Positions 1-64,000 of a DNA stretch of 64,000 bases are shown piece after piece. The stretch is from NCBI RefSeq assembly GCF_004339765.1, contig NZ_SMGO01000003.1, positions 1 through 64,000 on the forward strand. Direction: 5' to 3'. The notes under the pieces were generated by a model. That model worked only from the letters and a program-made list of their open reading frames with translations. It made no database searches and was not told the origin of the DNA. The translations under genes and the position numbers were made by a program. Position 1 is the stretch's first letter; the number at the start of each line of letters is the position of its first letter. Source of the stretch: Albibacterium bauzanense (GTDB lineage Bacteria; Bacteroidota; Bacteroidia; Sphingobacteriales; Sphingobacteriaceae).

Positions 1-170
1 TCACTTAAAGCAGCCTGCAACAAGGCTTGTTTTACCTGCAGGTTGTTGTTCAACGCCTGGTTCAATGCTTCCTGAACAGTCAGAACCTGTTGTGCTTGGC
101 TCGAAAAAGAAAAAAGCAAACATAATATGGAAAATGCAATTTTAAAATAGGTTCTATTCATTACTTTCAT
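1..170 (-). CDS. TolC-family outer membrane efflux protein (5' part only)
   Basis: Only the first 56 codons are present; the gene runs off the left edge. Reading from ATG at 170 gives a signal peptide (basic start, hydrophobic FKIAFSILCLLFSFSS, then QAQQ cleavage region), followed by LTVQEALNQALNNNL, the typical N-terminal helix of TolC/OEP proteins. A second in-frame ATG lies at 161. It starts 4 nt after the stop of the last permease gene, so it should be the final, outer-membrane component of the same efflux operon, forming the exit duct. The family call relies on a short segment but fits the context well. Confidence 0.8.
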   Translation of the reverse strand, partial: MKVMNRTYFKIAFSILCLLFSFSSQAQQVLTVQEALNQALNNNLQVKQALLQAALS

Positions 171-174
171 TTAA

Positions 175-2631
175 TTATTCGTCTCTTAAACTATCTACGG
201 GGTTGGCTCGTGCAGCTTTTACAGTTTGCATACTTAGGGTTATAAGAGCAAAGAACATCATCACAAGGCCGCTCAATAAAAATATCCACCAGCTCATAGG
301 AGTTCTATAAGCAAAGTCTTCAAGCCATTTATAGGAAACCCACCAGGCAATAGGCGCTGCGATGACAAATGCGATCAACACAAGTTGCATAAAATCTTTC
401 GATAAAATAGAAACGATTTGTGCAACTGAAGCACCTAATACTTTTCTTATACCGATCTCTTTACCTCGCAAGTTTGTTGTATAAATTACTAGTCCCAACA
501 AGCCTAAACAGCTGATAATAATAGCGAATACTGTTGACCATCTTAAAAGATTTGCGGTATGTTGCTCGCTTTCATAAAAATTAGCTATTGTATCATCCAA
601 GAATGTATAATTAAAATCCTCATCGGGATACATTCCTTTATATATTTTCTGTATTTCAGCAATGGTATTTCTCCATAAGGTTCCATCAACATTATTCGCT
701 TTTAATTGGATATGAAAAGTTTGACCATTACTACCACCGAAAACAACAGGCCCTATAGATGCGCGCAAAGACTGGAAATGAAAATCTTTCATTATACCTA
801 CGATGGGCATATTGCTCCCATTCCATTTCAGAAACTTATTAAGAGCCTCTTCTGGATGTTGAAATCCTAATTCATGAGCATAGCTTTCATTAATAAGAAA
901 TTCTTTTATAGTATCGCTTCTTTCTACATTTCTACCAGCCAGAATTTTAATCTTGTAAACATCTATATAATCTGGATCGCCCCAGCGTAATTGTACATTT
1001 ACATTGGGTGTTATCTCTTCCTTACCATCAATAAACGATAAATTGGTAAAAGACATTCCTTTATCTGCCGGAGCAAGAAATCCTGTACTTGCATTGGCCA
1101 CACCAGGCAAAGATTTAATTTCATTCAATAGCAACTTCCCATGTGTAGTAATGCTATCTCGTGGCTGATTAAAATTGATAATTGCTTCTTTGTTAAAACC
1201 CATATCTGCCTGAAGCGAGAAATTGATCTGTTTACTTATCATTAATGTAGTAATAACAAAAAACTGAGCTATAACAAACTGGGAGACAGTAAGTGTTTTT
1301 CTTATCCAAGCATTACGTGTTTGAACAGAACCTGCGGAGATTTGATTTTTCAAAACCAGAACAGGCTTGAAATTAGATAATATAAATGCAGGGTATATAC
1401 CTGAAAGGAAGCTTATTGATATTATAAGCAACAACAAAAATAATACAAACGAAGGTTGATTCAAAAGATCAAAATGCAATCCAGAAGGAATGAAATCCTC
1501 AAACATCTTAAGCAACAATGGAGTTAGAGCAACTGAGACTATGGTTGCTATTAATGTAATGAAGAAGGTTTCACTTAAGAACTGTAATACCAATTGCTTT
1601 TTTGAACTCCCCATTGTTTTCCTGACACCTATTTCTTTTGCCCTTTGTGAAGCCTGCGCCGTGGTGAGATTAATAAAATTGATACAACCCAATAACAACA
1701 AGAAAGCTGCAATAGAAAGCAAACCGTATAGTGTTGGCTTATGCACAATTCTGTTTCCACCACCTTGATATTTGTTGTTGAAGTGCAAATCATTCAAAGG
1801 CTGCAGGTGATAGGCCATAGATCTATCAGCATTATTAGCCTCTTTATCATATTTATTCAAAATATCTTTTAACTGCATCTCTACTCTTTCAGCTGTATTA
1901 CCTTTTGATATTTTGATGTATAATTGAGAATACGACATCCAATCATTCCATACGTCCATCATAAACTGATATTGAAGGTTAGTTTTTGAAATAGTTGGAA
2001 AGGAAATAAACTCAAGTGCTGTAAAGGCAGTTTGTTCATTCAAATCTTTTACAATACCCGAAACAGTTACATTGATATCATTATAAGTAAGTTGTTTACC
2101 AATGATATTTGTTGCAGCAACGCCAGGGAAATAAAGTTTTGCCCTGCTTTCAGTAAGTACTACAGTAAAAGGGTCTTCAAGTGATACCTGTTTCGAATTG
2201 GCAACCCATTGATAAGACAATAATTGAAGATACTGTTGATTGGTAAACACAATATCCGATTGCTTCTTATAAATAACAGGATTTTCAGAGTTACCAAGAA
2301 CGGATACCTTCACTGTAGCATCACCCTGAAATTGCATTACAGGTACTGTTGCATCAATACCTGTAACTTCATTTTGAATTGCAGTACTAAGCGGTGAGGG
2401 CACAGCTGCAGAATGCCCCTCGGTACCACCATTGTACTTTACGTCAAGAACTACACGATAAATTCTATCTGCATCCTTTTGAAATCTATCAAAACTAAAC
2501 TCGTAATTAACGATTAAAAAAATTACTAATGCTGCGCTGATGCCAATTGACAATCCTAATATATTAATAAGCGAGAGAACTTTGTTGTTCCAAAAGTTGC
2601 GCAAGGCAATTTTAAAATAGTTTTTAATCAT
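175..2631 (-). CDS. MacB/FtsX-type ABC transporter permease, subtype A (fourth in tandem)
   Basis: 818 aa. Membrane subunit of an ABC efflux system of the double-length kind: N-terminal helix (about residues 18-42), a periplasmic MacB_PCD-like domain to about 285, an FtsX block with the cytoplasmic motif KEIGVRKTMGS, a second periplasmic domain, and a final FtsX block with KEIGIRKVLGA. The C-terminus reads NPVDSLRDE, as in the three sister permeases. It resembles the permease at 5120-7552 most (shared YND..V.VSGIV.DL and DYID.Y.I..LAGRN), and I call these two subtype A. It begins 13 nt after its upstream neighbour and ends 4 nt before the TolC-type gene. The substrate cannot be read from sequence. 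Confidence 0.92.
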   Translation of the reverse strand: MIKNYFKIALRNFWNNKVLSLINILGLSIGISAALVIFLIVNYEFSFDRFQKDADRIYRVVLDVKYNGGTEGHSAAVPSPLSTAIQNEVTGIDATVPVMQFQGDATVKVSVLGNSENPVIYKKQSDIVFTNQQYLQLLSYQWVANSKQVSLEDPFTVVLTESRAKLYFPGVAATNIIGKQLTYNDINVTVSGIVKDLNEQTAFTALEFISFPTISKTNLQYQFMMDVWNDWMSYSQLYIKISKGNTAERVEMQLKDILNKYDKEANNADRSMAYHLQPLNDLHFNNKYQGGGNRIVHKPTLYGLLSIAAFLLLLGCINFINLTTAQASQRAKEIGVRKTMGSSKKQLVLQFLSETFFITLIATIVSVALTPLLLKMFEDFIPSGLHFDLLNQPSFVLFLLLLIISISFLSGIYPAFILSNFKPVLVLKNQISAGSVQTRNAWIRKTLTVSQFVIAQFFVITTLMISKQINFSLQADMGFNKEAIINFNQPRDSITTHGKLLLNEIKSLPGVANASTGFLAPADKGMSFTNLSFIDGKEEITPNVNVQLRWGDPDYIDVYKIKILAGRNVERSDTIKEFLINESYAHELGFQHPEEALNKFLKWNGSNMPIVGIMKDFHFQSLRASIGPVVFGGSNGQTFHIQLKANNVDGTLWRNTIAEIQKIYKGMYPDEDFNYTFLDDTIANFYESEQHTANLLRWSTVFAIIISCLGLLGLVIYTTNLRGKEIGIRKVLGASVAQIVSILSKDFMQLVLIAFVIAAPIAWWVSYKWLEDFAYRTPMSWWIFLLSGLVMMFFALITLSMQTVKAARANPVDSLRDE

Positions 2632-2644
2632 TGTCGTGATTTAA

Positions 2645-5086
2645 TTATTCATCTCTTAAACTATCTACAGGGTTGGCTATTGCAGCTTTTATTGCTTGGA
2701 AACTCACTGTTACCAATGCAATCGCAATTGCTAATAATCCTGCAAATACAAACATCCACCATTGAACTTCAATATGATAGGCAAAATCTTGCAGCCATTT
2801 ATTCATAGCCCACCAAGCGATGGGAGTAGCAATTAAAATGGCAATTAGGACAAGCTTTATAAAATCTTTAGATAGCAACTGAATCACACTATTTACACTG
2901 GCTCCTAGCACTTTTCTAATACCGATTTCTTTAACACGTTGTTCAGTAGAAAAAGCTGCCAGGCCAAACAAACCAAGACATGCTATTATAACTGCTAATA
3001 CAGCAAAACAGGTAAAAACATAACCCATCCGTTGCACATCATCGTACATATTAGCATATACTTGATCCAAGAAAGTAAATCGAATGGTTTGATTTGGAGA
3101 AAAGGTTTTCCATAATGAAGAGACCGACTGCATAGCTTCAGACATATTTGCTGCATCTAATTTGACCGAGATGATGGAAGGGCTATTACCTAAAACCATG
3201 CAAAGACCACCGATATCATCTTTTAAAGATTCAAAATTAAAGTCTTGCACTACACCTATCACTGTATAAATATCGCCATTGGTAATACGCGCTCCAATAG
3301 GCTCTTTTAAACCAAGCGATTTTACCAAAGCTTCGTTAATAATAACTGACTGAGAGTCAGTAGTCATTTGCGCTGAAAAATTACGACCTTGAAGCAACTC
3401 AATTCCCATTGTTTGAATATAGTCTTCATCGATTTCCCATCTTTGGGCTGATACTGAATTTCCGTTTGACACATCTTCAACATTTGAAAATCCATTGCCA
3501 TTTCTTTTTACTCCATTAGCTCGTATCGGCAAATAATCACCAACTGAAACACTCTTTACTTGTGGGATTTTGAGTAACTCGTTCTTAAAGGTTTTAACTT
3601 GTCCATCTAAAGTGTTCGTACCTTGAATAAGCAATACTTGTTCTTTGTTATAGCCTATTTTTTCATTCAGAATGAACTGCATCTGACTATAAACGATAAA
3701 GGTACCGATGATAAGAATTATAGAAGTTGTAAATTGAAATACAACTAAACCACTCCTGAGAAACGGGTCTTTTGTTCCTTTACTTAACTTACCCTTTAAT
3801 ACGCTAATGGGCTTAAAAGCAGATAAATAAAAAGCAGGATAAAGACCAGCAAACAATCCGATAATTATAGTTGAACAAATAATAGCTGGGATAAGCCACC
3901 AATCTGTCCAAGGGAAAGCCAACGATTTACCTGTCAATTCATTAAAAAGTGGCAACATTAACCAAGCAATTATTAAACCCAATAAAAAGGAAAGAAAACT
4001 ATATAGCATAGATTCTGTCAGGAATTGAGAAATAAGTCCGCTACGGTAGGACCCTGCTACTTTCCTCATACCAACTTCCTTTGCTCGATTTGCCGATTTT
4101 GCAGTAGATAAATTAATAAAATTAATGCATGCTATGAGGAGTATAAAAATAGCAATACCCCCAAAAAGCCATACAAAACGAATATCTCCTCTTGGCACTG
4201 TTTTATAATCATCAATATCAAAAGATTTCAGATGAATATCATGTACTGGTTGTAATTGCAGGCTAGTGGAATTGATTAATTCATCTGCGTCTTTATTTCC
4301 AGCTTTCTTCATTTCTGGAATAACATGATTTGTTAACAATCCTGCGGTAAGTTTCTTTTCAAACTGTTTAATATCCGTTCCTTCTTTAACTTGTATGTAG
4401 CCAACATAATTACTTGCTCCCCAATTTGTTTGCTCACCAGGATAAAACTCAACTCCGGTCATCGTTAACAGAAAATCATAAGAATATAAATGAGAAGTAG
4501 CTGGTAAATCAACCATTACTCCTTTGATAGTATAGGGCTTACTTTTATCATTATTCAAATAAATCACCTCACCTATTGGGTCCTGATTAGGGAAATATTT
4601 CTGTGCTTTACTTTCAGAGATAACAATTGTATTGGGTTCATCCAGAGCATGTGCTCTTTCACCATACACCATTGGTATCTGTAATATATCTAAAAGCCCT
4701 TGATCGGCAAAAGTGAATCCTTCTTCATATGTGCTTTTATTATTATCTGCTGTCATTACTTGATTACTACCTGCACCAAACAATGAATTAGGTAATAGCC
4801 GCCCAGCTAGTTCTATTTCAGGAAAATCTTCCTTGATTACTTTTGTTAAGGGAGCGGGTAATGCGGTACCTTTATATGGATTCCCATCATTTTTAAATAC
4901 ACCTATAATTCTGTATATCTGATTCTCCTTAGGATACGATCTATCATAACTTAGTTCATTATGAATGAATAAGGAGATTAAAATACAAGCCGCTATGCTA
5001 AAAGCAAAGCCACCAATTTTAATAGCAGAGTACATCCTTTGCTTTAACAGACTTCGCCAGGCTATTTTAATATAGTAGGATATCAT
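2645..5086 (-). CDS. MacB/FtsX-type ABC transporter permease, subtype B (third in tandem)
   Basis: 813 aa. Same build as its neighbours: N-terminal helix, MacB_PCD-like periplasmic domain, FtsX block with KEVGMRKVAGS, second periplasmic domain, terminal FtsX block with KEIGIRKVLGA and the shared end NPVDSLRDE. By its domain-2 signature (DEDYIQTMGIELLQGRNF, then GVVQDFNFESLK) it groups with the permease at 7577-9952, called subtype B here. It lies in the middle of the efflux operon, 33 nt after the preceding permease. It carries no ATPase domain, so it must use the separate ATPase encoded upstream. Likely role: energy transduction from the ATPase to the HlyD/TolC channel. Confidence 0.92.
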   Translation of the reverse strand: MISYYIKIAWRSLLKQRMYSAIKIGGFAFSIAACILISLFIHNELSYDRSYPKENQIYRIIGVFKNDGNPYKGTALPAPLTKVIKEDFPEIELAGRLLPNSLFGAGSNQVMTADNNKSTYEEGFTFADQGLLDILQIPMVYGERAHALDEPNTIVISESKAQKYFPNQDPIGEVIYLNNDKSKPYTIKGVMVDLPATSHLYSYDFLLTMTGVEFYPGEQTNWGASNYVGYIQVKEGTDIKQFEKKLTAGLLTNHVIPEMKKAGNKDADELINSTSLQLQPVHDIHLKSFDIDDYKTVPRGDIRFVWLFGGIAIFILLIACINFINLSTAKSANRAKEVGMRKVAGSYRSGLISQFLTESMLYSFLSFLLGLIIAWLMLPLFNELTGKSLAFPWTDWWLIPAIICSTIIIGLFAGLYPAFYLSAFKPISVLKGKLSKGTKDPFLRSGLVVFQFTTSIILIIGTFIVYSQMQFILNEKIGYNKEQVLLIQGTNTLDGQVKTFKNELLKIPQVKSVSVGDYLPIRANGVKRNGNGFSNVEDVSNGNSVSAQRWEIDEDYIQTMGIELLQGRNFSAQMTTDSQSVIINEALVKSLGLKEPIGARITNGDIYTVIGVVQDFNFESLKDDIGGLCMVLGNSPSIISVKLDAANMSEAMQSVSSLWKTFSPNQTIRFTFLDQVYANMYDDVQRMGYVFTCFAVLAVIIACLGLFGLAAFSTEQRVKEIGIRKVLGASVNSVIQLLSKDFIKLVLIAILIATPIAWWAMNKWLQDFAYHIEVQWWMFVFAGLLAIAIALVTVSFQAIKAAIANPVDSLRDE

Positions 5087-5119
5087 AATCTTATCTCTTG
5101 TTTTTACTTATCAAAAATC

Positions 5120-7552
5120 CTATTCATCTCTTAAACTATCTACAGGGTTGGCTATTGCAGCTTTTAGCGCTTGAGAACTAACTGTGAGCAAAGCAATAAA
5201 TACGGCTATTATTCCTGCCATCACGAACATCCACCATTGGATTTGTACACGATAGGCAAAGTCTTGCAACCATTGATTCATCGCCCACCAAGCGATTGGT
5301 GAAGCTATAACAATGGCAATGAGTACCAATTTTACAAAGTCTTTAGATAGAATTTTCACGATTCCTGTTACTGTAGCACCTAATACTTTACGAATACCTA
5401 TTTCTTTGGTTCGTTGAAAAGCAGTGAGTGTTGCAAGTCCGAATAAACCAAGACAGCTAATAAAAATGGTAACCCCAGTAGCCGCTCCAACGAGTTTTGA
5501 TGTATTTTGTTCTTGTTGATATAGTGAAGCAATAGTTTCATCGTAAAACTTGTATTCAAATGGCACTCCCGGATATATTTTTTTCCATTCTGTTTCAATT
5601 ACTTGTATCGCTTTTCCCCATTGATCTGGTTGTGAAGAAGGTAGTTTAATATTTAGAGTTCTGAAGTTATTCTTCTCTGAAATAAAGGCTGCAGGCTCTA
5701 TACCACTTTTTAAACTGAATTCATGAAAGTCTCGGACCACCCCGGTAATCGGTAAATTTTTATCATTATAGTTGGTTAGCTGTTTACCAATAGCAGATTC
5801 AGGTGTTGGAAATCCAAATGCCTTCAATGCCACCTCGTTGATAATGTATTCACGCGTTGTATCAGATTTCTGCAAATTACGTCCGGCGAGAAGGGGAATA
5901 TTATACAAGTCAATATAATCTGTATCTATGTTTTTAAACATGACCTGTTGTTGAATTCTTCCAGTATCGCTCTGATAAGTAAGAATAGTAGCCATCATAT
6001 TATCGCTCATTGGAAGTTCGCCAAGTGCAATTGCTGTAATTTCCGGGTGTTTCTCCAATTCCTGTTTCAAGACAGATAACCTACCTTTAAATTCCTCATT
6101 AATATGTATTTTAAATGGAACATCAATAGTGAGTACAGCTTCATGATTAAAGCCAAAGTCTTTATTTAAAGAATACCGTAGTTGCTGTCCGATAATGACA
6201 GCACTAATAATAAAAACTTGTGCTACAACAAATTGAAATACGATGAGGCACTTACGTAAATTAAATCTTATCCCACCGTTTGTCTTTTCAACCTGTCCCT
6301 TAAGTACATTCACGGTTTGTACACGAGTAATGAGCCATGCAGGATAAATACCAGAAAGGATAGTAACTATTGAAATAAGTAAGACGCCAAAGACTATCAT
6401 TCCTTTATAATTGACAAAGTCTTGCATACCTTCCGGAATAAAATCACTGAATAGCCGGAAGGCAAAAAAGGAAAATAAAAAGGATAAGAGTATAGCCAAT
6501 AAAGTGATTGTCAATGTTTCACCCAAAAAACGATTGATTAACATAGCTGGTGTACTGCCTAAAGTTTTTCTAATTCCTATTTCTTTGGCTCTTTGAGGTA
6601 TTTGTGCAGTGCTTAGATTAATGTAATTTATACAGGCTAATGCTATCAAAAAAACAGCGATACCAATAAGTCCGTATAATACTTTTTTGTTAGCTGTACG
6701 AGTATTTGAACCATACTCAACAGCAAAGTGTTTATCGACTAAAGAAAGAGCGTCATACCAGGTTCTATAATTATATTTCTCAAAATTCTTCTTATTATAT
6801 GATTCATTTATAGTATTAAGCTGTTGAAGAACAGCATTTGGAGTTCCACCGTTCGCCAATTTTATATACAATAAGTTATCTGAATTCTTTTCATCCCAAT
6901 CATCGCTTATTAAATCTTGGGATGATATAGCAAAGAATTCCTGCGCATCAAAACTACTAGGATATTCCAAATCAGCAACTATCCCTGAAACGACTACCGA
7001 TAATGTATCATTGTATATAATTGTCTTACCTAATGCACTTTGCACAGGCGTATCAGGAAAATACCTTTGCGCACGTTTCTGAGTAAGGACAACTTTGTTT
7101 GGTGCATCCAATGCCGTTTTTGAATTCCCTGCTAACCATTTATATGGAATCATCTCAAAATAGGACGATAAAGTACCTACTTGTTTCTCCGGATTGTCAA
7201 AACTTAGTGGCTTTTCCTGGTCTTTATTTATCGTGACAGTTTCACTGTATCTATAATACATCGGAACAACTGCTTTCAACCCACTTATATCATTCAATAA
7301 GGGAGATAATAGCCCTTTGGAGACTCCTGCAAAACCACCCTCTGTTCCATCAGAACTCGAAGCCCTGCTTACAATTTGAAAGATCTGCTCAGAATCTGGT
7401 TGCCCTTTGTCAAAACTAAATTCATAATCGACCATGCGATATATGATCCAGCTAGCACTGATACCAATTGCAAGCCCTAATACGTTCAAGATTGTGAATA
7501 ATCTTTGGCGCCAAAGATGACGAAGCGTTGTTTTGATGTAATTTCTTAACAT
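5120..7552 (-). CDS. MacB/FtsX-type ABC transporter permease, subtype A (second in tandem)
   Basis: 810 aa. Starts MLRNYIKTTLRHLWRQ, a basic amphipathic lead into the first membrane helix shared in style by all four permeases. It has a MacB_PCD-like domain, a first FtsX motif KEIGIRKTLGS, a second periplasmic domain with DTDYIDLYNIPLLAGRNL, and a terminal FtsX block (KEIGIRKVLGA, ending NPVDSLRDE). It is closest in motifs to the permease at 175-2631. The gap to the upstream gene is 24 nt. No frameshift or missing segment is visible, so this looks like a working copy and not a decaying duplicate. Confidence 0.92.
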   Translation of the reverse strand: MLRNYIKTTLRHLWRQRLFTILNVLGLAIGISASWIIYRMVDYEFSFDKGQPDSEQIFQIVSRASSSDGTEGGFAGVSKGLLSPLLNDISGLKAVVPMYYRYSETVTINKDQEKPLSFDNPEKQVGTLSSYFEMIPYKWLAGNSKTALDAPNKVVLTQKRAQRYFPDTPVQSALGKTIIYNDTLSVVVSGIVADLEYPSSFDAQEFFAISSQDLISDDWDEKNSDNLLYIKLANGGTPNAVLQQLNTINESYNKKNFEKYNYRTWYDALSLVDKHFAVEYGSNTRTANKKVLYGLIGIAVFLIALACINYINLSTAQIPQRAKEIGIRKTLGSTPAMLINRFLGETLTITLLAILLSFLFSFFAFRLFSDFIPEGMQDFVNYKGMIVFGVLLISIVTILSGIYPAWLITRVQTVNVLKGQVEKTNGGIRFNLRKCLIVFQFVVAQVFIISAVIIGQQLRYSLNKDFGFNHEAVLTIDVPFKIHINEEFKGRLSVLKQELEKHPEITAIALGELPMSDNMMATILTYQSDTGRIQQQVMFKNIDTDYIDLYNIPLLAGRNLQKSDTTREYIINEVALKAFGFPTPESAIGKQLTNYNDKNLPITGVVRDFHEFSLKSGIEPAAFISEKNNFRTLNIKLPSSQPDQWGKAIQVIETEWKKIYPGVPFEYKFYDETIASLYQQEQNTSKLVGAATGVTIFISCLGLFGLATLTAFQRTKEIGIRKVLGATVTGIVKILSKDFVKLVLIAIVIASPIAWWAMNQWLQDFAYRVQIQWWMFVMAGIIAVFIALLTVSSQALKAAIANPVDSLRDE

Positions 7553-7576
7553 ATCTTGTGTTTTACAGATTGTAAA

Positions 7577-9952
7577 TTATTCGTCTCTTAAACTATCGAC
7601 AGGATTAGCAATTGCTGCTTTGACTGCTTGAAAACTAATGGTTACCAATGCTATTGATAAAGCTAAAATACCAGCCACAACAAATATCCACCATGAAATA
7701 TCTATACGATAAGCAAATCCCTGTAACCATTTACTTGTTGCCCACCAGGCAATTGGTATGGCTATTACAAAAGCTATAAAAACTAACTTTAAAAAATCTT
7801 TAGATAACAGTTGAACAATACTAGAAATGCTTGCCCCTAACACTTTACGTATTCCTATCTCTTTGATTCTTACTTGCATGGTATAAGTAGTCAGACCAAA
7901 GAGCCCTAAACAGGAAATAAAAATGGCAATACCTGCGAATACACGAAAAAGTGTTCCCGCACGTTGATCTGATTGATATTGCGCTTCGAATTGTTTATCA
8001 ATAAAATTATAAGAGAAAGGACTATTATCTGCATATTTCTTATACTGTTTTTCTACAACAGCAATAGCTTGCTGTGCATTCTCAGCAGTAGTACGGATAT
8101 ATAATATATTTCCTTTCCACCAGGTAAAGAAAATTATAGGAGATATCTTTTCTTTTAAAGACTTAAAATTAAAGTCCTTTACTACACCTATAATCGTCCC
8201 TTTTCTACTATGGAAAGAAATCTGCTGTCCTACATAAGGTTGTTTTAACCCCATCTGCTTAACTGCAGTTTCATTTAAAATAAAATGGGAACTATCGATT
8301 GGTGTACCGGTGAAATCTTTTCCTTCTAAAAATGGAATCTTCATAGTGGAAATGAAATCTTTATCTATTACAAGCTGTGTAATTATCATATTGCTATTTG
8401 CCGGCTTAGCTTCCCAATCAATGTCACCTGTTGAACCTTCAAGGTTAGAAAAATTATAAGCATCAGAAGTAGCAATATTTAAAATACCGGGTTGATTATT
8501 CAATTCGGCTTTTATAGCATCCAAATGATCTACTACTTGTTGTGGTAATGGGACCGTAAAAACATAACTTTTATCATAACCCAGATCCTTTTTCTTTAAA
8601 AAGCTCATCTGGTTACTCATAATTATAGTACAAACCAGTAAAATAATAGATACTGAAAATTGGAAAATAACTAGTGCTTTCCGAAATGAAGCAGTTCCCA
8701 AACCTGAAGTAAATTTGCCTTTCAAAGACTCAATTGGCTTAAAAGAGGATAATAACAGAGCAGGATAAATACTTGAAGCAAGCAGTGTACCTAAAACGGC
8801 TATAGTTATTGCTTTCCATACAGTAACATCTGATAAACTAAAAAAGAGCACTTTACCCGAAAGTGTATTATAGAGAGGCATTAGCAAAAAGATTAAAGCA
8901 ATTGCTATTAACGTTGCCAGGAAGAACAGAACGACAGTTTCTGTCATAAACTGAAAGAATAATTGCCATTTGTTTGCACCTATAATTTTCCGAACGCTGG
9001 TTTCTTTTGCTCTCAATAAGGCTCGTGCAGTAGAAAGGTTTACATAATTAATACTGGCAATGGCAAGCAACAGGATCACAACCAACATAAATATCTGCAC
9101 CATTCTAAGTGCAGAATTATTCCCATCTGCACTTGTCAAGTGAATATCAGCCAAATTCTGCAATCGAAAAGCAACGTCACTATCACCATTTCGAGCTTTT
9201 TTATAAGCTGCCGAAAACGCCTCTCCTATTTTTTCGGAACTTGCATTAGGTTTCAGTTTTACAAATGTATCATACCTGAAATTCCCCAAATCTTCATCAA
9301 TGGTTTTCCAATCTCCATTTCCACCATTTATAGTAAATTGTTGGGCATAAATACCCATTGGAAATAATGCATCATAGTGCATCGAGGAATTTTCAGGGAA
9401 ATCTTGTAACATCCCCGTCACCGTAAAATTATTTTCAAAAAATATGATAGTTTCACCTATTGCATCTGAATCACCAAAAAGTTTTTGAGCAGTAGATTGG
9501 GTAATAACAACAGAGTTATTATTAGGAAAGACAGTAGCTTTGTTTCCTTGTACCAAGGGAAAATCAAACATAGAAAGGAAACCACTGTCTACAAATGCAA
9601 CTATATTACCATCCAACATCTTCTTCTTTTCTTTGTCGGAAAGAACTTGATCGAATTCGCTTAGTACCCTTACAGATGACTGAACTTCAGGAATAGATTG
9701 TGCAAATACATTTAAAGGACCTGGCACTCCTTCCCAAGTAATATCATCACCATTTGTTTGAAAATGAGTACTGAGTTGATAAATATCCTGATAGTCTTTA
9801 TTGAACTTATCGTAGCTTAACTCATGCTGTACCCATAATAACAACATGATACCTGTTGCCAAACCTACTGCTAGGCCACTAATATTGATCAAAGTATAGA
9901 ACTTATTCTTCCATAAACTTCGCCAAGCTGTTTTAAAATAGTTCCGTATCAT
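7577..9952 (-). CDS. MacB/FtsX-type ABC transporter permease, subtype B (first in tandem)
   Basis: 791 aa, the shortest of the four. Two FtsX blocks with periplasmic domains between; the first cytoplasmic motif departs from its sisters (KETSVRKIIGA) while the second is standard (KEIGIRKVLGA). It shares with the permease at 2645-5086 the domain-2 signature DKDFISTMKIPFLEGKDF and GVVKDFNFKSLK (subtype B). It directly follows the ATPase gene (29 nt gap), so it is translated first among the permeases. Domain order, length and lack of an ATPase domain match the 8-helix Bacteroidota relatives of MacB. Confidence 0.92.
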   Translation of the reverse strand: MIRNYFKTAWRSLWKNKFYTLINISGLAVGLATGIMLLLWVQHELSYDKFNKDYQDIYQLSTHFQTNGDDITWEGVPGPLNVFAQSIPEVQSSVRVLSEFDQVLSDKEKKKMLDGNIVAFVDSGFLSMFDFPLVQGNKATVFPNNNSVVITQSTAQKLFGDSDAIGETIIFFENNFTVTGMLQDFPENSSMHYDALFPMGIYAQQFTINGGNGDWKTIDEDLGNFRYDTFVKLKPNASSEKIGEAFSAAYKKARNGDSDVAFRLQNLADIHLTSADGNNSALRMVQIFMLVVILLLAIASINYVNLSTARALLRAKETSVRKIIGANKWQLFFQFMTETVVLFFLATLIAIALIFLLMPLYNTLSGKVLFFSLSDVTVWKAITIAVLGTLLASSIYPALLLSSFKPIESLKGKFTSGLGTASFRKALVIFQFSVSIILLVCTIIMSNQMSFLKKKDLGYDKSYVFTVPLPQQVVDHLDAIKAELNNQPGILNIATSDAYNFSNLEGSTGDIDWEAKPANSNMIITQLVIDKDFISTMKIPFLEGKDFTGTPIDSSHFILNETAVKQMGLKQPYVGQQISFHSRKGTIIGVVKDFNFKSLKEKISPIIFFTWWKGNILYIRTTAENAQQAIAVVEKQYKKYADNSPFSYNFIDKQFEAQYQSDQRAGTLFRVFAGIAIFISCLGLFGLTTYTMQVRIKEIGIRKVLGASISSIVQLLSKDFLKLVFIAFVIAIPIAWWATSKWLQGFAYRIDISWWIFVVAGILALSIALVTISFQAVKAAIANPVDSLRDE

Positions 9953-9981
9953 ATTGATTTACTTTAATTTAAGAGATTGAT

Positions 9982-10656
9982 CTACCCTACAACTTCCATT
10001 ACTATTTGCCCATCTAGCATTCTAATTATCCGATCGCTATATCTAGCATCATGCTCACTGTGAGTTACCATTACAACTGTGGTACCTTGTTCATTCAGCT
10101 CTGTGAGTAATTCCATAACTGCACTTCCATTATTTGAATCAAGGTTACCTGTAGGCTCATCCGCAAGAATTAATTTAGGATTATTCACCACTGCACGAGC
10201 AACTGCAACACGCTGTTGTTGTCCACCAGATAGCTGTTGTGGGAAATGGTTACGACGATGCATGATCTGTACTTTTTCAAGAACCTCTTCTACCCTCTTT
10301 TTACGTTCGGCAGCAGGAACTTTAGTATAGATTAATGGAAGTTCTACATTCTCAAATATGGTAAGCTCATCAATAAGGTTAAAGCTTTGGAAAACAAACC
10401 CAATATTATGTTTACGCAGGTCAGATCGTTTACGCTCATTAAATTGGGCTACTTCAATATCATTAAAGAGATAGCTTCCACCATCTAGATCATCTAATAA
10501 GCCTACAATATTCAATAAGGTTGATTTACCACAACCAGATGGTCCCATCACAGCTATAAACTCACCTTTTTTAACTTCCATTGATAGGTTATTTAAGGCT
10601 ACAGTTTCTACTTCTTCTGTGCGGTATAGTTTTTGAAGATCAGTTATTTTTATCAT
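9982..10656 (-). CDS. ABC transporter ATP-binding protein (LolD/MacB-type)
   Basis: 224 aa, a stand-alone nucleotide-binding domain. Visible motifs: Walker A GPSGCGKS (residues 38-45), Q-loop region [15 protein letters not shown] signature [14 protein letters not shown], Walker [13 protein letters not shown] and the H-loop histidine in VMVTHSE. The DEPTGNLD sequence is typical of the LolD/MacB/FtsE branch that works with FtsX-fold permeases. It sits between the adaptor gene (57 nt upstream) and four permeases with no ATPase domain of their own, so one ATPase probably serves all four permease subunits, at the cytoplasmic face of the inner membrane. Confidence 0.95.
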
Positions 10657-10713
10657 GTTAATATCTAGCTACTGTTTCTATGGTTTCAAAATTTATTCTT
10701 AATATTTAATCTG

Positions 10714-11964
10714 TTATTTAATTACAAGCTCCTGAACTTTCTCATAACTTTCATAACTTGATGTAATTACTTTATCACCTGGATTTAATCCTTGTAATAC
10801 CTCGTAATAATCAGGATTTTGTCTTCCTAATTGAATGTCAACCCGATAAGCTGTTTTACCATCTTTATCCAGTTTGAATATCCAGTTACCTCCTGTTTGT
10901 TGATAAAAACCTCCTTTTGGAACAACTAAAGCCTTTGTTTCATCACTTAAAGCTAAACGTATTTGCAAAGTTTGTCCACGTCGTATACCTTTAGGAATCT
11001 CATCAACAAACTCCATATCAACCTGAAAACGGCCATTAGTTACTTGAGTATAAACTTTCTTTATACGTAATTTATAAGTTTTTTCGGATAGTGTAAATTC
11101 ACCTTCCAGATCAGAGTATATTCTCGAAATATAATGTTCATCAATATCTGCACGAACTTTAAAACCACTCAATACATCGATCTGCCCTAATCGTTCACCA
11201 GAACTTTTACTTTGTCCAATTTCAGCATCAAAAGAAGTTAACTGTCCATCAACAGGTGCTCGAACAATTAAATCTCCTACTTTTCTACGCATAAGTTCAA
11301 GCGCACTTCTAGTACGATTATAGGTTTGTTCACTTTGATCTAAGGATTGTTTAGTAGAAATAGAATCCTGCTTTAAAATTTGTTGAGCAAGTTCCTTTCT
11401 TTGCTTTTGATAATTATAATCGTTCAGTGTCTTTTGATATTCCTGAGAACTAATCACCTTTTTTTCATAGAGGACCTTATTCATATCATATATCCGTTTC
11501 GCCTCTCTGTATGCATTCTCTACATCTGCCATTTGATTTAAATGTATGACCGTATTTTGTTGAGCATTGGTTTTGGCAATCTCCATTTGAGTAAGGAGAT
11601 TTAATACTTGAGTCTCCTGATTAACCAAACTTAATTCCTGATCGGTATTCGATAAACGCATGATGGCGTCTCCCTTTTTCATTATGGCGCCATCCTCTAC
11701 AAACTTTTCTTCTACACGACCACCCACTGAGGCATCTAAATAGATAGTACTGATAGGCATTATCATCCCGTTAACGGGTATGTATTCTCTGAAAGAATCA
11801 TTTTTCACTTCCGCAATAGAGATTCTTTCTCTATCGACATTCAGTTTTGAATTTCCCGATGTAAAATAATAACTTGCTGTTATCAATAGTAACAAGGCAA
11901 CAACACCTCCAACGGTTGCGATGCGCTTATTGTTCCACTTCTTTTTAATTAGTACTCTATCCAT
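10714..11964 (-). CDS. HlyD-family periplasmic adaptor (membrane fusion) subunit
   Basis: 416 aa. One N-terminal membrane helix (about residues 16-33), a biotinyl-lipoyl half motif (VGGRVEEKFVEDGAIMKKGD), a long alpha-helical hairpin (about 105-220, rich in Q, E, K), the second lipoyl half (IVRAPVDGQL), a beta-barrel region and a C-terminal membrane-proximal domain (LNPGDKVITSSYE). This is the periplasmic bridge between MacB-type permeases and a TolC channel. First gene of the efflux operon; its upstream region carries an inverted repeat and a near-match to a sigma-54 promoter, listed separately. Confidence 0.93.
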   Translation of the reverse strand: MDRVLIKKKWNNKRIATVGGVVALLLLITASYYFTSGNSKLNVDRERISIAEVKNDSFREYIPVNGMIMPISTIYLDASVGGRVEEKFVEDGAIMKKGDAIMRLSNTDQELSLVNQETQVLNLLTQMEIAKTNAQQNTVIHLNQMADVENAYREAKRIYDMNKVLYEKKVISSQEYQKTLNDYNYQKQRKELAQQILKQDSISTKQSLDQSEQTYNRTRSALELMRRKVGDLIVRAPVDGQLTSFDAEIGQSKSSGERLGQIDVLSGFKVRADIDEHYISRIYSDLEGEFTLSEKTYKLRIKKVYTQVTNGRFQVDMEFVDEIPKGIRRGQTLQIRLALSDETKALVVPKGGFYQQTGGNWIFKLDKDGKTAYRVDIQLGRQNPDYYEVLQGLNPGDKVITSSYESYEKVQELVIK

Positions 11965-12004
11965 AGTAAATTATCAGATATAATCATCTGCTCTTCTATC
12001 TATA

Positions 12005-12019
12005 GACAAGCTTGTGCCA
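12005..12019 (-). promoter_or_regulatory. Possible sigma-54 (-24/-12) promoter of the efflux operon
   Basis: On the minus strand, 41 nt before the adaptor ATG, the sequence reads TGGCACAAGCTTGTC. TGGCAC matches the -24 element, and TTGT is near the -12 element (TTGC), but the spacing is one base shorter than the consensus, which weakens the call. An inverted repeat 50-80 bp further upstream would suit an enhancer-binding activator. Confidence 0.35.
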
Positions 12020-12072
12020 TATATATAATATCAAGATAAACAGAAACTTACAAACATAGCGGCTTTTAAAAG

Positions 12073-12098
12073 TGTTCATATTCGAACAGTCTATGTTC
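12073..12098. promoter_or_regulatory. Inverted repeat TGTTC-N6-GAACA plus a third half-site
   Basis: TGTTC (12073-12077) and GAACA (12084-12088) form an inverted repeat, and another TGTTC follows at 12094-12098. It lies between the divergent efflux operon (start 11964) and the oxidoreductase gene (start 12136), a suitable place for a regulator bound as a dimer. Which gene it serves is not shown by the sequence. Confidence 0.4.
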
Positions 12099-12135
12099 GG
12101 TTATAGTGCTCTATTAATATATATTCATTTGAACT

Positions 12136-13341
12136 ATGAAACTAACATCTTACGAACCCTTCTGGCTAATAAAAAATGGAATTATTGAGTCGTATCCCTC
12201 CCTCAAAGAAAACCTAAAAACCGATATCCTTATTGTTGGTGGAGGAATAACCGGGAGTTTAATAGCTCACCAATGCATAACTGATGGTTACAATACTATT
12301 TTAATAGATAAACGAGAAATTGCGCATGGAAGTACCTCTGCCACAACATCGATGTTACAATATGAAATTGATGTACCGCTATATAAATTAATTGAAATGA
12401 TTGGTAAAGAAGGAGCTGTAAAGAGCTACAAGGCTTGTTATCAATCTATTGACACAATAAGAGGAATAGTGGCAGAAATACAATCAAAATGTGGTTTCAA
12501 AAAGAAGGATTCTCTTTATTTTGCTAATTCCAAAAAAGAAGCACGGTGGCTAAAGAAAGAATATGAAGTCAGAAAGCAGAATTGTTTAGACGTAAAATGG
12601 CTTTCAGCATATGATATTTTAGAGAATTACAACATCCATCAAACATTTGGAGGTATTCTTTCATCACAAGGAGCAAGTATGGACGCTTTTCAATTTACAC
12701 ATGATGTATTAAAATATAACAACCAAAAAGGCTTAAAAATATACGATAAAACTGAACTAAAAAAGATAAAGTATCTTGATGAAGGAATAATTGCAGAGGT
12801 GAATGAAGGAGTATTTATTGAAGCAGAAAAGATTATTTATTGTACAGGATATGAAACAACCGCTATCATCAAAGAAAACTTCGTAAAATTATTAAACACT
12901 TATGCCATGGTTGGTGAAAGACACGGAGATGATCAATCTCAATTAAACGATACTTTATTTTGGAATACAGCCTCTCCTTATATCTATATGCGAACTACAG
13001 ATGATAACCGATTATTAATTGGTGGCGAAGATGAAAGGTATAGTAACCTGCAAAAACGAAACAACCTGGTTGATAAGAAAGCAAAAAGACTTGAAAAATA
13101 TTTAGCAAAACACCTTCCTGACTATGACTTTACGATTGATTTTTCTTGGTGCGGTACATTTGGAGAAACAAAAGACGGTCTCCCTTATGTAGGCGATCAT
13201 AAGAGTTTTAAACATAGTTATTTTGTATTAGGTTTTGGTGGAAATGGAATTACGTTTTCAGCAATTGGAATGCAAATGATTTCCGATATGTTACTAAGAA
13301 AAGAACATGAACTATTGCCGTATTTTAAGTTTGGCCGTTAG
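12136..13341 (+). CDS. FAD-dependent oxidoreductase of the DAO (glycine/D-amino-acid oxidase) family
   Basis: 401 aa. The dinucleotide-binding motif ILIVGGGITG (residues 31-40) followed by an acidic strand end (LIDKREIAHGSTSATTS) marks an FAD-binding DAO fold. The C-terminal FAD-closing segment is present (DGLPYVGDH and GFGGNGITFSA). Related proteins often carry a C-terminal Rieske iron-sulfur domain; here the protein stops at about 400 aa without one. No membrane segment or signal peptide, so probably cytoplasmic. The amine or amino-acid substrate is unknown. It is followed after 52 nt by the DUF72 gene on the same strand and is probably co-transcribed with it. Confidence 0.85.
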   Translation: MKLTSYEPFWLIKNGIIESYPSLKENLKTDILIVGGGITGSLIAHQCITDGYNTILIDKREIAHGSTSATTSMLQYEIDVPLYKLIEMIGKEGAVKSYKACYQSIDTIRGIVAEIQSKCGFKKKDSLYFANSKKEARWLKKEYEVRKQNCLDVKWLSAYDILENYNIHQTFGGILSSQGASMDAFQFTHDVLKYNNQKGLKIYDKTELKKIKYLDEGIIAEVNEGVFIEAEKIIYCTGYETTAIIKENFVKLLNTYAMVGERHGDDQSQLNDTLFWNTASPYIYMRTTDDNRLLIGGEDERYSNLQKRNNLVDKKAKRLEKYLAKHLPDYDFTIDFSWCGTFGETKDGLPYVGDHKSFKHSYFVLGFGGNGITFSAIGMQMISDMLLRKEHELLPYFKFGR

Positions 13342-13393
13342 TGCTCAAAAACTGATGTCATAGAAATTTGTTAAGCTCCTTATAGGGTCAAAA

Positions 13394-14131
13394 ATGAATA
13401 ATATACATATAGGCACATCGGGCTGGAGTTATAAAGGTTGGAAAGGAAAATTTTATCCGGAAAAACTTAAGCCAACCGATTATCTTTCTTTCTATGCTCA
13501 ACATTACAAGGTAACTGAAATAAATAGCAGTTTTTATCATTTACCTCTAGCTTCCACAGTTCATAAGTGGGTTGAACAAGTTCCTGACGACTTTTTATTT
13601 TGCCCTAAAATAAGCCGCTATTTAACCCATATGAAAAAGTTGCATGATCCGGAAGAACCCTTAGAACGTTTTTTTGATATTTTCAAACCAATGAAAGAAA
13701 AAATGGGTCCTATATTAATCCAACTTCCTGCAAGTGTTAGGTTTGATGCAGCAACTGAGGAAATATTTTACGAAACATTAATGAGGAAACACCCTGAATA
13801 TGAATTTGCAATAGAAACACGAGATAAATCCTGGTTTAGTGATGAATCATTAGACCTAATGAAAAGGTATAATATTGCATTTGTAATCGCACAATCAGAG
13901 CAATTTCCATATAAAGAGTTTATAACAGCAAAAAACATTTACGTTCGCTTTCATGGCCCCAAAGCATTATATGCCTCCTCTTATAATGATCGAGTTTTAC
14001 AAGAATATGCTGATAAATTCCTCTCATGGAAAAAAGAAGGGCATCGCATTTGGGCATTCTTCAATAATGATGTCAATGGTCATGCATTAGACAATGCCTC
14101 AACACTTTTGAGGTATTTACGATCATCATAA
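13394..14131 (+). CDS. DUF72 domain protein (YecE-like)
   Basis: 245 aa, the normal length for the family. Opens with IHIGTSGWSYKGWKGKFYP, the typical DUF72 start, and carries EINSSFYHLP, a central FAIETRDKSW segment and the conserved IYVRFHGP. DUF72 proteins adopt a TIM-barrel fold; their reaction is not established. Second of two plus-strand genes; its stop lies 11 bp from the convergent stop of the Trm112-like gene, leaving no room for a terminator between them. Confidence 0.92.
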   Translation: MNNIHIGTSGWSYKGWKGKFYPEKLKPTDYLSFYAQHYKVTEINSSFYHLPLASTVHKWVEQVPDDFLFCPKISRYLTHMKKLHDPEEPLERFFDIFKPMKEKMGPILIQLPASVRFDAATEEIFYETLMRKHPEYEFAIETRDKSWFSDESLDLMKRYNIAFVIAQSEQFPYKEFITAKNIYVRFHGPKALYASSYNDRVLQEYADKFLSWKKEGHRIWAFFNNDVNGHALDNASTLLRYLRSS

Positions 14132-14142
14132 GCTGTAATAGC

Positions 14143-14421
14143 TTATTTGCTTTCAGAATCAATTAAGCGAAAATTCTTAAATTCTTTCCCTTGCAATTGG
14201 TTATTCCAACTTTCAATCACTGGCTGCTCTAAATTAAATTCTCTATACTCATCAGGACTCATAATAGGAACTCCTTTAATAATTGGATAATACCGATTAC
14301 ACTGTTTACAACTAAGCATTCCTTCTAATATATTTTTTTCAAGGTCTTGAGTAATAACTTGCAGTGATAAGTCGGCTTTATCAAAAGGACAACAAAGTTT
14401 ATTGATAGTTTCTGGTTTCAT
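14143..14421 (-). CDS. Trm112-like small zinc-binding protein
   Basis: 92 aa. Cysteines at 10/11 (LCCPFDKADL) and 38/41 (SCKQC), followed by NRYYPIIKGVPIM, match the Trm112/YcaR fold, whose usual form is CPxC...C..C..YPI..GIP. The second cysteine of the first pair is an aspartate here, and an extra cysteine precedes the proline. In eukaryotes and archaea Trm112 activates and stabilises several SAM methyltransferases; bacterial members are poorly characterised. It overlaps the end of the ThiE-like gene by 23 nt (translational coupling likely), and the first gene of this operon encodes a SAM methyltransferase, so a partnership is a reasonable inference. Confidence 0.8.
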   Translation of the reverse strand: MKPETINKLCCPFDKADLSLQVITQDLEKNILEGMLSCKQCNRYYPIIKGVPIMSPDEYREFNLEQPVIESWNNQLQGKEFKNFRLIDSESK

Positions 14422-15055
14422 TATTCTTATTTTTTAATAGTGTTAAATATTGTTTTGCGACTAGAGCTGGGTTTTCAGCCCCCATTATTCCTGAAATGAT
14501 GGCTACTCCATCGTAATTTAATTCTTGTAGTTCCTGCATATTATTTAACTGAATTCCTCCTGCCAGGAATATGGGTAATGACGTTATTTGTCGCGCTCTT
14601 TGTATATTCTTAAATGAAACTAACTCGCAACTACTACTTGTTAAAGAAGGGAAAATTGAACAGAAAGAAATATAGCTCAATTGATTTCGATCTGCCCATT
14701 CAATAACAGACAGGTCATTATTACAAGTAATGCCTGCTAAGAAATCCCTTTCTATGCTCTGCTTAATTTGATCATAGTCTTCTGGAATTACATCAAAATG
14801 AACCCCATCAAGTGGAAATGAGTTTAACAATTTCCAATCGTTGTTTATGATTACAGGAACTTGATATTGATGGCATAAATTACATATCTCACGAATGGCT
14901 TCATCTTTGTTTATAATCCCTTGCCAATTATCCCAAATCTGGACTACTGAAATATCTGCAGATAAGGCTTCTTCAAGTTTTTTCAAAAGCATTGTTCTAT
15001 TCATAGAAGGATCAATAACCAAGTATACTCCACCCGATATCTTATTTCTTTCCAT
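14399..15055 (-). CDS. Divergent ThiE/TenI-like protein (thiamine phosphate synthase superfamily)
   Basis: 218 aa from ATG at 15055, just after the upstream stop with an AAGGA ahead of it; ATG at 15067, overlapping that stop, is an alternative. TIM-barrel signatures of ThiE/TenI are readable: PVIINNDW (about 67-74), GVHFDVIPED (84-93), GITCNN (108-113), SYISFCSIFPS (128-137), LAGGI (164-168), GVAIISGI (183-190). By eye, basic residues that bind pyrophosphate in true ThiE look absent: the QxRxK region reads QIWDNWQ, and the lysine after the IFP loop is missing. Control by a TPP riboswitch supports a thiamine link, but normal thiamine phosphate synthase activity is doubtful. Confidence 0.8.
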   Translation of the reverse strand: MERNKISGGVYLVIDPSMNRTMLLKKLEEALSADISVVQIWDNWQGIINKDEAIREICNLCHQYQVPVIINNDWKLLNSFPLDGVHFDVIPEDYDQIKQSIERDFLAGITCNNDLSVIEWADRNQLSYISFCSIFPSLTSSSCELVSFKNIQRARQITSLPIFLAGGIQLNNMQELQELNYDGVAIISGIMGAENPALVAKQYLTLLKNKNNETRNYQ

Positions 15056-15057
15056 AA

Positions 15058-16110
15058 TTATTTCCATCCTTCCTTATAAGCATTAAAAAATGCAGTCCAA
15101 TAGGGATCTTTCCCTGAATAAAGCAATTCGCTTTCTTTACTATCCTCTATTAATTTAATTCCCCTCTCCTTTTCTGTTAATTCACCGACAATAGCACAAT
15201 CTATGTTTTGCTTTTTAAGTCGGTTTATAACATCCTTTTCGAAGCCCTTCTTTACTGCAATAATCATTGAACCTGCTCCAATACAATAACGTGGATCAAT
15301 TGAAAACAAATCACATATTTGCTTTTGAGCTTCACCCATAGGTAAGCAATCATTATAAATACATGCTCCATTTTGGGATGCTATGGCCAATTCATAAATA
15401 GCTCCCAGAACACCTCCTTCTGTAACATCGTGCATAGCTGTTATTCCAGAATTATTAATATCTGAACCAACTGCCACTAAAGCATCATTAACTGATGAGG
15501 TTTTGTAAAATAAACCGCAACCATCATCATATATTTCTTTACCTAGTTTATTCTTTACTGTTTTAGGAAAGCTCATTGCTAAAATTGCTGATGAAGAAAT
15601 AGCACATTGTTTAGTTACTAATAATACATTACCTGACTTAGCATTCTTAGAAATAAGTATATCCTTTTTAGGTGCAATGGTAGTTAATGTTCCACCGCCA
15701 GCAATAGTAGAATTCTGTCCCTCAATAAAGCCCGTATGCCCACCTGTAATAGCTATCTGTATTTCTTTACAAAACATATGAATGTAATTCCAGTATGTTT
15801 TAAAATCTGCTGTAGAGAAATGTGCTGGAAGATTTAATACAAATTGAGCATACATAGCAGAATGGCCCGTAGTTGCAATATCGTTTGCCATTAAATAAAC
15901 AGAGAGCCAAGCAGACTCTTCTAGACCCAAGGAAGGAATTAACGATAATGGATCACTAGCCGTAGCCATTGCTAATCCATTCGGTAAATCAATAACGGCT
16001 ACATCAACGCCAAAACCGGGTCCACAACTAACTTCTTTTCGATTATATCCACAGTTCTTAAGAATTGTATCTTCAAAAAAATTGTGTTGAATTTTACCAA
16101 GCTCTTTCAT
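15058..16110 (-). CDS. AIR synthase-related (PurM/HypE/ThiL-like) protein
   Basis: 350 aa. PurM-superfamily ATP-binding motifs are visible: a glycine-rich start GPGFGVDVAVI (30-40), MANDIATTG (75-82), TGGHTGF (122-128), and the HypE-like C-terminal signature MHDVTEGGVLGAIYELA (226-242) followed by DPRYCIGAGSMIIAV. It lacks the C-terminal cysteine tail of HypE, and no hydrogenase genes are nearby, so hydrogenase maturation is unlikely. The superfamily also includes ThiL (thiamine-phosphate kinase) and SelD. In a TPP-regulated operon beside a ThiE-like gene, an ATP-dependent phosphorylation or activation step is plausible but unproven. It lies 2 nt after the methyltransferase stop. Confidence 0.82.
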   Translation of the reverse strand: MKELGKIQHNFFEDTILKNCGYNRKEVSCGPGFGVDVAVIDLPNGLAMATASDPLSLIPSLGLEESAWLSVYLMANDIATTGHSAMYAQFVLNLPAHFSTADFKTYWNYIHMFCKEIQIAITGGHTGFIEGQNSTIAGGGTLTTIAPKKDILISKNAKSGNVLLVTKQCAISSSAILAMSFPKTVKNKLGKEIYDDGCGLFYKTSSVNDALVAVGSDINNSGITAMHDVTEGGVLGAIYELAIASQNGACIYNDCLPMGEAQKQICDLFSIDPRYCIGAGSMIIAVKKGFEKDVINRLKKQNIDCAIVGELTEKERGIKLIEDSKESELLYSGKDPYWTAFFNAYKEGWK

Positions 16111-16112
16111 CT

Positions 16113-16838
16113 CTAATAGTCTACATCATTCAACTTGACATACAATCCAAAGAAATCGCCATAAGGCACGCTCCACTGCTGTACTGGGAACCATTTTGGC
16201 AAACCAGTACATGTCCACTCAATCGAATAATCTCTTCCTTTCAAAGCCTCATGTATAATATTGCTTAATCGTTGAGGAGTATAAAAAGTTGCAGTTACGT
16301 AAAATGGATTTTTACCAAATACTTGTTGCACACGCCTGCGAAGCACTTTTGGAGAATTACGATTCATCATTCCCATAGCAATGCCATATTTTGCTACTCT
16401 TGCAGCTTCTCGAATTACTTTTACAGGATCTTTGTAATACTCAAAAGTGGTTATAAAAGCCAAAGAATCAAACGTGTGATCTTTAAAAGGCATATGATGG
16501 GAATCTGCCATCACTAAATCACCTTCAAATAAATGAATAGCCTGTGAAAGCATTAAAGGCGAAATATCACCACCGGTTGCTTCAATTCCTATCTCCTTCC
16601 ACCATCTGGTGAAACGTGTTGTACCGCAACCAAATTCCAATAATGTTTTTATTCGACTATCTTTGGAAACGAGCTGTTCCATAACCTTCTTTTGCCATAC
16701 TTCAGCACGTTTATAACGTCCTTCATACCATTGCTCATACGTGTCCGTATTTTCACGATTAAAAAACCACTCTGGCCTGTTTTGCCAGTTCTGATGACTT
16801 TGAGGAATAAGTCCGAAATCTTTCTTTTGTATTTCCAT
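16113..16838 (-). CDS. Class I SAM-dependent methyltransferase (UbiE/Methyltransf_11 type)
   Basis: 241 aa. Rossmann-type SAM site: LLEFGCGTTRF (66-76) as motif I, an acidic residue in GGDISPLML (D91), MADSHHMPF as motif III, and SLAFITTFEYYKDPVKVIREAARV as motif IV onward. No signal peptide. First gene after the TPP riboswitch, tightly joined to the PurM-like, ThiE-like and Trm112-like genes. The start at 16838 follows the terminator-like hairpin of the leader; an ATG at 16843 is in another frame. The substrate is unknown; quinone or small-molecule methylation is typical of the fold, but the riboswitch points to a thiamine-related compound. Confidence 0.85.
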   Translation of the reverse strand: MEIQKKDFGLIPQSHQNWQNRPEWFFNRENTDTYEQWYEGRYKRAEVWQKKVMEQLVSKDSRIKTLLEFGCGTTRFTRWWKEIGIEATGGDISPLMLSQAIHLFEGDLVMADSHHMPFKDHTFDSLAFITTFEYYKDPVKVIREAARVAKYGIAMGMMNRNSPKVLRRRVQQVFGKNPFYVTATFYTPQRLSNIIHEALKGRDYSIEWTCTGLPKWFPVQQWSVPYGDFFGLYVKLNDVDY

Positions 16839-16851
16839 TTCATATTTTGTT

Positions 16852-16900
16852 AAAAAACAAAAGCCCCAAATTCTTTTAATACCAAAAGATAATGGAGCCT
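16852..16900 (-). terminator. Terminator-like expression platform of the TPP riboswitch
   Basis: On the minus strand AGGCTCC (16894-16900) can pair, with two G-U wobbles, to GGGGCTT (about 16860-16866). An inner CTTTT/AAAAG stem lies in the loop, and a U-rich run (TTTTGTTTTTT) follows, ending about 14 nt before the methyltransferase start. This layout suits ligand-induced transcription termination. Pairing was judged by eye, without energy calculation. Confidence 0.5.
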
Positions 16901-16918
16901 AAAATGGAAATATCTTAG

Positions 16919-17000
16919 CTGCATCCCTACGTTGGCATTATCCAAATCAGGTATCGGGTTTTATCTCAGCCTAATCTTTTTGATTAAGCACCCCGTGCAA
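16919..17000 (-). ncRNA. TPP (THI-box) riboswitch
   Basis: The minus strand carries the hallmark conserved blocks in order: CGGGGTGC, GGCTGAGAT, ACCC, ACCTGATTTGGATAATGCC and CGTAGGGA. Closing helix P1 can form between TTGCA (16996-17000) and TGCAG (16919-16923). Spacing between the blocks is normal for bacterial TPP aptamers. It lies directly upstream of the methyltransferase-led four-gene operon, in the same orientation, so thiamine pyrophosphate is expected to switch that operon off. High confidence in the aptamer; the mode of control is inferred. Confidence 0.95.
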
Positions 17001-17008
17001 TTGTTCTG

Positions 17009-17038
17009 CAAGATACTAAATGTTGAGATCTATTACAA
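17009..17038 (-). promoter_or_regulatory. Possible -33/-7 promoter for the TPP-regulated operon
   Basis: On the minus strand TTG (17036-17038), a 20-nt spacer and TATCTTG (17009-17015) resemble the Bacteroidota pattern TTG...TAnnTTTG, one T short. Transcription would begin within a few bases of the riboswitch P1 helix. The -33 element would overlap the last codons of the acetyltransferase gene. Confidence 0.4.
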
Positions 17039-17587
17039 CCTCCGAATGACTTTACAAGGGTTACCTGCGGCAATTACATCAGATGGAATATCCTTAGTTA
17101 CCACACTGCCCGCCCCAATGATGGTTCGATCTCCGATGGTCACACCCGGACAAATTACAGCACTTCCACCTACCCATACATCTTCACCTATTGTAATAGC
17201 TTTTGCAAACTCAAGACCGGAAGATCTTTCTACAGGATCAAGTGGATGAGTAGCAGTATATATCTGAACATTCGGACCAAACATGGTTCTACTTCCAATA
17301 GTCACTTTCATCACATCAAGTATCACACAATTAAAATTAAAGAATACTTTTTCTCCGGTGATGATATTAGACCCATAATCACAATAAAAGGGTGCTTCTA
17401 TCCATATACCAGGTCCGGCATTTGGTATCAATTCTTTTATTATATCAGCTTGTAGCTCTTCTTCATCTTTTCTGCTATCATTCAACCTCTTTGTAAGTAA
17501 TCTGGCTTTGACCCTTTCTTCAGCAAGTTGAGGATCACTTGCGTTATATAGTTCTCCGGCAAGCATCTTTTCTTTTTCTGTCTTCAT
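17033..17587 (-). CDS. Sugar O-acetyltransferase (maltose/galactoside acetyltransferase family)
   Basis: 184 aa from ATG at 17587 ([19 protein letters not shown]); the frame stays open to 17620, but [11 protein letters not shown] is the family's typical start. Left-handed beta-helix hexapeptide repeats are visible ([60 protein letters not shown]), including the catalytic histidine in TATHPLDP and the C-terminal GNPCKVIR. It transfers acetyl from acetyl-CoA to sugar hydroxyls in the cytoplasm. Its stop is 33 nt before the TPP aptamer on the same strand, so read-through into that operon is possible. Confidence 0.9.
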
Positions 17588-17691
17588 ATTCAAACCTAAT
17601 ATATTTATGTACCTTTGCAAAAAAATTAATCATTTTAGTTAACCATGCAGGTTTACTGATTCTTTTTAAGGAGCCTCTCTTAAAAAGAGAA

Positions 17692-18948
17692 ATGACACTT
17701 AAGAAAAACAATTTGACATTCGAACAATTAAATCTTATTGAACCTTTATTAAAGGCAATTAAGACAGAAGGATACACAAATCCTACTCCCATACAAGAGC
17801 AATCTATCCCTGTTGTATTAGAAAAAAAAGACTTATTAGCCATAGCGCAAACCGGTACAGGTAAAACAGCAGCATTTGCTCTTCCTATTTTACAATTGCT
17901 CCATGGTAACCGTACAAGCCCGAGAACGCTGAAATCCTTGATTTTAAGTCCCACTCGTGAACTAGCTATTCAAATAGGTGAAAGCTTTGCCTCTTATGGA
18001 AAACATACTGGACTAAAACATACTGTTGTTTTTGGTGGTGTACCTGTAGGCAGTCAAATCAGCGCTTTAAGAAGTGGTGTTGACATTCTGATTGCTACTC
18101 CGGGCAGGTTGCTCGATTTGCTAAACCAACGGGCATTGAACTTAGCGCATATAGAGATATTTGTGTTAGACGAAGCCGACCGTATGTTGGATATGGGATT
18201 TATTAATGATGTAAAAAAAATAACAGCTAAAATTCCTCAAAAGAAACAAACTCTGTTTTTCTCTGCTACCATGCCTTCAGAAATATCTGGATTAGCAAAT
18301 GGCATTTTAAATAATCCTATTAGAGTTGAGGTAACACCAATCTCATCTACTGTTGAGAAAATAACTCAAGCTGTTTATCCGGTTGAGAAAAAAGATAAGC
18401 CTTCTTTACTGATCCATTTATTAAAAGATAAAAAGATGACCAGTGTTTTGGTATTTACCAGAACCAAACACGGTGCAGATAAACTAGTAAAAGTTTTAAG
18501 TCGTGCTTCTATTTCTTCTGCAGCAATTCATGGAAATAAGTCACAAAATGCAAGGCAAAAGGCCTTAAGCTTTTTTAAAGAAGGAAAAATCCGCGTATTA
18601 GTAGCTACTGATATCGCTGCTCGTGGAATTGATGTCGATCAACTTAGTTATGTTGTAAACTTTGATCTTCCTAATCAAGCCGAAACATATGTTCACCGGA
18701 TTGGCAGAACAGGGAGAGCAGGATTGAGCGGAAATGCTTTATCATTTTGTGATCATGAAGAAAGACCTTTTTTGCAAGATATAATTAAACTTACTGCACA
18801 AAAGATCCCTCTGGTTGAAGACCACCCTTATGCAATTACGTTTGGAAATACCATTGTAGTTTCAGCTAAGAAAAAGAATACACAAGCAAAAAAACCTTTC
18901 AAAGCTTTTAAGCAAGAAAATCGCAGAAAAGCACCTGCTTACAGATAA
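17692..18948 (+). CDS. DEAD-box ATP-dependent RNA helicase (RhlE-like)
   Basis: 418 aa from ATG at 17692 ([15 protein letters not shown]); the frame is open from 17539, but that part is not helicase-like and overlaps the divergent acetyltransferase. Motifs in order: Q motif [10 protein letters not shown], Walker [29 protein letters not shown] in [16 protein letters not shown] in FFSATMP, then [14 protein letters not shown] and [11 protein letters not shown] short lysine-rich C-terminal tail may bind RNA. RhlE-type enzymes remodel RNA and ribosome precursors, often in the cold. It is divergent from the acetyltransferase gene. Confidence 0.95.
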
Positions 18949-18959
18949 ATCTCCTATTT

Positions 18960-19027
18960 CAGCTATCTATGAGTTACTCCTAAACAACTTATAGGTAGCT
19001 GATAATTCATTTCCCCATTGAATTATC
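18960..19027. other. Two adjacent inverted repeats after the helicase gene
   Basis: CAGCTATCTAT pairs (one G-U) with ATAGGTAGCTG around a 20-nt loop (18960-19001), and GATAATTCA pairs perfectly with TGAATTATC (19001-19027). Neither is followed by a T run. They may end or stabilise the helicase transcript; function uncertain. Confidence 0.3.
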
Positions 19028-19169
19028 ATACTTCAGACCTCCCTTTATTTGTAAAATAATTTTAATATATTGTTGCATAATTAATCTCTTATACAGGCTA
19101 TTTCAATAGATCGCGTTTAAGATATGCATAATACATATCTGGCTTTAATAGAGATTGATAAAATTATTA

Positions 19170-20144
19170 ATGATGAAACATATCTCTTTGTTAATTCCAC
19201 AAGGCAATTGTAGTCTAAGTAATTTAGAAGCTACTTATAAGATGTTTACAATGGCTAATGACTTCCTTATACAACAAGGCAAAGCTACTTTATTTGAGAT
19301 AGACCTGGTAGCTCTCGAAATGGGAGGTCAAAGCAGCAATAGTATTTTTACGATCTCTCCTACAAAAACAATACAACAAATAGAAAAGACTGATTTAATA
19401 ATCATTCCGGCAATTCATGGAAATTACAGGGAAATCATACAAGCAAACAAGCGTTTTGCACCTTGGATCATTAAATGTTATAAAGAAGGAACTGAGGTTG
19501 CAAGTTTATGTATTGGAGCGTTTTTACTAGCAAGCACAGGTTTATTAAACGGAAAGAACTGTACAACTCATTGGATGGCTTCTGCTGAATTCAAAACAAT
19601 GTTTCCTGAAATAAATTTAATGGACGATAAGATAATTACAGATGAGCATGGCATTTATACAAGCGGTGGAGCTTACTCTTCCTTAAATCTAAACCTTTAT
19701 TTGATAGAAAAATTTGCTGGCAGAGAAATGGCTATCTTACATTCTAAGATTTTTGAAATAGAAATTGACCGTACCAGCCAATCTCCTTTTATTATTTTTA
19801 GTGGTCAAAAAAGTCATAACGATGAGATTGTATTAGAGGCCCAAGAATGGATGGAACAAAACTACCAGGAAAAAATTAACGTGGATCAGCTCTGCGATCA
19901 ATTTGCAATTGGAAGAAGAACTCTGGAGCGCCGATTTAAGAAAGCTACTGGTAATACAATGATTGAATACATTCAACGAGTAAAAATAGAAGTCGCTAAA
20001 AAACAATTAGAGACAGGCTACAAGAATGTAAATGAGGTAATGTATGAAACGGGTTATTCAGATGCTAAATCCTTTCGGGATGTCTTTAAAAAATCTACTG
20101 GCCTTTCTCCTATTCGTTATAAAGAGAAATTCATTCATAACTAA
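19170..20144 (+). CDS. GlxA-family transcriptional regulator (DJ-1/PfpI domain plus AraC HTH)
   Basis: 324 aa from ATG at 19170 (or 19173); the frame opens upstream at a TTG that is unlikely to be used. The N-terminal DJ-1/PfpI-like domain (to about residue 175) has the nucleophile-elbow-like SLCIGAFLLAS with Cys114. The C-terminal AraC helix-turn-helix pair has LCDQFAIGRRTLERRFKKATG and VNEVMYETGYSDAKSFRDVFKKSTGLSPIRY. It sits 85 nt upstream of, and in the same direction as, the RclA-type flavoprotein gene. In E. coli rclA is controlled by the AraC-type RclR, so control of the neighbour is a reasonable inference, although this regulator belongs to another subfamily. Confidence 0.9.
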   Translation: MMKHISLLIPQGNCSLSNLEATYKMFTMANDFLIQQGKATLFEIDLVALEMGGQSSNSIFTISPTKTIQQIEKTDLIIIPAIHGNYREIIQANKRFAPWIIKCYKEGTEVASLCIGAFLLASTGLLNGKNCTTHWMASAEFKTMFPEINLMDDKIITDEHGIYTSGGAYSSLNLNLYLIEKFAGREMAILHSKIFEIEIDRTSQSPFIIFSGQKSHNDEIVLEAQEWMEQNYQEKINVDQLCDQFAIGRRTLERRFKKATGNTMIEYIQRVKIEVAKKQLETGYKNVNEVMYETGYSDAKSFRDVFKKSTGLSPIRYKEKFIHN

Positions 20145-20229
20145 AAAACAGTATATCTTGATCTCTGTTTAAACAAAAGATACTGCTCTAATATAAATCA
20201 GGGCTAATTTAAGTAAAGCAAACATTGAC

Positions 20230-21585
20230 ATGGATCGCACCAAAAGACATTATAAAAATCTAATTATAGGTTTCGGTAAAGGGGGTAAAACTCTAGCTAG
20301 TTTTTTAGCTTCGCAAAAGGAACCGGTCGCTATTGTTGAACAATCAAATAAAATGTACGGTGGCACCTGTATTAATATAGCTTGCATTCCTACTAAATCA
20401 CTCATTGTAAATGCTGAAAAGGGTGTTCCATATAATGAAGCATTAGCCATTAAAGATAAACTCACTTCTAGCCTTCGTCAAAAAAACTACGATAAACTAA
20501 ACCAAGAAGGTACTGCAGATGTAATTACAGGGAAAGCATCTTTCGTGTCCAGTAATGAAATAAAAGTAGTTTTTCTATCGGGCGAGGAGATATTTATTAC
20601 AGCAGATCGTATTTTTATCAATACAGGTGCTGAACCGAGATTCCCTAAAATAGCAGGTATTGATTCAAAGAAAATATTTACGAGTACGTCAATAATGGAA
20701 CAACAACAGAAACCCGAGAAACTAATAATTGTTGGTGGAGGTTTTATTGGGTTGGAGTTTGCAGATATGTTTACAAAATTTGGCAGCAAAGTAACCATAT
20801 TAGATGTTGCTGATGAATTTTTACCAAAAGAAGATGACGATGTAAGAGCAGCCATATATCAAGTACTTACAGACAAGGGAATTGATATTATAAACGGAAT
20901 ACAGTTACAACAAATAGAAGACATAAATGACAATACTGTAAAGGTCCATTTTAATCATGAAGGTAATAATATGACTATCAATGCCAATGCTGTATTGTTA
21001 GCTACAGGTAGAAACCCAAATACAGAAGGGCTGAACTTACAAGCTGCTGACATCAAAACCAATGAAAGAGGATATATTATAGTAAACGAAGAGTTAAAAA
21101 CGAATATTCCTAATATATGGGCTATTGGCGATATTAATGGCGGGCCGCAATTTACCTATATATCATTAGACGATTTCCGAATTATCAAAAACCAATTAAC
21201 AAACCATAAGTATACCTCTATCAAACAACGTGGAGATTTTCCGTCCTGTGTTTTTATTACCCCTCCACTAGCGCAGGCAGGTTTACGCGAAAAAGAAGCT
21301 ATTGAACAAGGATATAGAATTAAAGTCGCCACGCTTCCTGCAAATGCAATTCCCAAAGCGGCCATTTTAAAGGAGATCAGAGGGATACTAAAAGCTATTA
21401 TAGATGCAGATACCAACAAAATCTTAGGCTGTACATTATTCTGTGCAGAGGCTCATGAAATCATTAACATTATTCAATTGGCCATCAAACATGAGATACC
21501 TTATACTGCAATGCGAGATACGATCTATACTCACCCGACAATGACAGAAGCATTAAATGATTTATTTCAAAATGTTCCTGACTAA
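20230..21585 (+). CDS. rclA: RclA-like pyridine nucleotide-disulfide oxidoreductase
   Basis: 451 aa. FAD motif LIIGFGKGGKT (11-21), redox-active cysteines C47 and C52 in GGTCINIACIPTKS, an NAD(P)H-binding GGGFIGLEFADMF motif, and the second FAD motif IWAIGDINGG. The segments GFGKGGKTLA, QSNKMYGGTCINI, QFTYISLDD and the C-terminal THPTMTEALNDLF agree closely with E. coli RclA, as I recall that sequence, more than with mercuric reductase or dihydrolipoyl dehydrogenase. RclA reduces Cu(II) and protects against reactive chlorine. No N-terminal metal-binding domain. The upstream GlxA/AraC-type gene may regulate it. Confidence 0.88.
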   Translation: MDRTKRHYKNLIIGFGKGGKTLASFLASQKEPVAIVEQSNKMYGGTCINIACIPTKSLIVNAEKGVPYNEALAIKDKLTSSLRQKNYDKLNQEGTADVITGKASFVSSNEIKVVFLSGEEIFITADRIFINTGAEPRFPKIAGIDSKKIFTSTSIMEQQQKPEKLIIVGGGFIGLEFADMFTKFGSKVTILDVADEFLPKEDDDVRAAIYQVLTDKGIDIINGIQLQQIEDINDNTVKVHFNHEGNNMTINANAVLLATGRNPNTEGLNLQAADIKTNERGYIIVNEELKTNIPNIWAIGDINGGPQFTYISLDDFRIIKNQLTNHKYTSIKQRGDFPSCVFITPPLAQAGLREKEAIEQGYRIKVATLPANAIPKAAILKEIRGILKAIIDADTNKILGCTLFCAEAHEIINIIQLAIKHEIPYTAMRDTIYTHPTMTEALNDLFQNVPD

Positions 21586-21595
21586 GTAGACCATA

Positions 21596-23338
21596 TTATT
21601 TTCTTTCTCCCACCTGTTGCCGCCACATAGCATAATATAACCCTTTTTGCGCAAGCAATTCTTCATGAGATCCCGTTTCAGAGATCTTACCTTTCTCTAA
21701 AACATAAATCATATCTGCATGCATAATTGTAGAAAGCCTATGAGCTATAAGAATCGTAATTCTTTCTTTACTTGTTGATATCTCACGAATGGTATTTGTA
21801 ATATCCTCTTCGGTGAGTGAATCTAATGCAGAAGTTGCTTCATCAAAGATAAGCAACCTAGGGTTCCTTAATAAAGCACGAGCAATGGATATTCGTTGCT
21901 TCTCTCCTCCAGAAAGCTTTAACCCATTTTCTCCTAATAGAGTATTAATACCCTTTTCCGATCTTTTCAATAAATAGGCACACGATGCTTTATTCAATGC
22001 CTCGATTACTTCATCGTCGCTTGCGTCTCCCTTTACAAATAATAAATTCTCTTTAATTGTTCCTGCAAACAATTGCGTATCCTGAGTAACAAAACCAATC
22101 TGTCTACGCAATTCATTATATCGTATTTCTGTAGAAGGAATACTATTAAAAAGAATTGAACCCGATACTGGCTTATAAAGACCTACTAATAATTTAACTA
22201 AGGTTGATTTACCTGATCCTGAGGGACCAACAAATGCAATCGTTTCACCAGAGCTCACCCTAAAAGAGATGTCATCGATCGCATTCATACTGGCTGTTCG
22301 ATGGCTAAAAACAACATCTTTAAAAGACAGGCTTTTTAACAACCCTATTTCCTTTGGCGACTCAGGTCTTCGTTCAATAGGTTTTTGCATCAACTGGTCG
22401 AAACTAGTAATAGATGCTTCTACTTCCCGATAGCTAAGGATTATATTTCCTAAATCTTGTAGTGGTCCAAAAATAGAAGTAGAAATGAATTGCATAGCGA
22501 TTAGTTCACCTGTACTTAATACTTCACGAAATATTAGCCAAAGAAGGATAAATAATACCGATTGCTTTAACAAATTAAGTGTCGTTCCTTGAAGAAAAGA
22601 AAGCGTACGCACTCGTTTTGTTTTCAACATCTCCAGATCATATATCTTTTGCGTTTGGGTATTTAGTTTTCGAATTTCAGGGAAAGTAAGTCCAAGGCTT
22701 TTTACCAATTCTATATTGCGTAAAGATTCAGTAATTACTCCTGCCATCTTGTTGGTCTCTTTATTAATAGATCGTTGAAAAACTTTGATCTTTTTGCTTA
22801 ATAGCCCAGTTAACGAGCCAAGCAATAAAATACCGATCACAAACACAGGAACGAGCATCCAGTTTTTTGTAATCGAATACCAGATCAAGAACCCCATTCC
22901 TACAATGGATGAAAATAAAATATTAATAAAAGAATTAAGAAAGCGTTCTGTATCTGTTTTTGCCTTCTGAAGAATTGATAAAGTTTCGCCACTATGTTGT
23001 TCTTCATATTCTTGAAAAGAAAGCCGAAGTGTTTGCTTTAACCCATCATTAAAGATTTGCATACCAAAACGCTGAACTGCCAATCGAGTAAAATACTCCT
23101 GAAAAGCCTTCATGATTCTCGCTGCTACAGCAATTGCAATCGCAATTCCTAGCCAATAAAGTACTCCATTAATTAATTCCTGCTGACTTAGATTATTCGG
23201 ATTGTTTGCATATTCATCAATTATTTTCCCAAAAATTATGGGATCAATTAAACTCAATAATTGTGCTATGGCAGCCAATACCAATGCCAGAACCACCCAC
23301 CATCTTTGTTGCTTGAAATATTTCCAGAGAATCTGCAT
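21596..23338 (-). CDS. ABC exporter, fused membrane and ATPase domains (MdlB/MsbA-like)
   Basis: 580 aa from ATG at 23338 (MQILWKYFKQQRWW); an in-frame start at 23365 would add nine residues of doubtful value. A six-helix exporter domain (about 1-300) precedes an ATPase domain with Walker A GPSGSGKSTLVKL, Q-loop GFVTQDTQLF, signature LSGGEKQRISIARALL, Walker B LLIFDEATSALD and an AHRLST switch. It would act as a homodimer or with a partner half-transporter; no partner gene is adjacent. The substrate (drug, lipid or peptide) cannot be told. It converges on the RclA-type gene with an 11-bp gap. Confidence 0.93.
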   Translation of the reverse strand: MQILWKYFKQQRWWVVLALVLAAIAQLLSLIDPIIFGKIIDEYANNPNNLSQQELINGVLYWLGIAIAIAVAARIMKAFQEYFTRLAVQRFGMQIFNDGLKQTLRLSFQEYEEQHSGETLSILQKAKTDTERFLNSFINILFSSIVGMGFLIWYSITKNWMLVPVFVIGILLLGSLTGLLSKKIKVFQRSINKETNKMAGVITESLRNIELVKSLGLTFPEIRKLNTQTQKIYDLEMLKTKRVRTLSFLQGTTLNLLKQSVLFILLWLIFREVLSTGELIAMQFISTSIFGPLQDLGNIILSYREVEASITSFDQLMQKPIERRPESPKEIGLLKSLSFKDVVFSHRTASMNAIDDISFRVSSGETIAFVGPSGSGKSTLVKLLVGLYKPVSGSILFNSIPSTEIRYNELRRQIGFVTQDTQLFAGTIKENLLFVKGDASDDEVIEALNKASCAYLLKRSEKGINTLLGENGLKLSGGEKQRISIARALLRNPRLLIFDEATSALDSLTEEDITNTIREISTSKERITILIAHRLSTIMHADMIYVLEKGKISETGSHEELLAQKGLYYAMWRQQVGERK

Positions 23339-23481
23339 TATTATAAATATCCAATAAAATTTCAATTAGCCGCAATTATTAGGATAAATAATATTTAATG
23401 TTTTATCTTTAAAAATCAATAGCAGTATTTTCTGCAAAAAACACCATTAATCATTTACACATTAATCTTTAAAATTTAAGT

Positions 23482-23943
23482 ATGAGAACATTTGCTCTAA
23501 TGCTAACACTAATCCTTCCTTTTATTTTTTCAAATGCATCAGCTCAAACTACACCTGATCCAGAAAGCGCACGACTTGAACATATTGCTGTCTATGTAAC
23601 TAACCTGCAAGAGAGTTCAGCCTTTTATAAAGCTGTCTTAAAACTGACTGAAATTGAAGAGCCTTTTAAAGATGGAAAACACGTATGGTTCACACTAGGT
23701 GCAGCAGGACAAATGCATTTAATTCAAGGTGCACAGAAGAAAATTGAACACGATAAGAACGATCATTTGTGTTTTAGTGTACCTTCTATTGATAATTTCA
23801 TTGCAAGATTAGATCAACAAAAAATCGAATATACTAACTGGCCAGGTACTGAAAAAGCTCCTACTGTTCGTGTAGACGGTGTTAAACAAGTATACTTTCA
23901 AGACCCCGATGGGCATTGGATTGAAGTTAATGATGCAAGATAA
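23482..23943 (+). CDS. Exported VOC (glyoxalase-fold) family protein
   Basis: 153 aa. An N-terminal signal peptide (hydrophobic LMLTLILPFIFSNASA, then QTT) precedes one vicinal-oxygen-chelate domain: LEHIAVYVTNLQESSAFYKAVL at the start and YFQDPDGHWIEVNDAR at the end, giving the usual histidine and glutamate metal ligands. Most VOC enzymes (glyoxalase I, dioxygenases, fosfomycin resistance) are cytoplasmic, so an exported form is slightly unusual. Function unknown. It is 32 nt upstream of the Dcp peptidase gene and probably transcribed with it. Confidence 0.85.
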   Translation: MRTFALMLTLILPFIFSNASAQTTPDPESARLEHIAVYVTNLQESSAFYKAVLKLTEIEEPFKDGKHVWFTLGAAGQMHLIQGAQKKIEHDKNDHLCFSVPSIDNFIARLDQQKIEYTNWPGTEKAPTVRVDGVKQVYFQDPDGHWIEVNDAR

Positions 23944-23975
23944 TTTTAATAAATTGCCTTCTTAAAATCGTTCTT

Positions 23976-26087
23976 ATGAAAAAAAATCCACTATTCTTAA
24001 TTTTAATAACTGGATTAAGCGTTTCCGCTTGTAATAATCAATCAGCCGGAACGAATGCCAGTGCAGACTTACAAAACAATCCCTTAATGGAGGAAAGCAC
24101 ACTACCATACTCTACTCCAGATTTCTCAAAGATCAAGGATGAACACTTCAAACCTGCGTTTATTGAAGCAATGAGGCAACAAACTGAAGCTATTAATGAA
24201 ATTACTAGCAATAGTGAGGAACCCACCTTTGATAATACAGTACTCGCTATCGAAAAAAGTGGTGTATTATTAGAACGTGTAAGTAATCCTTTTTATGCTC
24301 TAACCGGCGCCAATACAAACGACGAACTAGAGGAAATCCAAGAATTTCTAGCACCAAAATTATCTGCGCACTACGATGCTATCTATCTTAACGACACTTT
24401 ATTTCAACGCTTAAAAACTTTATATACCAAACGTTCAGAACTAGGACTAGATCAAGAATCTCTTAAGTTATTAGAAAACTATTATGAGGATTTTGAAATA
24501 GCCGGAGCAAACTTATCTGCATCCGATAAGGAGAAGCTAAAAGAAATAAACGCGAAAGAAGCTACTTTAACAACCAAATTCAATCAAACTTTACTAGCAG
24601 CAAATAACGCAGGTGCTATCATAATAAAAGACAAAGCTGAATTAGCCGGTCTATCAGAGAGTGAAATAAGCGCGCTGAAAGATTCAAGCAACTGGAAAAT
24701 AACTTTACAAAACACAACCCAACAGCCCTTATTGCAATCCCTGGAAAACAGAGATCTTCGCGAAAAACTGTTCAAGGCTTCCTGGAATCGAGCTGATGGA
24801 TCTAAAAACGATACCAGAGCTACCATTATTGAACTAGCTGAATTACGTGCTCAAAAAGCAAAACTTTTAGGCTTTTCTAATTATGCTGAATGGAGCTTGC
24901 AAAAAACAATGGCTAAAACTCCTGCCCATGTAATGAATTTATTTGATGGTCTAATTCCTGCTGCTACAGCTAAAGCCCGAAATGAATCTACCGTTATACA
25001 GGCTATGATTAAACAAAGCGGTGAGGATTTTGATTTAGAACCATGGGATTGGAATTTCTATGCAGAGAAAGTACGTAAGGCAAAATTTGATCTTGATGAA
25101 AATCAAATTAAACCATACTTCGAATTAAAAACAGTATTGGAAAAAGGTGTTTTCTTTGCCGCTGAAAAGCTCTATGGAATAACATTTAAGCAACGTACAG
25201 ATATACCTACGTATCACGATGATGTACTGGTATACGAAGTATTTGAAGAGAATGGAGAACCCTTAGGTTTGTTTTATGGCGACTTCTTTGCACGTGAAAG
25301 CAAACGAGGTGGTGCATGGATGAGTAATTTAGTAACCCAGTCCAAATTATTCAATAAAAAGCCTGTTATATACAATGTATGCAACTTTACCAAGCCTTCA
25401 GAGGGTGAACCAGCTTTATTGACCTATGACGATGTAGTTACCATGTTCCATGAATTTGGACATGCTTTACATGGATTCTTTGCAGATCAAATGTACCCAA
25501 GTTTATCAGGCACTTCTGTGGCTCGTGATTTTGTTGAGTTTCCATCTCAATTCAATGAAAATTGGGCATTATATCCTGATGTATTAAAAAATTATGCTAA
25601 ACACTATAAAACAGGCGAGCAGATTTCTCAAACATTAATTGATAAAATTGAAAACGCAGGAACCTTTAATCAAGGCTATGCATTAACAGAATATTTGGCA
25701 GCTGCCGATCTTGATATGCAATGGCATATGATTCCTGCTGATTTAAAAATAACCGATGCAAATCAATTCGAAAAAGATGCATTGCATAAAACAAAACTAG
25801 ATGTTGTGCATGCAGTATCTCCACGTTATCGCTCAACTTACTTCTCCCATATCTTTGGAAGCGGCTATTCAGCAGGTTATTACTCCTATTTATGGACAGA
25901 AATGTTAGATCATGATGCATATAATTGGTTTGAAAATAATGGTGGTTTAACCAGAGAGAATGGTCAGCGTTTTCGCGATATGGTTCTTTCTCGTGGAAAC
26001 ACATTAGATTTAGAGGAAATGTACAAAACATGGAGAGGTAGTGAACCTAAAATAGAGCCTCTGTTGAAAGCAAGAGGATTGAATTAA
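23976..26087 (+). CDS. dcp: Peptidyl-dipeptidase Dcp (M3 metallopeptidase), predicted lipoprotein
   Basis: 703 aa. Lipobox LSVSAC with Cys19 suggests lipid anchoring. The zinc site HEFGH lies at residues 492-496 in VTMFHEFGHALHG, with the downstream acidic region (FVEFPSQFNENW) and the tyrosine-rich GSGYSAGYYSYLW that binds the peptide C-terminus in M3 enzymes. Dcp removes C-terminal dipeptides from oligopeptides. Length is typical. The gene ends just before a strong inverted repeat, separating it from the convergent META gene. Confidence 0.95.
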   Translation: MKKNPLFLILITGLSVSACNNQSAGTNASADLQNNPLMEESTLPYSTPDFSKIKDEHFKPAFIEAMRQQTEAINEITSNSEEPTFDNTVLAIEKSGVLLERVSNPFYALTGANTNDELEEIQEFLAPKLSAHYDAIYLNDTLFQRLKTLYTKRSELGLDQESLKLLENYYEDFEIAGANLSASDKEKLKEINAKEATLTTKFNQTLLAANNAGAIIIKDKAELAGLSESEISALKDSSNWKITLQNTTQQPLLQSLENRDLREKLFKASWNRADGSKNDTRATIIELAELRAQKAKLLGFSNYAEWSLQKTMAKTPAHVMNLFDGLIPAATAKARNESTVIQAMIKQSGEDFDLEPWDWNFYAEKVRKAKFDLDENQIKPYFELKTVLEKGVFFAAEKLYGITFKQRTDIPTYHDDVLVYEVFEENGEPLGLFYGDFFARESKRGGAWMSNLVTQSKLFNKKPVIYNVCNFTKPSEGEPALLTYDDVVTMFHEFGHALHGFFADQMYPSLSGTSVARDFVEFPSQFNENWALYPDVLKNYAKHYKTGEQISQTLIDKIENAGTFNQGYALTEYLAAADLDMQWHMIPADLKITDANQFEKDALHKTKLDVVHAVSPRYRSTYFSHIFGSGYSAGYYSYLWTEMLDHDAYNWFENNGGLTRENGQRFRDMVLSRGNTLDLEEMYKTWRGSEPKIEPLLKARGLN

Positions 26088-26101
26088 GACTCCAATTCAA
26101 A

Positions 26102-26148
26102 TAATAAGGAAGGGCTGAATAATTAAATTATTCAGCCCTTCCTTATTA
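26102..26148. terminator. Bidirectional terminator between dcp and the META gene
   Basis: A perfect inverted repeat of about 23 bp per arm, rich in GC at its core (AAGGAAGGGCTGAA paired to TTCAGCCCTTCCTT) and AT at its ends, lies between two convergent genes. It should stop transcription from both sides. Confidence 0.85.
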
Positions 26149-26161
26149 CAAACTATATTAA

Positions 26162-26596
26162 CTATTGTTTCGCAAATCGCATCATTTCTATACCATCTGT
26201 ATAAAAACTTAAGGTGTCACCATTTACTTTATAGGTTTCAACTTTCAGAAGCGTGCTTACAAAAGTAGCTTCTCCATTTCCCGGACAAGCCATCATTGTA
26301 GAAAGTGGATTATCAAACTTTATTTTATCATTATCCCTAACGATTGCACTACCGAAAGAATTGCAGCTGGTATTACCATTAATTTCATTTTTATCTAAAT
26401 CAAAGGTAATAGTTGGCTTTTTCTCAGGATATAATCCTTCAAAGGCTATTCTAGGGCCTGTAATATAATTAAGAACCCATGTTCCTGCTAATGCAGTATC
26501 ATCCTTATTGGCAGAATGACCTTTCAAAAGATTACAAGAGCTGATCATCACGCCAACTAAAAGAAATAAAACCAAAGTCGTTTTTTTCGTATTCAT
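26162..26596 (-). CDS. META-domain lipoprotein (HslJ-like)
   Basis: 144 aa. Signal peptide with lipobox ISSC (Cys21). The META domain is recognised from GTWVLNYITG, PTITFDLDKNEINGNTSCNSFGSA and a C-terminal LSFYTDGIEMMRF. Such small beta-rich lipoproteins are found in cell envelopes; E. coli HslJ relates to heat shock and novobiocin resistance, but no enzymatic role is known. It lies 53 nt after the DUF3078 gene, same strand, so the two may be co-transcribed. The convergent dcp gene is separated by a terminator. Confidence 0.85.
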   Translation of the reverse strand: MNTKKTTLVLFLLVGVMISSCNLLKGHSANKDDTALAGTWVLNYITGPRIAFEGLYPEKKPTITFDLDKNEINGNTSCNSFGSAIVRDNDKIKFDNPLSTMMACPGNGEATFVSTLLKVETYKVNGDTLSFYTDGIEMMRFAKQ

Positions 26597-26649
26597 ACGG
26601 ATTATCTAATTAATATTCATTCAAAGCTGTTTCTCTTATAAAAACATTA

Positions 26650-27540
26650 CTAGAATTTATAAGTAACACCAGCACCCAATATTTGTTTAACTTGTAAAGC
26701 TGGGCGCGTTCCTGATACTCCATCCTCTTCATAAGGAAGCATCGTATTATCATCATAAATTAATTGTACACCAGCATTTACTGTTACGAACCTATTCACT
26801 TTCATCAACAAATTTGCAGTATAATCCACATCCACATTTTGTGGATCTTCTAAATAATTAGAGTATAACTTTAATATATTTTCGAACGTTATGTTTTCTA
26901 CAATTTCTCTTTTATAATAACCATTAAAAGAAGCACCAAACTCAAAGCGTGATTTTTCACCAGGATTAACACCATAGGCACCGATACTTGAAAGATAATC
27001 GTCTCCTACAAAAACAAAACGGGCTGCAGCTGGAGATACATTAAAATGAAAATTATCAGATTCCTTATAAGCCATACCAGGCCCAAAGCTTAAATAAGCA
27101 GGAGCAAATGCACCTGAAATAAGCTCTTTTGTACCGGCTGCATCATCGTATATATAACCATCAGTAAACTGTGTTTTGAAGTCGGCAAAAAAGGTATACA
27201 ACCATTTCTCCGAGGCCTTATAACCTAATAAACTATTTAAACTAACCTGGTCATCATTCTTTCTCCAATCCCTATCTTTTTGTTTATTAAGACCATAACC
27301 CATAATTACTTTATTATCCCAGCTCCATTTATCTTTTTTATAATTAAAATCATAATTCAACATTAAATTTGCTGCAAAAGCATTTTCACCTCCTGCTGCC
27401 CAATTCGAAAAAGAACTCTGATTAATTAAAAAGGTGTTTTCACCATGGATACTCCAGCTTGAATCTGGCAAAGCAATATCTTGTGCATTTGCATTAAATA
27501 TTAACGTAGCACTAATAATAGAAAGTAAGATTTTCTTCAT
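26650..27540 (-). CDS. DUF3078 family protein, predicted outer membrane protein
   Basis: 296 aa from ATG at 27540 (MKKILLSIISATLIFNANAQ, a clear signal peptide); the open frame reaches 27624 but adds nothing protein-like. The conserved DUF3078 core is readable: FLINQSSFSNWAAGGENAFAANLMLNYDFNYKKDKWSWDN. Alternating aromatic strands and a C-terminal aromatic end (GAGVTYKF) suit an outer-membrane beta-barrel. Function unknown; the family is almost confined to Bacteroidota. It is divergent from the M23 peptidase gene across 145 bp. Confidence 0.87.
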   Translation of the reverse strand: MKKILLSIISATLIFNANAQDIALPDSSWSIHGENTFLINQSSFSNWAAGGENAFAANLMLNYDFNYKKDKWSWDNKVIMGYGLNKQKDRDWRKNDDQVSLNSLLGYKASEKWLYTFFADFKTQFTDGYIYDDAAGTKELISGAFAPAYLSFGPGMAYKESDNFHFNVSPAAARFVFVGDDYLSSIGAYGVNPGEKSRFEFGASFNGYYKREIVENITFENILKLYSNYLEDPQNVDVDYTANLLMKVNRFVTVNAGVQLIYDDNTMLPYEEDGVSGTRPALQVKQILGAGVTYKF

Positions 27541-27685
27541 TTTACTAATTTTAAGAATAAATTTTTGACCTTTAATTAAAATACATTCTAATACCAAAAA
27601 CCATTCCATAATGTCTAAGCACAATAGTTAATATAAAAACAGGTATGATTTCTCAACATTTAATCAAATAACTTGTTCTGTATTT

Positions 27686-28969
27686 ATGAGCAATAAAAGC
27701 ATTTTTCTTATAGGCTGTGTATCAATTGTTATTACGATGTTTTTTTCCTGTAATAACAAATTCACTAACACGTTATTTAAAGGCAAAACTCCTCATCAGC
27801 AATACGAACAGCAGTTAATGGATGCCGGCTTAAATGGTACCGCTTTATTCAAACAATGGGTAAATGCTTCAAAACAAAGCATTCTTCAACCTATATCCAT
27901 TGATGTACCTTATCTGGAAGAAGCTTACTTTGCAGCTGATAAACCAGATGCTGTAGCTTTTATTTTTGATGCCCGAAAAGGCGAGCAGTTACAAATAGAA
28001 TTAGAACTACAGACACTAGATAGTACAAGGTTATTTATTGATTTATTTGAAACAATAGTAGATACAATTGAGCAACAATCTGCTATCTATTCAGCAGATA
28101 CACGCGATTCATTAATAACTTATAACATTCAGGATGATGGCAGATATCTGCTTCGTATTCAGCCTGAATTATTATCTGATATTTCTTATAAACTTCAAAT
28201 CACCGCGGAACCTTCTTTAGCAAATCCAGTTGAGTCAAGAGCCAAACAGAACATTGGCAGTTTTTTCGGTGATGGAAGAGATGCCAATTCAAGAAGACAT
28301 GAAGGAATTGATATTTTCGCTGAAAAACTCACTCGCGTTGTTGCTGCAGCGAATGGTATAGTAAGCAGGGTTGGAACAAACAATTTAGGAGGGAAAATAA
28401 TCTTTTTAAGACCCGAAGGTCAATCAATAAACTTATACTACGCACACTTAGATAGCCAACTTGTAACTACAGGGCAAATAGTAACTTTAGGAGATACTTT
28501 AGGATTAATTGGAAATACTGGTAATGCACGTACAACTCCACCACATCTTCATTTTGGAATATATACCCGGCAAGGTGCAGTTGATCCACTCCCATTTATT
28601 AGACCAGGTAAATCTAACCCTTCAAAAATCACTGCTGATACAAAACGCATTGGAGACACCGTTCGATCAATTAACAGCAGTATGATGGCCAATATTCCTT
28701 TGGTAATAAATGGTGTTGTTCAAAATAGTTATCGGGTTGTATTTCCAGACAAAAGCAAAACGTTCATCTTACAAAATCAAATTACAGACATAAGTAAGCC
28801 ATTAAGAACTATCACTTTAAAACAATCTAAGATACTGTATGCTGAACCCGATTCATCCTCTGCCCATAAACAGAAATATCAATCCGGAATCCAGCTTACA
28901 GTAGCTGGAGAATATAATGATTTTTATTTTATAGAAAACAAATCAATAAAAGGGTGGATAAAACAGTAG
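27686..28969 (+). CDS. M23 family metallopeptidase (LytM-like), predicted lipoprotein
   Basis: 427 aa. Lipobox FFSC with Cys22. A beta-sandwich-like region (70-180) precedes the M23 domain with zinc ligands H205 and D209 in RRHEGIDIFA and H287 and H289 in PHLHFG, so the active site looks intact. The C-terminal part (about 385-427) resembles an SH3-type domain (GEYNDFYFIENKSIKGWIKQ). M23 enzymes cleave glycine-containing or peptidoglycan cross-link peptides. It acts in the periplasm or envelope. The gene ends 10 bp from the convergent isomerase-like gene. Confidence 0.9.
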   Translation: MSNKSIFLIGCVSIVITMFFSCNNKFTNTLFKGKTPHQQYEQQLMDAGLNGTALFKQWVNASKQSILQPISIDVPYLEEAYFAADKPDAVAFIFDARKGEQLQIELELQTLDSTRLFIDLFETIVDTIEQQSAIYSADTRDSLITYNIQDDGRYLLRIQPELLSDISYKLQITAEPSLANPVESRAKQNIGSFFGDGRDANSRRHEGIDIFAEKLTRVVAAANGIVSRVGTNNLGGKIIFLRPEGQSINLYYAHLDSQLVTTGQIVTLGDTLGLIGNTGNARTTPPHLHFGIYTRQGAVDPLPFIRPGKSNPSKITADTKRIGDTVRSINSSMMANIPLVINGVVQNSYRVVFPDKSKTFILQNQITDISKPLRTITLKQSKILYAEPDSSSAHKQKYQSGIQLTVAGEYNDFYFIENKSIKGWIKQ

Positions 28970-28979
28970 AAAAGAAAGT

Positions 28980-29900
28980 CTACATAAAAGCATCTACTTC
29001 TCGATATGCTTCAATAAGACGTTGTTCTCCTTCTTTACCAGTACCTGATATACCATGCTCCATGCCAACAACACCCTTATATCCTTTCCCGTGTAAATAT
29101 TTAAATATATTTTTATAATTTATTTCGCCGGTTGTAGGCTCTTTTCTTCCAGGATTATCTCCTGCTTGTATATAGGCGATTTCACTCCATGTTCTTTCCA
29201 TATTGGCTATTAAATCTCCCTCATTACGCTGCATATGATATACATCATACAAAAGTTTACAAGAAGGGCTATTTACTGCTTTGCAGATCATATACGTCTG
29301 ATTAGATGTTCTCAAAAATAAATCAGGCGAATCACTTAACGGTTCAAGTACCATAATAATACCATGTGGTTCTAATATCTCAGCTCCTCTTCTAAGTGCT
29401 TCAATAGTGTTTGCTGTTTGAATTTCAAACGAATGATTACGAAAAAAAGATCCGGGCACCACAGTGGTAAACTTAGCACCACATCGTTTTGATACCTCTA
29501 TTGCCTGCCGACATCCTTTTAAAAAAATATCCACATTTTCTTGCTTTCCGGCAGCTAATGTATTTGCGCCATTTCCCCCTTTATCCAACACAAATACACC
29601 CATAGCCATTCCTAACTTAGCCAACAGATCACCTATTTTCTTTTGCTCTTCTGGCGACCTTCCCGCCATGCCATTATCTTCAATTCCACGAAAGCCCTGA
29701 TCATACATAAATTGTATCTGATCCAGCATATTGTTCCCTGCTAAATTTTTAAACATTCCATCATGAGGGCCATAGTTTAAATTAAATGGTTGCCCTTCGG
29801 CAGCCTTTTGCATTTCTGTAGCACCCACAGCCAAACCACTGCTGGTCAGTAAGGCTCCTGTTGCCAAAAGTCCTTTTTGTAAAAACTCAGTTCTTTTCAT
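28980..29900 (-). CDS. Exported hydroxypyruvate-isomerase-like TIM-barrel protein
   Basis: 306 aa. The N-terminus KRTEFLQKGLLATGALLTSSGLAVGA looks like a signal peptide (Tat-like layout but with Lys-Arg). The rest is an AP-endonuclease-2/xylose-isomerase-like barrel with the Hyi metal-site pattern: MVLEPL, LLYDVYHMQRNEGD, QAGDNPGRKEPTTGEINY and GMEHG. Cytoplasmic Hyi interconverts hydroxypyruvate and tartronate semialdehyde; an exported version more likely acts on sugars or keto-sugars. Monocistronic by position. Confidence 0.83.
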   Translation of the reverse strand: MKRTEFLQKGLLATGALLTSSGLAVGATEMQKAAEGQPFNLNYGPHDGMFKNLAGNNMLDQIQFMYDQGFRGIEDNGMAGRSPEEQKKIGDLLAKLGMAMGVFVLDKGGNGANTLAAGKQENVDIFLKGCRQAIEVSKRCGAKFTTVVPGSFFRNHSFEIQTANTIEALRRGAEILEPHGIIMVLEPLSDSPDLFLRTSNQTYMICKAVNSPSCKLLYDVYHMQRNEGDLIANMERTWSEIAYIQAGDNPGRKEPTTGEINYKNIFKYLHGKGYKGVVGMEHGISGTGKEGEQRLIEAYREVDAFM

Positions 29901-30123
29901 TGTTTAAGTTGTTAATTACGAACATAATTCCGTGTTTAATAAATAATTGGCTATTATAATTACTGTAATTCACTAAAATAAACGATAATCTGGCAGAAAA
30001 ACAAATACTGGGAGAATAAAATATGAATGGCAGAAAGAACATTGTTAGTTCAATGCCTAAGGTAAATTGAGAGAATATCCTCAATTATTTCCCGGTTTGG
30101 ATCTGCTTAAATCCTGATAGAGT

Positions 30124-30588
30124 TTAATATACCTCTTCTATTATCTGAGAAACGCCATTGAAAACGAAATCATCGCCGCGTTCTTTTCCAATAAGAACCT
30201 GCCCTAAAGGTGTGGCTGGAGAAATTGCCATAAGAGATTGTCCGTGCACTTGCAGCTGACCAATACTAACGGCTATATAAAGCAATGCTTTGGAGGTTTT
30301 AACCAGTGAACCCGCACTAATCCGTTCACTAACTTTCACGCCCCTACATTGTTCTAATTGAAAAAGGATTTTTTTAGCCTCATAAAGCTGACTATTATTT
30401 CTATCAATATCTTGTTGCATCATTTCACGCGTTGTCTCATACTTATCCCCAGCGCTACTTTTTGTGTCATCCTGGCTCGCTTCGCGCGCTTGCAATAAAG
30501 CATGTTCCGCATTTGCTATTCGGCTTTTTATTGCCTCAAGACATTGCAAATAAACTGCATCTTTAAATAATTGCTTGCTAATTTCCAT
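30124..30588 (-). CDS. GreA/GreB-like protein
   Basis: 154 aa. The N-terminal half is a predicted coiled coil (residues 12-80) containing ASQDDTKSSAGDKYETTREMMQQD, and the C-terminal half resembles the FKBP-like domain of transcript cleavage factors (ISAGSLVKTSKALLYIAVSIG, ISPATPLGQVLIGKERGDDFVFNG). GreA-type factors bind the RNA polymerase secondary channel; whether this divergent form does is unknown. Relatives are, as far as I recall, sometimes mislabelled 3-oxoacyl-ACP synthase; the sequence shows no ketosynthase feature. 54 nt after the haem-binding gene, same strand. Confidence 0.75.
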   Translation of the reverse strand: MEISKQLFKDAVYLQCLEAIKSRIANAEHALLQAREASQDDTKSSAGDKYETTREMMQQDIDRNNSQLYEAKKILFQLEQCRGVKVSERISAGSLVKTSKALLYIAVSIGQLQVHGQSLMAISPATPLGQVLIGKERGDDFVFNGVSQIIEEVY

Positions 30589-30642
30589 TTAATGAATCCT
30601 TAATCATATATCAATTAAGCACATCATTAAATTTTATGCTTA

Positions 30643-31122
30643 TTAATTGATTTGAGCTAAATTTATTTCACTTATTAAGCTGTTAGCCCATTCAGTTAAA
30701 AGAGTTCTCTGATCGCTATTTAATTTCGTACCCTTATGAAGAATTGTATAAGATGTCAACGGCATCCCATCTCTCTCCATTTCTTCTTTCAGGTCTTCTG
30801 CCTTTTTAAGCTGTCGTTCCTTATTATATGAACCAAAATCACTAAAGTTCAAATGTCTTTTTCCATCATTAATGTGCCCCTCTAAAAACATTGCCGCAGG
30901 CTGTACATTAATATACCATGGATAATCGGTATTATTGCTATGACAGTCGTAACACGATTTCTGCAAAACACTCTCTACATCTGCCGGAACAGTATATAGA
31001 TTGGTTATATCAGTTGCTAATTTTGTCGTCTGAACGTTACGTGGCGATTTCTTAATAAATTGAATGCCAACAACAGCGACTATAACAACCGCCCAAATGC
31101 TTAAACGTGTATTCCGTTTCAT
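30643..31122 (-). CDS. Haem-binding domain protein (single CxxCH)
   Basis: 159 aa. An N-terminal hydrophobic segment (residues 7-23, a membrane anchor or uncleaved signal) and one haem c motif in SCYDCHSNNTDYPWYINVQPA, which is the signature of the haem-binding domain (Haem_bd) widespread in Bacteroidota. A lysine- and glutamate-rich middle follows. It is probably a periplasmic, membrane-anchored monohaem protein of unknown redox role. It lies between the fabF and GreA-like genes on the same strand. Confidence 0.88.
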   Translation of the reverse strand: MKRNTRLSIWAVVIVAVVGIQFIKKSPRNVQTTKLATDITNLYTVPADVESVLQKSCYDCHSNNTDYPWYINVQPAAMFLEGHINDGKRHLNFSDFGSYNKERQLKKAEDLKEEMERDGMPLTSYTILHKGTKLNSDQRTLLTEWANSLISEINLAQIN

Positions 31123-31260
31123 AATTTAGAATTAGAGGTTTACAATAATATTTGACAACAAAAATTTGCTATACTCAAATATAAATTATAGTATTCTAAA
31201 TATGGACAGAATATGTAAAAGTTCTGTGACAGCTAATTGCCTTATAAAGACATTTAAAAT

Positions 31261-32505
31261 CTATTTAAGCTTTTTAAATACAATAATTCCATTGTGTCCG
31301 CCGAAGCCAAATGTATTGCTCATCGTAACATCAATATTCTTCTCAAGCGCTTCTTGTCTAACGATATTAATATCAGCAGGAATTTCAGGATCTAAATCGG
31401 TTAGATTGATTGTAGGTGGCACAACCGAATGTTTGATTGCTAAAACACTGGTAATTGCTTCAATAGCACCTGCAGCACCCATCAAATGACCGGTTATAGA
31501 CTTTGTAGCACTAATATGTAAATTCTTTGATTTATCTTTAAACAGCTTAGTTATTGCTTTTATTTCGCTAATATCGCCTACTGCAGTAGAAGTTGCATGC
31601 GCATTTAAATAATCTACATCTTCAGGGTTCAGGTTTGCATCTTCTAAAGCAAAACGCATAGCAGTACCAGCACCTTCGCCTTCAGGATGAGTAGATGTCA
31701 TATGATAAGCATCAGCGGTCATAGCTGCACCACCAACTTCTGCATAAATGGTTGCATTTCTTGCTATCGCATGTTCATACTCTTCCAATATAAGCGCACC
31801 AGCGCCTTCGCCCATTAAAAAGCCGTCTCTTCCCGTATCAAAAGGTCTGCATGCAGCTTGAGGATCATCATTTCTTGTTGTCATAGCCTTCATAGAGCTA
31901 AAACCACCTACAGATGCTTCAGTTATAGGAGCTTCCGATCCACCAGTAACAATTACCTTAGCTTTTCCCCAACGGATATAATTAAAGGCATCCATTATAG
32001 CAGTATTCGCTGATGAACAAGCTGTAACTGTAGTATAATTAATACCCATTAGTCCATATTTTATAGAGATCATTCCTGAAGCCATATTGGCTATCAACTT
32101 TGGAATAAAGAATGGACTAAAACGTGGTTTGTAATCATTGTCGGCATATTCTCTAACCTGCTCTTCGAATGTAAGCATACCTCCTTGGCCAGAACCCCAA
32201 ATAACACCTGTATCATATGGGTTCATGCTGCCAAAATCTAACCCAGAGTCTTCAATAGCCTCTTTCGCGGCTGCAAGAGCATATTGTGTAAAGGGATCTG
32301 TTCTTTTTAATTCAGCCCGATCAAGAAATAATGAAGGATCAAAACCTTTTAATTCACATGCTATCTGTGTGCGGAAAGCACTGGGATCAAATTTTGTAAT
32401 TCTTCCAGCACCACTTCTACCATTTGTTAAACTATCCCAAAAAGTTTGAATATCGTTCCCTATTGGTGTTAAAGCGCCTATTCCTGTTACAACAACTCTT
32501 TTCAT
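31261..32505 (-). CDS. fabF: 3-oxoacyl-[acyl-carrier-protein] synthase II
   Basis: 414 aa, standard length. Begins MKRVVVTGIGALTPIG; the active-site cysteine is C163 in TVTACSSANTAI, with the two catalytic histidines in DYLNAHATST and SITGHLMGAAGAIEA and the C-terminal NTFGFGGHNGIIVFK. It condenses malonyl-ACP with acyl-ACP in fatty acid elongation. It is not next to acpP or rnc, where the main fabF of Bacteroidota often lies, so it could be an additional copy. Confidence 0.95.
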   Translation of the reverse strand: MKRVVVTGIGALTPIGNDIQTFWDSLTNGRSGAGRITKFDPSAFRTQIACELKGFDPSLFLDRAELKRTDPFTQYALAAAKEAIEDSGLDFGSMNPYDTGVIWGSGQGGMLTFEEQVREYADNDYKPRFSPFFIPKLIANMASGMISIKYGLMGINYTTVTACSSANTAIMDAFNYIRWGKAKVIVTGGSEAPITEASVGGFSSMKAMTTRNDDPQAACRPFDTGRDGFLMGEGAGALILEEYEHAIARNATIYAEVGGAAMTADAYHMTSTHPEGEGAGTAMRFALEDANLNPEDVDYLNAHATSTAVGDISEIKAITKLFKDKSKNLHISATKSITGHLMGAAGAIEAITSVLAIKHSVVPPTINLTDLDPEIPADINIVRQEALEKNIDVTMSNTFGFGGHNGIIVFKKLK

Positions 32506-32583
32506 TTAATCTGTTTTAATCTCTAAAATTGACAATAATTGCAAAGATACAAATCTAGGGCATTCTACCTTCCTTTCATGTCT

Positions 32584-33822
32584 TTAAAACATCACTTTTA
32601 TCTTCAATCCTGCATTCATCAATTTTACTTCCCTGTCTGATAGTTTACCTACCGGCACTTTAAGAAAAGGTTCAAGAAGAAGTTTTGTTTTACCATAAAA
32701 ATCTTGTTTCTTACCTATAGAGAGATTAAAATAACCAATATTATTGTTTCCTTTAGAATCTGCTTCTTTAACAGGTTCCGTGTATTGTCTTGTAACCGTA
32801 GAATAAACAGTTGACTCTACCCCTGTTTTTGGATCTTTCACAAAGCTTTGTGAAACAACATCTGTTTCATATTGATAGGACTTATTTTCATCCAAAACCG
32901 TCAAAAGTGATACTCCCATAGATGCATAAAACCCATCACTTACCTGATATACAATCGACAATGGAATATCTAGAGCCTGCATAGAGGATTCAACACCAAC
33001 CTTTCGGGTTGAAGAAGAAATTTCAACGGGCTTCATTTCATTAGCTGCATTAATCTTGGTAAAAACCAATCCGCTTGTCAGTGATACTTTATCAGAAAGT
33101 CGGCGTTCTGTGAAAACACCTCCACCATAATTCATTTTATCTGAAATAAAGGAAGAAGAAAGTTCAACCCCAAATTTCCAATTCTCATCATTATTAGGAT
33201 TGCCTTCTCTATTTCCTATGTTTTCAGAGAGGAATACTGGACTCTCAAAAGGGCTAATTAACTCAATTTCTTTTTTGTTGCTATCAGGCCGCATCCTCTC
33301 AGCTTCCACTATTTGCTCTTTCTCTTCCACTTTAGAAACCTCCACTTCCGATGCAGCAATACTATTTATATTCTCTTCTTTTATACCTTTAATTTTAGAT
33401 TCTGCATTAAAATGTTGCTGTGCTATTCGAGTATCTTGAACCTTAACTCCTTTATGAACTTCTATCTTCTCATTCTCTTCTTCCATCTGAGTTATTGGAG
33501 AAGATGAATCTGTACTTTCCTTACTCTCCCTATCATTAGATTTTTCCCTTTCAATATTTGTTATTTTTAATTGACTATCTGAATGATACGCTTTAAATAC
33601 TGAAACAATTGATATTAAAAGAATCAATGATGCAGCCACAGCCATTATTCTCCTAATGCCTAAAAAGGACGTTCTATTAAAATCTTTTGCAGGTATCGAT
33701 ATCAGTTCCGTGGCTTGTTTTTTTTTGCAAAACTTTTCCCAAGCCCCTTCCTCATATGGAAGCTCATAATTCATGAGAGTCTCTCTGATCTCTTCAATTA
33801 TTCTATCTTCTTTGTTTTTCAT
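32584..33822 (-). CDS. Probable anti-sigma-like protein with inner-membrane helix and C-terminal beta-barrel
   Basis: 412 aa. Residues 1-57 are soluble and helical (MNYELPYEEGAWEKFCKKK resembles anti-sigma N-termini of this phylum), one membrane helix spans about 59-77, a charged low-complexity linker (80-213) follows, and the rest (214-412) has alternating strands typical of the 8-stranded OMP_b-brl family, ending in phenylalanine (GLKIKVMF). It lies 90 nt after the ECF sigma gene, same strand, so it probably binds that sigma factor. The combination implies a protein spanning both membranes. Domain names are inferred from composition, not search. Confidence 0.7.
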   Translation of the reverse strand: MKNKEDRIIEEIRETLMNYELPYEEGAWEKFCKKKQATELISIPAKDFNRTSFLGIRRIMAVAASLILLISIVSVFKAYHSDSQLKITNIEREKSNDRESKESTDSSSPITQMEEENEKIEVHKGVKVQDTRIAQQHFNAESKIKGIKEENINSIAASEVEVSKVEEKEQIVEAERMRPDSNKKEIELISPFESPVFLSENIGNREGNPNNDENWKFGVELSSSFISDKMNYGGGVFTERRLSDKVSLTSGLVFTKINAANEMKPVEISSSTRKVGVESSMQALDIPLSIVYQVSDGFYASMGVSLLTVLDENKSYQYETDVVSQSFVKDPKTGVESTVYSTVTRQYTEPVKEADSKGNNNIGYFNLSIGKKQDFYGKTKLLLEPFLKVPVGKLSDREVKLMNAGLKIKVMF

Positions 33823-33912
33823 CAGAATAATTTGTTTTCTTAAGCGATGAAGCTATCATGAGTGTTCATCATCTTCTATTTGTAAGTTACTGAACTCATG
33901 ATGGTTCCATAT

Positions 33913-34476
33913 CTATTTTACAACTGACTTGAGGTATAAGCCCCTAAGTTTTTCTTTTGCTCTTGTTAAATAAACCCTGCTTGAACTGGATGGGATTTCA
34001 AGCATCTCTGCTATCTCCTCATGATTAAAACCTTCAATTTCATATAAACTAAAAACCGTCTTATGCATAGGCAAAAGCTTATTTAAAAGACCCATAATAT
34101 CTGCCACATTCAAGCTATCATCGTAACTTTGGCTATAAGATCTCTCATGTTCATCCGACAACTCTTCATAATAAAGTGTAGATTTTCTTTTACGAATCTC
34201 ATTCAAAGCCGTCCGAACCGTAATCTTTGCCAACCATGCTTTAAACACCTTATTAAAGTTGTTTTCATCATCACAAGTAAAAGATTCCATATGATTAAAT
34301 GCCTTCATAAAACTATCATTTACAACCTCTTTTGCTATATCACGACTGGTTATATACCGCAATGACACACCCATAAGGTAACCCCAATAGTGTTTATATA
34401 TCCGTTCCTTTAGGCGCTCATCAGCCTCCTTCAAGCATTTCGAAATATCTCGTATTAAATCGGTTTCAGCACTCAA
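33913..34476 (-). CDS. ECF-type RNA polymerase sigma factor
   Basis: 187 aa. Sigma region 2 is seen in DIAKEVVNDSFMKAFNHMESF and region 4 in LYEIEGFNHEEIAEMLEIPSSSSRVYLTRAKEKLRGL. No region 1 or 3. Starts at ATG 34476. It is followed by the membrane protein at 32584-33822, the usual position for a cognate anti-sigma factor. The regulon cannot be told; the divergent DUF4397 gene 211 bp away is one candidate. Confidence 0.93.
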   Translation of the reverse strand: MSAETDLIRDISKCLKEADERLKERIYKHYWGYLMGVSLRYITSRDIAKEVVNDSFMKAFNHMESFTCDDENNFNKVFKAWLAKITVRTALNEIRKRKSTLYYEELSDEHERSYSQSYDDSLNVADIMGLLNKLLPMHKTVFSLYEIEGFNHEEIAEMLEIPSSSSRVYLTRAKEKLRGLYLKSVVK

Positions 34477-34605
34477 TTTTACTGCTTAACATAAGTATTA
34501 ATGATATAAGCCGGCATCATCTGCTCTTACCATTATAAAACCCATTTTTAAGGAAAGTGCTACAAAAAATATTATTTAGGTCTATGAAAATTCATGAATA
34601 ATATT

Positions 34606-34635
34606 TTTGAAATCTTTTGTAGCAGATTAGATTTC
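34606..34635 (+). promoter_or_regulatory. Possible -33/-7 promoter of the DUF4397 gene
   Basis: TTTG (34606-34609), an 18-nt spacer and TAGATTTC (34628-34635) fit the Bacteroidota pattern TTTG...TAnnTTTG with one mismatch, about 50 nt before the start codon at 34688. Confidence 0.35.
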
Positions 34636-34687
34636 TACTGTGTTTTGGCAGCAAACAGTATTTATTAATTAACAAAAAACAATAATT

Positions 34688-35410
34688 ATGAATTTCTATC
34701 AAAACTTAAAAAACGTGTCACTTTTAAAAACAATGAAACTGCCAATCCTTTGCTTGGCTTTAGCGGTTACTTATTCATCTTGTAGTGATGATGATAATCC
34801 TATGCCTAATCCTGATACTGCTATTGTATCTGTATATCATGCATCACCAAGTACAGATTCATTAGATTTCTACCTTGATGCTAAAAAAGTAAACTCAAAA
34901 CTTGTCGGTCTTGGCGATAGTATCAATTATGTAGAAGCCTTTATTGGCGACCGCGTTGCAGAAATCAAAGGAAAAGACGGTGCGTCTATCTTTAAAGAAT
35001 CGATCAAGCTCGAAAAAGACAAAGCCTATTCATTGTTTATAACAAATGAAAAAGACAAAGATGATGCAGAATATGTACAAATCACTGATGACTTGACAAA
35101 CCCTGCTGAAGGAAAAGCAAAAATAAGATTTGTACACGTTTCTCCAGATGCAGGAAAGCTTAACCTAGCTGTAACTGGTGGTGAAGACCTATTTACAGAT
35201 AAAGAATTCAAATCAGCCACTGAGTTCAAAGAAATCACTGCAGAAAAACAATCTTTCGAAGTAGTTGATCAAGAAAGCAATGCTGTATTGTTTACTTTAG
35301 AAGATGTGGATATTAAAGCTGGAAAAATATATACCATTTGGGTAAAAGGCTTAAAAGACACTGAAGACGATGCTCTGAAAATTGAAGCTATGGTGTACAA
35401 CAATAAATAA
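34688..35410 (+). CDS. DUF4397 lipoprotein
   Basis: 240 aa. Signal peptide with lipobox YSSC (Cys32) followed by an acidic run SDDDNP, which resembles surface-export signals of Bacteroidota lipoproteins. The mature part has two repeats of the DUF4397 type: IVSVYHASPSTDSLDFYLD and IRFVHVSPDAGKLNLAVTGG. The fold is a beta-sandwich of unknown function in cell-surface proteins. It is monocistronic, with a promoter-like element upstream and a strong hairpin 16 nt after the stop. Confidence 0.88.
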   Translation: MNFYQNLKNVSLLKTMKLPILCLALAVTYSSCSDDDNPMPNPDTAIVSVYHASPSTDSLDFYLDAKKVNSKLVGLGDSINYVEAFIGDRVAEIKGKDGASIFKESIKLEKDKAYSLFITNEKDKDDAEYVQITDDLTNPAEGKAKIRFVHVSPDAGKLNLAVTGGEDLFTDKEFKSATEFKEITAEKQSFEVVDQESNAVLFTLEDVDIKAGKIYTIWVKGLKDTEDDALKIEAMVYNNK

Positions 35411-35426
35411 GCAAGACAATATTAAA

Positions 35427-35469
35427 AAAGCAAGAGGAGCCAATCATTTTGATTGGCTCCTCTTGCTTT
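35427..35469 (+). terminator. Terminator after the DUF4397 gene
   Basis: A perfect 20-bp stem (AAAGCAAGAGGAGCCAATCA with its complement) around a TTT loop, starting 16 nt after the stop codon. The 3' arm ends in CTTT; the opposite strand ends in a longer T run, so it may work in both directions. Confidence 0.8.
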
Positions 35470-35573
35470 AGAACCAATTATATGAAGCATTTTTATATTT
35501 TTGTAACTTAATTATTATTGCTATATTGTTTTCTATACATAATAATAAACCATAGAAGGCAATATAAAGTAAT

Positions 35574-36107
35574 ATGATTGACCTATCCATTGAGTATTTG
35601 TTTCGAAAACATTATTCGCGATTATGTCATTTCGCCTGGCAAATACTCAGCGACAATGAGCTAATTGAGGATATTGTACAAGATGCTTTTATGGGATATT
35701 GGAACAATAAACATACCATAGCAAATAATGATATTGCTATAAAAAACTTCCTCTATACTTCTGTCCGACATGCCTGTTATAACATCATTCGTCGAGAAAA
35801 AGTAGAACAGCGATACCACCTGCTCAATCAAACTGAAACTGTTGAAGAGCTCCAAACAATAGCAAAAATTATCCGGGCTGAAGTAATGGATGAGATTTAT
35901 AAAATTATCCAAACTATGCCAAATGGATGTCAATCGATATTTCGATTGGGATACTTAGAAGGATTAACAAACCCTCAAATTGCTGAGCAACTGAATATAA
36001 GTATCAACACAGTAAAAACTCAGAAACAACGAGGTCTAAAAATCATTAAGAGTAAACTCAGTCCTGAACTATTCTCTCTTCTAACTCTTGTATTTATAGA
36101 AGGGTAA
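35574..36107 (+). CDS. ECF-type RNA polymerase sigma factor (FecI/SusC-locus type)
   Basis: 177 aa. Region 2: NELIEDIVQDAFMGYWNNKH; region 4: IFRLGYLEGLTNPQIAEQLNISINTVKTQKQRGLK. The size and SINTVKTQ form are those of the sigma factors that partner with FecR anti-sigma proteins in Bacteroidota uptake loci. No fecR gene follows it; the nearest one is at 45064-46218 at the other end of the SusC/SusD locus. It converges on that locus. Possible -33/-7 elements (TTTG at 35500, TATATTG at 35522) lie upstream. Confidence 0.92.
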   Translation: MIDLSIEYLFRKHYSRLCHFAWQILSDNELIEDIVQDAFMGYWNNKHTIANNDIAIKNFLYTSVRHACYNIIRREKVEQRYHLLNQTETVEELQTIAKIIRAEVMDEIYKIIQTMPNGCQSIFRLGYLEGLTNPQIAEQLNISINTVKTQKQRGLKIIKSKLSPELFSLLTLVFIEG

Positions 36108-36111
36108 ATCA

Positions 36112-36165
36112 TGTTATTAAGAAGAAAGCCAAGAACGACTGTTCTTGGCTTTCTTCTTAATAACA
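36112..36165. terminator. Long bidirectional terminator between the sigma gene and the SusCD locus
   Basis: A perfect 25-bp inverted repeat around GACT (arms meet at 36136/36141), with GAAGAAAGCCAAGAAC as the core arm. It lies 5 bp after the sigma-factor stop and 8 bp before the convergent DUF1080 stop, so it should end both transcripts. Confidence 0.88.
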
Positions 36166-36172
36166 ATTCGCT

Positions 36173-36934
36173 TTAAAGCTTACGTATCCAGATATTTCTA
36201 AAACTTATTGTTTCTCCATGATCTTGTAACATTATAGGACCGTCTCCATGTGCTTTATATTTTGGTATACCTATATAAGCACTATTCCCTTTATATTCTG
36301 AATTATTTTGAACAAGTACCCCATTATGCAGTAAAGTCAAACGAGCAGGACTAAATAAAGCACCATCCTCTTTAAATCGAGGGGCAATGTATATTACTTC
36401 ATAAACATTCCATTCCCCTGGCATTTTCATCGCATTTACTAAAGGTGGAACTTGTTTATATAAGCTACCGGCCATCCCATTCACATAAGTTTCATTATTA
36501 TATGAATCAAGGATCTGCAACTCATATCCTCCCTGCATTATAATTCCACTATTTGAACGATGCTGACCATCACCAACTACTTTAGCAGGCGTTTGCCATT
36601 CTATGTGTAATTGGAAGTCTCGGAAATCATCTTTTGTATAAATAGAACCTCCACTCTTCACTACAGTTAGGACATTATCTGTAATATTCCATTTTGGTAT
36701 CTCCCCATTTCTAGTTTTCCATTGAGACAAGTCTTTTCCATTAAAAAGAACAAGGGCATCCGAAGGAGCCTCCTGACCAATACCTGGCGTAACTACTCGC
36801 GGTTGGGGTTCCCATACTTCAGTCATTTCCGGAACCATTTTCGGAACCTCAGCTACTTCTTTCGTTTGCGCATAAGTGTTGATTACATATGGTGTAATCA
36901 ATGAAACCAATATATATTTAATGTATTTATTCAT
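36173..36934 (-). CDS. Exported DUF1080 (3-keto-disaccharide hydrolase family) protein
   Basis: 253 aa. Signal peptide (ILVSLITPYVINTYAQ), then a single DUF1080 domain recognised by ALVLFNGKDLSQWKTRNGE, GSIYTKDDFRDFQLHIEWQTP, NSGIIMQGGYELQILDSYNN, GEWNVYEVIYI and the end DHGETISFRNIWIRKL. Members act on 3-keto-sugars produced by oxidation of glycosides. It is the last gene of the SusC/SusD locus, 38 nt after the dehydrogenase-like gene, which could supply the oxidised substrate. Confidence 0.88.
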   Translation of the reverse strand: MNKYIKYILVSLITPYVINTYAQTKEVAEVPKMVPEMTEVWEPQPRVVTPGIGQEAPSDALVLFNGKDLSQWKTRNGEIPKWNITDNVLTVVKSGGSIYTKDDFRDFQLHIEWQTPAKVVGDGQHRSNSGIIMQGGYELQILDSYNNETYVNGMAGSLYKQVPPLVNAMKMPGEWNVYEVIYIAPRFKEDGALFSPARLTLLHNGVLVQNNSEYKGNSAYIGIPKYKAHGDGPIMLQDHGETISFRNIWIRKL

Positions 36935-36972
36935 ATTATTTATTATTAAAATTCATTTAAAATGATGTGCTT

Positions 36973-39939
36973 TTATTCGTTCGGTATATTATTCATTGTG
37001 TACCATGCCTCTGTTGACCAAAGAGTTGTATCAGATTCATTCACCATTGTTTCTCTATTGAGACGGAAATAGAGAACATATTTTTCTTTCATTGTTGGTA
37101 ATTCTAAAGTCACCTTCTTTCGATCGGGCGATACAATAATATTCTTTATTTCTAAAGTCTCTTCATCTAAGTTTGGTCCTCCATAATTTCCAGTAGGTTC
37201 GTACCTCCATTGTTGAATATTATAATCAGTTGCCTTAGTACCAACCCCTGGCTTTAAAGGTTCAGTAAATTCAATTTCAACGCCATTGGATTTAGCTTTG
37301 ATCGAGAGCATTTCAAAAGTAGATTTATGATTAAAAACAATCTTTTGCAAACCATATCGCAATTTTCCATTTTGTCCCCAATTGCCACCATTCCCTATAC
37401 CACCAATATAAAGAGCACTATCTGGCCCCCATATTATACGGTTTACACCAGCTTCAAGTCCTTGAGTAAACCGGAATACAACTCCTTGATATTCTCCATT
37501 AATTTTCTCAGCAAATACACGTTTAATTCCTCCAATCGTAACATCTCCATGAATCATTTGATTCTTATAAGGTCCAACATTGAATTTAGCAGGCTGACTT
37601 GGAGAATTACCAATCTTGTCATGTTCCAAGTAAACTACAGGAAGTGTTTCTTTCATATTAGCTGTTTCTTCCATATGTCCTGCACGTGAACCATACCATG
37701 CCCCTTCAGTCACATGAACAATTTTATTTGCAGGTAGCCAATCTCCTTGATTATCTGCGATAAACATTTCGCCATCAATACCAAAACCAATACCATTTGG
37801 TGTCCTCAAACCTGTTGCAATGAATTCTATTGCACCTGTATCTTTTGAAATCTTAAAAACCTTACCTCTATCTGCTGCTTGAACTGGAGCCGATGGTCCA
37901 GGACCATTTAAAGCTAATGACAATGTTCCATAAAAATATCCATCTTTATATTCCAAACCGAAAGCAAATTCATGATTGTTGTTTGTACCTTTCCAACTAT
38001 TATTAATTGTTCGGTATTCATCTATAATACCATCACCATTTAAATCAATCAACTTAGTCAACTCTTGCTTTTGTAGTACGTAAATCTCATCATTTACCAC
38101 TTTTAACCCCAAAGGTTCCTGTAAGCCGTAAGCAACTCTTGTTACCTTAATCTGATCTGGATTATTACCTTTCACTCCATCTAAAACATACACTGCTCCA
38201 ACAGAATCCCACGTACTTACAACTAGTTTACCATCTGACATAAAATCCATACCAGCTACCTTTGGTTCAAAACTATCAGGTCGAGCTTGGAATAATGTAA
38301 AACTTGGATGAAGATCTTTAAGAGAAGCTCCATCTCCCGGAAAATTAATTACTTTTTTAGCTAAAACCTCTGGCCGATTATTTGTTGCTTTAATCTGCGT
38401 ATCTTTAAATGTAAAAACTTCAGCAGGAATAACAGTATAAGTATCTGTACCATATGGACGCCATTGTAAAGACATCCTTTTTTCACCACCTCGCTTATAA
38501 TATTCATAAACAAAAGGATGTTTGCCTGCCTTTAAATCAATAACACCTTCCTTAACAGCAGCCATATTTCCTTCAGTCTCAATTATCATTTTGTCATCAA
38601 TAAAAAGTCTAGTCCCATCATTACTTGCAAGTCTGAATTCTACCTTTATATCTTCTTTTATATTTAAATATCCACTTGCTTGAATAGCAAAATTTCTTTC
38701 GAAACCCTTAAAGTTTTTCTCAAAATCATCATTATATGCATGCAAAATATTTGCATAACCAGTTAATTCAGGAATGTTATTTCCTGTAATTTGAGGAAAC
38801 CCATATAATTCATAATCTAGTTTATAAAGATTAAGAGCAACACCTGGCTTTTCAATCGATACGCTATTAATAGCGGTTGGTTGTTGAAAAACAAAGTCTT
38901 GGTTTGTATCCGGCATTATGCTCCTCAATCGATTTTCACTCGCTGAATCAATGTTCAAAATATAAGAAATCATTGCATTAGCATCAACAATTGATAGTTC
39001 AGAATGAGGGATCATCGGAACTTCACCCCAATTACCTACAGTTCCTTTAATTACATGTTCAATTAATAAATCATGATTGGCCTTAGTATTTCTATAACGC
39101 GAAGCAATCGAACGAAAAGATGGTCCAATTATTTTATTGTCAACATCATGGCAGGTTAAACAACTCTGGCTTGCAAATAAAGCTCCTATAACATCTTCCT
39201 TTTCTACTGTTTCTACAATTAGAGGAGCAATAGGCTTTGGTGTGATATTAATAGAAATCGAAGTCTCTTCATTATTCTTTAAAAAGAGGGTGCCATTCAT
39301 TAGCAAATATTTCTTACCCGAAATATTCTCTACCTCCTCTTTGTGTAATACAAATTTCCCATTTGTATTTACTTGCTCCTTAGACTCAATAGAGCTAACA
39401 TTCATCTTTAATCCTACGCTAATACCTTCAGGTATTTCCGAGGTTTTAAATACCCTTGTAAATCCCACCTTATTGTCACTCTTAGGATAAAATTCAGGTT
39501 GTTCATCCACCTTAATAATCCCATTATTATAATGCAGCTCATATTTCAGAGTAATTTGGTCATTAAGAACAGTATGACCTTTATAATGTATTTCAGGTGT
39601 AATTTCAGAACCATTGGCAATAATAATCCATGGATTTCCTTCTGGCTCTTCCATATAGGTATTACCATTTGAGATAGGCAGACCACTTTTACCATATACT
39701 GCACCTCCTAAATGTACACCACCTACCCAGACCTTATATAATGAACCAGTTTCTGTACTATAAGCAACCCAAAGTTTATCATTCAATCCTATGCTTATCA
39801 TCCTCATTCTCGAGTCCAGATTTGATCTTACAATCCAATCTTTGGGTCTGTCCACATTATTTCCCTTATAATTAAAGGAATATAAAATGGTAGCGAAGCA
39901 ACTCACTAGTATTATTGCTATAAATTTAATGTATTTCAT
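36973..39939 (-). CDS. Large exported protein: cytochrome c, PA14 and sorbosone-dehydrogenase-like propeller
   Basis: 988 aa. Signal peptide, then a beta-rich N-terminal region (30-240) I do not recognise, a c-type cytochrome with CLTCH at 260-264 and IPHSELS as its methionine-side region, a PA14-like carbohydrate-binding module (about 365-510, FRLASNDGTRLFIDD and SLQWRPYG), a six-bladed propeller of the glucose/sorbosone dehydrogenase type (about 550-880, GLRTPNGIGFGIDGEMFIADNQGDW) and a short beta C-terminus. It probably oxidises a sugar in the periplasm and passes electrons to the haem. PQQ dependence is possible but cannot be read. Confidence 0.8.
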   Translation of the reverse strand: MKYIKFIAIILVSCFATILYSFNYKGNNVDRPKDWIVRSNLDSRMRMISIGLNDKLWVAYSTETGSLYKVWVGGVHLGGAVYGKSGLPISNGNTYMEEPEGNPWIIIANGSEITPEIHYKGHTVLNDQITLKYELHYNNGIIKVDEQPEFYPKSDNKVGFTRVFKTSEIPEGISVGLKMNVSSIESKEQVNTNGKFVLHKEEVENISGKKYLLMNGTLFLKNNEETSISINITPKPIAPLIVETVEKEDVIGALFASQSCLTCHDVDNKIIGPSFRSIASRYRNTKANHDLLIEHVIKGTVGNWGEVPMIPHSELSIVDANAMISYILNIDSASENRLRSIMPDTNQDFVFQQPTAINSVSIEKPGVALNLYKLDYELYGFPQITGNNIPELTGYANILHAYNDDFEKNFKGFERNFAIQASGYLNIKEDIKVEFRLASNDGTRLFIDDKMIIETEGNMAAVKEGVIDLKAGKHPFVYEYYKRGGEKRMSLQWRPYGTDTYTVIPAEVFTFKDTQIKATNNRPEVLAKKVINFPGDGASLKDLHPSFTLFQARPDSFEPKVAGMDFMSDGKLVVSTWDSVGAVYVLDGVKGNNPDQIKVTRVAYGLQEPLGLKVVNDEIYVLQKQELTKLIDLNGDGIIDEYRTINNSWKGTNNNHEFAFGLEYKDGYFYGTLSLALNGPGPSAPVQAADRGKVFKISKDTGAIEFIATGLRTPNGIGFGIDGEMFIADNQGDWLPANKIVHVTEGAWYGSRAGHMEETANMKETLPVVYLEHDKIGNSPSQPAKFNVGPYKNQMIHGDVTIGGIKRVFAEKINGEYQGVVFRFTQGLEAGVNRIIWGPDSALYIGGIGNGGNWGQNGKLRYGLQKIVFNHKSTFEMLSIKAKSNGVEIEFTEPLKPGVGTKATDYNIQQWRYEPTGNYGGPNLDEETLEIKNIIVSPDRKKVTLELPTMKEKYVLYFRLNRETMVNESDTTLWSTEAWYTMNNIPNE

Positions 39940-40035
39940 CTTTTAACGGTTAATTTGTATGAGATCAAAATATCCCAATTGACTTTGTAAATGCTTCAAA
40001 TTCAATTGGGATACATCTACAATAACATCCTTGAA

Positions 40036-41577
40036 TTAATTATATCCTGGATTTTGGTCAAGGTTCGGATTACTTGCCCTTGCTGTAGAGGGAATCGGAA
40101 ACAATTTCTCTGTGATAAAATCAGTTTTCCCTTTAAATAATTGCGGATCAGCAAATGTACCAAATCGTATCATATCAGTTCTACGGGTCATTTCTAAAGA
40201 AAACTCTCTACCTCTCTCATCGTAAATATCCTTTAATGTTAAAGTTGTATATAACTTTGAAGGATCGTCATTGAATGCTCTACCTCTGATAAGGTTAACA
40301 TTACTAATGGCTTCAGCCATAGTTCCATTAGTAGCTCCTCTTAATATAGCTTCTGCCCTCATCATATATATATCGGAATATCTGTATATTACAACATCAT
40401 TGTTTGCATTATTCCCTAAAGCATTCTTATCCGGAGCATATTTAATATTCCTTGCTCCAGCTAGTTTACCTAAATTATCTGCACCTCCTACATCATAAGC
40501 AGGGAAATAATAGGGATCAAGAACTATATTAACACCATTAAATACCAATGGTGTACCATCTTCATTATATTGTTGTCCATACAACCACTGCTTTTTACGA
40601 ATATCATCATCATCATAAGAATCTAAGAATGCAGGTTGTGTGCACCAACCATTCCAACCACCTGCTTGCAATCCAAAAGTATAACGATGTGCCGAATGCA
40701 GCATTTTCTTAAATAACCAATTGCCAGTAGCCTTTTGCGCATCAAAAGGTATTGCCCAAATTATCTCTTTATTCGCAGGTCCATTAGTAGGACTGAACAT
40801 ATCAAAATAGTTAGCTGAAGACGATAATGTATACGCATTCGAACCAATAACTGCATCACTATGCTCAACTACTTTATTCCAATAAGTTTTACCTGCATAA
40901 ACCTCAGCATTGAGATAGATTTTCGCTAATAAAGTATGTGCCATCCATTTCGTAGGACGACCATAGGTTGTAGCATTTACATCTTCTGATAAAAGATCAA
41001 CGTTAGCCTCGATCTCTCCTACAACAAATTCAAACACCTCTGCTCTAGATGATTGAGATGGTGCTTCTGCCTTATCATCAAAAGTGGTAACAATAGGTAT
41101 ATTTCCAAATGCATCCAACATAGAATAATAATACCAAGCCCGCATAATTTTGATTTCTGCAAAAGTCCTTTCCTTTTCTGGTGACTCTGGTGCGCTTTCT
41201 AAAGATTTTAATATTCTATTACAAGTAGCAATAGCTCCAAATCCCCAATTCCATGAATTTTTCATTAATTCGTGAGAAGCTGTCCATTCATGATAGTGCA
41301 TAACCTTCCATTTACCTCCATCAAACCAATCTCCTCCACGTGCAGGAATCAAGACTTCGTCTGTCCCAGTTGATTGCAAATCAAAATAATTATTATCAAA
41401 GAATTTTTGGGCCGCAACATAAATTGGCCCTGTTAATACTGCATACTGCTCAGGAGTACTCGGAAAATTCTTGTCGGTATACACCGAATAAACATCTTCA
41501 TCCAACTTCGTACAAGAAGTTAGCATTAATAGGGGTACCATGAATGTAGATAACCCTTTTATAAATATATTTTTCAT
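40036..41577 (-). CDS. RagB/SusD family nutrient uptake lipoprotein
   Basis: 513 aa. Lipobox MLTSC (Cys22). SusD hallmarks: early helical TPR region with NRILKSLESAPE and IKIMRAWYYYSMLDAFGNIPIVT, then WMAHTLLAKIYLNAEVYAG, and the C-terminal YRYSDIYMMRAEAILR, ERGREFSLEMTRRTDMIRFG and LDQNPGYN. It forms the surface lid that captures glycan or other ligands for the SusC porin encoded 27 nt upstream. Ligand unknown. Confidence 0.95.
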   Translation of the reverse strand: MKNIFIKGLSTFMVPLLMLTSCTKLDEDVYSVYTDKNFPSTPEQYAVLTGPIYVAAQKFFDNNYFDLQSTGTDEVLIPARGGDWFDGGKWKVMHYHEWTASHELMKNSWNWGFGAIATCNRILKSLESAPESPEKERTFAEIKIMRAWYYYSMLDAFGNIPIVTTFDDKAEAPSQSSRAEVFEFVVGEIEANVDLLSEDVNATTYGRPTKWMAHTLLAKIYLNAEVYAGKTYWNKVVEHSDAVIGSNAYTLSSSANYFDMFSPTNGPANKEIIWAIPFDAQKATGNWLFKKMLHSAHRYTFGLQAGGWNGWCTQPAFLDSYDDDDIRKKQWLYGQQYNEDGTPLVFNGVNIVLDPYYFPAYDVGGADNLGKLAGARNIKYAPDKNALGNNANNDVVIYRYSDIYMMRAEAILRGATNGTMAEAISNVNLIRGRAFNDDPSKLYTTLTLKDIYDERGREFSLEMTRRTDMIRFGTFADPQLFKGKTDFITEKLFPIPSTARASNPNLDQNPGYN

Positions 41578-41604
41578 CTGCTTTTAGATTTAAATTTCTG
41601 TAAA

Positions 41605-44600
41605 TTAAAAACTAAGATTTACTCCTAAAGTATAAGAACGAGTCTTAGGATAATAGTTCTGGTTATCTATACCTGGAGATAGACCTCCAAGTGATACTTC
41701 TGGATCAACTCCTGTATACTCAGTGATTGTAAATAAATTTTGGGCGGTGACATAAATTCTAGCGGTACTAAAACCTTTTATACCTGTCATATCAAAATTA
41801 TATCCCAATGTTGCATTATCTAACCGTAAAAAAGACCCGTTTTCTAACCACCTACTTGAAGCTACCGGAGTTTCAAATATCCCTTCGTCAGCGGCAATTT
41901 CAAGCACATTATAGGTGCCAATCTGATCCAATCTAGAAAGGTTTGCACGAGTAGCATTAAATATCTTATTACCATAAACACCTCTTATAAAGATATTTAA
42001 ATCAAACCTTTTATATTGAAAAGAGTTAGACCAGCCAAAAGTAAACTTTGGTAAGGCATTCCCCATTACCTGATAATCATTCGGTGTAATTAGCTTATCT
42101 GAAGTAACAATCTCTCCATTGCTATTTTCATAAATTGTTTTCTGTAAGTCAGAATCAAAACCTAAATATTTCACAGTATTAAAAGTGCCCACAGCTAAAC
42201 CTGGTTTAACAAGATGAACATACTGTCCGGTCCATCCAGAAAGACCTACACCACCTTCTAATCTTTGTGTTACATTTAAGTTTCCGATATTGCTACTTAA
42301 AGAACCAATTCGATTTTTATTTGATGCGAAATTTGCGGAAGAATTCCATTTGAAGTCTTCCTTATTTATTATTTTAGCATTTAATGCTACCTCAATTCCC
42401 TTATTGGTCATCGAAGCACCATTAGCAAGTAATCTATTATATTGATATGGAGGAGTAGGAACGTCATAGGTATACAACAAATCATTTGTCTCCTTTGAAT
42501 AGTATTCAATTGTTCCACCTAAAACTCCTCTAAAAATTTCAAAATCTAAGCCTATATTAAACATTTGTGTACTTTCCCATTTCAAATCAGGATTAGGATT
42601 CTGAATAACAGAGTAGCTATTCGTCCACTCTCCATTATATAAGAATTGAGAGTCTTGTGGTCCATATAAAGTCATGGATCGATATGGTGGAATATTTTGA
42701 TTACCAGAAACTCCAAACCCAGCTCTAACGCTTAAATTATTGATCCAATCATGATCCCTTAAGAAGTTTTCTTCAGAAACTCTCCAAGCTGCCCCTGCCG
42801 ATGGAAACATTGCCCAGCGATTATTTATCCCAAATTTAGATGACCCATCTCTACGTAATGTACCACTCAAAATATATTTTCCTTTAAAACTGTAATTAAT
42901 GCGGCCGAAATAAGATACCAACTGTGATTTTGCTTTTTCAGGAAAATCTCTATAATGTAGTGTAGCATCCCCTTGTCCAAACGACAGATTGCCGCTTCCT
43001 ATAGCATCAGATGAAAAAGTGTTTTGTCTTCCGCTAATTCCATCATTGATAATTACCTGTTGATAAGAATAACCAAGTAGCGCTTTAAAATCATGGTCAT
43101 CATTCAATATCTTTGAGTAATTCAATACAGACTCAAAAGTATTATCAGTATTTTTAATAGAAGAGCGTTCAGCGTACCCCATTCCATTCGCCTGAACAGA
43201 GACGTCTCCCCTTTCCATATAATAGTTTCTATCATAATCTTCTCGTTGTAATGTTCCGGAAAGGTTAAGATTCAAATCGGGAAGAATTTTAACATCAAGA
43301 CTTGTATTACCTAAAAAGACATTCCTTTGCCGATCCTGGTGTCTCTGATTAAGCATTGCAACAGGGTTTGAACCTCCTACTCCAACCAATTGATAGTAAC
43401 CTCCATACATATTATATTGTGGATCATTGCTAGTAATAGGTGATATAGGTAAATAAAGAGCTGAATTAGCAAAGACACCATAATCTATATGATTGGAATT
43501 ATTAATACTCGTACTTAATGTAAGTCCAAATTTCACTCTATCATTAAAAAGATCCTGAGTCAAAGCAAGTCTTCCAACCATACGCTCATAATCGTTATTC
43601 TTTACAATACCAGGATTATTAAAATAAGTTAACGAAGCATTGTAAGTAGATGATTCACCACCTCCTCTTAATGAAAGACTATGACTCTGAGAAACTGTTT
43701 TTCTAAATATTTCATCTTGCCAATCCGTATTAAATCCATTCTCTAATCCGTTTACCACTAAATTATTATCAGCAACAAATTTTCTATAAGCCCCAGGACT
43801 TAATACTTCTACACCTTTTGAGATGCTTTCAAATGCAGTATATCCACTATAATTTAAAACGGCCTTACCAGACCTACCTTTCTTAGTGGTTATTAAAATT
43901 ACTCCATTAGCTGCTCTTGATCCATAAATTGCAGCCGAAGAAGCATCTTTTAATATATCAATAGAAGCGATATCTTCAGGAGCAAGCAAATCAATGGAAG
44001 CACCCGGCACGCCATCAATCACGTATAGAGGTTCAGAACTTGCTGTTAATGAAGACGGTCCTCTTAACTGAATGGTCGACCCTGCTGTAGGATCACCTCC
44101 TGGTCTATTAATTACCAAACCAGCAACTTTCCCGACAAGCAATTGACTTGGCGAAGAAACTACACCGCCATTAAATTCATCTGGAGAAACACTTGTCACA
44201 GAACCTGTAATTTCATGTCTTTTTTGAGTTCCGTATCCAACTACGACAACCTCGTCCAATTCCGATTCTGCCTCTTCTAAAACAACATTGATTGAGTTTT
44301 TCCCATCTAAAGGAACTTCCTGTTCAAGATATCCAATATAAGATACGATCAAGGACTCATTTAAACTTGGTATATTTAACGAAAAACGACCCTGGGCATC
44401 GGTTGTAGTACCAATCTCGCGCCTTCCCTTTAAACTAATCGATGCGCCTTGTAAAGGATTACCATCACTATCTATAATTACGCCAGAAACTGGCACGTCC
44501 TGCTGAGCAATCAATACACTCTGAGCTGGAAAATCACTGCTACCCCGTATTACATCAACAGTAACAGTACCAGCAATTAATTTATATCTCATTTGCTTAT

Positions 44601-44913
44601 CTTCAGTAAGTCGATTAAGCGCATCGTCCACATCTACATTTCTCACGACAATATTTACAGATGAGGCTCGCTTTAATACTTCATTACTATACAGAAACCG
44701 ATAACCAGTCTGCTTGGTTATTTCTGAGAAAACTTGCTCAATTTTTGCATTCTTAAATGAAAGTGTTACTTTCTGAGCCATGCTCTCGGCTCTTACACCC
44801 GTCACTAATATTAGCAATAGAAAAAGGGTCATCTTCATGATTAGTATGATTCTATTGGTGGTTGGAAAGCCAGAGGAATCTTCTGGCTTTTTGTCAAATA
44901 AAAAGTATTCCAT
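41605..44913 (-). CDS. SusC/RagA TonB-linked outer membrane transporter with STN domain
   Basis: 1102 aa. The long N-terminus before the signal helix (ILIMKMTLFLLLILVTGVRAESMAQ) is usual for this group. An STN domain follows (VTLSFKNAKIEQVFSEITKQ, about 48-115), then a carboxypeptidase-like domain (VSGVIIDSDGNPLQGASISL), the TonB-box-like VVVVGYGTQKR, a plug domain (PLYVIDGVPG, IDILKDASSAAIYGSRAANG) and a 22-strand barrel ending LGVNLSF. The STN domain normally signals to FecR, whose gene lies 150 nt upstream. It imports the ligand bound by the SusD partner. Confidence 0.96.
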   Translation of the reverse strand: MEYFLFDKKPEDSSGFPTTNRIILIMKMTLFLLLILVTGVRAESMAQKVTLSFKNAKIEQVFSEITKQTGYRFLYSNEVLKRASSVNIVVRNVDVDDALNRLTEDKQMRYKLIAGTVTVDVIRGSSDFPAQSVLIAQQDVPVSGVIIDSDGNPLQGASISLKGRREIGTTTDAQGRFSLNIPSLNESLIVSYIGYLEQEVPLDGKNSINVVLEEAESELDEVVVVGYGTQKRHEITGSVTSVSPDEFNGGVVSSPSQLLVGKVAGLVINRPGGDPTAGSTIQLRGPSSLTASSEPLYVIDGVPGASIDLLAPEDIASIDILKDASSAAIYGSRAANGVILITTKKGRSGKAVLNYSGYTAFESISKGVEVLSPGAYRKFVADNNLVVNGLENGFNTDWQDEIFRKTVSQSHSLSLRGGGESSTYNASLTYFNNPGIVKNNDYERMVGRLALTQDLFNDRVKFGLTLSTSINNSNHIDYGVFANSALYLPISPITSNDPQYNMYGGYYQLVGVGGSNPVAMLNQRHQDRQRNVFLGNTSLDVKILPDLNLNLSGTLQREDYDRNYYMERGDVSVQANGMGYAERSSIKNTDNTFESVLNYSKILNDDHDFKALLGYSYQQVIINDGISGRQNTFSSDAIGSGNLSFGQGDATLHYRDFPEKAKSQLVSYFGRINYSFKGKYILSGTLRRDGSSKFGINNRWAMFPSAGAAWRVSEENFLRDHDWINNLSVRAGFGVSGNQNIPPYRSMTLYGPQDSQFLYNGEWTNSYSVIQNPNPDLKWESTQMFNIGLDFEIFRGVLGGTIEYYSKETNDLLYTYDVPTPPYQYNRLLANGASMTNKGIEVALNAKIINKEDFKWNSSANFASNKNRIGSLSSNIGNLNVTQRLEGGVGLSGWTGQYVHLVKPGLAVGTFNTVKYLGFDSDLQKTIYENSNGEIVTSDKLITPNDYQVMGNALPKFTFGWSNSFQYKRFDLNIFIRGVYGNKIFNATRANLSRLDQIGTYNVLEIAADEGIFETPVASSRWLENGSFLRLDNATLGYNFDMTGIKGFSTARIYVTAQNLFTITEYTGVDPEVSLGGLSPGIDNQNYYPKTRSYTLGVNLSF

Positions 44914-44978
44914 ACTTTTACTGGATTAAGGTTAATTAATAAGTTATTTAAATGGTTATTCGGTTAGCCTTAGCTATT

Positions 44979-45001
44979 CGGAGGTGCTACGAACACCTCC
45001 G
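44979..45001 (+). terminator. Terminator-like hairpin in the fecR-susC gap, facing the plus strand
   Basis: CGGAGGTG and CACCTCCG (8 bp, 7-nt loop) followed by seven T on the plus strand, the opposite direction to the flanking genes. On the minus strand no T run follows, so it is not a normal attenuator for susC. It might block antisense transcription; it might also be chance. Confidence 0.45.
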
Positions 45002-45063
45002 TTTTTTTATTAATGGTTATGGGGGGTAATAATTGTATATATTCATCATAGGCTATTGGTTAA

Positions 45064-46218
45064 TTATTTAAATTGTATAGTAATATTTCTTCCTGAAATA
45101 TCATAAGTAGAACCGCTTATATAGGTTAACATTTCAACAACTTCTGATAAGTTTACATTCCTGCTTATACTTCCACTAAACATCTTATCTTTTGGAATCT
45201 GTCCTTCAAAGTTTATACTTATATCATACCAACGAGATAGCTGTTCTGCAATTTGAAGGATATTGTCATTTTTAAAATAAAAATCTCCGCTCTTCCATGC
45301 AACAGCTTTAAGCGTATCGGCCCGCTGGATAGTAATATCTTTTCTAACAATAGCTTCTTGTCCTGGCTTCAACAATCGTTGATCTGTCTGGCTTGCTATC
45401 TTCACTGATCCTTCCATTAAAGTAGTCGTTACGGCATCATATGAATTAATATTGAAACGTGTGCCTAATACTTCTACTTGAGTACCATTAACATTCACAA
45501 TAAAAGGTCTACCAGTATCATGTGCAACTTCAAAATAAGCCTCGCCTTTCAAATAAACAATGCGCTCATCGTTATCAAAATTTACGGGAAATTTTAATTC
45601 AGACATTGCATTTACCCACACTTTAGTACCATCAGACAATATTAAACTATACGTTCCTGCTTTAGGGACTATCAGCGTATTATAAATTAATCCTCCACTT
45701 GCTAAACCTGAATTTGAATAATTTATTTGACCATCACTACCCATAATTAATGTTCCATCTTGTTCACTGAATGCACCTTGATGCCCCTCCAAACCAACTG
45801 AGCTTCCATCCGATAATACCAATTGAGCTTTATTACTGCCAGGTAATACATCATCTTTAAGTTCCGTTATTGCATCAGGCGTGACTTTCTGAATAGACGA
45901 TGTTGATAATCTAAGAAGACTTATTGATGAGAACACGATTAAAACCGCCGCTGCAGCATAACCCGTATAACGAATCATCATTTTCAATCTATCCTGCTTC
46001 TTTTGATGAGAAATTCTTTCCCATGCTTCATCTACATTAACTTTACTAATAAAATCAATATCACTTTGCGCAGAATATCCTTTAAATGAATCTAAGAGTT
46101 GTCTGTTTTCATCTTTCTCTCCCAACCATTTCTCTAATATTACTTCCTCTTCTTCAGAGATAATACCCTGAAGATATTTACTTATTAATTGAGCGATATA
46201 ATATGGTTTTCCTTTCAT
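45064..46218 (-). CDS. FecR-family anti-sigma factor
   Basis: 384 aa from ATG at 46218 (MKGKPYYIAQLISKYLQG); a start at 46236 adds MRVFIV and is less likely. N-terminal cytoplasmic sigma-binding domain (about 1-80), a membrane helix (AAAVLIVFSSISLL), the FecR domain (IVPKAGTYSLILSDGTKVWVNAMSELKFP and VYLKGEAYFEVAHD) and a C-terminal DUF4974 domain similar to STN (DNILQIAEQLSRWYDISINFEG). It receives the signal from the SusC STN domain. No sigma gene is next to it; the best candidate partner is at 35574-36107. Confidence 0.94.
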   Translation of the reverse strand: MKGKPYYIAQLISKYLQGIISEEEEVILEKWLGEKDENRQLLDSFKGYSAQSDIDFISKVNVDEAWERISHQKKQDRLKMMIRYTGYAAAAVLIVFSSISLLRLSTSSIQKVTPDAITELKDDVLPGSNKAQLVLSDGSSVGLEGHQGAFSEQDGTLIMGSDGQINYSNSGLASGGLIYNTLIVPKAGTYSLILSDGTKVWVNAMSELKFPVNFDNDERIVYLKGEAYFEVAHDTGRPFIVNVNGTQVEVLGTRFNINSYDAVTTTLMEGSVKIASQTDQRLLKPGQEAIVRKDITIQRADTLKAVAWKSGDFYFKNDNILQIAEQLSRWYDISINFEGQIPKDKMFSGSISRNVNLSEVVEMLTYISGSTYDISGRNITIQFK

Positions 46219-46307
46219 TACAATAAAGACACGCAAACTTAATATTGGGGTGACAAGAAATAATAATAACTTCCTAAATGAAAGAAAAGCTCAGATATGG
46301 GAAAAGC

Positions 46308-46341
46308 AAAAGGAGCCCTCCATAACGAAGCGGCTCCTTTT
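46308..46341. terminator. Bidirectional terminator between the PEBP gene and fecR
   Basis: AAAAGGAGCC (46308-46317) and GGCTCCTTTT (46332-46341) pair around a 14-nt loop. T runs follow in both directions. On the minus strand it ends the PEBP-type gene and separates it from the FecR/SusCD operon. Confidence 0.8.
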
Positions 46342-46378
46342 TAATTTAGGTTTATAAATGGTTAGTATTATTCAATAA

Positions 46379-46972
46379 TTATTGCGGACGTTTAAATAAA
46401 CCTACGTAAGCAGCTTTACCAATAACATGTCCCTCCATTGCATTAAAAATATTTATTTTAGTTTGAAGCCCTGTTTCAGCAGGCTTTAAATCCAATTTTA
46501 TATCAAGTGCATACAGCTCAAATACATAATGATGCAAAGGACCAGTAGCTGGTGCACCCGGACCACGATATTGTGCTGTAGAACCATTAATTTGATAACT
46601 ACCATCTGGAAGCTGTGAACCAGCAGGTAATCCTTCTGCTAAAGAAGTTGAGGTAGCCGGAATATTCCAAACAATCCAATGCAAATTATCATTGGTAGTT
46701 TTGTTAATTGCAACATCTAAATCATGCATATAAAGAACAAAGCTCTGTGTACCTGCAGGTACGTTTGTCCAATCTAACTGAGGTGAAGCACCACCTCCAG
46801 GAGCAGCGCCTGGTGCAGCCTGAGTAAATTTATTAGGTATGATACCTCCATCAGGAAATGCTGTTGAAGTTAATGTTAGCGGCGGTGTTCTTACCTGGGC
46901 TGCTTGTTGTGCAAAAACTGAAACTGAGCAGATAAGCAATGCAAGCATAAAGGATACTTTCTTAATTTTCAT
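46379..46972 (-). CDS. YbhB/YbcL family (PEBP-fold, Raf kinase inhibitor-like) exported protein
   Basis: 197 aa. Signal peptide (SFMLALLICSVSVFAQQ). PEBP fold signatures: LTSTAFPDGGIIPNKFTQ, SPQLDWTNVPAGTQSFVLYMHDLD, NLHWIVWNIPA and GPGAPATGPLHHYVFELYALD, which includes the anion-pocket histidine and aspartate. Bacterial members have no established reaction. An alanine- and glycine-rich insert (GAAPGGGAS) lies between the first two strands. It stands alone between a terminator and a 391-bp divergent intergenic region. Confidence 0.92.
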   Translation of the reverse strand: MKIKKVSFMLALLICSVSVFAQQAAQVRTPPLTLTSTAFPDGGIIPNKFTQAAPGAAPGGGASPQLDWTNVPAGTQSFVLYMHDLDVAINKTTNDNLHWIVWNIPATSTSLAEGLPAGSQLPDGSYQINGSTAQYRGPGAPATGPLHHYVFELYALDIKLDLKPAETGLQTKINIFNAMEGHVIGKAAYVGLFKRPQ

Positions 46973-47363
46973 CGTCGTATAATTTTGGTTAATTTATTTT
47001 GGCTTAAATTTATTAATTTCTATGTAATATATACAATCTGTTCGTTTAATAATAAATCCATTAATTGCTGTTAAAATTCAACCCTCAGATAATTCGCCAC
47101 AGTTCAAAATTGAATTACAGCAAACACAAACCCAACCTAAATTCGAACATCAAAGTCCAACATCTAATTTGCTCCTATCAAAAATACTTAATCATCATTA
47201 AAATCTCGATATTATAATAAGATTTTAGTATTATTATATAAAGGAGTTCGATCTGACCAACGAAGTAAACCCTTCAATAAAAAAATATTTTTATTTACGA
47301 ATATTTCGTAATAATATGATACATTCGTAATAGCATAACGAACCTTTAAGAAATTATATAATT
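46973..47363. other. 391-bp divergent intergenic region
   Basis: It separates the PEBP-type gene (minus) from the GLPGLI gene (plus). Very AT-rich. No convincing ORF or structured RNA was seen. The right end holds a repeated TTCGTAA motif, listed separately, and an AAGGAG at about 47242 that is not followed by a usable start codon. It probably carries promoters for both genes. Confidence 0.6.
47295..47330. promoter_or_regulatory. Candidate operator: three TTCGTAA half-sites
   Basis: TTACGAA-TAT-TTCGTAA (47295-47311) is a perfect 7-bp inverted repeat, and TTCGTAA recurs at 47324-47330, one and a half helical turns further on. It ends 34 bp before the GLPGLI start codon, so it could be the binding site of a regulator of that operon. 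Confidence 0.4.
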
Positions 47364-48224
47364 ATGAAAAGAAAATACATCCTATTATTAGCACTGATAG
47401 TGTTCTTAAGTCAAAATCTTATAGCACAAGACAATGAAATAGCCTTAGCTAAGATTCATTATAACTTTGTACATATCAATGATACCACGCAGCTTGATAA
47501 AAACCATCACAGTGAAATGGTCCTATACTTAGGTCAACACTCCTCTTTCTATACAGATTATACCAATAAACGTATGGAAGAGGCTCTCAGAAAACAAGTT
47601 GAAAGTCCTAGTTTCGACGGAAGCCTTACCATTACAGGCATTGGATCAGGAACGCCAGAATCCTATTATACGGTCCCAGCTAGAAATCTACTTCAGCAAA
47701 CATATAGCCTAAACGGTGAAAATTATTTAGTAGATGAAGAATTTCCCGAATTAAACTGGAAAGTAGGACAAGAAACTAAAATAATAGGAGGATATAATTG
47801 TCAAAGAGCTGAAACCCATTTTAAAGGTCGTGATTATATAGCCTGGTTTACAACAGATATTCCCTTTCAAGCAGGCCCTTGGAAACTGCAAGGCTTACCT
47901 GGTTTGATTTTAGAAGCAGCTGACAGCAAAAACGAAGTTCAATTCAAATATGCAGGTTTTGATAAAATTGAAACCAGTGGGTTAACAGTAGGCATACCCG
48001 AAAACACCATTAAGACGAACAAAAAAGCATTAACTAATCTAATAGAAGCAGTTAGTAAAAATCCCGCAGCAGCAATGAAGGCTAGTTCACAAGGTGGTGG
48101 TAGTAGCTCAGCTTCTCCTTTAGACTCGATAATAGATCCTTCTAAAATAAAAAGTATTTCAATAACGAAAGATGCAGTTTCAAAATCGCCCATTACCAAT
48201 AATCCAATTGAGCTTGAAGATTAA
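47364..48224 (+). CDS. GLPGLI family protein
   Basis: 286 aa. Signal peptide (LLLALIVFLSQNLIAQ), then a beta-rich domain with the family's namesake motif in GPWKLQGLPGLILEA and the preceding YNCQRAETHFKGRDYIAWFTTDIPF. A proline-, serine- and glycine-rich stretch (ASSQGGGSSSASPLD) lies near the C-terminus. Function unknown; these proteins occur in Bacteroidota and are regularly encoded before an outer-membrane receptor-like protein, as here (24 nt gap). Confidence 0.9.
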   Translation: MKRKYILLLALIVFLSQNLIAQDNEIALAKIHYNFVHINDTTQLDKNHHSEMVLYLGQHSSFYTDYTNKRMEEALRKQVESPSFDGSLTITGIGSGTPESYYTVPARNLLQQTYSLNGENYLVDEEFPELNWKVGQETKIIGGYNCQRAETHFKGRDYIAWFTTDIPFQAGPWKLQGLPGLILEAADSKNEVQFKYAGFDKIETSGLTVGIPENTIKTNKKALTNLIEAVSKNPAAAMKASSQGGGSSSASPLDSIIDPSKIKSISITKDAVSKSPITNNPIELED

Positions 48225-48248
48225 TAAAACGATACAAAAGCTTGCTCA

Positions 48249-50879
48249 ATGAGAATTATCCTTCTATTTATTTTATTCCTTTCTATTGAATATTCTTATG
48301 CTCAAGAATATTCAATAGCGGGCGCTCTTAAAACTAAAGACGGTGAGGCTGTTTCGTTTGCCAGCATATTAATTAAGGATCCGGAGAACAAAGTTCTGGT
48401 TTTCAAAACAAGCGATTCAAACGGAGCTTTTACATTGACAATACCAAAAACTACAGAAGCAAACAAATTGGTACTTGAGATCAATCACCTTGGCTATAAG
48501 AAGATCCATCAAGATATAAAAGAAGGCATATTAGATTACGAGATCTTAATGGAAAAGCAAGCCATCGATTTATCAGAAGTGGAAATAAAAAGCAAACCTA
48601 TCATTCGAAGTATAGGCGATACATTATCCTACAACATCGATTCTTTCGCTAAAAATGAAGATCGATCAATTAACGATGTAATTAAACGCTTACCAGGAAT
48701 GGAGGTAAATGAAAATGGCAAAATAAAATTTAACGGCCAGGATATCTCTAATCTCTATATTGACGGTGATGACTTACTGGATGAAAAATATGCTTTAGGA
48801 ACTAAAACCATTCCATATAACATGGTGAAAGACCTAGAAGTATTACAAAATCATCAACCATTAAAAGTATTAAGAAATAAAACGCTTAGTGATAAGGTTG
48901 CAATAAATCTTGTCATTAAAGAAGAAGCCAAGCTAAAACTTAGCGGTCAGGCAAAACTAGGCTTAGGCCTCCCTAAACAGTATGATGGAGAGCTAAACAG
49001 CATCCTTTTCAATAAGAAATATAAAATGCTTAATATTTTAAAAGGCAACAATATTGGGAAAGATCTATCTTCAGATTCTCAACCAGCCGGATTGCTATCA
49101 TCTGGCACTGTGGGCAACCCTGGCTTAGCGAAAAACAGGTATTACTTTAATAATTCTGTATCTGCCAATGCCAATAATTTAATTAACTATAAAAATGGAT
49201 TGCAATTAAAAGTTGGGATCAACATGCTGTTAGACAAAAACGAAATGAAGTATAATAGCATAACCAATCTATACTCCACTAACGATACCATTCAATACAG
49301 CGAAGAGCAAAATATTAACAATCACCCTTTCTTAACCGATATAAACTTAAATGCACAATTTAATAAGGAAAAATACTATTTTAATAACACTTTAAAACTC
49401 ATTTATTCAAAAGAAACAAGCTCTTCTTCCCTGCTCAGTAATGAGGCAAACATGAATCAGCGATTAAAGAATCAGGTTCAAAGCTTTTCCAATGAATTAG
49501 AATATGTGCCTGAATTTAAGAATAAAAACATCCTACATTTCAATTGGCATCTCAGCTATTCTAATCAGCCGCAAACTTTATCTATCCGACCTGGTATTAA
49601 TGCAGCTATTTTCAATGAAGGAATTCCTTTTGAAGCTATCAATCAATTTGCAGAAACTCCTACATTGGATAATCGTGTTTCTATAGCCTATCAACTTACG
49701 AAAGGAAGAATAAAGCAAAGCTATCAAGCAGGTATTGTAAATGAATTTCAAAACCTTAATTCTCAACTAAGATTTAAACAGTTTGATGGCTCAGAAACAT
49801 CCTATCAATCCGATCATGATAATGACCTAAACTGGAATCGCAACCAATTCTTTGTTAACGGATCGTATGAATATAAAAAGGGCGCACTAGAATCCGTCTT
49901 TTCAGTTCCTGTAATTTTACAACGAATCTCCTATGATGACAAAAGTTTTAATTTAGATAAATCAGAAACACAATTACTCATCACTCCAACTCTAAGAATA
50001 AAATATCTGACAGGTTCTGAAAACTACCTGTCTTTCAATTACAAATTCAGCAACGAAACAGGAAATATCAATAATGTATTTCGCGGAGCAATACTCAGTA
50101 ATTACCGCAGTCTGCAAGCCAATGATGCAGATTTACAAAAACAGTATAAACACAATCTAAACTTAGATTATAATTTCAGACGTTCTATCAATATGTTATT
50201 TATGAATGCTGGAGTTAATTATGTAACCACAAAGTCAACTACCATCACCTCCAATATAATCTCAAATAACATCTCTCAAACAATCCTCTTACCCTTAATT
50301 AATCATGTAAACAGCTTCAACATTCATGGAGGTATCAGTAAATACATTTTCAGCTTGGGAGCTACAGCCGACTTAAAGGCATCTTGGGGATACACACATT
50401 TTAATCAGCTTTTCAATAATGACCTTCTTCCTTTTAACAACATTTCGTTTATGCTTAATCCAAGCTTGGAGGCACGATTAATAAACCGTATTAGTATAAA
50501 CTATAGCAGTATAGCTACCTGGACAACCAGTAAATCGGAAACAAAAAACAACATCGCTATACTTCCAGATCGTCAAATTCAAAACCTGGATCAATCTATA
50601 GGACTCACCTACGCTCCATATAAAAACACCTTTTTAAGAGTAAGCGGCAGGCATCAACTTACTAAGCAACCAGGAACTAAAAACGTTAATTATTTCTTTG
50701 CCGACGTAAATGCAAGCTATAAAATAGCCAAATGGCGCACAGATATAGAGCTTAACTTAACAAACCTGGCAAATATTACCTCCTATGAAACTCAAAGTAT
50801 TTCAGCTAATAGCTCCGTTTATAGCAGTTATCAATTAAGAGGGAGAATGGCTGTACTTAAGTTTATCTTCAACTTATAG
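48249..50879 (+). CDS. TonB-receptor-like outer membrane beta-barrel protein (GLPGLI partner)
   Basis: 876 aa. Signal peptide, a carboxypeptidase-like regulatory domain (about 20-110: AGALKTKDGEAVSFASILIKD, and NKLVLEINHLGYKKIHQDI), a reduced plug domain (SINDVIKRLPGMEVNENGKIKFNGQDISNLYIDGDDLL, about 140-215) and a long barrel ending VLKFIFNL. No clear TonB box. This architecture is common in Bacteroidota next to GLPGLI genes. It may transport or display something at the outer membrane. Its stop overlaps the convergent PAS-AraC stop by 6 bp. Confidence 0.85.
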   Translation: MRIILLFILFLSIEYSYAQEYSIAGALKTKDGEAVSFASILIKDPENKVLVFKTSDSNGAFTLTIPKTTEANKLVLEINHLGYKKIHQDIKEGILDYEILMEKQAIDLSEVEIKSKPIIRSIGDTLSYNIDSFAKNEDRSINDVIKRLPGMEVNENGKIKFNGQDISNLYIDGDDLLDEKYALGTKTIPYNMVKDLEVLQNHQPLKVLRNKTLSDKVAINLVIKEEAKLKLSGQAKLGLGLPKQYDGELNSILFNKKYKMLNILKGNNIGKDLSSDSQPAGLLSSGTVGNPGLAKNRYYFNNSVSANANNLINYKNGLQLKVGINMLLDKNEMKYNSITNLYSTNDTIQYSEEQNINNHPFLTDINLNAQFNKEKYYFNNTLKLIYSKETSSSSLLSNEANMNQRLKNQVQSFSNELEYVPEFKNKNILHFNWHLSYSNQPQTLSIRPGINAAIFNEGIPFEAINQFAETPTLDNRVSIAYQLTKGRIKQSYQAGIVNEFQNLNSQLRFKQFDGSETSYQSDHDNDLNWNRNQFFVNGSYEYKKGALESVFSVPVILQRISYDDKSFNLDKSETQLLITPTLRIKYLTGSENYLSFNYKFSNETGNINNVFRGAILSNYRSLQANDADLQKQYKHNLNLDYNFRRSINMLFMNAGVNYVTTKSTTITSNIISNNISQTILLPLINHVNSFNIHGGISKYIFSLGATADLKASWGYTHFNQLFNNDLLPFNNISFMLNPSLEARLINRISINYSSIATWTTSKSETKNNIAILPDRQIQNLDQSIGLTYAPYKNTFLRVSGRHQLTKQPGTKNVNYFFADVNASYKIAKWRTDIELNLTNLANITSYETQSISANSSVYSSYQLRGRMAVLKFIFNL

Positions 50880-51665
50880 AAGTTCTCCGACATCAAACGA
50901 ATAAACTCCTTTAAATAACTTGTTGAAATAGGCTGGCGTTTCAAATCCGGCAAGATAGGCTATCTCAGAAACAGTGCGATATTTGCCTGTTTTAATAGCT
51001 TCTTTAGCTATTTGTAGCCGTATAATACGGATATATTGATTAGGAGTAATCCCCATAATGGCTTTTGTACGTCTAAATAACTGCCTTTCACTCATTGCCA
51101 TTTCATTACTCAGCATATTTATATTCAACTCAATTTTACCGGTATATTTCCTGATCAGCTTTTCAAACTCAGAAAGCCATGCCTGGTCGGCTGCAGAATA
51201 CTCATCACCTATTCCTTCCTGAGAAGAATTACCCAAAATATCTGCTATCCTTCTATATTCTTCCAACTTCTTTCTATAGGTGATATCTTTAGCAATTGCA
51301 AAAATAACCTTCTCACTTTCAATAGTCATGGAAGTCCAGGTTAACCATACAATCTCGTTGCTCTTTGTTATATACCTATTTTCAAAACGTAAAAGAGGGT
51401 CATTATTTCTTATAAGCCTTCGCGTTCTTAAAGTTTCCTCTCTATCCTCAACATGTACAAAATCAATGATTAGCCTCTCAAATAACTCTTCTTTCGTATA
51501 ACCTAAGGTCTTTGAAACAGCCGCATTTATTTTTTTAAAATACCCATCGTAGCCCGCAATACATAACAGATCGGGCGATAATTCAAAGAATTTTTCCAAG
51601 TCAAAAGAACCTTTTGAATCAGGTGTATTAACTGCCGATTTATCTATCGAAGGCGAATCATTCAT
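50874..51665 (-). CDS. PAS-sensor AraC-family transcriptional regulator
   Basis: 263 aa from ATG at 51665 (MNDSPSIDKSAV); the frame continues upstream to a TTG at 51704 that seems unused. The PAS domain spans about 22-135 (SPDLLCIAGYDGYFKKINAAVSKTLGYTKEELF and a PAC-like FENRYITKSNEIVWLTW), followed by an AraC helix-turn-helix pair (LSNEMAMSERQLFRRTKAIMG and VSEIAYLAGFETPAYFNKLFKG). It could sense a small ligand or redox state in the cytoplasm. Its targets may include the GLPGLI operon or the divergent small gene; not shown by sequence. Confidence 0.88.
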   Translation of the reverse strand: MNDSPSIDKSAVNTPDSKGSFDLEKFFELSPDLLCIAGYDGYFKKINAAVSKTLGYTKEELFERLIIDFVHVEDREETLRTRRLIRNNDPLLRFENRYITKSNEIVWLTWTSMTIESEKVIFAIAKDITYRKKLEEYRRIADILGNSSQEGIGDEYSAADQAWLSEFEKLIRKYTGKIELNINMLSNEMAMSERQLFRRTKAIMGITPNQYIRIIRLQIAKEAIKTGKYRTVSEIAYLAGFETPAYFNKLFKGVYSFDVGELL

Positions 51666-51804
51666 TATAAGGCAATTTCCATGGCTAAAAATATTAAAAA
51701 ACAATAGAATGTTTATTAACTATATATTTTGTCAGTTTTGTTCACTCAAATGTCAGTTTTATTAAACTTTATTAGCGGTATTTTGAGATATTAAAACCGA
51801 AAAG

Positions 51805-52098
51805 ATGGAAATACTCGAAAAACCAATAGAGGTTGATTATAATAAAAACTTGTTAAAAACCGTAGCAGTACTATATAGTCTTCACAATGAACTATTAGCT
51901 CAATTAGCTAACCTGGTTAAATATAGCGAAACAGATGAGACAGATAAGTACATTACTGATTCACAAATCACAAACTTAATATCTTCTAAATCAATAAGCT
52001 CAATAGATTCTAATGCTCAAGATCTAATCGAACTTATTGAATTAATGAAAGAAAAGATGAATATCCTCTTAAACAGAACACTTCAACAAACAATGTAA
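51805..52098 (+). CDS. Small hypothetical protein
   Basis: 97 aa, not recognised. No signal peptide, cysteines or membrane helix. It appears mostly alpha-helical, with leucine/isoleucine heptad-like spacing (LLKTVAVLYSLHNELLAQLANLVKYSE and LIELIELMKEKMNILLNRTL), so a small helical bundle or coiled coil is likely. It starts 139 bp from the divergent PAS-AraC gene and ends 6 bp before the convergent DUF1080 protein stop. The reading frame is clean and preceded by a purine-rich GAAAAG, but coding status is less certain than for its neighbours. Confidence 0.6.
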   Translation: MEILEKPIEVDYNKNLLKTVAVLYSLHNELLAQLANLVKYSETDETDKYITDSQITNLISSKSISSIDSNAQDLIELIELMKEKMNILLNRTLQQTM

Positions 52099-52104
52099 AA
52101 ACAT

Positions 52105-55100
52105 TTACAGTTCTTTAATACGGATATTTTTGAAATGAACTTCAGATCCATGTCCTAGAAAAGCGATATGACCGCTAGTTCTTTTTAGGCCCGGATGATC
52201 CTTTTTATCCAGTGTACCATTCTTCACAGCTTCACTTAGATTTCCACTTAAAATTACCTTTCCGTTTAAAGTTACTTTAATATCATTTCCTTTAATATAA
52301 ATCTCTTCCTGATTCCACTCACCCATTGGTTTAAGAGCACCTCGCTTTGCTGCAAGAATACCATATACAGAACCATGGTATTGATAAACTTCTAAATCCT
52401 TATACATATCAGCATCATCATCCAATACCTGAATTTCCATTCCAACATAAGCAGCATCACCGGTTAAAGGACTGCGAATCCCAATTCCATTATTAGCTCC
52501 CGGCGTTAAACGAAACTCAAAACGATAAACAAAATCACCAAATTCCTCTTTGGTATATAAGTTACCGCCTGAATCTTTAGTAGGATAAATAGCTAAAGTT
52601 CCTTCATCACTTACAACATAAGCCGATGTATTACCTTGCCATGAATCTAAATTAGTTCCATCAAATAAAACTTTAAACCCTTCGTTTTTCTCTTGTTCAT
52701 TCAACTGAAAAATCTCTTTTCGTGGAAGTTCTTTTAAGAAGATATCCCGATAATACACTAAAGTTCCATGTGCCTGAAGCTCAATCTGCTCAACAGGGAA
52801 AATAGATTGATTTCTATCCCAATAGTTCTCTAATGTAACATTATCCACAACCAACTCTCCATTTAAATGAACAGTTACTTTCTCCCCTACCATTTTAATC
52901 TTCATGGTATTCCAATCTCCCAAAGGATTATCAGCAACCTTCGATGGCTTACTTTCATTCTCCTTATTATTATACAAACCTCCGGAACCAACTTCAGCAC
53001 CTACATCTGTACGCGAAATATCCCACATCTGTACTTGAGGAGTTCCGCGCAAATAAACACCCGCATCTCCATCTTTTCCATTTTTATCAAGCTTCCAATC
53101 AACAAGCATCTCAAAATCACCATATTGCTTTACAGTTGCAATATTATTTCCCTTTCCCGTAAAAGCCAATATTCCATCTTTAACAATCCAGCCCTGACGC
53201 ATTTCTTCATCAGCTTTTACTTGCGCAGCAGCCAATTCCGATTCACTCATTTTACTTCTTTTAATCGGATCAGCAACCAATCCCTTCCAACCGCTCAAAT
53301 CTTTACCATTAAACAATGAAACATAACCTGCTCCTTTTGGCATTTCATCAATATGCTTAATTACTGCTTCTCTCAAATACCCACTCTCACTGCCACTTAA
53401 AAGCTCAATAACTTTATTAAGCAGGCCTTTAACATCTTCACCATTATAAGCCGGATTTAGCAAAGCAATGTTCATAACCGTGTTTGCAGCAACCCTTCCC
53501 AATTCCTTATCATCTAAAAAGGTTCCAGCAAACCTCAATGCATTATAGGTATTCGTTGCCTCAATATTTCTCAGAATACTCTGCTTTTGTGCAGCAGTCT
53601 GAGCTACTTCCATTAAATCACGATAGATCAAAAGCTTTCTTTCTCCAGTAATGTCAGAACTTGCAGTAAGACGAACCAAACCCTTCACTATAGCATCTAA
53701 TTGGGCAGCATTTGTTGTTGTTCTACTTAAATCAATCAGCGTTTGAAGCGCACTTTGGTCTTTCCAGTTTGCTAACGACAATATAACCGCATTCTTTAAA
53801 TCTGCATTATTCGTTTTGCCTGTTTCAATAACAGCTTCTAACGCATCTTTACCACCGATACCTGAAAGAACTGTTAAATACTTAACTTTCTGCTGATCAT
53901 TCTGGCTATTATACTGACTAAGAATACTTGATATATCTTGATCTTTATTCGCACTATTTTCTACACTATTTATAATAGCTTGTTGAACATTCTTATTATC
54001 ACCGTTTGTATTCATTAAAGCTAATAGAACAGGTAAATCAGTAGAACGCACTATTTGAGGAAGAGCCTCAAAAGCTGCCTTTTGTACAGCAGTATCATTA
54101 TCGGTTAATAAACCCTTTATAGCAGAAAAACTTCCAGGATAAGCACGATGCGAAAGTACCTCAATAAGAACTACTTTATTTTGAGCAGTAGCTGTCGGAA
54201 GAGCTTCAACTAATAAAGGTTGAACCTGCTCTCCTCTCATGGTTAAAAAAGCCTCTTGTATCGCAGATCTATCAGTTGTATCTCCTTTTGCTAATAAGTT
54301 TAATAAAACAGGCAGAGCTTTATCACCCTCTAGTTTTGATAAAGCAGCAATAGCGCTGGCGCGTTCAGCACCCGACTTGCTCTTTAAAGACTTTTGTATT
54401 GAAGAAACAACTGAACTGTTATTGCTTCTAGCCAAAAATGTAATAAAATCAGCTTTGGCATCTGCATCAGCTTTCTTCAAACCTTTAACCCAATCATTGA
54501 TAGTAGACTGGTTTAAAAATGGAGAAGCTAATTTTAATGCAGCCACACGATATTCCAAATTCTTATCATTCGCAGCTTTAACCAGACTCTTTGTATAATT
54601 CTCACCGTTTATTTTTGTCAAAATACTCAATGCAGCAATACGAGAATCTACCTGCAAATCACTATTCGTGTTTTTAAGTAAATCATTCGCTAAACTTTCA
54701 GCTAAAGCATTATTTTTCCCTACCAATTGTGAAATATAATGAATGTAAGAACCTGTAGCATTCGTTACATCATAAACATAATTCACGCTTGAAGCTGCAT
54801 TCTTAAGAGCATTTGCAGATGCCGGCCCGGCTATATTAGAAAGTGAATATAATAACACCTTTTGTACATCCGGATTACTGTTTCCAATCATTGGCAATAA
54901 TACCGATTCAGCTGCTGCGTACTTCGAATCACCCAAAGCTTCAATAACAGAAATTAATGCATGACCTTTTGCAGAAGGCAAAGCACCAATAAGAGCTTTA
55001 GATGCCAATTCAGAGCCAATGCTTGCTAATGCCCGCGATGCTTTTTCAGAAAGATATTCATCTGTTAAAAAAGGAGTTAAAGCCACAACTGCATCATCTT

Positions 55101-55497
55101 TTCCAGCCTTATGCAATAAGGAAATAACATATCCCTTATTATCTTTATCAGCAACTTCATTTAAAGCAGCATTAAGGCCTTGCACATATTTTGCACGTTG
55201 ACTCTCTTTACCTGCTTGTTGTACATAAAAAGCATAACTGTTTGTAGCGTATTCAAGTTTTGAATTATTTCCCTGTCCGGGAGGAGTTAATGTCTTTAAT
55301 AAAGCAGTAAAATCAGAAGCTTGAAAAGCATCCATTTGCTTCATGGCCTCATTTAATTTCTGCTCATTCAGCGAAGGCTGTTGAGCAAGAAGATCAGCAA
55401 TCTTTGTTGTGGTAGTCCGTTGATCAACCTGTTGAGCATAGACCGGTGATTGCTGAATAAAAATTGCAAATAATACTAAATATAATAATTTGTTCAT
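52105..55497 (-). CDS. HEAT-repeat protein with two C-terminal DUF1080 domains
   Basis: 1130 aa from ATG at 55497 (MNKLLYLVLFAIFIQQSPVYAQ, a signal peptide); the open frame reaches 55539 and would overlap the upstream gene. Residues about 30-720 form many HEAT-like helical repeats (ALIGALPSAKGHALISVIEALGD, AERASAIAALSKLEGDKALPVLLNLLA). Two DUF1080 (3-keto-disaccharide hydrolase family) domains follow, beginning VSLFNGKDLSGWKG (about 725) and FKVLFDGTNLDSWQG (about 935). Exported. It follows the Gfo/Idh/MocA oxidoreductase gene by 29 nt, which could make its keto-sugar substrate. Confidence 0.88.
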   Translation of the reverse strand: MNKLLYLVLFAIFIQQSPVYAQQVDQRTTTTKIADLLAQQPSLNEQKLNEAMKQMDAFQASDFTALLKTLTPPGQGNNSKLEYATNSYAFYVQQAGKESQRAKYVQGLNAALNEVADKDNKGYVISLLHKAGKDDAVVALTPFLTDEYLSEKASRALASIGSELASKALIGALPSAKGHALISVIEALGDSKYAAAESVLLPMIGNSNPDVQKVLLYSLSNIAGPASANALKNAASSVNYVYDVTNATGSYIHYISQLVGKNNALAESLANDLLKNTNSDLQVDSRIAALSILTKINGENYTKSLVKAANDKNLEYRVAALKLASPFLNQSTINDWVKGLKKADADAKADFITFLARSNNSSVVSSIQKSLKSKSGAERASAIAALSKLEGDKALPVLLNLLAKGDTTDRSAIQEAFLTMRGEQVQPLLVEALPTATAQNKVVLIEVLSHRAYPGSFSAIKGLLTDNDTAVQKAAFEALPQIVRSTDLPVLLALMNTNGDNKNVQQAIINSVENSANKDQDISSILSQYNSQNDQQKVKYLTVLSGIGGKDALEAVIETGKTNNADLKNAVILSLANWKDQSALQTLIDLSRTTTNAAQLDAIVKGLVRLTASSDITGERKLLIYRDLMEVAQTAAQKQSILRNIEATNTYNALRFAGTFLDDKELGRVAANTVMNIALLNPAYNGEDVKGLLNKVIELLSGSESGYLREAVIKHIDEMPKGAGYVSLFNGKDLSGWKGLVADPIKRSKMSESELAAAQVKADEEMRQGWIVKDGILAFTGKGNNIATVKQYGDFEMLVDWKLDKNGKDGDAGVYLRGTPQVQMWDISRTDVGAEVGSGGLYNNKENESKPSKVADNPLGDWNTMKIKMVGEKVTVHLNGELVVDNVTLENYWDRNQSIFPVEQIELQAHGTLVYYRDIFLKELPRKEIFQLNEQEKNEGFKVLFDGTNLDSWQGNTSAYVVSDEGTLAIYPTKDSGGNLYTKEEFGDFVYRFEFRLTPGANNGIGIRSPLTGDAAYVGMEIQVLDDDADMYKDLEVYQYHGSVYGILAAKRGALKPMGEWNQEEIYIKGNDIKVTLNGKVILSGNLSEAVKNGTLDKKDHPGLKRTSGHIAFLGHGSEVHFKNIRIKEL

Positions 55498-55526
55498 GAG
55501 TCTTTTATTGGCTTTATGAAATAATA

Positions 55527-56795
55527 TTAGATGGTCCATGGTCCGCGCATTGGCTGATCAATTAAACGATTAGCTGCTTCGTCATTAATAAACTCCTCCT
55601 TAACCGCATCATACTTAAGTGTTCTTCCAAGCCTTACAGCAGTAAGGCCCATATTAACCAATGTACAAGAACGATGCCCGTTCTCTTCATTTAAAGCAAA
55701 CTTCTTACGTGTTTTTACAGCTTCTATAAAATCCGTAACCTGTGCCTCAGGCTCAGGGAAAGAAGCTAATTTTTGCTCCATATTAGGAATATCCGAAACA
55801 AAACCACGGAATAATTTCCCGTCCGGGCCATCAATATAAGGTACATTTTCAATTGCCCCCTCACCATCTAAAATAATCTTACATCCATCTGCGTAGGTAT
55901 ACGTAATTTTACGCCAGGTACCTACTGCATCACTGTGTTGTTGCGGTGCATCAACTTCTATCGATATCGGACTTTCATTATCTTTTCCTAAAAAATATTG
56001 AACCGGATCTAAATAATGTTGCCCCATATCACCCAATCCACCACCATCATAATCCCAATATCCTCTAAAAGTAGTATGCACACGATGTTCACTATAAGGT
56101 TTAAAAGGAGCAGGCCCTAGCCACATATCATAATCAAGTTCAGCAGGAACCGGGTCAACAGGCAGGTTCTCTTTACCCACCCAATAAAACTTCCAATCAA
56201 AACCAGTATGACGCCCAACTGTAACTGTTAAAGGCCAGCCCAGCATTTTAGAGTCTACTAATTTCTTAATCTTTTTAACAGGAACACCCATCCCGTAAAA
56301 ATTACTATCAAATCTAAACCAGGTGTTTAACCTAAAAATACGGCCATGTTGCTGAACAGCTTCCCTAACTCTTTTTCCTTCTCCAATAGTTCTTGTCATC
56401 GGCTTTTCACACCATATATCTTTCCCTGCTTTCGCAGCTTCTGCAGCCATAATACCATGCCAATGAGGTGGAGTAGCAATATGAACAATATCTAAATCAG
56501 GCATTTGAATCAAATCCCGATAATCTGCAAATTGCTTAGCACCATTTTTCAGCATATCAGCCGCAAGAGCGAGATGCCTTTTGTCTACATCGCAAATTGC
56601 GATAGTCTTTGTTCCGCCATAATTAAAGTGGCCACGGCCCATACCGCCAACCCCAATCACAGCTTTTGTTAAATGATCGCTAGGTGCCAGGTAACCTTGG
56701 CCTCCTAAAACAAAGCGAGGTACAATTGTAAATGCAGCTGTTGCAATAGCCGCATTCTTTAAGAATCCACGTCTAGAGTGTTTTTGTTTATCCAT
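55527..56795 (-). CDS. Tat-exported Gfo/Idh/MocA family oxidoreductase
   Basis: 422 aa. The twin-arginine signal SRRGFLKNAA (RR at residues 8-9) shows export in folded form with its nicotinamide cofactor. N-terminal Rossmann domain: AVIGVGGMGRGH, then IAICDVDKRHL, IVHIATPPHWHG and the family's EKP in DIWCEKPMTRT. The C-terminal domain holds MGQHYLDPVQYFLG with the catalytic-region histidine. Exported members oxidise sugars or glycosides, often at C3, with tightly bound NAD(P). It is co-oriented with the HEAT-DUF1080 gene just downstream. Confidence 0.92.
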   Translation of the reverse strand: MDKQKHSRRGFLKNAAIATAAFTIVPRFVLGGQGYLAPSDHLTKAVIGVGGMGRGHFNYGGTKTIAICDVDKRHLALAADMLKNGAKQFADYRDLIQMPDLDIVHIATPPHWHGIMAAEAAKAGKDIWCEKPMTRTIGEGKRVREAVQQHGRIFRLNTWFRFDSNFYGMGVPVKKIKKLVDSKMLGWPLTVTVGRHTGFDWKFYWVGKENLPVDPVPAELDYDMWLGPAPFKPYSEHRVHTTFRGYWDYDGGGLGDMGQHYLDPVQYFLGKDNESPISIEVDAPQQHSDAVGTWRKITYTYADGCKIILDGEGAIENVPYIDGPDGKLFRGFVSDIPNMEQKLASFPEPEAQVTDFIEAVKTRKKFALNEENGHRSCTLVNMGLTAVRLGRTLKYDAVKEEFINDEAANRLIDQPMRGPWTI

Positions 56796-57029
56796 GCGTA
56801 TTAAAGTAAATAATATTTATACAGGTTAAAAGCAGAATGATTTATTATTAGGATGTATGGTGTTTCTAATTTAGTATTTTTTATTAGAAAACAAACATTT
56901 ATTAAAATTAACAGCCAAACAAAAACCTGCGATAAACACAAAAACACGCAATAATTAAATCGCTTTTTTGTAATTTGCTCCCCTGCTTAGCTATTACTAT
57001 ACAAGTAAATTAAAACATACAAGAGAAGC

Positions 57030-58163
57030 ATGATTTCAGAACCTACTTATTTAGCAGCTAAAATGGTCTCAACTGAGATCAAAGAACACTTTATTGAGCA
57101 GCAGAAATCTCATCAGCATAGAGATTCTCAAACATCTCTGGTACCTGATACGTATGTTATTGAAGCAATTATCGACACCGCATTTTGGGCAAGCTTGCGC
57201 CATGAAGAAGGCTATACCCCTAAAATATCAATCGCTTATTTACCGCCTCAGGCAGGTCAGAATAATCTGATTTTAAGGCATTCTCAACGTCTCACTCCTT
57301 ATCATTTAGTTAAACTATCGCCTGCTGTAATTGAGCCCGGTATTCATTTAGGAGTTTGGCACGATGGAGAGAACTTGTGTATTTGGGGAACTACGCATAA
57401 TGTACCCGCATCTTGCTTTGTGCTAGAAGTAGTTGAAGCTGGTTTACTTGTAGTAAAACAAAAGCATGAGGCAGTTGGCCGCAAGTTTATCAACTTAGCT
57501 GTGCTAAAGGGGAATCAAATTAAAATGATTGACGAACGTCAATGGGGTTTTAGTAAAAAACCAGATATTTTATCTTCTCTTCTGGGTTTACCAATACCAG
57601 CTTTTGCCGGCAAGTCGGTCAATATTTTAGTAGAATTGGCTTTGGCTATGCGCAGACATGGCCGTGGAGCATTAATGCTCATTACACCTGCTAATAGTTC
57701 TGCATGGATGAAATCCATCGTTCAGCCAATTGGCTACAGATTAAATCCGGCCTATGCTTTGCTGCCTGATAACCCGGAAGATGAGATGGATTTGTATGAA
57801 GAATATGAAGCCCAATTGCATCGGGCAATCAATTCTATCGGTGGCTTTTCTGCTGTCGATGGAGCTACTGTCATATCCAACGACCATAAATTATTAGCCT
57901 TCGGAGCCAAAGTCGCACGATCAGATGCTGGTTTTCCGGTTGCGCAAATTCTACTGTCTGAACCCATTAAAAATGGGAAACCTGAACTACTAGACAGCAC
58001 CCAAATAGGAGGAACAAGGCATTTAGCAGCCGCACAATTTGTTCATGATCAAAAAGACGCCATGGCTATGGTTGCATCGCAAGATGGTCTGTTTACTGTT
58101 TTTGTTTGGTCAGATGAGCTTAAAATGGTTCACGCACACAGAATAGATGCTCTTTTATTATAA
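57030..58163 (+). CDS. DACNV-type sensor protein with diadenylate-cyclase-like C-terminal domain
   Basis: 377 aa, cytoplasmic. The C-terminal part (about 255-365) reads like a DisA_N/DAC domain: VDGATVIS (DGA at 277-279), FGAKV, GGTRHLAAAQF (327-337) and MVASQDGLFTVFVW (347-360). Active diadenylate cyclases have DGA and RHR motifs; here the second is RHL, so activity is uncertain. The N-terminal 250 residues resemble the DACNV domain found before such cyclases, with ALAMRRHGRGALMLI in the middle. Monocistronic, flanked by minus-strand sugar genes and followed by a long hairpin. Confidence 0.75.
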   Translation: MISEPTYLAAKMVSTEIKEHFIEQQKSHQHRDSQTSLVPDTYVIEAIIDTAFWASLRHEEGYTPKISIAYLPPQAGQNNLILRHSQRLTPYHLVKLSPAVIEPGIHLGVWHDGENLCIWGTTHNVPASCFVLEVVEAGLLVVKQKHEAVGRKFINLAVLKGNQIKMIDERQWGFSKKPDILSSLLGLPIPAFAGKSVNILVELALAMRRHGRGALMLITPANSSAWMKSIVQPIGYRLNPAYALLPDNPEDEMDLYEEYEAQLHRAINSIGGFSAVDGATVISNDHKLLAFGAKVARSDAGFPVAQILLSEPIKNGKPELLDSTQIGGTRHLAAAQFVHDQKDAMAMVASQDGLFTVFVWSDELKMVHAHRIDALLL

Positions 58164-58244
58164 AAACTCATTGCAAGATAATACATCAGATATAGCTGGT
58201 ATTAGACTTGCTTTACATATTTGAGTTATCACCGAGTGATCCAT

Positions 58245-58301
58245 CCGTTGTATCTGCGTTATTTTGCGTAAAACAACGCAGATACAACGGACTCTTCTTT
58301 T
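58245..58301. terminator. Terminator between the DACNV gene and the ThuA gene
   Basis: A perfect 16-bp inverted repeat (CCGTTGTATCTGCGTT at 58245-58260 with its complement at 58275-58290), an inner TTTT/AAAA stem, then ACTCTTCTTTT on the plus strand. It lies between convergent genes. Confidence 0.75.
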
Positions 58302-58354
58302 AAAAGTTCTTAAAAATGTATTAGAAGGTGTGTTTTAGCCTATTCTGAGGCCAT

Positions 58355-59368
58355 TTATTTATAATCATTAGGCTTCAAACCTTTTTTGGAAGTTCCAAAG
58401 CCGAACATTAAAGGCTCATAGCTACCTACAAATTCCACGTTACTTTTCTCTGGTATTTTATCAGCTAAATCAACAGCCCAATAACAAGCATTGACGATGA
58501 GCCTTCTAAGATCTTCGTTTAATAAATCGATTGAAGACCCCATGGTTGTTGCAAAAGCCTTGCCTTTCTTTCCAGATTCAATGGAATAGCTTTTTGTCCA
58601 TGCAACTGGCAGAATCTCCTTTTCCCAGCTTCCCTCACTTTCTGCTGTCATCCCCTTGGTTACTTGCCCCCAAACTAAAACTTCAGCATCTGTCACTAAA
58701 TCATTGATACCGTACACATCTGTAGGCACCCAAATATCCTTTACACTGTTTAATATTGGGTTGGCTTTTCTTTTAGATAAACCGTTAATAAGTCCCCTGG
58801 TTCCTTCTTTTCCATGCTCACCATGATGATCAATCCAGGTTTCTCCTAAAACTTGCTTTCCAAATCCGCCTTCCCAACCTGCTTGTTTACTTGAATGGCC
58901 ATATTTTGCATAAGGGCTATCTTTCATCTTATTACCAAAATTAAAAGCATGTGTAGCCGTTCTTAAACCAATTACAGGTTTACCAGCCTTTAAGTACTCG
59001 TCAATATACTTCATTTGCTCGTCAGGTAACTCTCTAAAACGAGTAGCTATGATGATCAAATCGGCTGAAGTAAGATTACTCAATCCGGGAATATTATTTT
59101 GATAAGTAGGATCTATATAACCAGTTTCAGGATCGATAGAAAACAGAACAGTTGTCTTAAAACCATGGTGGGTGGCAAGGATCTTGGCCAACATCGGCAA
59201 AGATTCTTCAGAATGATATTCTTCATCCCCTCCTATCAAAACAATGTGTTTACCATTGGCTTGAACTGGCTGAAATTGCAGCCATTGGTTCTCTTGTGCA
59301 TTAGCACAACCTAGTTGAATAAAGAGAAAAACAATTAAAGAGCAGGTTGTTAAAATCAGGTTACGCAT
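58355..59368 (-). CDS. Exported ThuA-domain protein
   Basis: 337 aa from ATG at 59368 (MRNLILTTCSLIVFLFIQLGCANAQ, a signal peptide with a possible lipobox LGC); the frame is open to 59542 but would overlap the upstream gene. The ThuA (class I glutamine amidotransferase-like) fold is seen in IVLIGGDEEYHSEESLPMLAKILA, ADLIIIATRFRELPDEQMKYIDEYLKAGKPVIGLRTATHAF and DHHGEHGKEG. ThuA proteins occur with sugar oxidation genes (trehalose utilisation in rhizobia); their reaction is not settled. It follows the epimerase-like gene by 7 nt. Confidence 0.87.
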   Translation of the reverse strand: MRNLILTTCSLIVFLFIQLGCANAQENQWLQFQPVQANGKHIVLIGGDEEYHSEESLPMLAKILATHHGFKTTVLFSIDPETGYIDPTYQNNIPGLSNLTSADLIIIATRFRELPDEQMKYIDEYLKAGKPVIGLRTATHAFNFGNKMKDSPYAKYGHSSKQAGWEGGFGKQVLGETWIDHHGEHGKEGTRGLINGLSKRKANPILNSVKDIWVPTDVYGINDLVTDAEVLVWGQVTKGMTAESEGSWEKEILPVAWTKSYSIESGKKGKAFATTMGSSIDLLNEDLRRLIVNACYWAVDLADKIPEKSNVEFVGSYEPLMFGFGTSKKGLKPNDYK

Positions 59369-59375
59369 ATCTGTT

Positions 59376-60248
59376 CTATTGATTAGGTATTTTATTTTCA
59401 TGCTTTTTAAGCATTTCTTTAATAAATTTAAATCCTTGTTCGGCAATTGCCCAAGGTTCAGAATAGTCTCTCCAAACTCCAATAGAATTGGCAAAAGCAG
59501 GGTCATTTCTAGAGAAAGCCTCAATAGTGAGCCATCCATCATAGTTGATTTCAGCTAAGGTTGAAAAGGTTTCATCCCATCTTACATGTCCGTCACCTGG
59601 TGTACCTCTATCATTTTCACTAATATGAACGTGTGCTAAGACTGGCGAAATGGTATGAATGGATTGTGGAATCTTCTTTTCTTCTACGTTAGCATGATGG
59701 GTATCATACATCGCTTTCACATTAGGGTGATCTGCCAGATTAATTAACTTAGATAACTGCTCCATGGTATTGCACAAATAACATTCAAACCTATTTAATG
59801 CTTCTAAAGCCAAAGTAATATTTGCTTGTGCAGCATGATTCCCTGCTGCATACAATACTTCGGCCGCCCATTTATATTCTTCCTCTTGAGGAGGCATATG
59901 AGAGAAAATGGAATGGCCCGAATGGAATGGCCCGCAGATAATGGTTGCATTCATATCATGAGCTTTATCAATTGCGCGCCTAATCCGATCAATAGCCTTC
60001 TTCCTTACAATAGCTGACTTATCTATCGGATTTTCATCTTTCGTGCCCACCATAACTGCTGTAACACCCAGATCTAAACTACGGGTATAATCACCGAATT
60101 GCTTATATGCAGGGGTATCATCATCTCCTATAAAACACTCAACACCATTGTAACCAATGCTTTTCAATCGATCAACTATCGGAAAAAGATCATCCGACAT
60201 GACAGCAGACCATACCAATACATTAAATCCAATTTTGTTCATTTCCAT
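59376..60248 (-). CDS. TIM-barrel sugar isomerase/epimerase (D-tagatose/psicose 3-epimerase-like)
   Basis: 290 aa, no signal peptide, so cytoplasmic unlike its neighbours. The metal-site residues of ketose 3-epimerases are readable: ALEALNRFECYL (Glu), MYDTHHANVEE (Asp), HVHISENDRGTPGDGHVRWDE (His, with the ENDRG loop) and LTIEAFSR (Glu). These enzymes invert ketoses at C3 through an enediolate, using Mn or Mg. ATG at 60248 or two codons later. It probably acts on the sugar or keto-sugar released in the periplasm by the neighbouring exported enzymes. Confidence 0.85.
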   Translation of the reverse strand: MEMNKIGFNVLVWSAVMSDDLFPIVDRLKSIGYNGVECFIGDDDTPAYKQFGDYTRSLDLGVTAVMVGTKDENPIDKSAIVRKKAIDRIRRAIDKAHDMNATIICGPFHSGHSIFSHMPPQEEEYKWAAEVLYAAGNHAAQANITLALEALNRFECYLCNTMEQLSKLINLADHPNVKAMYDTHHANVEEKKIPQSIHTISPVLAHVHISENDRGTPGDGHVRWDETFSTLAEINYDGWLTIEAFSRNDPAFANSIGVWRDYSEPWAIAEQGFKFIKEMLKKHENKIPNQ

Positions 60249-60288
60249 TATTCAATTTGGGGTGGCTATTATCTAACGTTTTCTTTAT

Positions 60289-63200
60289 CTATTTCTCTAA
60301 TGGATGCAAACTAAGTAATTCTTCTGGTGAATAAAAACCAGTTTTATTTTCAATGGAGGCTCTTACAGCTTTAACCTTTGCAGGAGAAATAGCTGGTGCT
60401 TTATTACCGAAAGAGTTTCTAACATAGGTTAATACTGATGCAATTTCTTCATCGTTCAGCATTCCTCCAAACGGAGTCATTGGAACCTGACCGGGATACT
60501 TTTTACCTAATACTTCAATGGGGCCTTGCAGACCTTTTAACGTTAATTTAATTAAACGATCTTCATTACCTAATGCCCATTGAGATCCTGAGATTGGAGG
60601 AAAGCCAGATGCTTCAAGACCTTTTCCATCGGGTTGATGGCAGGTAATACAAAAGCCATCGCGAGCAAAGATAGCACTCCCTTTAATGTAAAGATCTCTT
60701 TCAGCACCCTCAAGACTCGTTGTTACAACTGGTTCTTCCTCTTTCATTATTTCTCCTCTTAGTGATGCCAATGCGGTTTGGAAGGAAGGCATCATCCAAT
60801 CATCAAGAGGCATTTTTCCAGCCTCATTTACAATTGCTAAACCTTGATCTTTTTCTAACCACGATGCTGCAACGATTGCCTCTAGCCGAACACGTCCATG
60901 TTCATCTTGAGCAGCCTTCATTAATAATTCTGTTTGATTAGGTATTTGATGACCGTTATACCCTAACACCTGAACTGCAGCACTTCTGGCATGATAATCT
61001 TTAGCATTTAACAAACGTCCCAGCAATTCCTGATCTACTTGATTCATTCCCCAGGTTACCCATAGAGCTTCTAACAGGTTGTGCTCAAAGTTGGGGTCAT
61101 TCTGAGCAAGTTTTGCCACCCATGCTTTTGTAGCGGACAAAACTTCTGATACCTTGCGGCCTCTCAATTCATTTCTGGAGCGAGAACGCGTTCTGGCTTC
61201 CGGAAGTTTTAAGTTCTCTAATAGCTCTTCAATTGTAGCACCATCAACTTTCGCAGGTTTAACTAAAGGGCGAGATGGATAGGTTACTCTATAAATTCTT
61301 CCATGAACGTGATCACGAAGTGGGTCACGGGCATTATGTTGCATGTGGCCAATTAAGACATTATGCCAATCAATTATATATAAAGAGCCATCAGGTGCAA
61401 ACTCAAGATCTACCGGCCTGTAGTTTCTATCATCTGACCAAAGAAGATCTTGTCTGTGCCTGCTTTTATAACCGGTTCCATCATCGTCTAATGTATGTTG
61501 TTTTGTACCCAAGAAACCGATGGTATTATTTAAAAGAAAATCTCCTTGAACTTCATCCGGAAAATGGCGGCTATAGATAAATTCAAGACCTGAAGTTGGT
61601 CGAACCCGATGATCTGGCTCAATTAAATCCTTGGAATTGGGATTAGATTGTCCAAACCGGAGTTTAATAGATCCCGGTCTCATCCATCGAACAGCCGGAC
61701 TTGAGGTTTCTGTAAAGAAGTTCTCTCCCCATTTATCAAAGGCAATTCCCCATGGATTAGGAATTGGTAATTGAGCTACACGATCCAGTTTATGGCGCAG
61801 AGGATCATACCTGTAAAATCCACCATTAGTTGCACGAACCGGGCCGTAAGGAGTTTCAACATTGGTATGCAGAAAAACGCCCTCACCCATGTAAATTCCT
61901 CCTGCGGGGTCGACCGTATAGGCGCTGTGAGCATGATGGGTATCATGATCATCAAAACCACTTAACAGGATTTCTTTGGTGTCTGCTTTATCATCACCAT
62001 CAACATCTTTTAATATTACCAGATTAGTTCCTTGAGAAAGATAAACACCTTCTTCTGTAACTTCAAAACCAATTGGGAGATGTAATTTATCTGCAAATAC
62101 AGTTTGCTTATCTGCTTTTCCATCACCATCTGTATCTTCATAAATAATAAGCTTGTCATTTGGCTTAGGGTCTCCCGGCCTCCAATGAGGATAAGTTGGC
62201 ATGGTAGCAACCCAGAGACGACCTTTATTATCAAAGGACATTTGAGCAGGGTTTTCTAAGTCAGGGAATTCTTCTTCTGAAGCAAATAGCTCTACTTTAT
62301 AACCTGGCGCGACATGGAATTTATCAAGCGCTTCCTGACCATATAAATAATTAGGATCGCCATTTACTTTCGGATCATAATTGGTTTTAACCGGTGGCAA
62401 TACAGATGTTTTTTGATCGGCAAGCGCTAAATCCATCTTCTCTCCCTTCGCAGCTTTCCATATGGCCTCATCTCTGATAGCAGTCATTTCACGTAATTTA
62501 GCGACTTCTGCCGGATAGTTATCTGCACCGAAAGGATCGTATCTACGTCCGTATGCATGAACACCATTAGGAATTTTAAAATCGCTGTGCCACATCCAGT
62601 TTTTTTCAAGCACGGCATCGTGCACTAAGTCTTTGTATTCTTCTGCTTCTAAAGAAGCATTTCCAAATATCTCATCTGCAAGGAGTTTTGAAAACTTGAC
62701 ATAACCATTGTCTGTTAACTGAAAACCATCAATAGTTAAGTCTTCTTTAGAGGAATTATACCATCTTTTTGATGGATTAAAAGCATCTACAAAAAGGATG
62801 TTATTTTGTGCAGCCACCTCTTCCATTGCATTGCTATACAGCTCAAGGTTTACATTCTCCTTTTTGCCGTTTGGAAGATCGATTTTAGCAGAAAGATCTT
62901 CAAATGCAATCGGTGAAACAATAGCCAATTGAAGAGTAGTGTCACCATTATATTTTTGTGATAAGGTATGTTTTATGAAAGCATCCAATTCTGCTTTATA
63001 ATTTGCTAAACCTTCCTCGCCATCAAATGACTCATTATATCCAAAAAAAGCGATTATAATATCAGGCTTAAGGCTAAAAAGCCACTCATCTTCGGTAGGG
63101 AAATGACCTTCGCTATCAGCATAGTCTGCTAATTCAGGATGGAATTTTTCTGCACCAGGAAAGGCCCATGGCGATTTTCGTGCAGAATGGGGTCTGAACC

Positions 63201-63453
63201 CCGGTGTATTTCCTCCATCGCTCATATTTCGTATAAATAACAAGCTGTCTGGATAGCGTAGATGCATTTCAGTCTCGAAATGACCGTAATTCATCATTCT
63301 TGATCCTAGATTATTACCAATTAAAACAATACGAGATCCTTTTTTTAATTGAACAACGTTTTTATTTGAATTGGTGCACTGAGTGATGCTAAAAAGAACT
63401 AATAAGGCTCCTAAGAGCAAAGAGAATTTTCTAAATATTATGTTTCTTTTCAT
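60289..63453 (-). CDS. Lipoprotein: SGNH-like domain, dehydrogenase propeller, HEAT repeats and cytochrome c
   Basis: 1054 aa. Lipobox SITQC (Cys26). Order: SGNH-hydrolase-like domain (about 35-270: IVLIGNNLGSRM, IIAFFGYNESF, LTIDGFQLTDNGY), a propeller like the membrane-bound dehydrogenase of planctomycete-type haem proteins (about 380-720: MSFDNKGRLWVATMPTYPHW, PAGGIYMGEGVF, FAPDGSLYIIDWHN), helical HEAT repeats (about 760-900), and a cytochrome c domain with CITCH at 935-939 and methionine ligand region VPMTPFGGM. Likely an envelope sugar oxidase or an electron acceptor. First gene of a three-gene operon (40 nt before the epimerase-like gene). Confidence 0.85.
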   Translation of the reverse strand: MKRNIIFRKFSLLLGALLVLFSITQCTNSNKNVVQLKKGSRIVLIGNNLGSRMMNYGHFETEMHLRYPDSLLFIRNMSDGGNTPGFRPHSARKSPWAFPGAEKFHPELADYADSEGHFPTEDEWLFSLKPDIIIAFFGYNESFDGEEGLANYKAELDAFIKHTLSQKYNGDTTLQLAIVSPIAFEDLSAKIDLPNGKKENVNLELYSNAMEEVAAQNNILFVDAFNPSKRWYNSSKEDLTIDGFQLTDNGYVKFSKLLADEIFGNASLEAEEYKDLVHDAVLEKNWMWHSDFKIPNGVHAYGRRYDPFGADNYPAEVAKLREMTAIRDEAIWKAAKGEKMDLALADQKTSVLPPVKTNYDPKVNGDPNYLYGQEALDKFHVAPGYKVELFASEEEFPDLENPAQMSFDNKGRLWVATMPTYPHWRPGDPKPNDKLIIYEDTDGDGKADKQTVFADKLHLPIGFEVTEEGVYLSQGTNLVILKDVDGDDKADTKEILLSGFDDHDTHHAHSAYTVDPAGGIYMGEGVFLHTNVETPYGPVRATNGGFYRYDPLRHKLDRVAQLPIPNPWGIAFDKWGENFFTETSSPAVRWMRPGSIKLRFGQSNPNSKDLIEPDHRVRPTSGLEFIYSRHFPDEVQGDFLLNNTIGFLGTKQHTLDDDGTGYKSRHRQDLLWSDDRNYRPVDLEFAPDGSLYIIDWHNVLIGHMQHNARDPLRDHVHGRIYRVTYPSRPLVKPAKVDGATIEELLENLKLPEARTRSRSRNELRGRKVSEVLSATKAWVAKLAQNDPNFEHNLLEALWVTWGMNQVDQELLGRLLNAKDYHARSAAVQVLGYNGHQIPNQTELLMKAAQDEHGRVRLEAIVAASWLEKDQGLAIVNEAGKMPLDDWMMPSFQTALASLRGEIMKEEEPVVTTSLEGAERDLYIKGSAIFARDGFCITCHQPDGKGLEASGFPPISGSQWALGNEDRLIKLTLKGLQGPIEVLGKKYPGQVPMTPFGGMLNDEEIASVLTYVRNSFGNKAPAISPAKVKAVRASIENKTGFYSPEELLSLHPLEK

Positions 63454-63690
63454 GGTTGGTTAAAGGGTTATAATAAGTGACCTAACGCTCTTTGTGTGGT
63501 TACACTCCCATTCTGTAATATAAATAAACGATTTTTTTCGCTAAAACGAGTTTTTCCGTTAAGTTATCTAAAGATAAAATATATCAATCGTAATACTATC
63601 CTGCCCTGACCTGAAATAGAGCTGATCTATTTATAAACTAAACTTTAAGATAAACTGCTTGTTTTATTTAAAGTTATAGCAATTAAAGAG

Positions 63691-64000
63691 ATGAACTTTA
63701 TCAGCATCATATTAATTATAATTTTATTACTGAGTACAGTTAATGGAATAACGAGAGGTTTTATCCTAAGTTTTACCAGCTTGCTTTCCTGGCTAGGAAG
63801 TCTTTTGCTGATGATTTTTCTTTATCCATATGTTGTGGATTTCTTAAAAAGAATAATGGAGGATAACCTTTGGATTATGCCTTTTGCGGTTTTTATTAGT
63901 CTCATTGTTACAGGATTATTTATGTCTTTATTATTCAACCAATTTTTAAGATTTATACCGATAAAGGCACATGATAATCTTGTAAACAAAATTGCTGGTG
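63691..64000 (+). CDS. CvpA family membrane protein (5' part only)
   Basis: 103 codons are present before the right edge. ATG at 63691 follows AAAGAG. The sequence begins MNFISIILIIILLLSTVNGITRGFI and continues LSFTSLLSWLGSLLLMIFLYP, then a third hydrophobic segment IMPFAVFISLIVTGLFMSLLF and PIKAHDNLVNKIAG, matching the CvpA (colicin V production) family: helices with an early N-G-x-x-R-G turn and a conserved D..L.R/N..G region. Function is poorly defined. It is divergent from the large lipoprotein gene across 237 bp, in which I see no other feature. Confidence 0.85.
   Translation, partial: MNFISIILIIILLLSTVNGITRGFILSFTSLLSWLGSLLLMIFLYPYVVDFLKRIMEDNLWIMPFAVFISLIVTGLFMSLLFNQFLRFIPIKAHDNLVNKIAG

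Follow-up and report, generated by a model that had tools for sequence, protein, structure and literature searches.

A SusCD operon of Albibacterium bauzanense combining a haem-linked, sugar-dehydrogenase-like propeller with a DUF1080 protein: a possible oxidise-then-cleave uptake locus

Introduction

How might a SusCD locus open glycosidic bonds when it encodes no classical hydrolase or lyase? The question is raised by an operon within the first 64,000 nucleotides of contig NZ_SMGO01000003.1 of Albibacterium bauzanense, the whole stretch analysed here and referred to below as the window. A preliminary description had proposed an oxidise-then-cleave uptake locus, in which a propeller protein would make 3-keto-sugars, with electrons going to its own haem, and a DUF1080 protein would act on them.

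The operon and its regulation

The locus and its immediate surroundings contain the following features.

35574..36107, plus strand: ECF sigma factor, probable partner of FecR, convergent downstream of the operon (TIGR02985)
36108..36172: terminator hairpin in the gap that separates the operon from the convergent sigma gene (perfect 25 bp, -38 kcal/mol, z -11.6)
36173..36934, minus strand: P0002, DUF1080 / 3-keto-disaccharide hydrolase family, 253 aa (PF06439, E 1.7e-43, 149.3 bits against a curated cut-off of 26.8)
36973..39939, minus strand: P0001, 988-aa domX-cytochrome c-PA14-propeller protein with a lipobox-like N-terminus (Pfam)
39940..40035, minus strand: hairpin with a U-rich tail in the SusD/P0001 gap, a possible attenuator (-22.5 kcal/mol, z -3.15)
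40036..41577, minus strand: SusD-type surface lipoprotein, 513 aa (SusD_RagB PF07980, E 1.3e-27)
41605..44913, minus strand: SusC-type TonB-dependent transporter with an STN signalling domain, 1102 aa (TIGR04056, E 1.7e-241; STN PF07660)
45064..46236, minus strand: FecR anti-sigma factor, upstream of SusC (PF04773, PF16344)

The open reading frames and their Pfam and NCBIfam matches agree with the locus as first described, and SusC, SusD, P0001 and the DUF1080 protein form a genuine operon of four minus-strand genes, with intergenic gaps of 27, 96 and 38 bp. The lack of a classical hydrolase or lyase was likewise borne out, as none of the four gene products matches a GH or PL family of Pfam. 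GMC and Gluconate_2-dh3 subunits were also without a Pfam match among them. A promoter scan performed at chance level (54 found versus 55.9 expected).

Domain architecture of P0001

P0001 can be divided into four parts, all encoded on the minus strand.

39250..39843, minus strand: domX, beta-supersandwich-like, residues 33-230 (own HMM)
38950..39183, minus strand: class I cytochrome c domain (PF00034, 22.0 bits, cut-off 21.3)
38431..38850, minus strand: PA14 domain (PF07691, E 1.3e-12)
36976..38280, minus strand: predicted sugar-dehydrogenase-like propeller and C-terminal beta domain (AlphaFold, PDB matches, hhalign)
37972-37974 and 37804-37806, minus strand: codons of His656 and Arg712

The cytochrome c domain matches c551-type PDB chains (E 3.6e-14). 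Its haem motif, CLTCH, occupies residues 260-264 (39148-39162), and Met309 is, by position, a candidate distal axial ligand; a CxxCH motif together with such a methionine identifies the domain, at the level of sequence, as a class I cytochrome c.

The extra N-terminal domain, domX, was absent from the preliminary description. According to our HMM, it is common to many DUF1080 proteins and to multihaem proteins. Its model (pLDDT 87.5) has its best VIA Z, 10.4, to a periplasmic domain of YidC, followed by GH38 and galactose-mutarotase folds with Z of about 9-9.5; all of these matches are too weak for naming a function.

Fold and active site of the propeller

In predicted fold, the P0001 propeller is closest to the PQQ-dependent sugar dehydrogenases. 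Its AlphaFold model has a pLDDT of 90.8, and the best 14 Foldseek matches listed are all PQQ-type sugar dehydrogenases. VIA Z is 24.2-26.2 for six of these, 23.5 for AA12 and 21.7 for SMP30, and hhalign gives the canonical GSDH profile a probability of 97.6-99.0%. The propeller matches DUF7133 (31.8 bits); PF07995 finds the relative P0004 (27.4 bits, cut-off 25) and has no match to P0001 at E <= 0.001. In a sequence search of the PDB with a 66-propeller profile, most hits were designed Pizza propellers picked up by a single short repeat, and 2ism reached E 1.2; the result was set aside.

Because the scan patterns contain the His and Arg motifs, the invariance of these residues in the 66-row alignment, A2, is partly built in, and residue counts were therefore taken from a set of 62 propellers of the phylum. 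This set comes from searches that did not require either motif, using a profile, A2, that was itself built from the motif-scanned set, and some of its loci come from an earlier search with P0001.

The proposed role of the propeller as a dehydrogenase is favoured by its fold and by Arg712, which pairs with the PQQ-site Arg (Arg228 of sGDH) in 14 of 14 alignment runs. Against it, the PQQ-binding Asn (sGDH Asn229) is replaced by Thr in all 14 runs. The two C-terminal arginines that contact the carboxylates of PQQ align with Gly or Ala and with Asn, respectively; one residue away is Arg834, at a position where 57 of the 62 propellers have Arg and the other five Lys. The catalytic His column (sGDH His144) falls on Glu657 in 10 runs, on His656 in three and is unaligned in one. 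At the His656 column, His is found in 30/30 propellers linked to DUF1080 and in 20/32 unlinked ones (Fisher p 1.4e-4, for rows that are phylogenetically non-independent). No PqqE was found above cut-off in the organism's own genome or in 10 other Bacteroidota.

Electron carriers beside the propeller

The earlier pairing of the propeller with an electron carrier extends to the family: 61 of the 62 propellers carry or adjoin haem c or a cupredoxin, fused in 57 cases and adjacent in four. The cytochrome c may sit at either end of the protein, and the cupredoxin is C-terminal or encoded by the next gene. As background, the same loci contain 136 other ORFs of at least 500 aa, of which 10 have a CxxCH motif. 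Ten actinomycete relatives showed no electron carrier, fused or adjacent.

Pairing with DUF1080 and distribution

The closest solved relative of P0002 is 4qhz (E 3.4e-80), annotated as 'putative glycosyl hydrolase', with 8rr2 and 8tda matching only at E about 0.005. Proteins of the P0002 family are fused to the propeller in five of nine full-length orthologues of P0001, giving natural fusions of 1221-1226 aa, and in 10/10 actinomycete relatives; beside the other four orthologues no DUF1080 was found. Across 80 propeller loci, DUF1080 is fused in 12, lies within 300 bp in 35 more and was not found in 30 within the sequence stretch at hand, where chance would give about 0.06 DUF1080 per 20 kb (287 matches in about 103 Mb from 17 genomes). 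In two loci, L121 and L122, a Gfo/Idh/MocA gene lies directly 3' of the fused orthologue.

Since the two domains are fused in these orthologues and actinomycetes, and adjacent in many more loci, the sequences make a joint oxidise-and-cleave unit of propeller and DUF1080 a well-supported prediction. The fusions also suggest that one and the same molecule is handled by both, one after the other. As to the order of the two reactions, the fusion is compatible with either.

The propeller and DUF1080 recur together in relatives, but SusCD is not conserved with them: neither SusC nor SusD was found beside any of the nine orthologues. The SusCD link appears to be mostly particular to this genome.

A quick tree of 78 rows, which include an antisense ORF (L032_9328_12501) on a long branch of 9.07 and leave out the L229 and L233 rows, groups P0001-type and actinomycete proteins together at SH-aLRT 93, below the starred level. 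We do not regard the actinomycetes as the nearest relatives. That they ranked first is partly an effect of the scan patterns; full-length orthologues from the same phylum were found by a separate search.

Proposed mechanism and alternatives

We propose that SusCD, as known for the family, binds and imports a glycoside, and that lipid-anchored P0001 would oxidise a sugar hydroxyl at its propeller with a PQQ-like bound cofactor. Electrons would pass from the propeller to its own class I haem c and on to the periplasmic electron pool. The product would most likely be a 3-keto glycoside, the C3 position being presumed, with a weakened glycosidic bond that the DUF1080 protein, P0002, a probable cutter of the oxidised sugar, would then break. 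Induction may run through STN-SusC/FecR/ECF-sigma signalling. We give this oxidise-then-cleave uptake operon an even chance of being correct. The propeller-carrier pairing, the likeness to PQQ sugar dehydrogenases and the DUF1080 fusions agree with the original proposal, but SusCD is not conserved with the pair.

A bolder version, which we hold only tentatively, is a self-contained enzyme. In it, a PQQ-type propeller would oxidise intact glycosides at C3, with its own haem or cupredoxin taking up the electrons, and would pass the 3-keto product on to a DUF1080 enzyme, which some Bacteroidota carry within one chain with the propeller; here the system would be wired to SusCD uptake. The PQQ propellers described in PMC6881810, sGDH and AA12 included, oxidise C1 of free sugars and not C3 of glycosides. 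Their C1 chemistry would suit a division of labour, in which a LacABC-type flavin dehydrogenase encoded elsewhere makes the 3-keto substrates for P0002 and the released sugar is then oxidised at C1 by the haem propeller. Two GMC and Gluconate_2-dh3 sets lie in the same genome (C1:447 kb and 462 kb), and LacABC is described as working with DUF1080 in Caulobacter (PMC9007349). We regard this arrangement as unlikely, the single-chain fusions pointing to successive action on one molecule.

It is quite improbable that cleavage comes first, with DUF1080 acting directly as a glycosidase and the haem propeller oxidising only the released product. Proposals of DUF1080 proteins as xanthan-backbone glycosidases (PMC5673643) and the account of THTE_1561 as an endo-xanthanase/lichenase (PMC9007349) would fit this order; against it, the same source presents BT2157, of the DUF1080 family, as a 3-ketotrehalose hydrolase, and Pfam names the family of P0002 3-keto-disaccharide hydrolase. 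About as improbable is a ligand-binding or lactonase-type propeller, with a cytochrome serving another purpose and a substrate needing no oxidation: six-bladed lactonases such as SMP30 fit the fold too and the PQQ ligands are only partly kept, but carriers of unrelated kinds accompany nearly every propeller, and the sole carrier-less one has lost the conserved Arg (Arg to Gln, with His to Asp).

Implications

The preferred oxidise-then-cleave reading provides a candidate oxidant for DUF1080 proteins without LacABC or Gfo/Idh/MocA genes beside them. It also gives the uncharacterised DUF7133-like propeller family, with its electron carriers, a definite candidate function. The five natural fusions would place the whole reaction in one protein. 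Should a glycoside reduce their haem and its aglycone be set free, they would represent a way of breaking down glycans that is linked to respiration and does without hydrolysis. A C3-oxidising propeller, if real, would add a further class of oxidant to non-hydrolytic glycoside breakdown, one with members in Bacteroidota, Planctomycetota, Verrucomicrobiota and Actinomycetota. No DUF1080-propeller link was described in the titles and abstract openings of the literature searched, which lay mostly outside subscription papers.

Comparison with known systems

Like SusCD polysaccharide utilisation loci, this one has adjacent SusC and SusD genes and FecR/ECF sigma regulation, but its operon is without a GH or PL family by Pfam. 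In the Gfo/Idh/MocA-based 3-keto glycoside pathways of Bacteroides, the oxidant is NAD-dependent and DUF1080 cleaves the oxidised glycoside, whereas the oxidant proposed here is a haem-linked propeller without an NAD domain. A cluster of Gfo/Idh/MocA, DUF1080, TIM barrel and ThuA genes is also present in the window, at 52105-63453.

P0001 shares the six-bladed propeller and active-site Arg with the sGDH/Asd type and with fungal AA12, one of which, CcPDH, also has a haem domain on the same chain, although of haem b (as described in PMC6881789 and PMC6881810). It differs from them in its haem c, PA14 and domX, in being paired or fused with DUF1080, in the PQQ-site Asn and C-terminal Arg pair, which the alignments leave unmatched, and in lacking a PF07995 match. 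The nearest parallel in logic is LacABC of Caulobacter and Pedobacter, where, as described in PMC9007349, an intact glycoside is oxidised in the periplasm and then cleaved by a DUF1080 protein encoded nearby, as would happen here; the oxidant there is LacABC, whereas here it would be a propeller-haem protein without GMC or Gluconate_2-dh3. Oxidise-then-cleave with DUF1080 is already known from LacABC, and what would be new is a quinoprotein-like haem propeller as the oxidant.

Operon organization and regulation

The operon (36173-44913, minus strand) consists of four ORFs encoding a DUF1080 protein of 253 aa, a protein of 988 aa, SusD and SusC, and these identities are backed by Pfam and NCBIfam. 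The preliminary description had listed the same gene set, with a cytochrome c/PA14/propeller protein and no classical hydrolase or lyase, and both points held: no glycoside hydrolase or lyase family in Pfam matched any of the four proteins. The intergenic gaps, from the DUF1080 end to the SusC end, are 38, 96 and 27 bp. A perfect 25-bp hairpin (-38 kcal/mol, z -11.6) separates the operon end from a convergent sigma-factor gene, so that a single transcript of the four genes plausibly ends there. The gap between SusD and the 988-aa gene contains another, weaker hairpin with a U-rich tail (z -3.15), which could set transporter expression above that of the enzymes. SusC has an STN domain, and the operon is flanked by FecR and an ECF sigma factor (Pfam/NCBIfam), the usual components of trans-envelope induction.

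Two further hairpins were seen. One (44979-45001), between FecR and SusC, has seven T after the stem when read on the plus strand and looks like a terminator for transcription opposing the operon; the other (35427-35469; 20-bp stem, T-rich tail) lies close to DUF4397 and sigma-factor genes.

Domains and fold of the 988-aa protein

The N-terminus is lipobox-like, with a Cys there in 9/9 full-length orthologues as well (by eye), and is followed by:
Residues 33-230, domX
CLTCH at 260-264, class I cytochrome c
Residues 364-503, PA14
Residues 554-988, propeller and small C-terminal beta domain

The predicted propeller model (pLDDT 90.8, pTM 0.91) was closest in Foldseek to PQQ sugar dehydrogenases (2ism, 1cq1/1c9u, 3a9g and others). 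In VIA, six such entries scored Z 24.2-26.2 (3a9g: 3.1 A rmsd over 284 residues), whereas AA12 scored 23.5, a Diels-Alderase 23.4 and SMP30 21.7; the lead over other propellers is real, though modest. Compared by profile with 24 canonical GSDH proteins from this genome and relatives, the propeller matched at 97.6-99.0% probability.

The ligand residues expected of a dehydrogenase are partly kept. Arg712 aligned with the PQQ-site Arg in all 14 alignment runs, but sGDH Asn229 is replaced by Thr, and the C-terminal Arg pair aligned with Gly/Ala and Asn (Arg834 is one residue off). The catalytic His column fell on Glu657 in 10 runs, on His656 in three and was unaligned in one. For L128, the equivalents of the sGDH/AA12 sites, which were assigned from family motifs, agree with the PDB alignments. 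The propeller of the 988-aa protein is thus PQQ-dehydrogenase-like rather than a proven member. Residue roles for sGDH and AA12 follow PMC6881789 and PMC6881810.

Electron carriers

Among 62 Bacteroidota propellers, a carrier is fused in 57 and adjacent in four, and the conserved Arg is present in 61; the only carrier-less one (L127) has Gln for this Arg and Asp for the His. As background, the same loci contain 136 other ORFs of 500 aa or more, and 10 of these have CxxCH. The two nearest other relatives in this genome bear a C-terminal cytochrome c (L021) and a C-terminal cupredoxin (L022). In a genome scan of 80 loci, the carrier was fused in 38, adjacent in 26 and neither in 16, ten of these being actinomycetes. 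Locus L229 has two divergent giant cytochrome-bearing propellers (6681-11003, minus, 1440 aa; 11634-15929, plus, 1431 aa) with Trp at the conserved His position.

Linkage to DUF1080 and SusCD

Apart from this genome, 9 of the 395 genomes of the phylum contain a full-length orthologue (E <= 1e-55; 41-47% identity). In five, a DUF1080 domain follows the propeller on the same chain (1221-1226 aa); none was seen nearby in the other four. All ten actinomycete relatives are single PA14-propeller-DUF1080 proteins, with CBM35 also in the one checked with Pfam. Across the 80 scan loci, DUF1080 was fused in 12, within 300 bp in 35, within 10 kb in three more and not seen in 30, many of the last being Planctomycetota/Verrucomicrobiota in which a domX protein with up to five CxxCH adjoins the propeller. 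Genome-wide density (287 matches in about 103 Mb, 17 scan genomes, leaving out three actinomycetes) predicts about 0.06 DUF1080 per 20-kb stretch by chance; this genome has 18 domain matches in 3.08 Mb. Since domX is common to DUF1080 proteins, multihaem proteins and the 988-aa protein, the same modules are shuffled between chains. This sharing, with fusion and adjacency above the density expectation, makes it highly probable that propeller and DUF1080 form a joint redox-plus-cleavage unit.

In relatives the propeller-DUF1080 pair recurs mostly without SusCD: SusC/SusD was not found beside any of the nine orthologues, and the six family relatives L161-L166 likewise showed none. For 3/62 propellers (the window, L199, L226), a same-strand SusC or SusD gene lies no more than 400 bp away. 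In this genome SusCD also occurs at L021 (order SusC-SusD-DUF1080-propeller) and just downstream, on the same strand, at L022; two named relatives, L094 and L105, have it within 10 kb. The uptake linkage is thus mostly particular to this genome.

Other features of the window

A second oxidise-and-cleave cluster (52105-63453, minus), with a DACNV-sensor gene (57030-58163, plus) inside it, encodes:
1144-aa protein, minus, two DUF1080 domains and HEAT repeats
Gfo/Idh/MocA oxidoreductase, ThuA and TIM barrel, minus
1054-aa protein, minus, GDSL, DUF7133, HEAT and cytochrome c

Four tandem ORFs of 791-818 aa (175-9952, minus; the three scanned are MacB/FtsX-type permeases) accompany an HlyD-family gene (10714-11964). 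A 412-aa ORF (32584-33822, minus) had no Pfam match.

Mechanism and relation to known systems

In the simplest reading, the haem propeller would be the oxidant of the operon. It is established that enzymes cleave 3-keto glycosides by beta-elimination (PMC10628242), and PMC9007349 proposes that DUF1080 proteins with LacABC dehydrogenases support lactose use via 3-keto intermediates. In two orthologues the fusion gene is immediately followed by a Gfo/Idh/MocA gene, which fits later keto-sugar reduction. The oxidise-then-cleave proposal is partly supported, and carriers (61/62) and DUF1080 fusions strengthen its central point. Three observations count against a C3 role. The first is that known PQQ propellers oxidise at C1 (PMC6881810). 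A search of 11 Bacteroidota genomes, this one included, gave no PqqE, although a canonical GSDH is retained here, so PQQ may be scavenged. LacABC-like sets also exist elsewhere in the genome:
G000 C1:446966-462774, two GMC + Gluconate_2-dh3 pairs, about 15 kb apart

Direct glycosidase action by DUF1080 has also been proposed (PMC5673643). The full version of oxidise-then-cleave, C3 oxidation with the protein's own haem followed by DUF1080 cleavage, stands at roughly even odds. Compared with known systems, the operon is a variant and not a new class, unless a C3 PQQ-type reaction is demonstrated.
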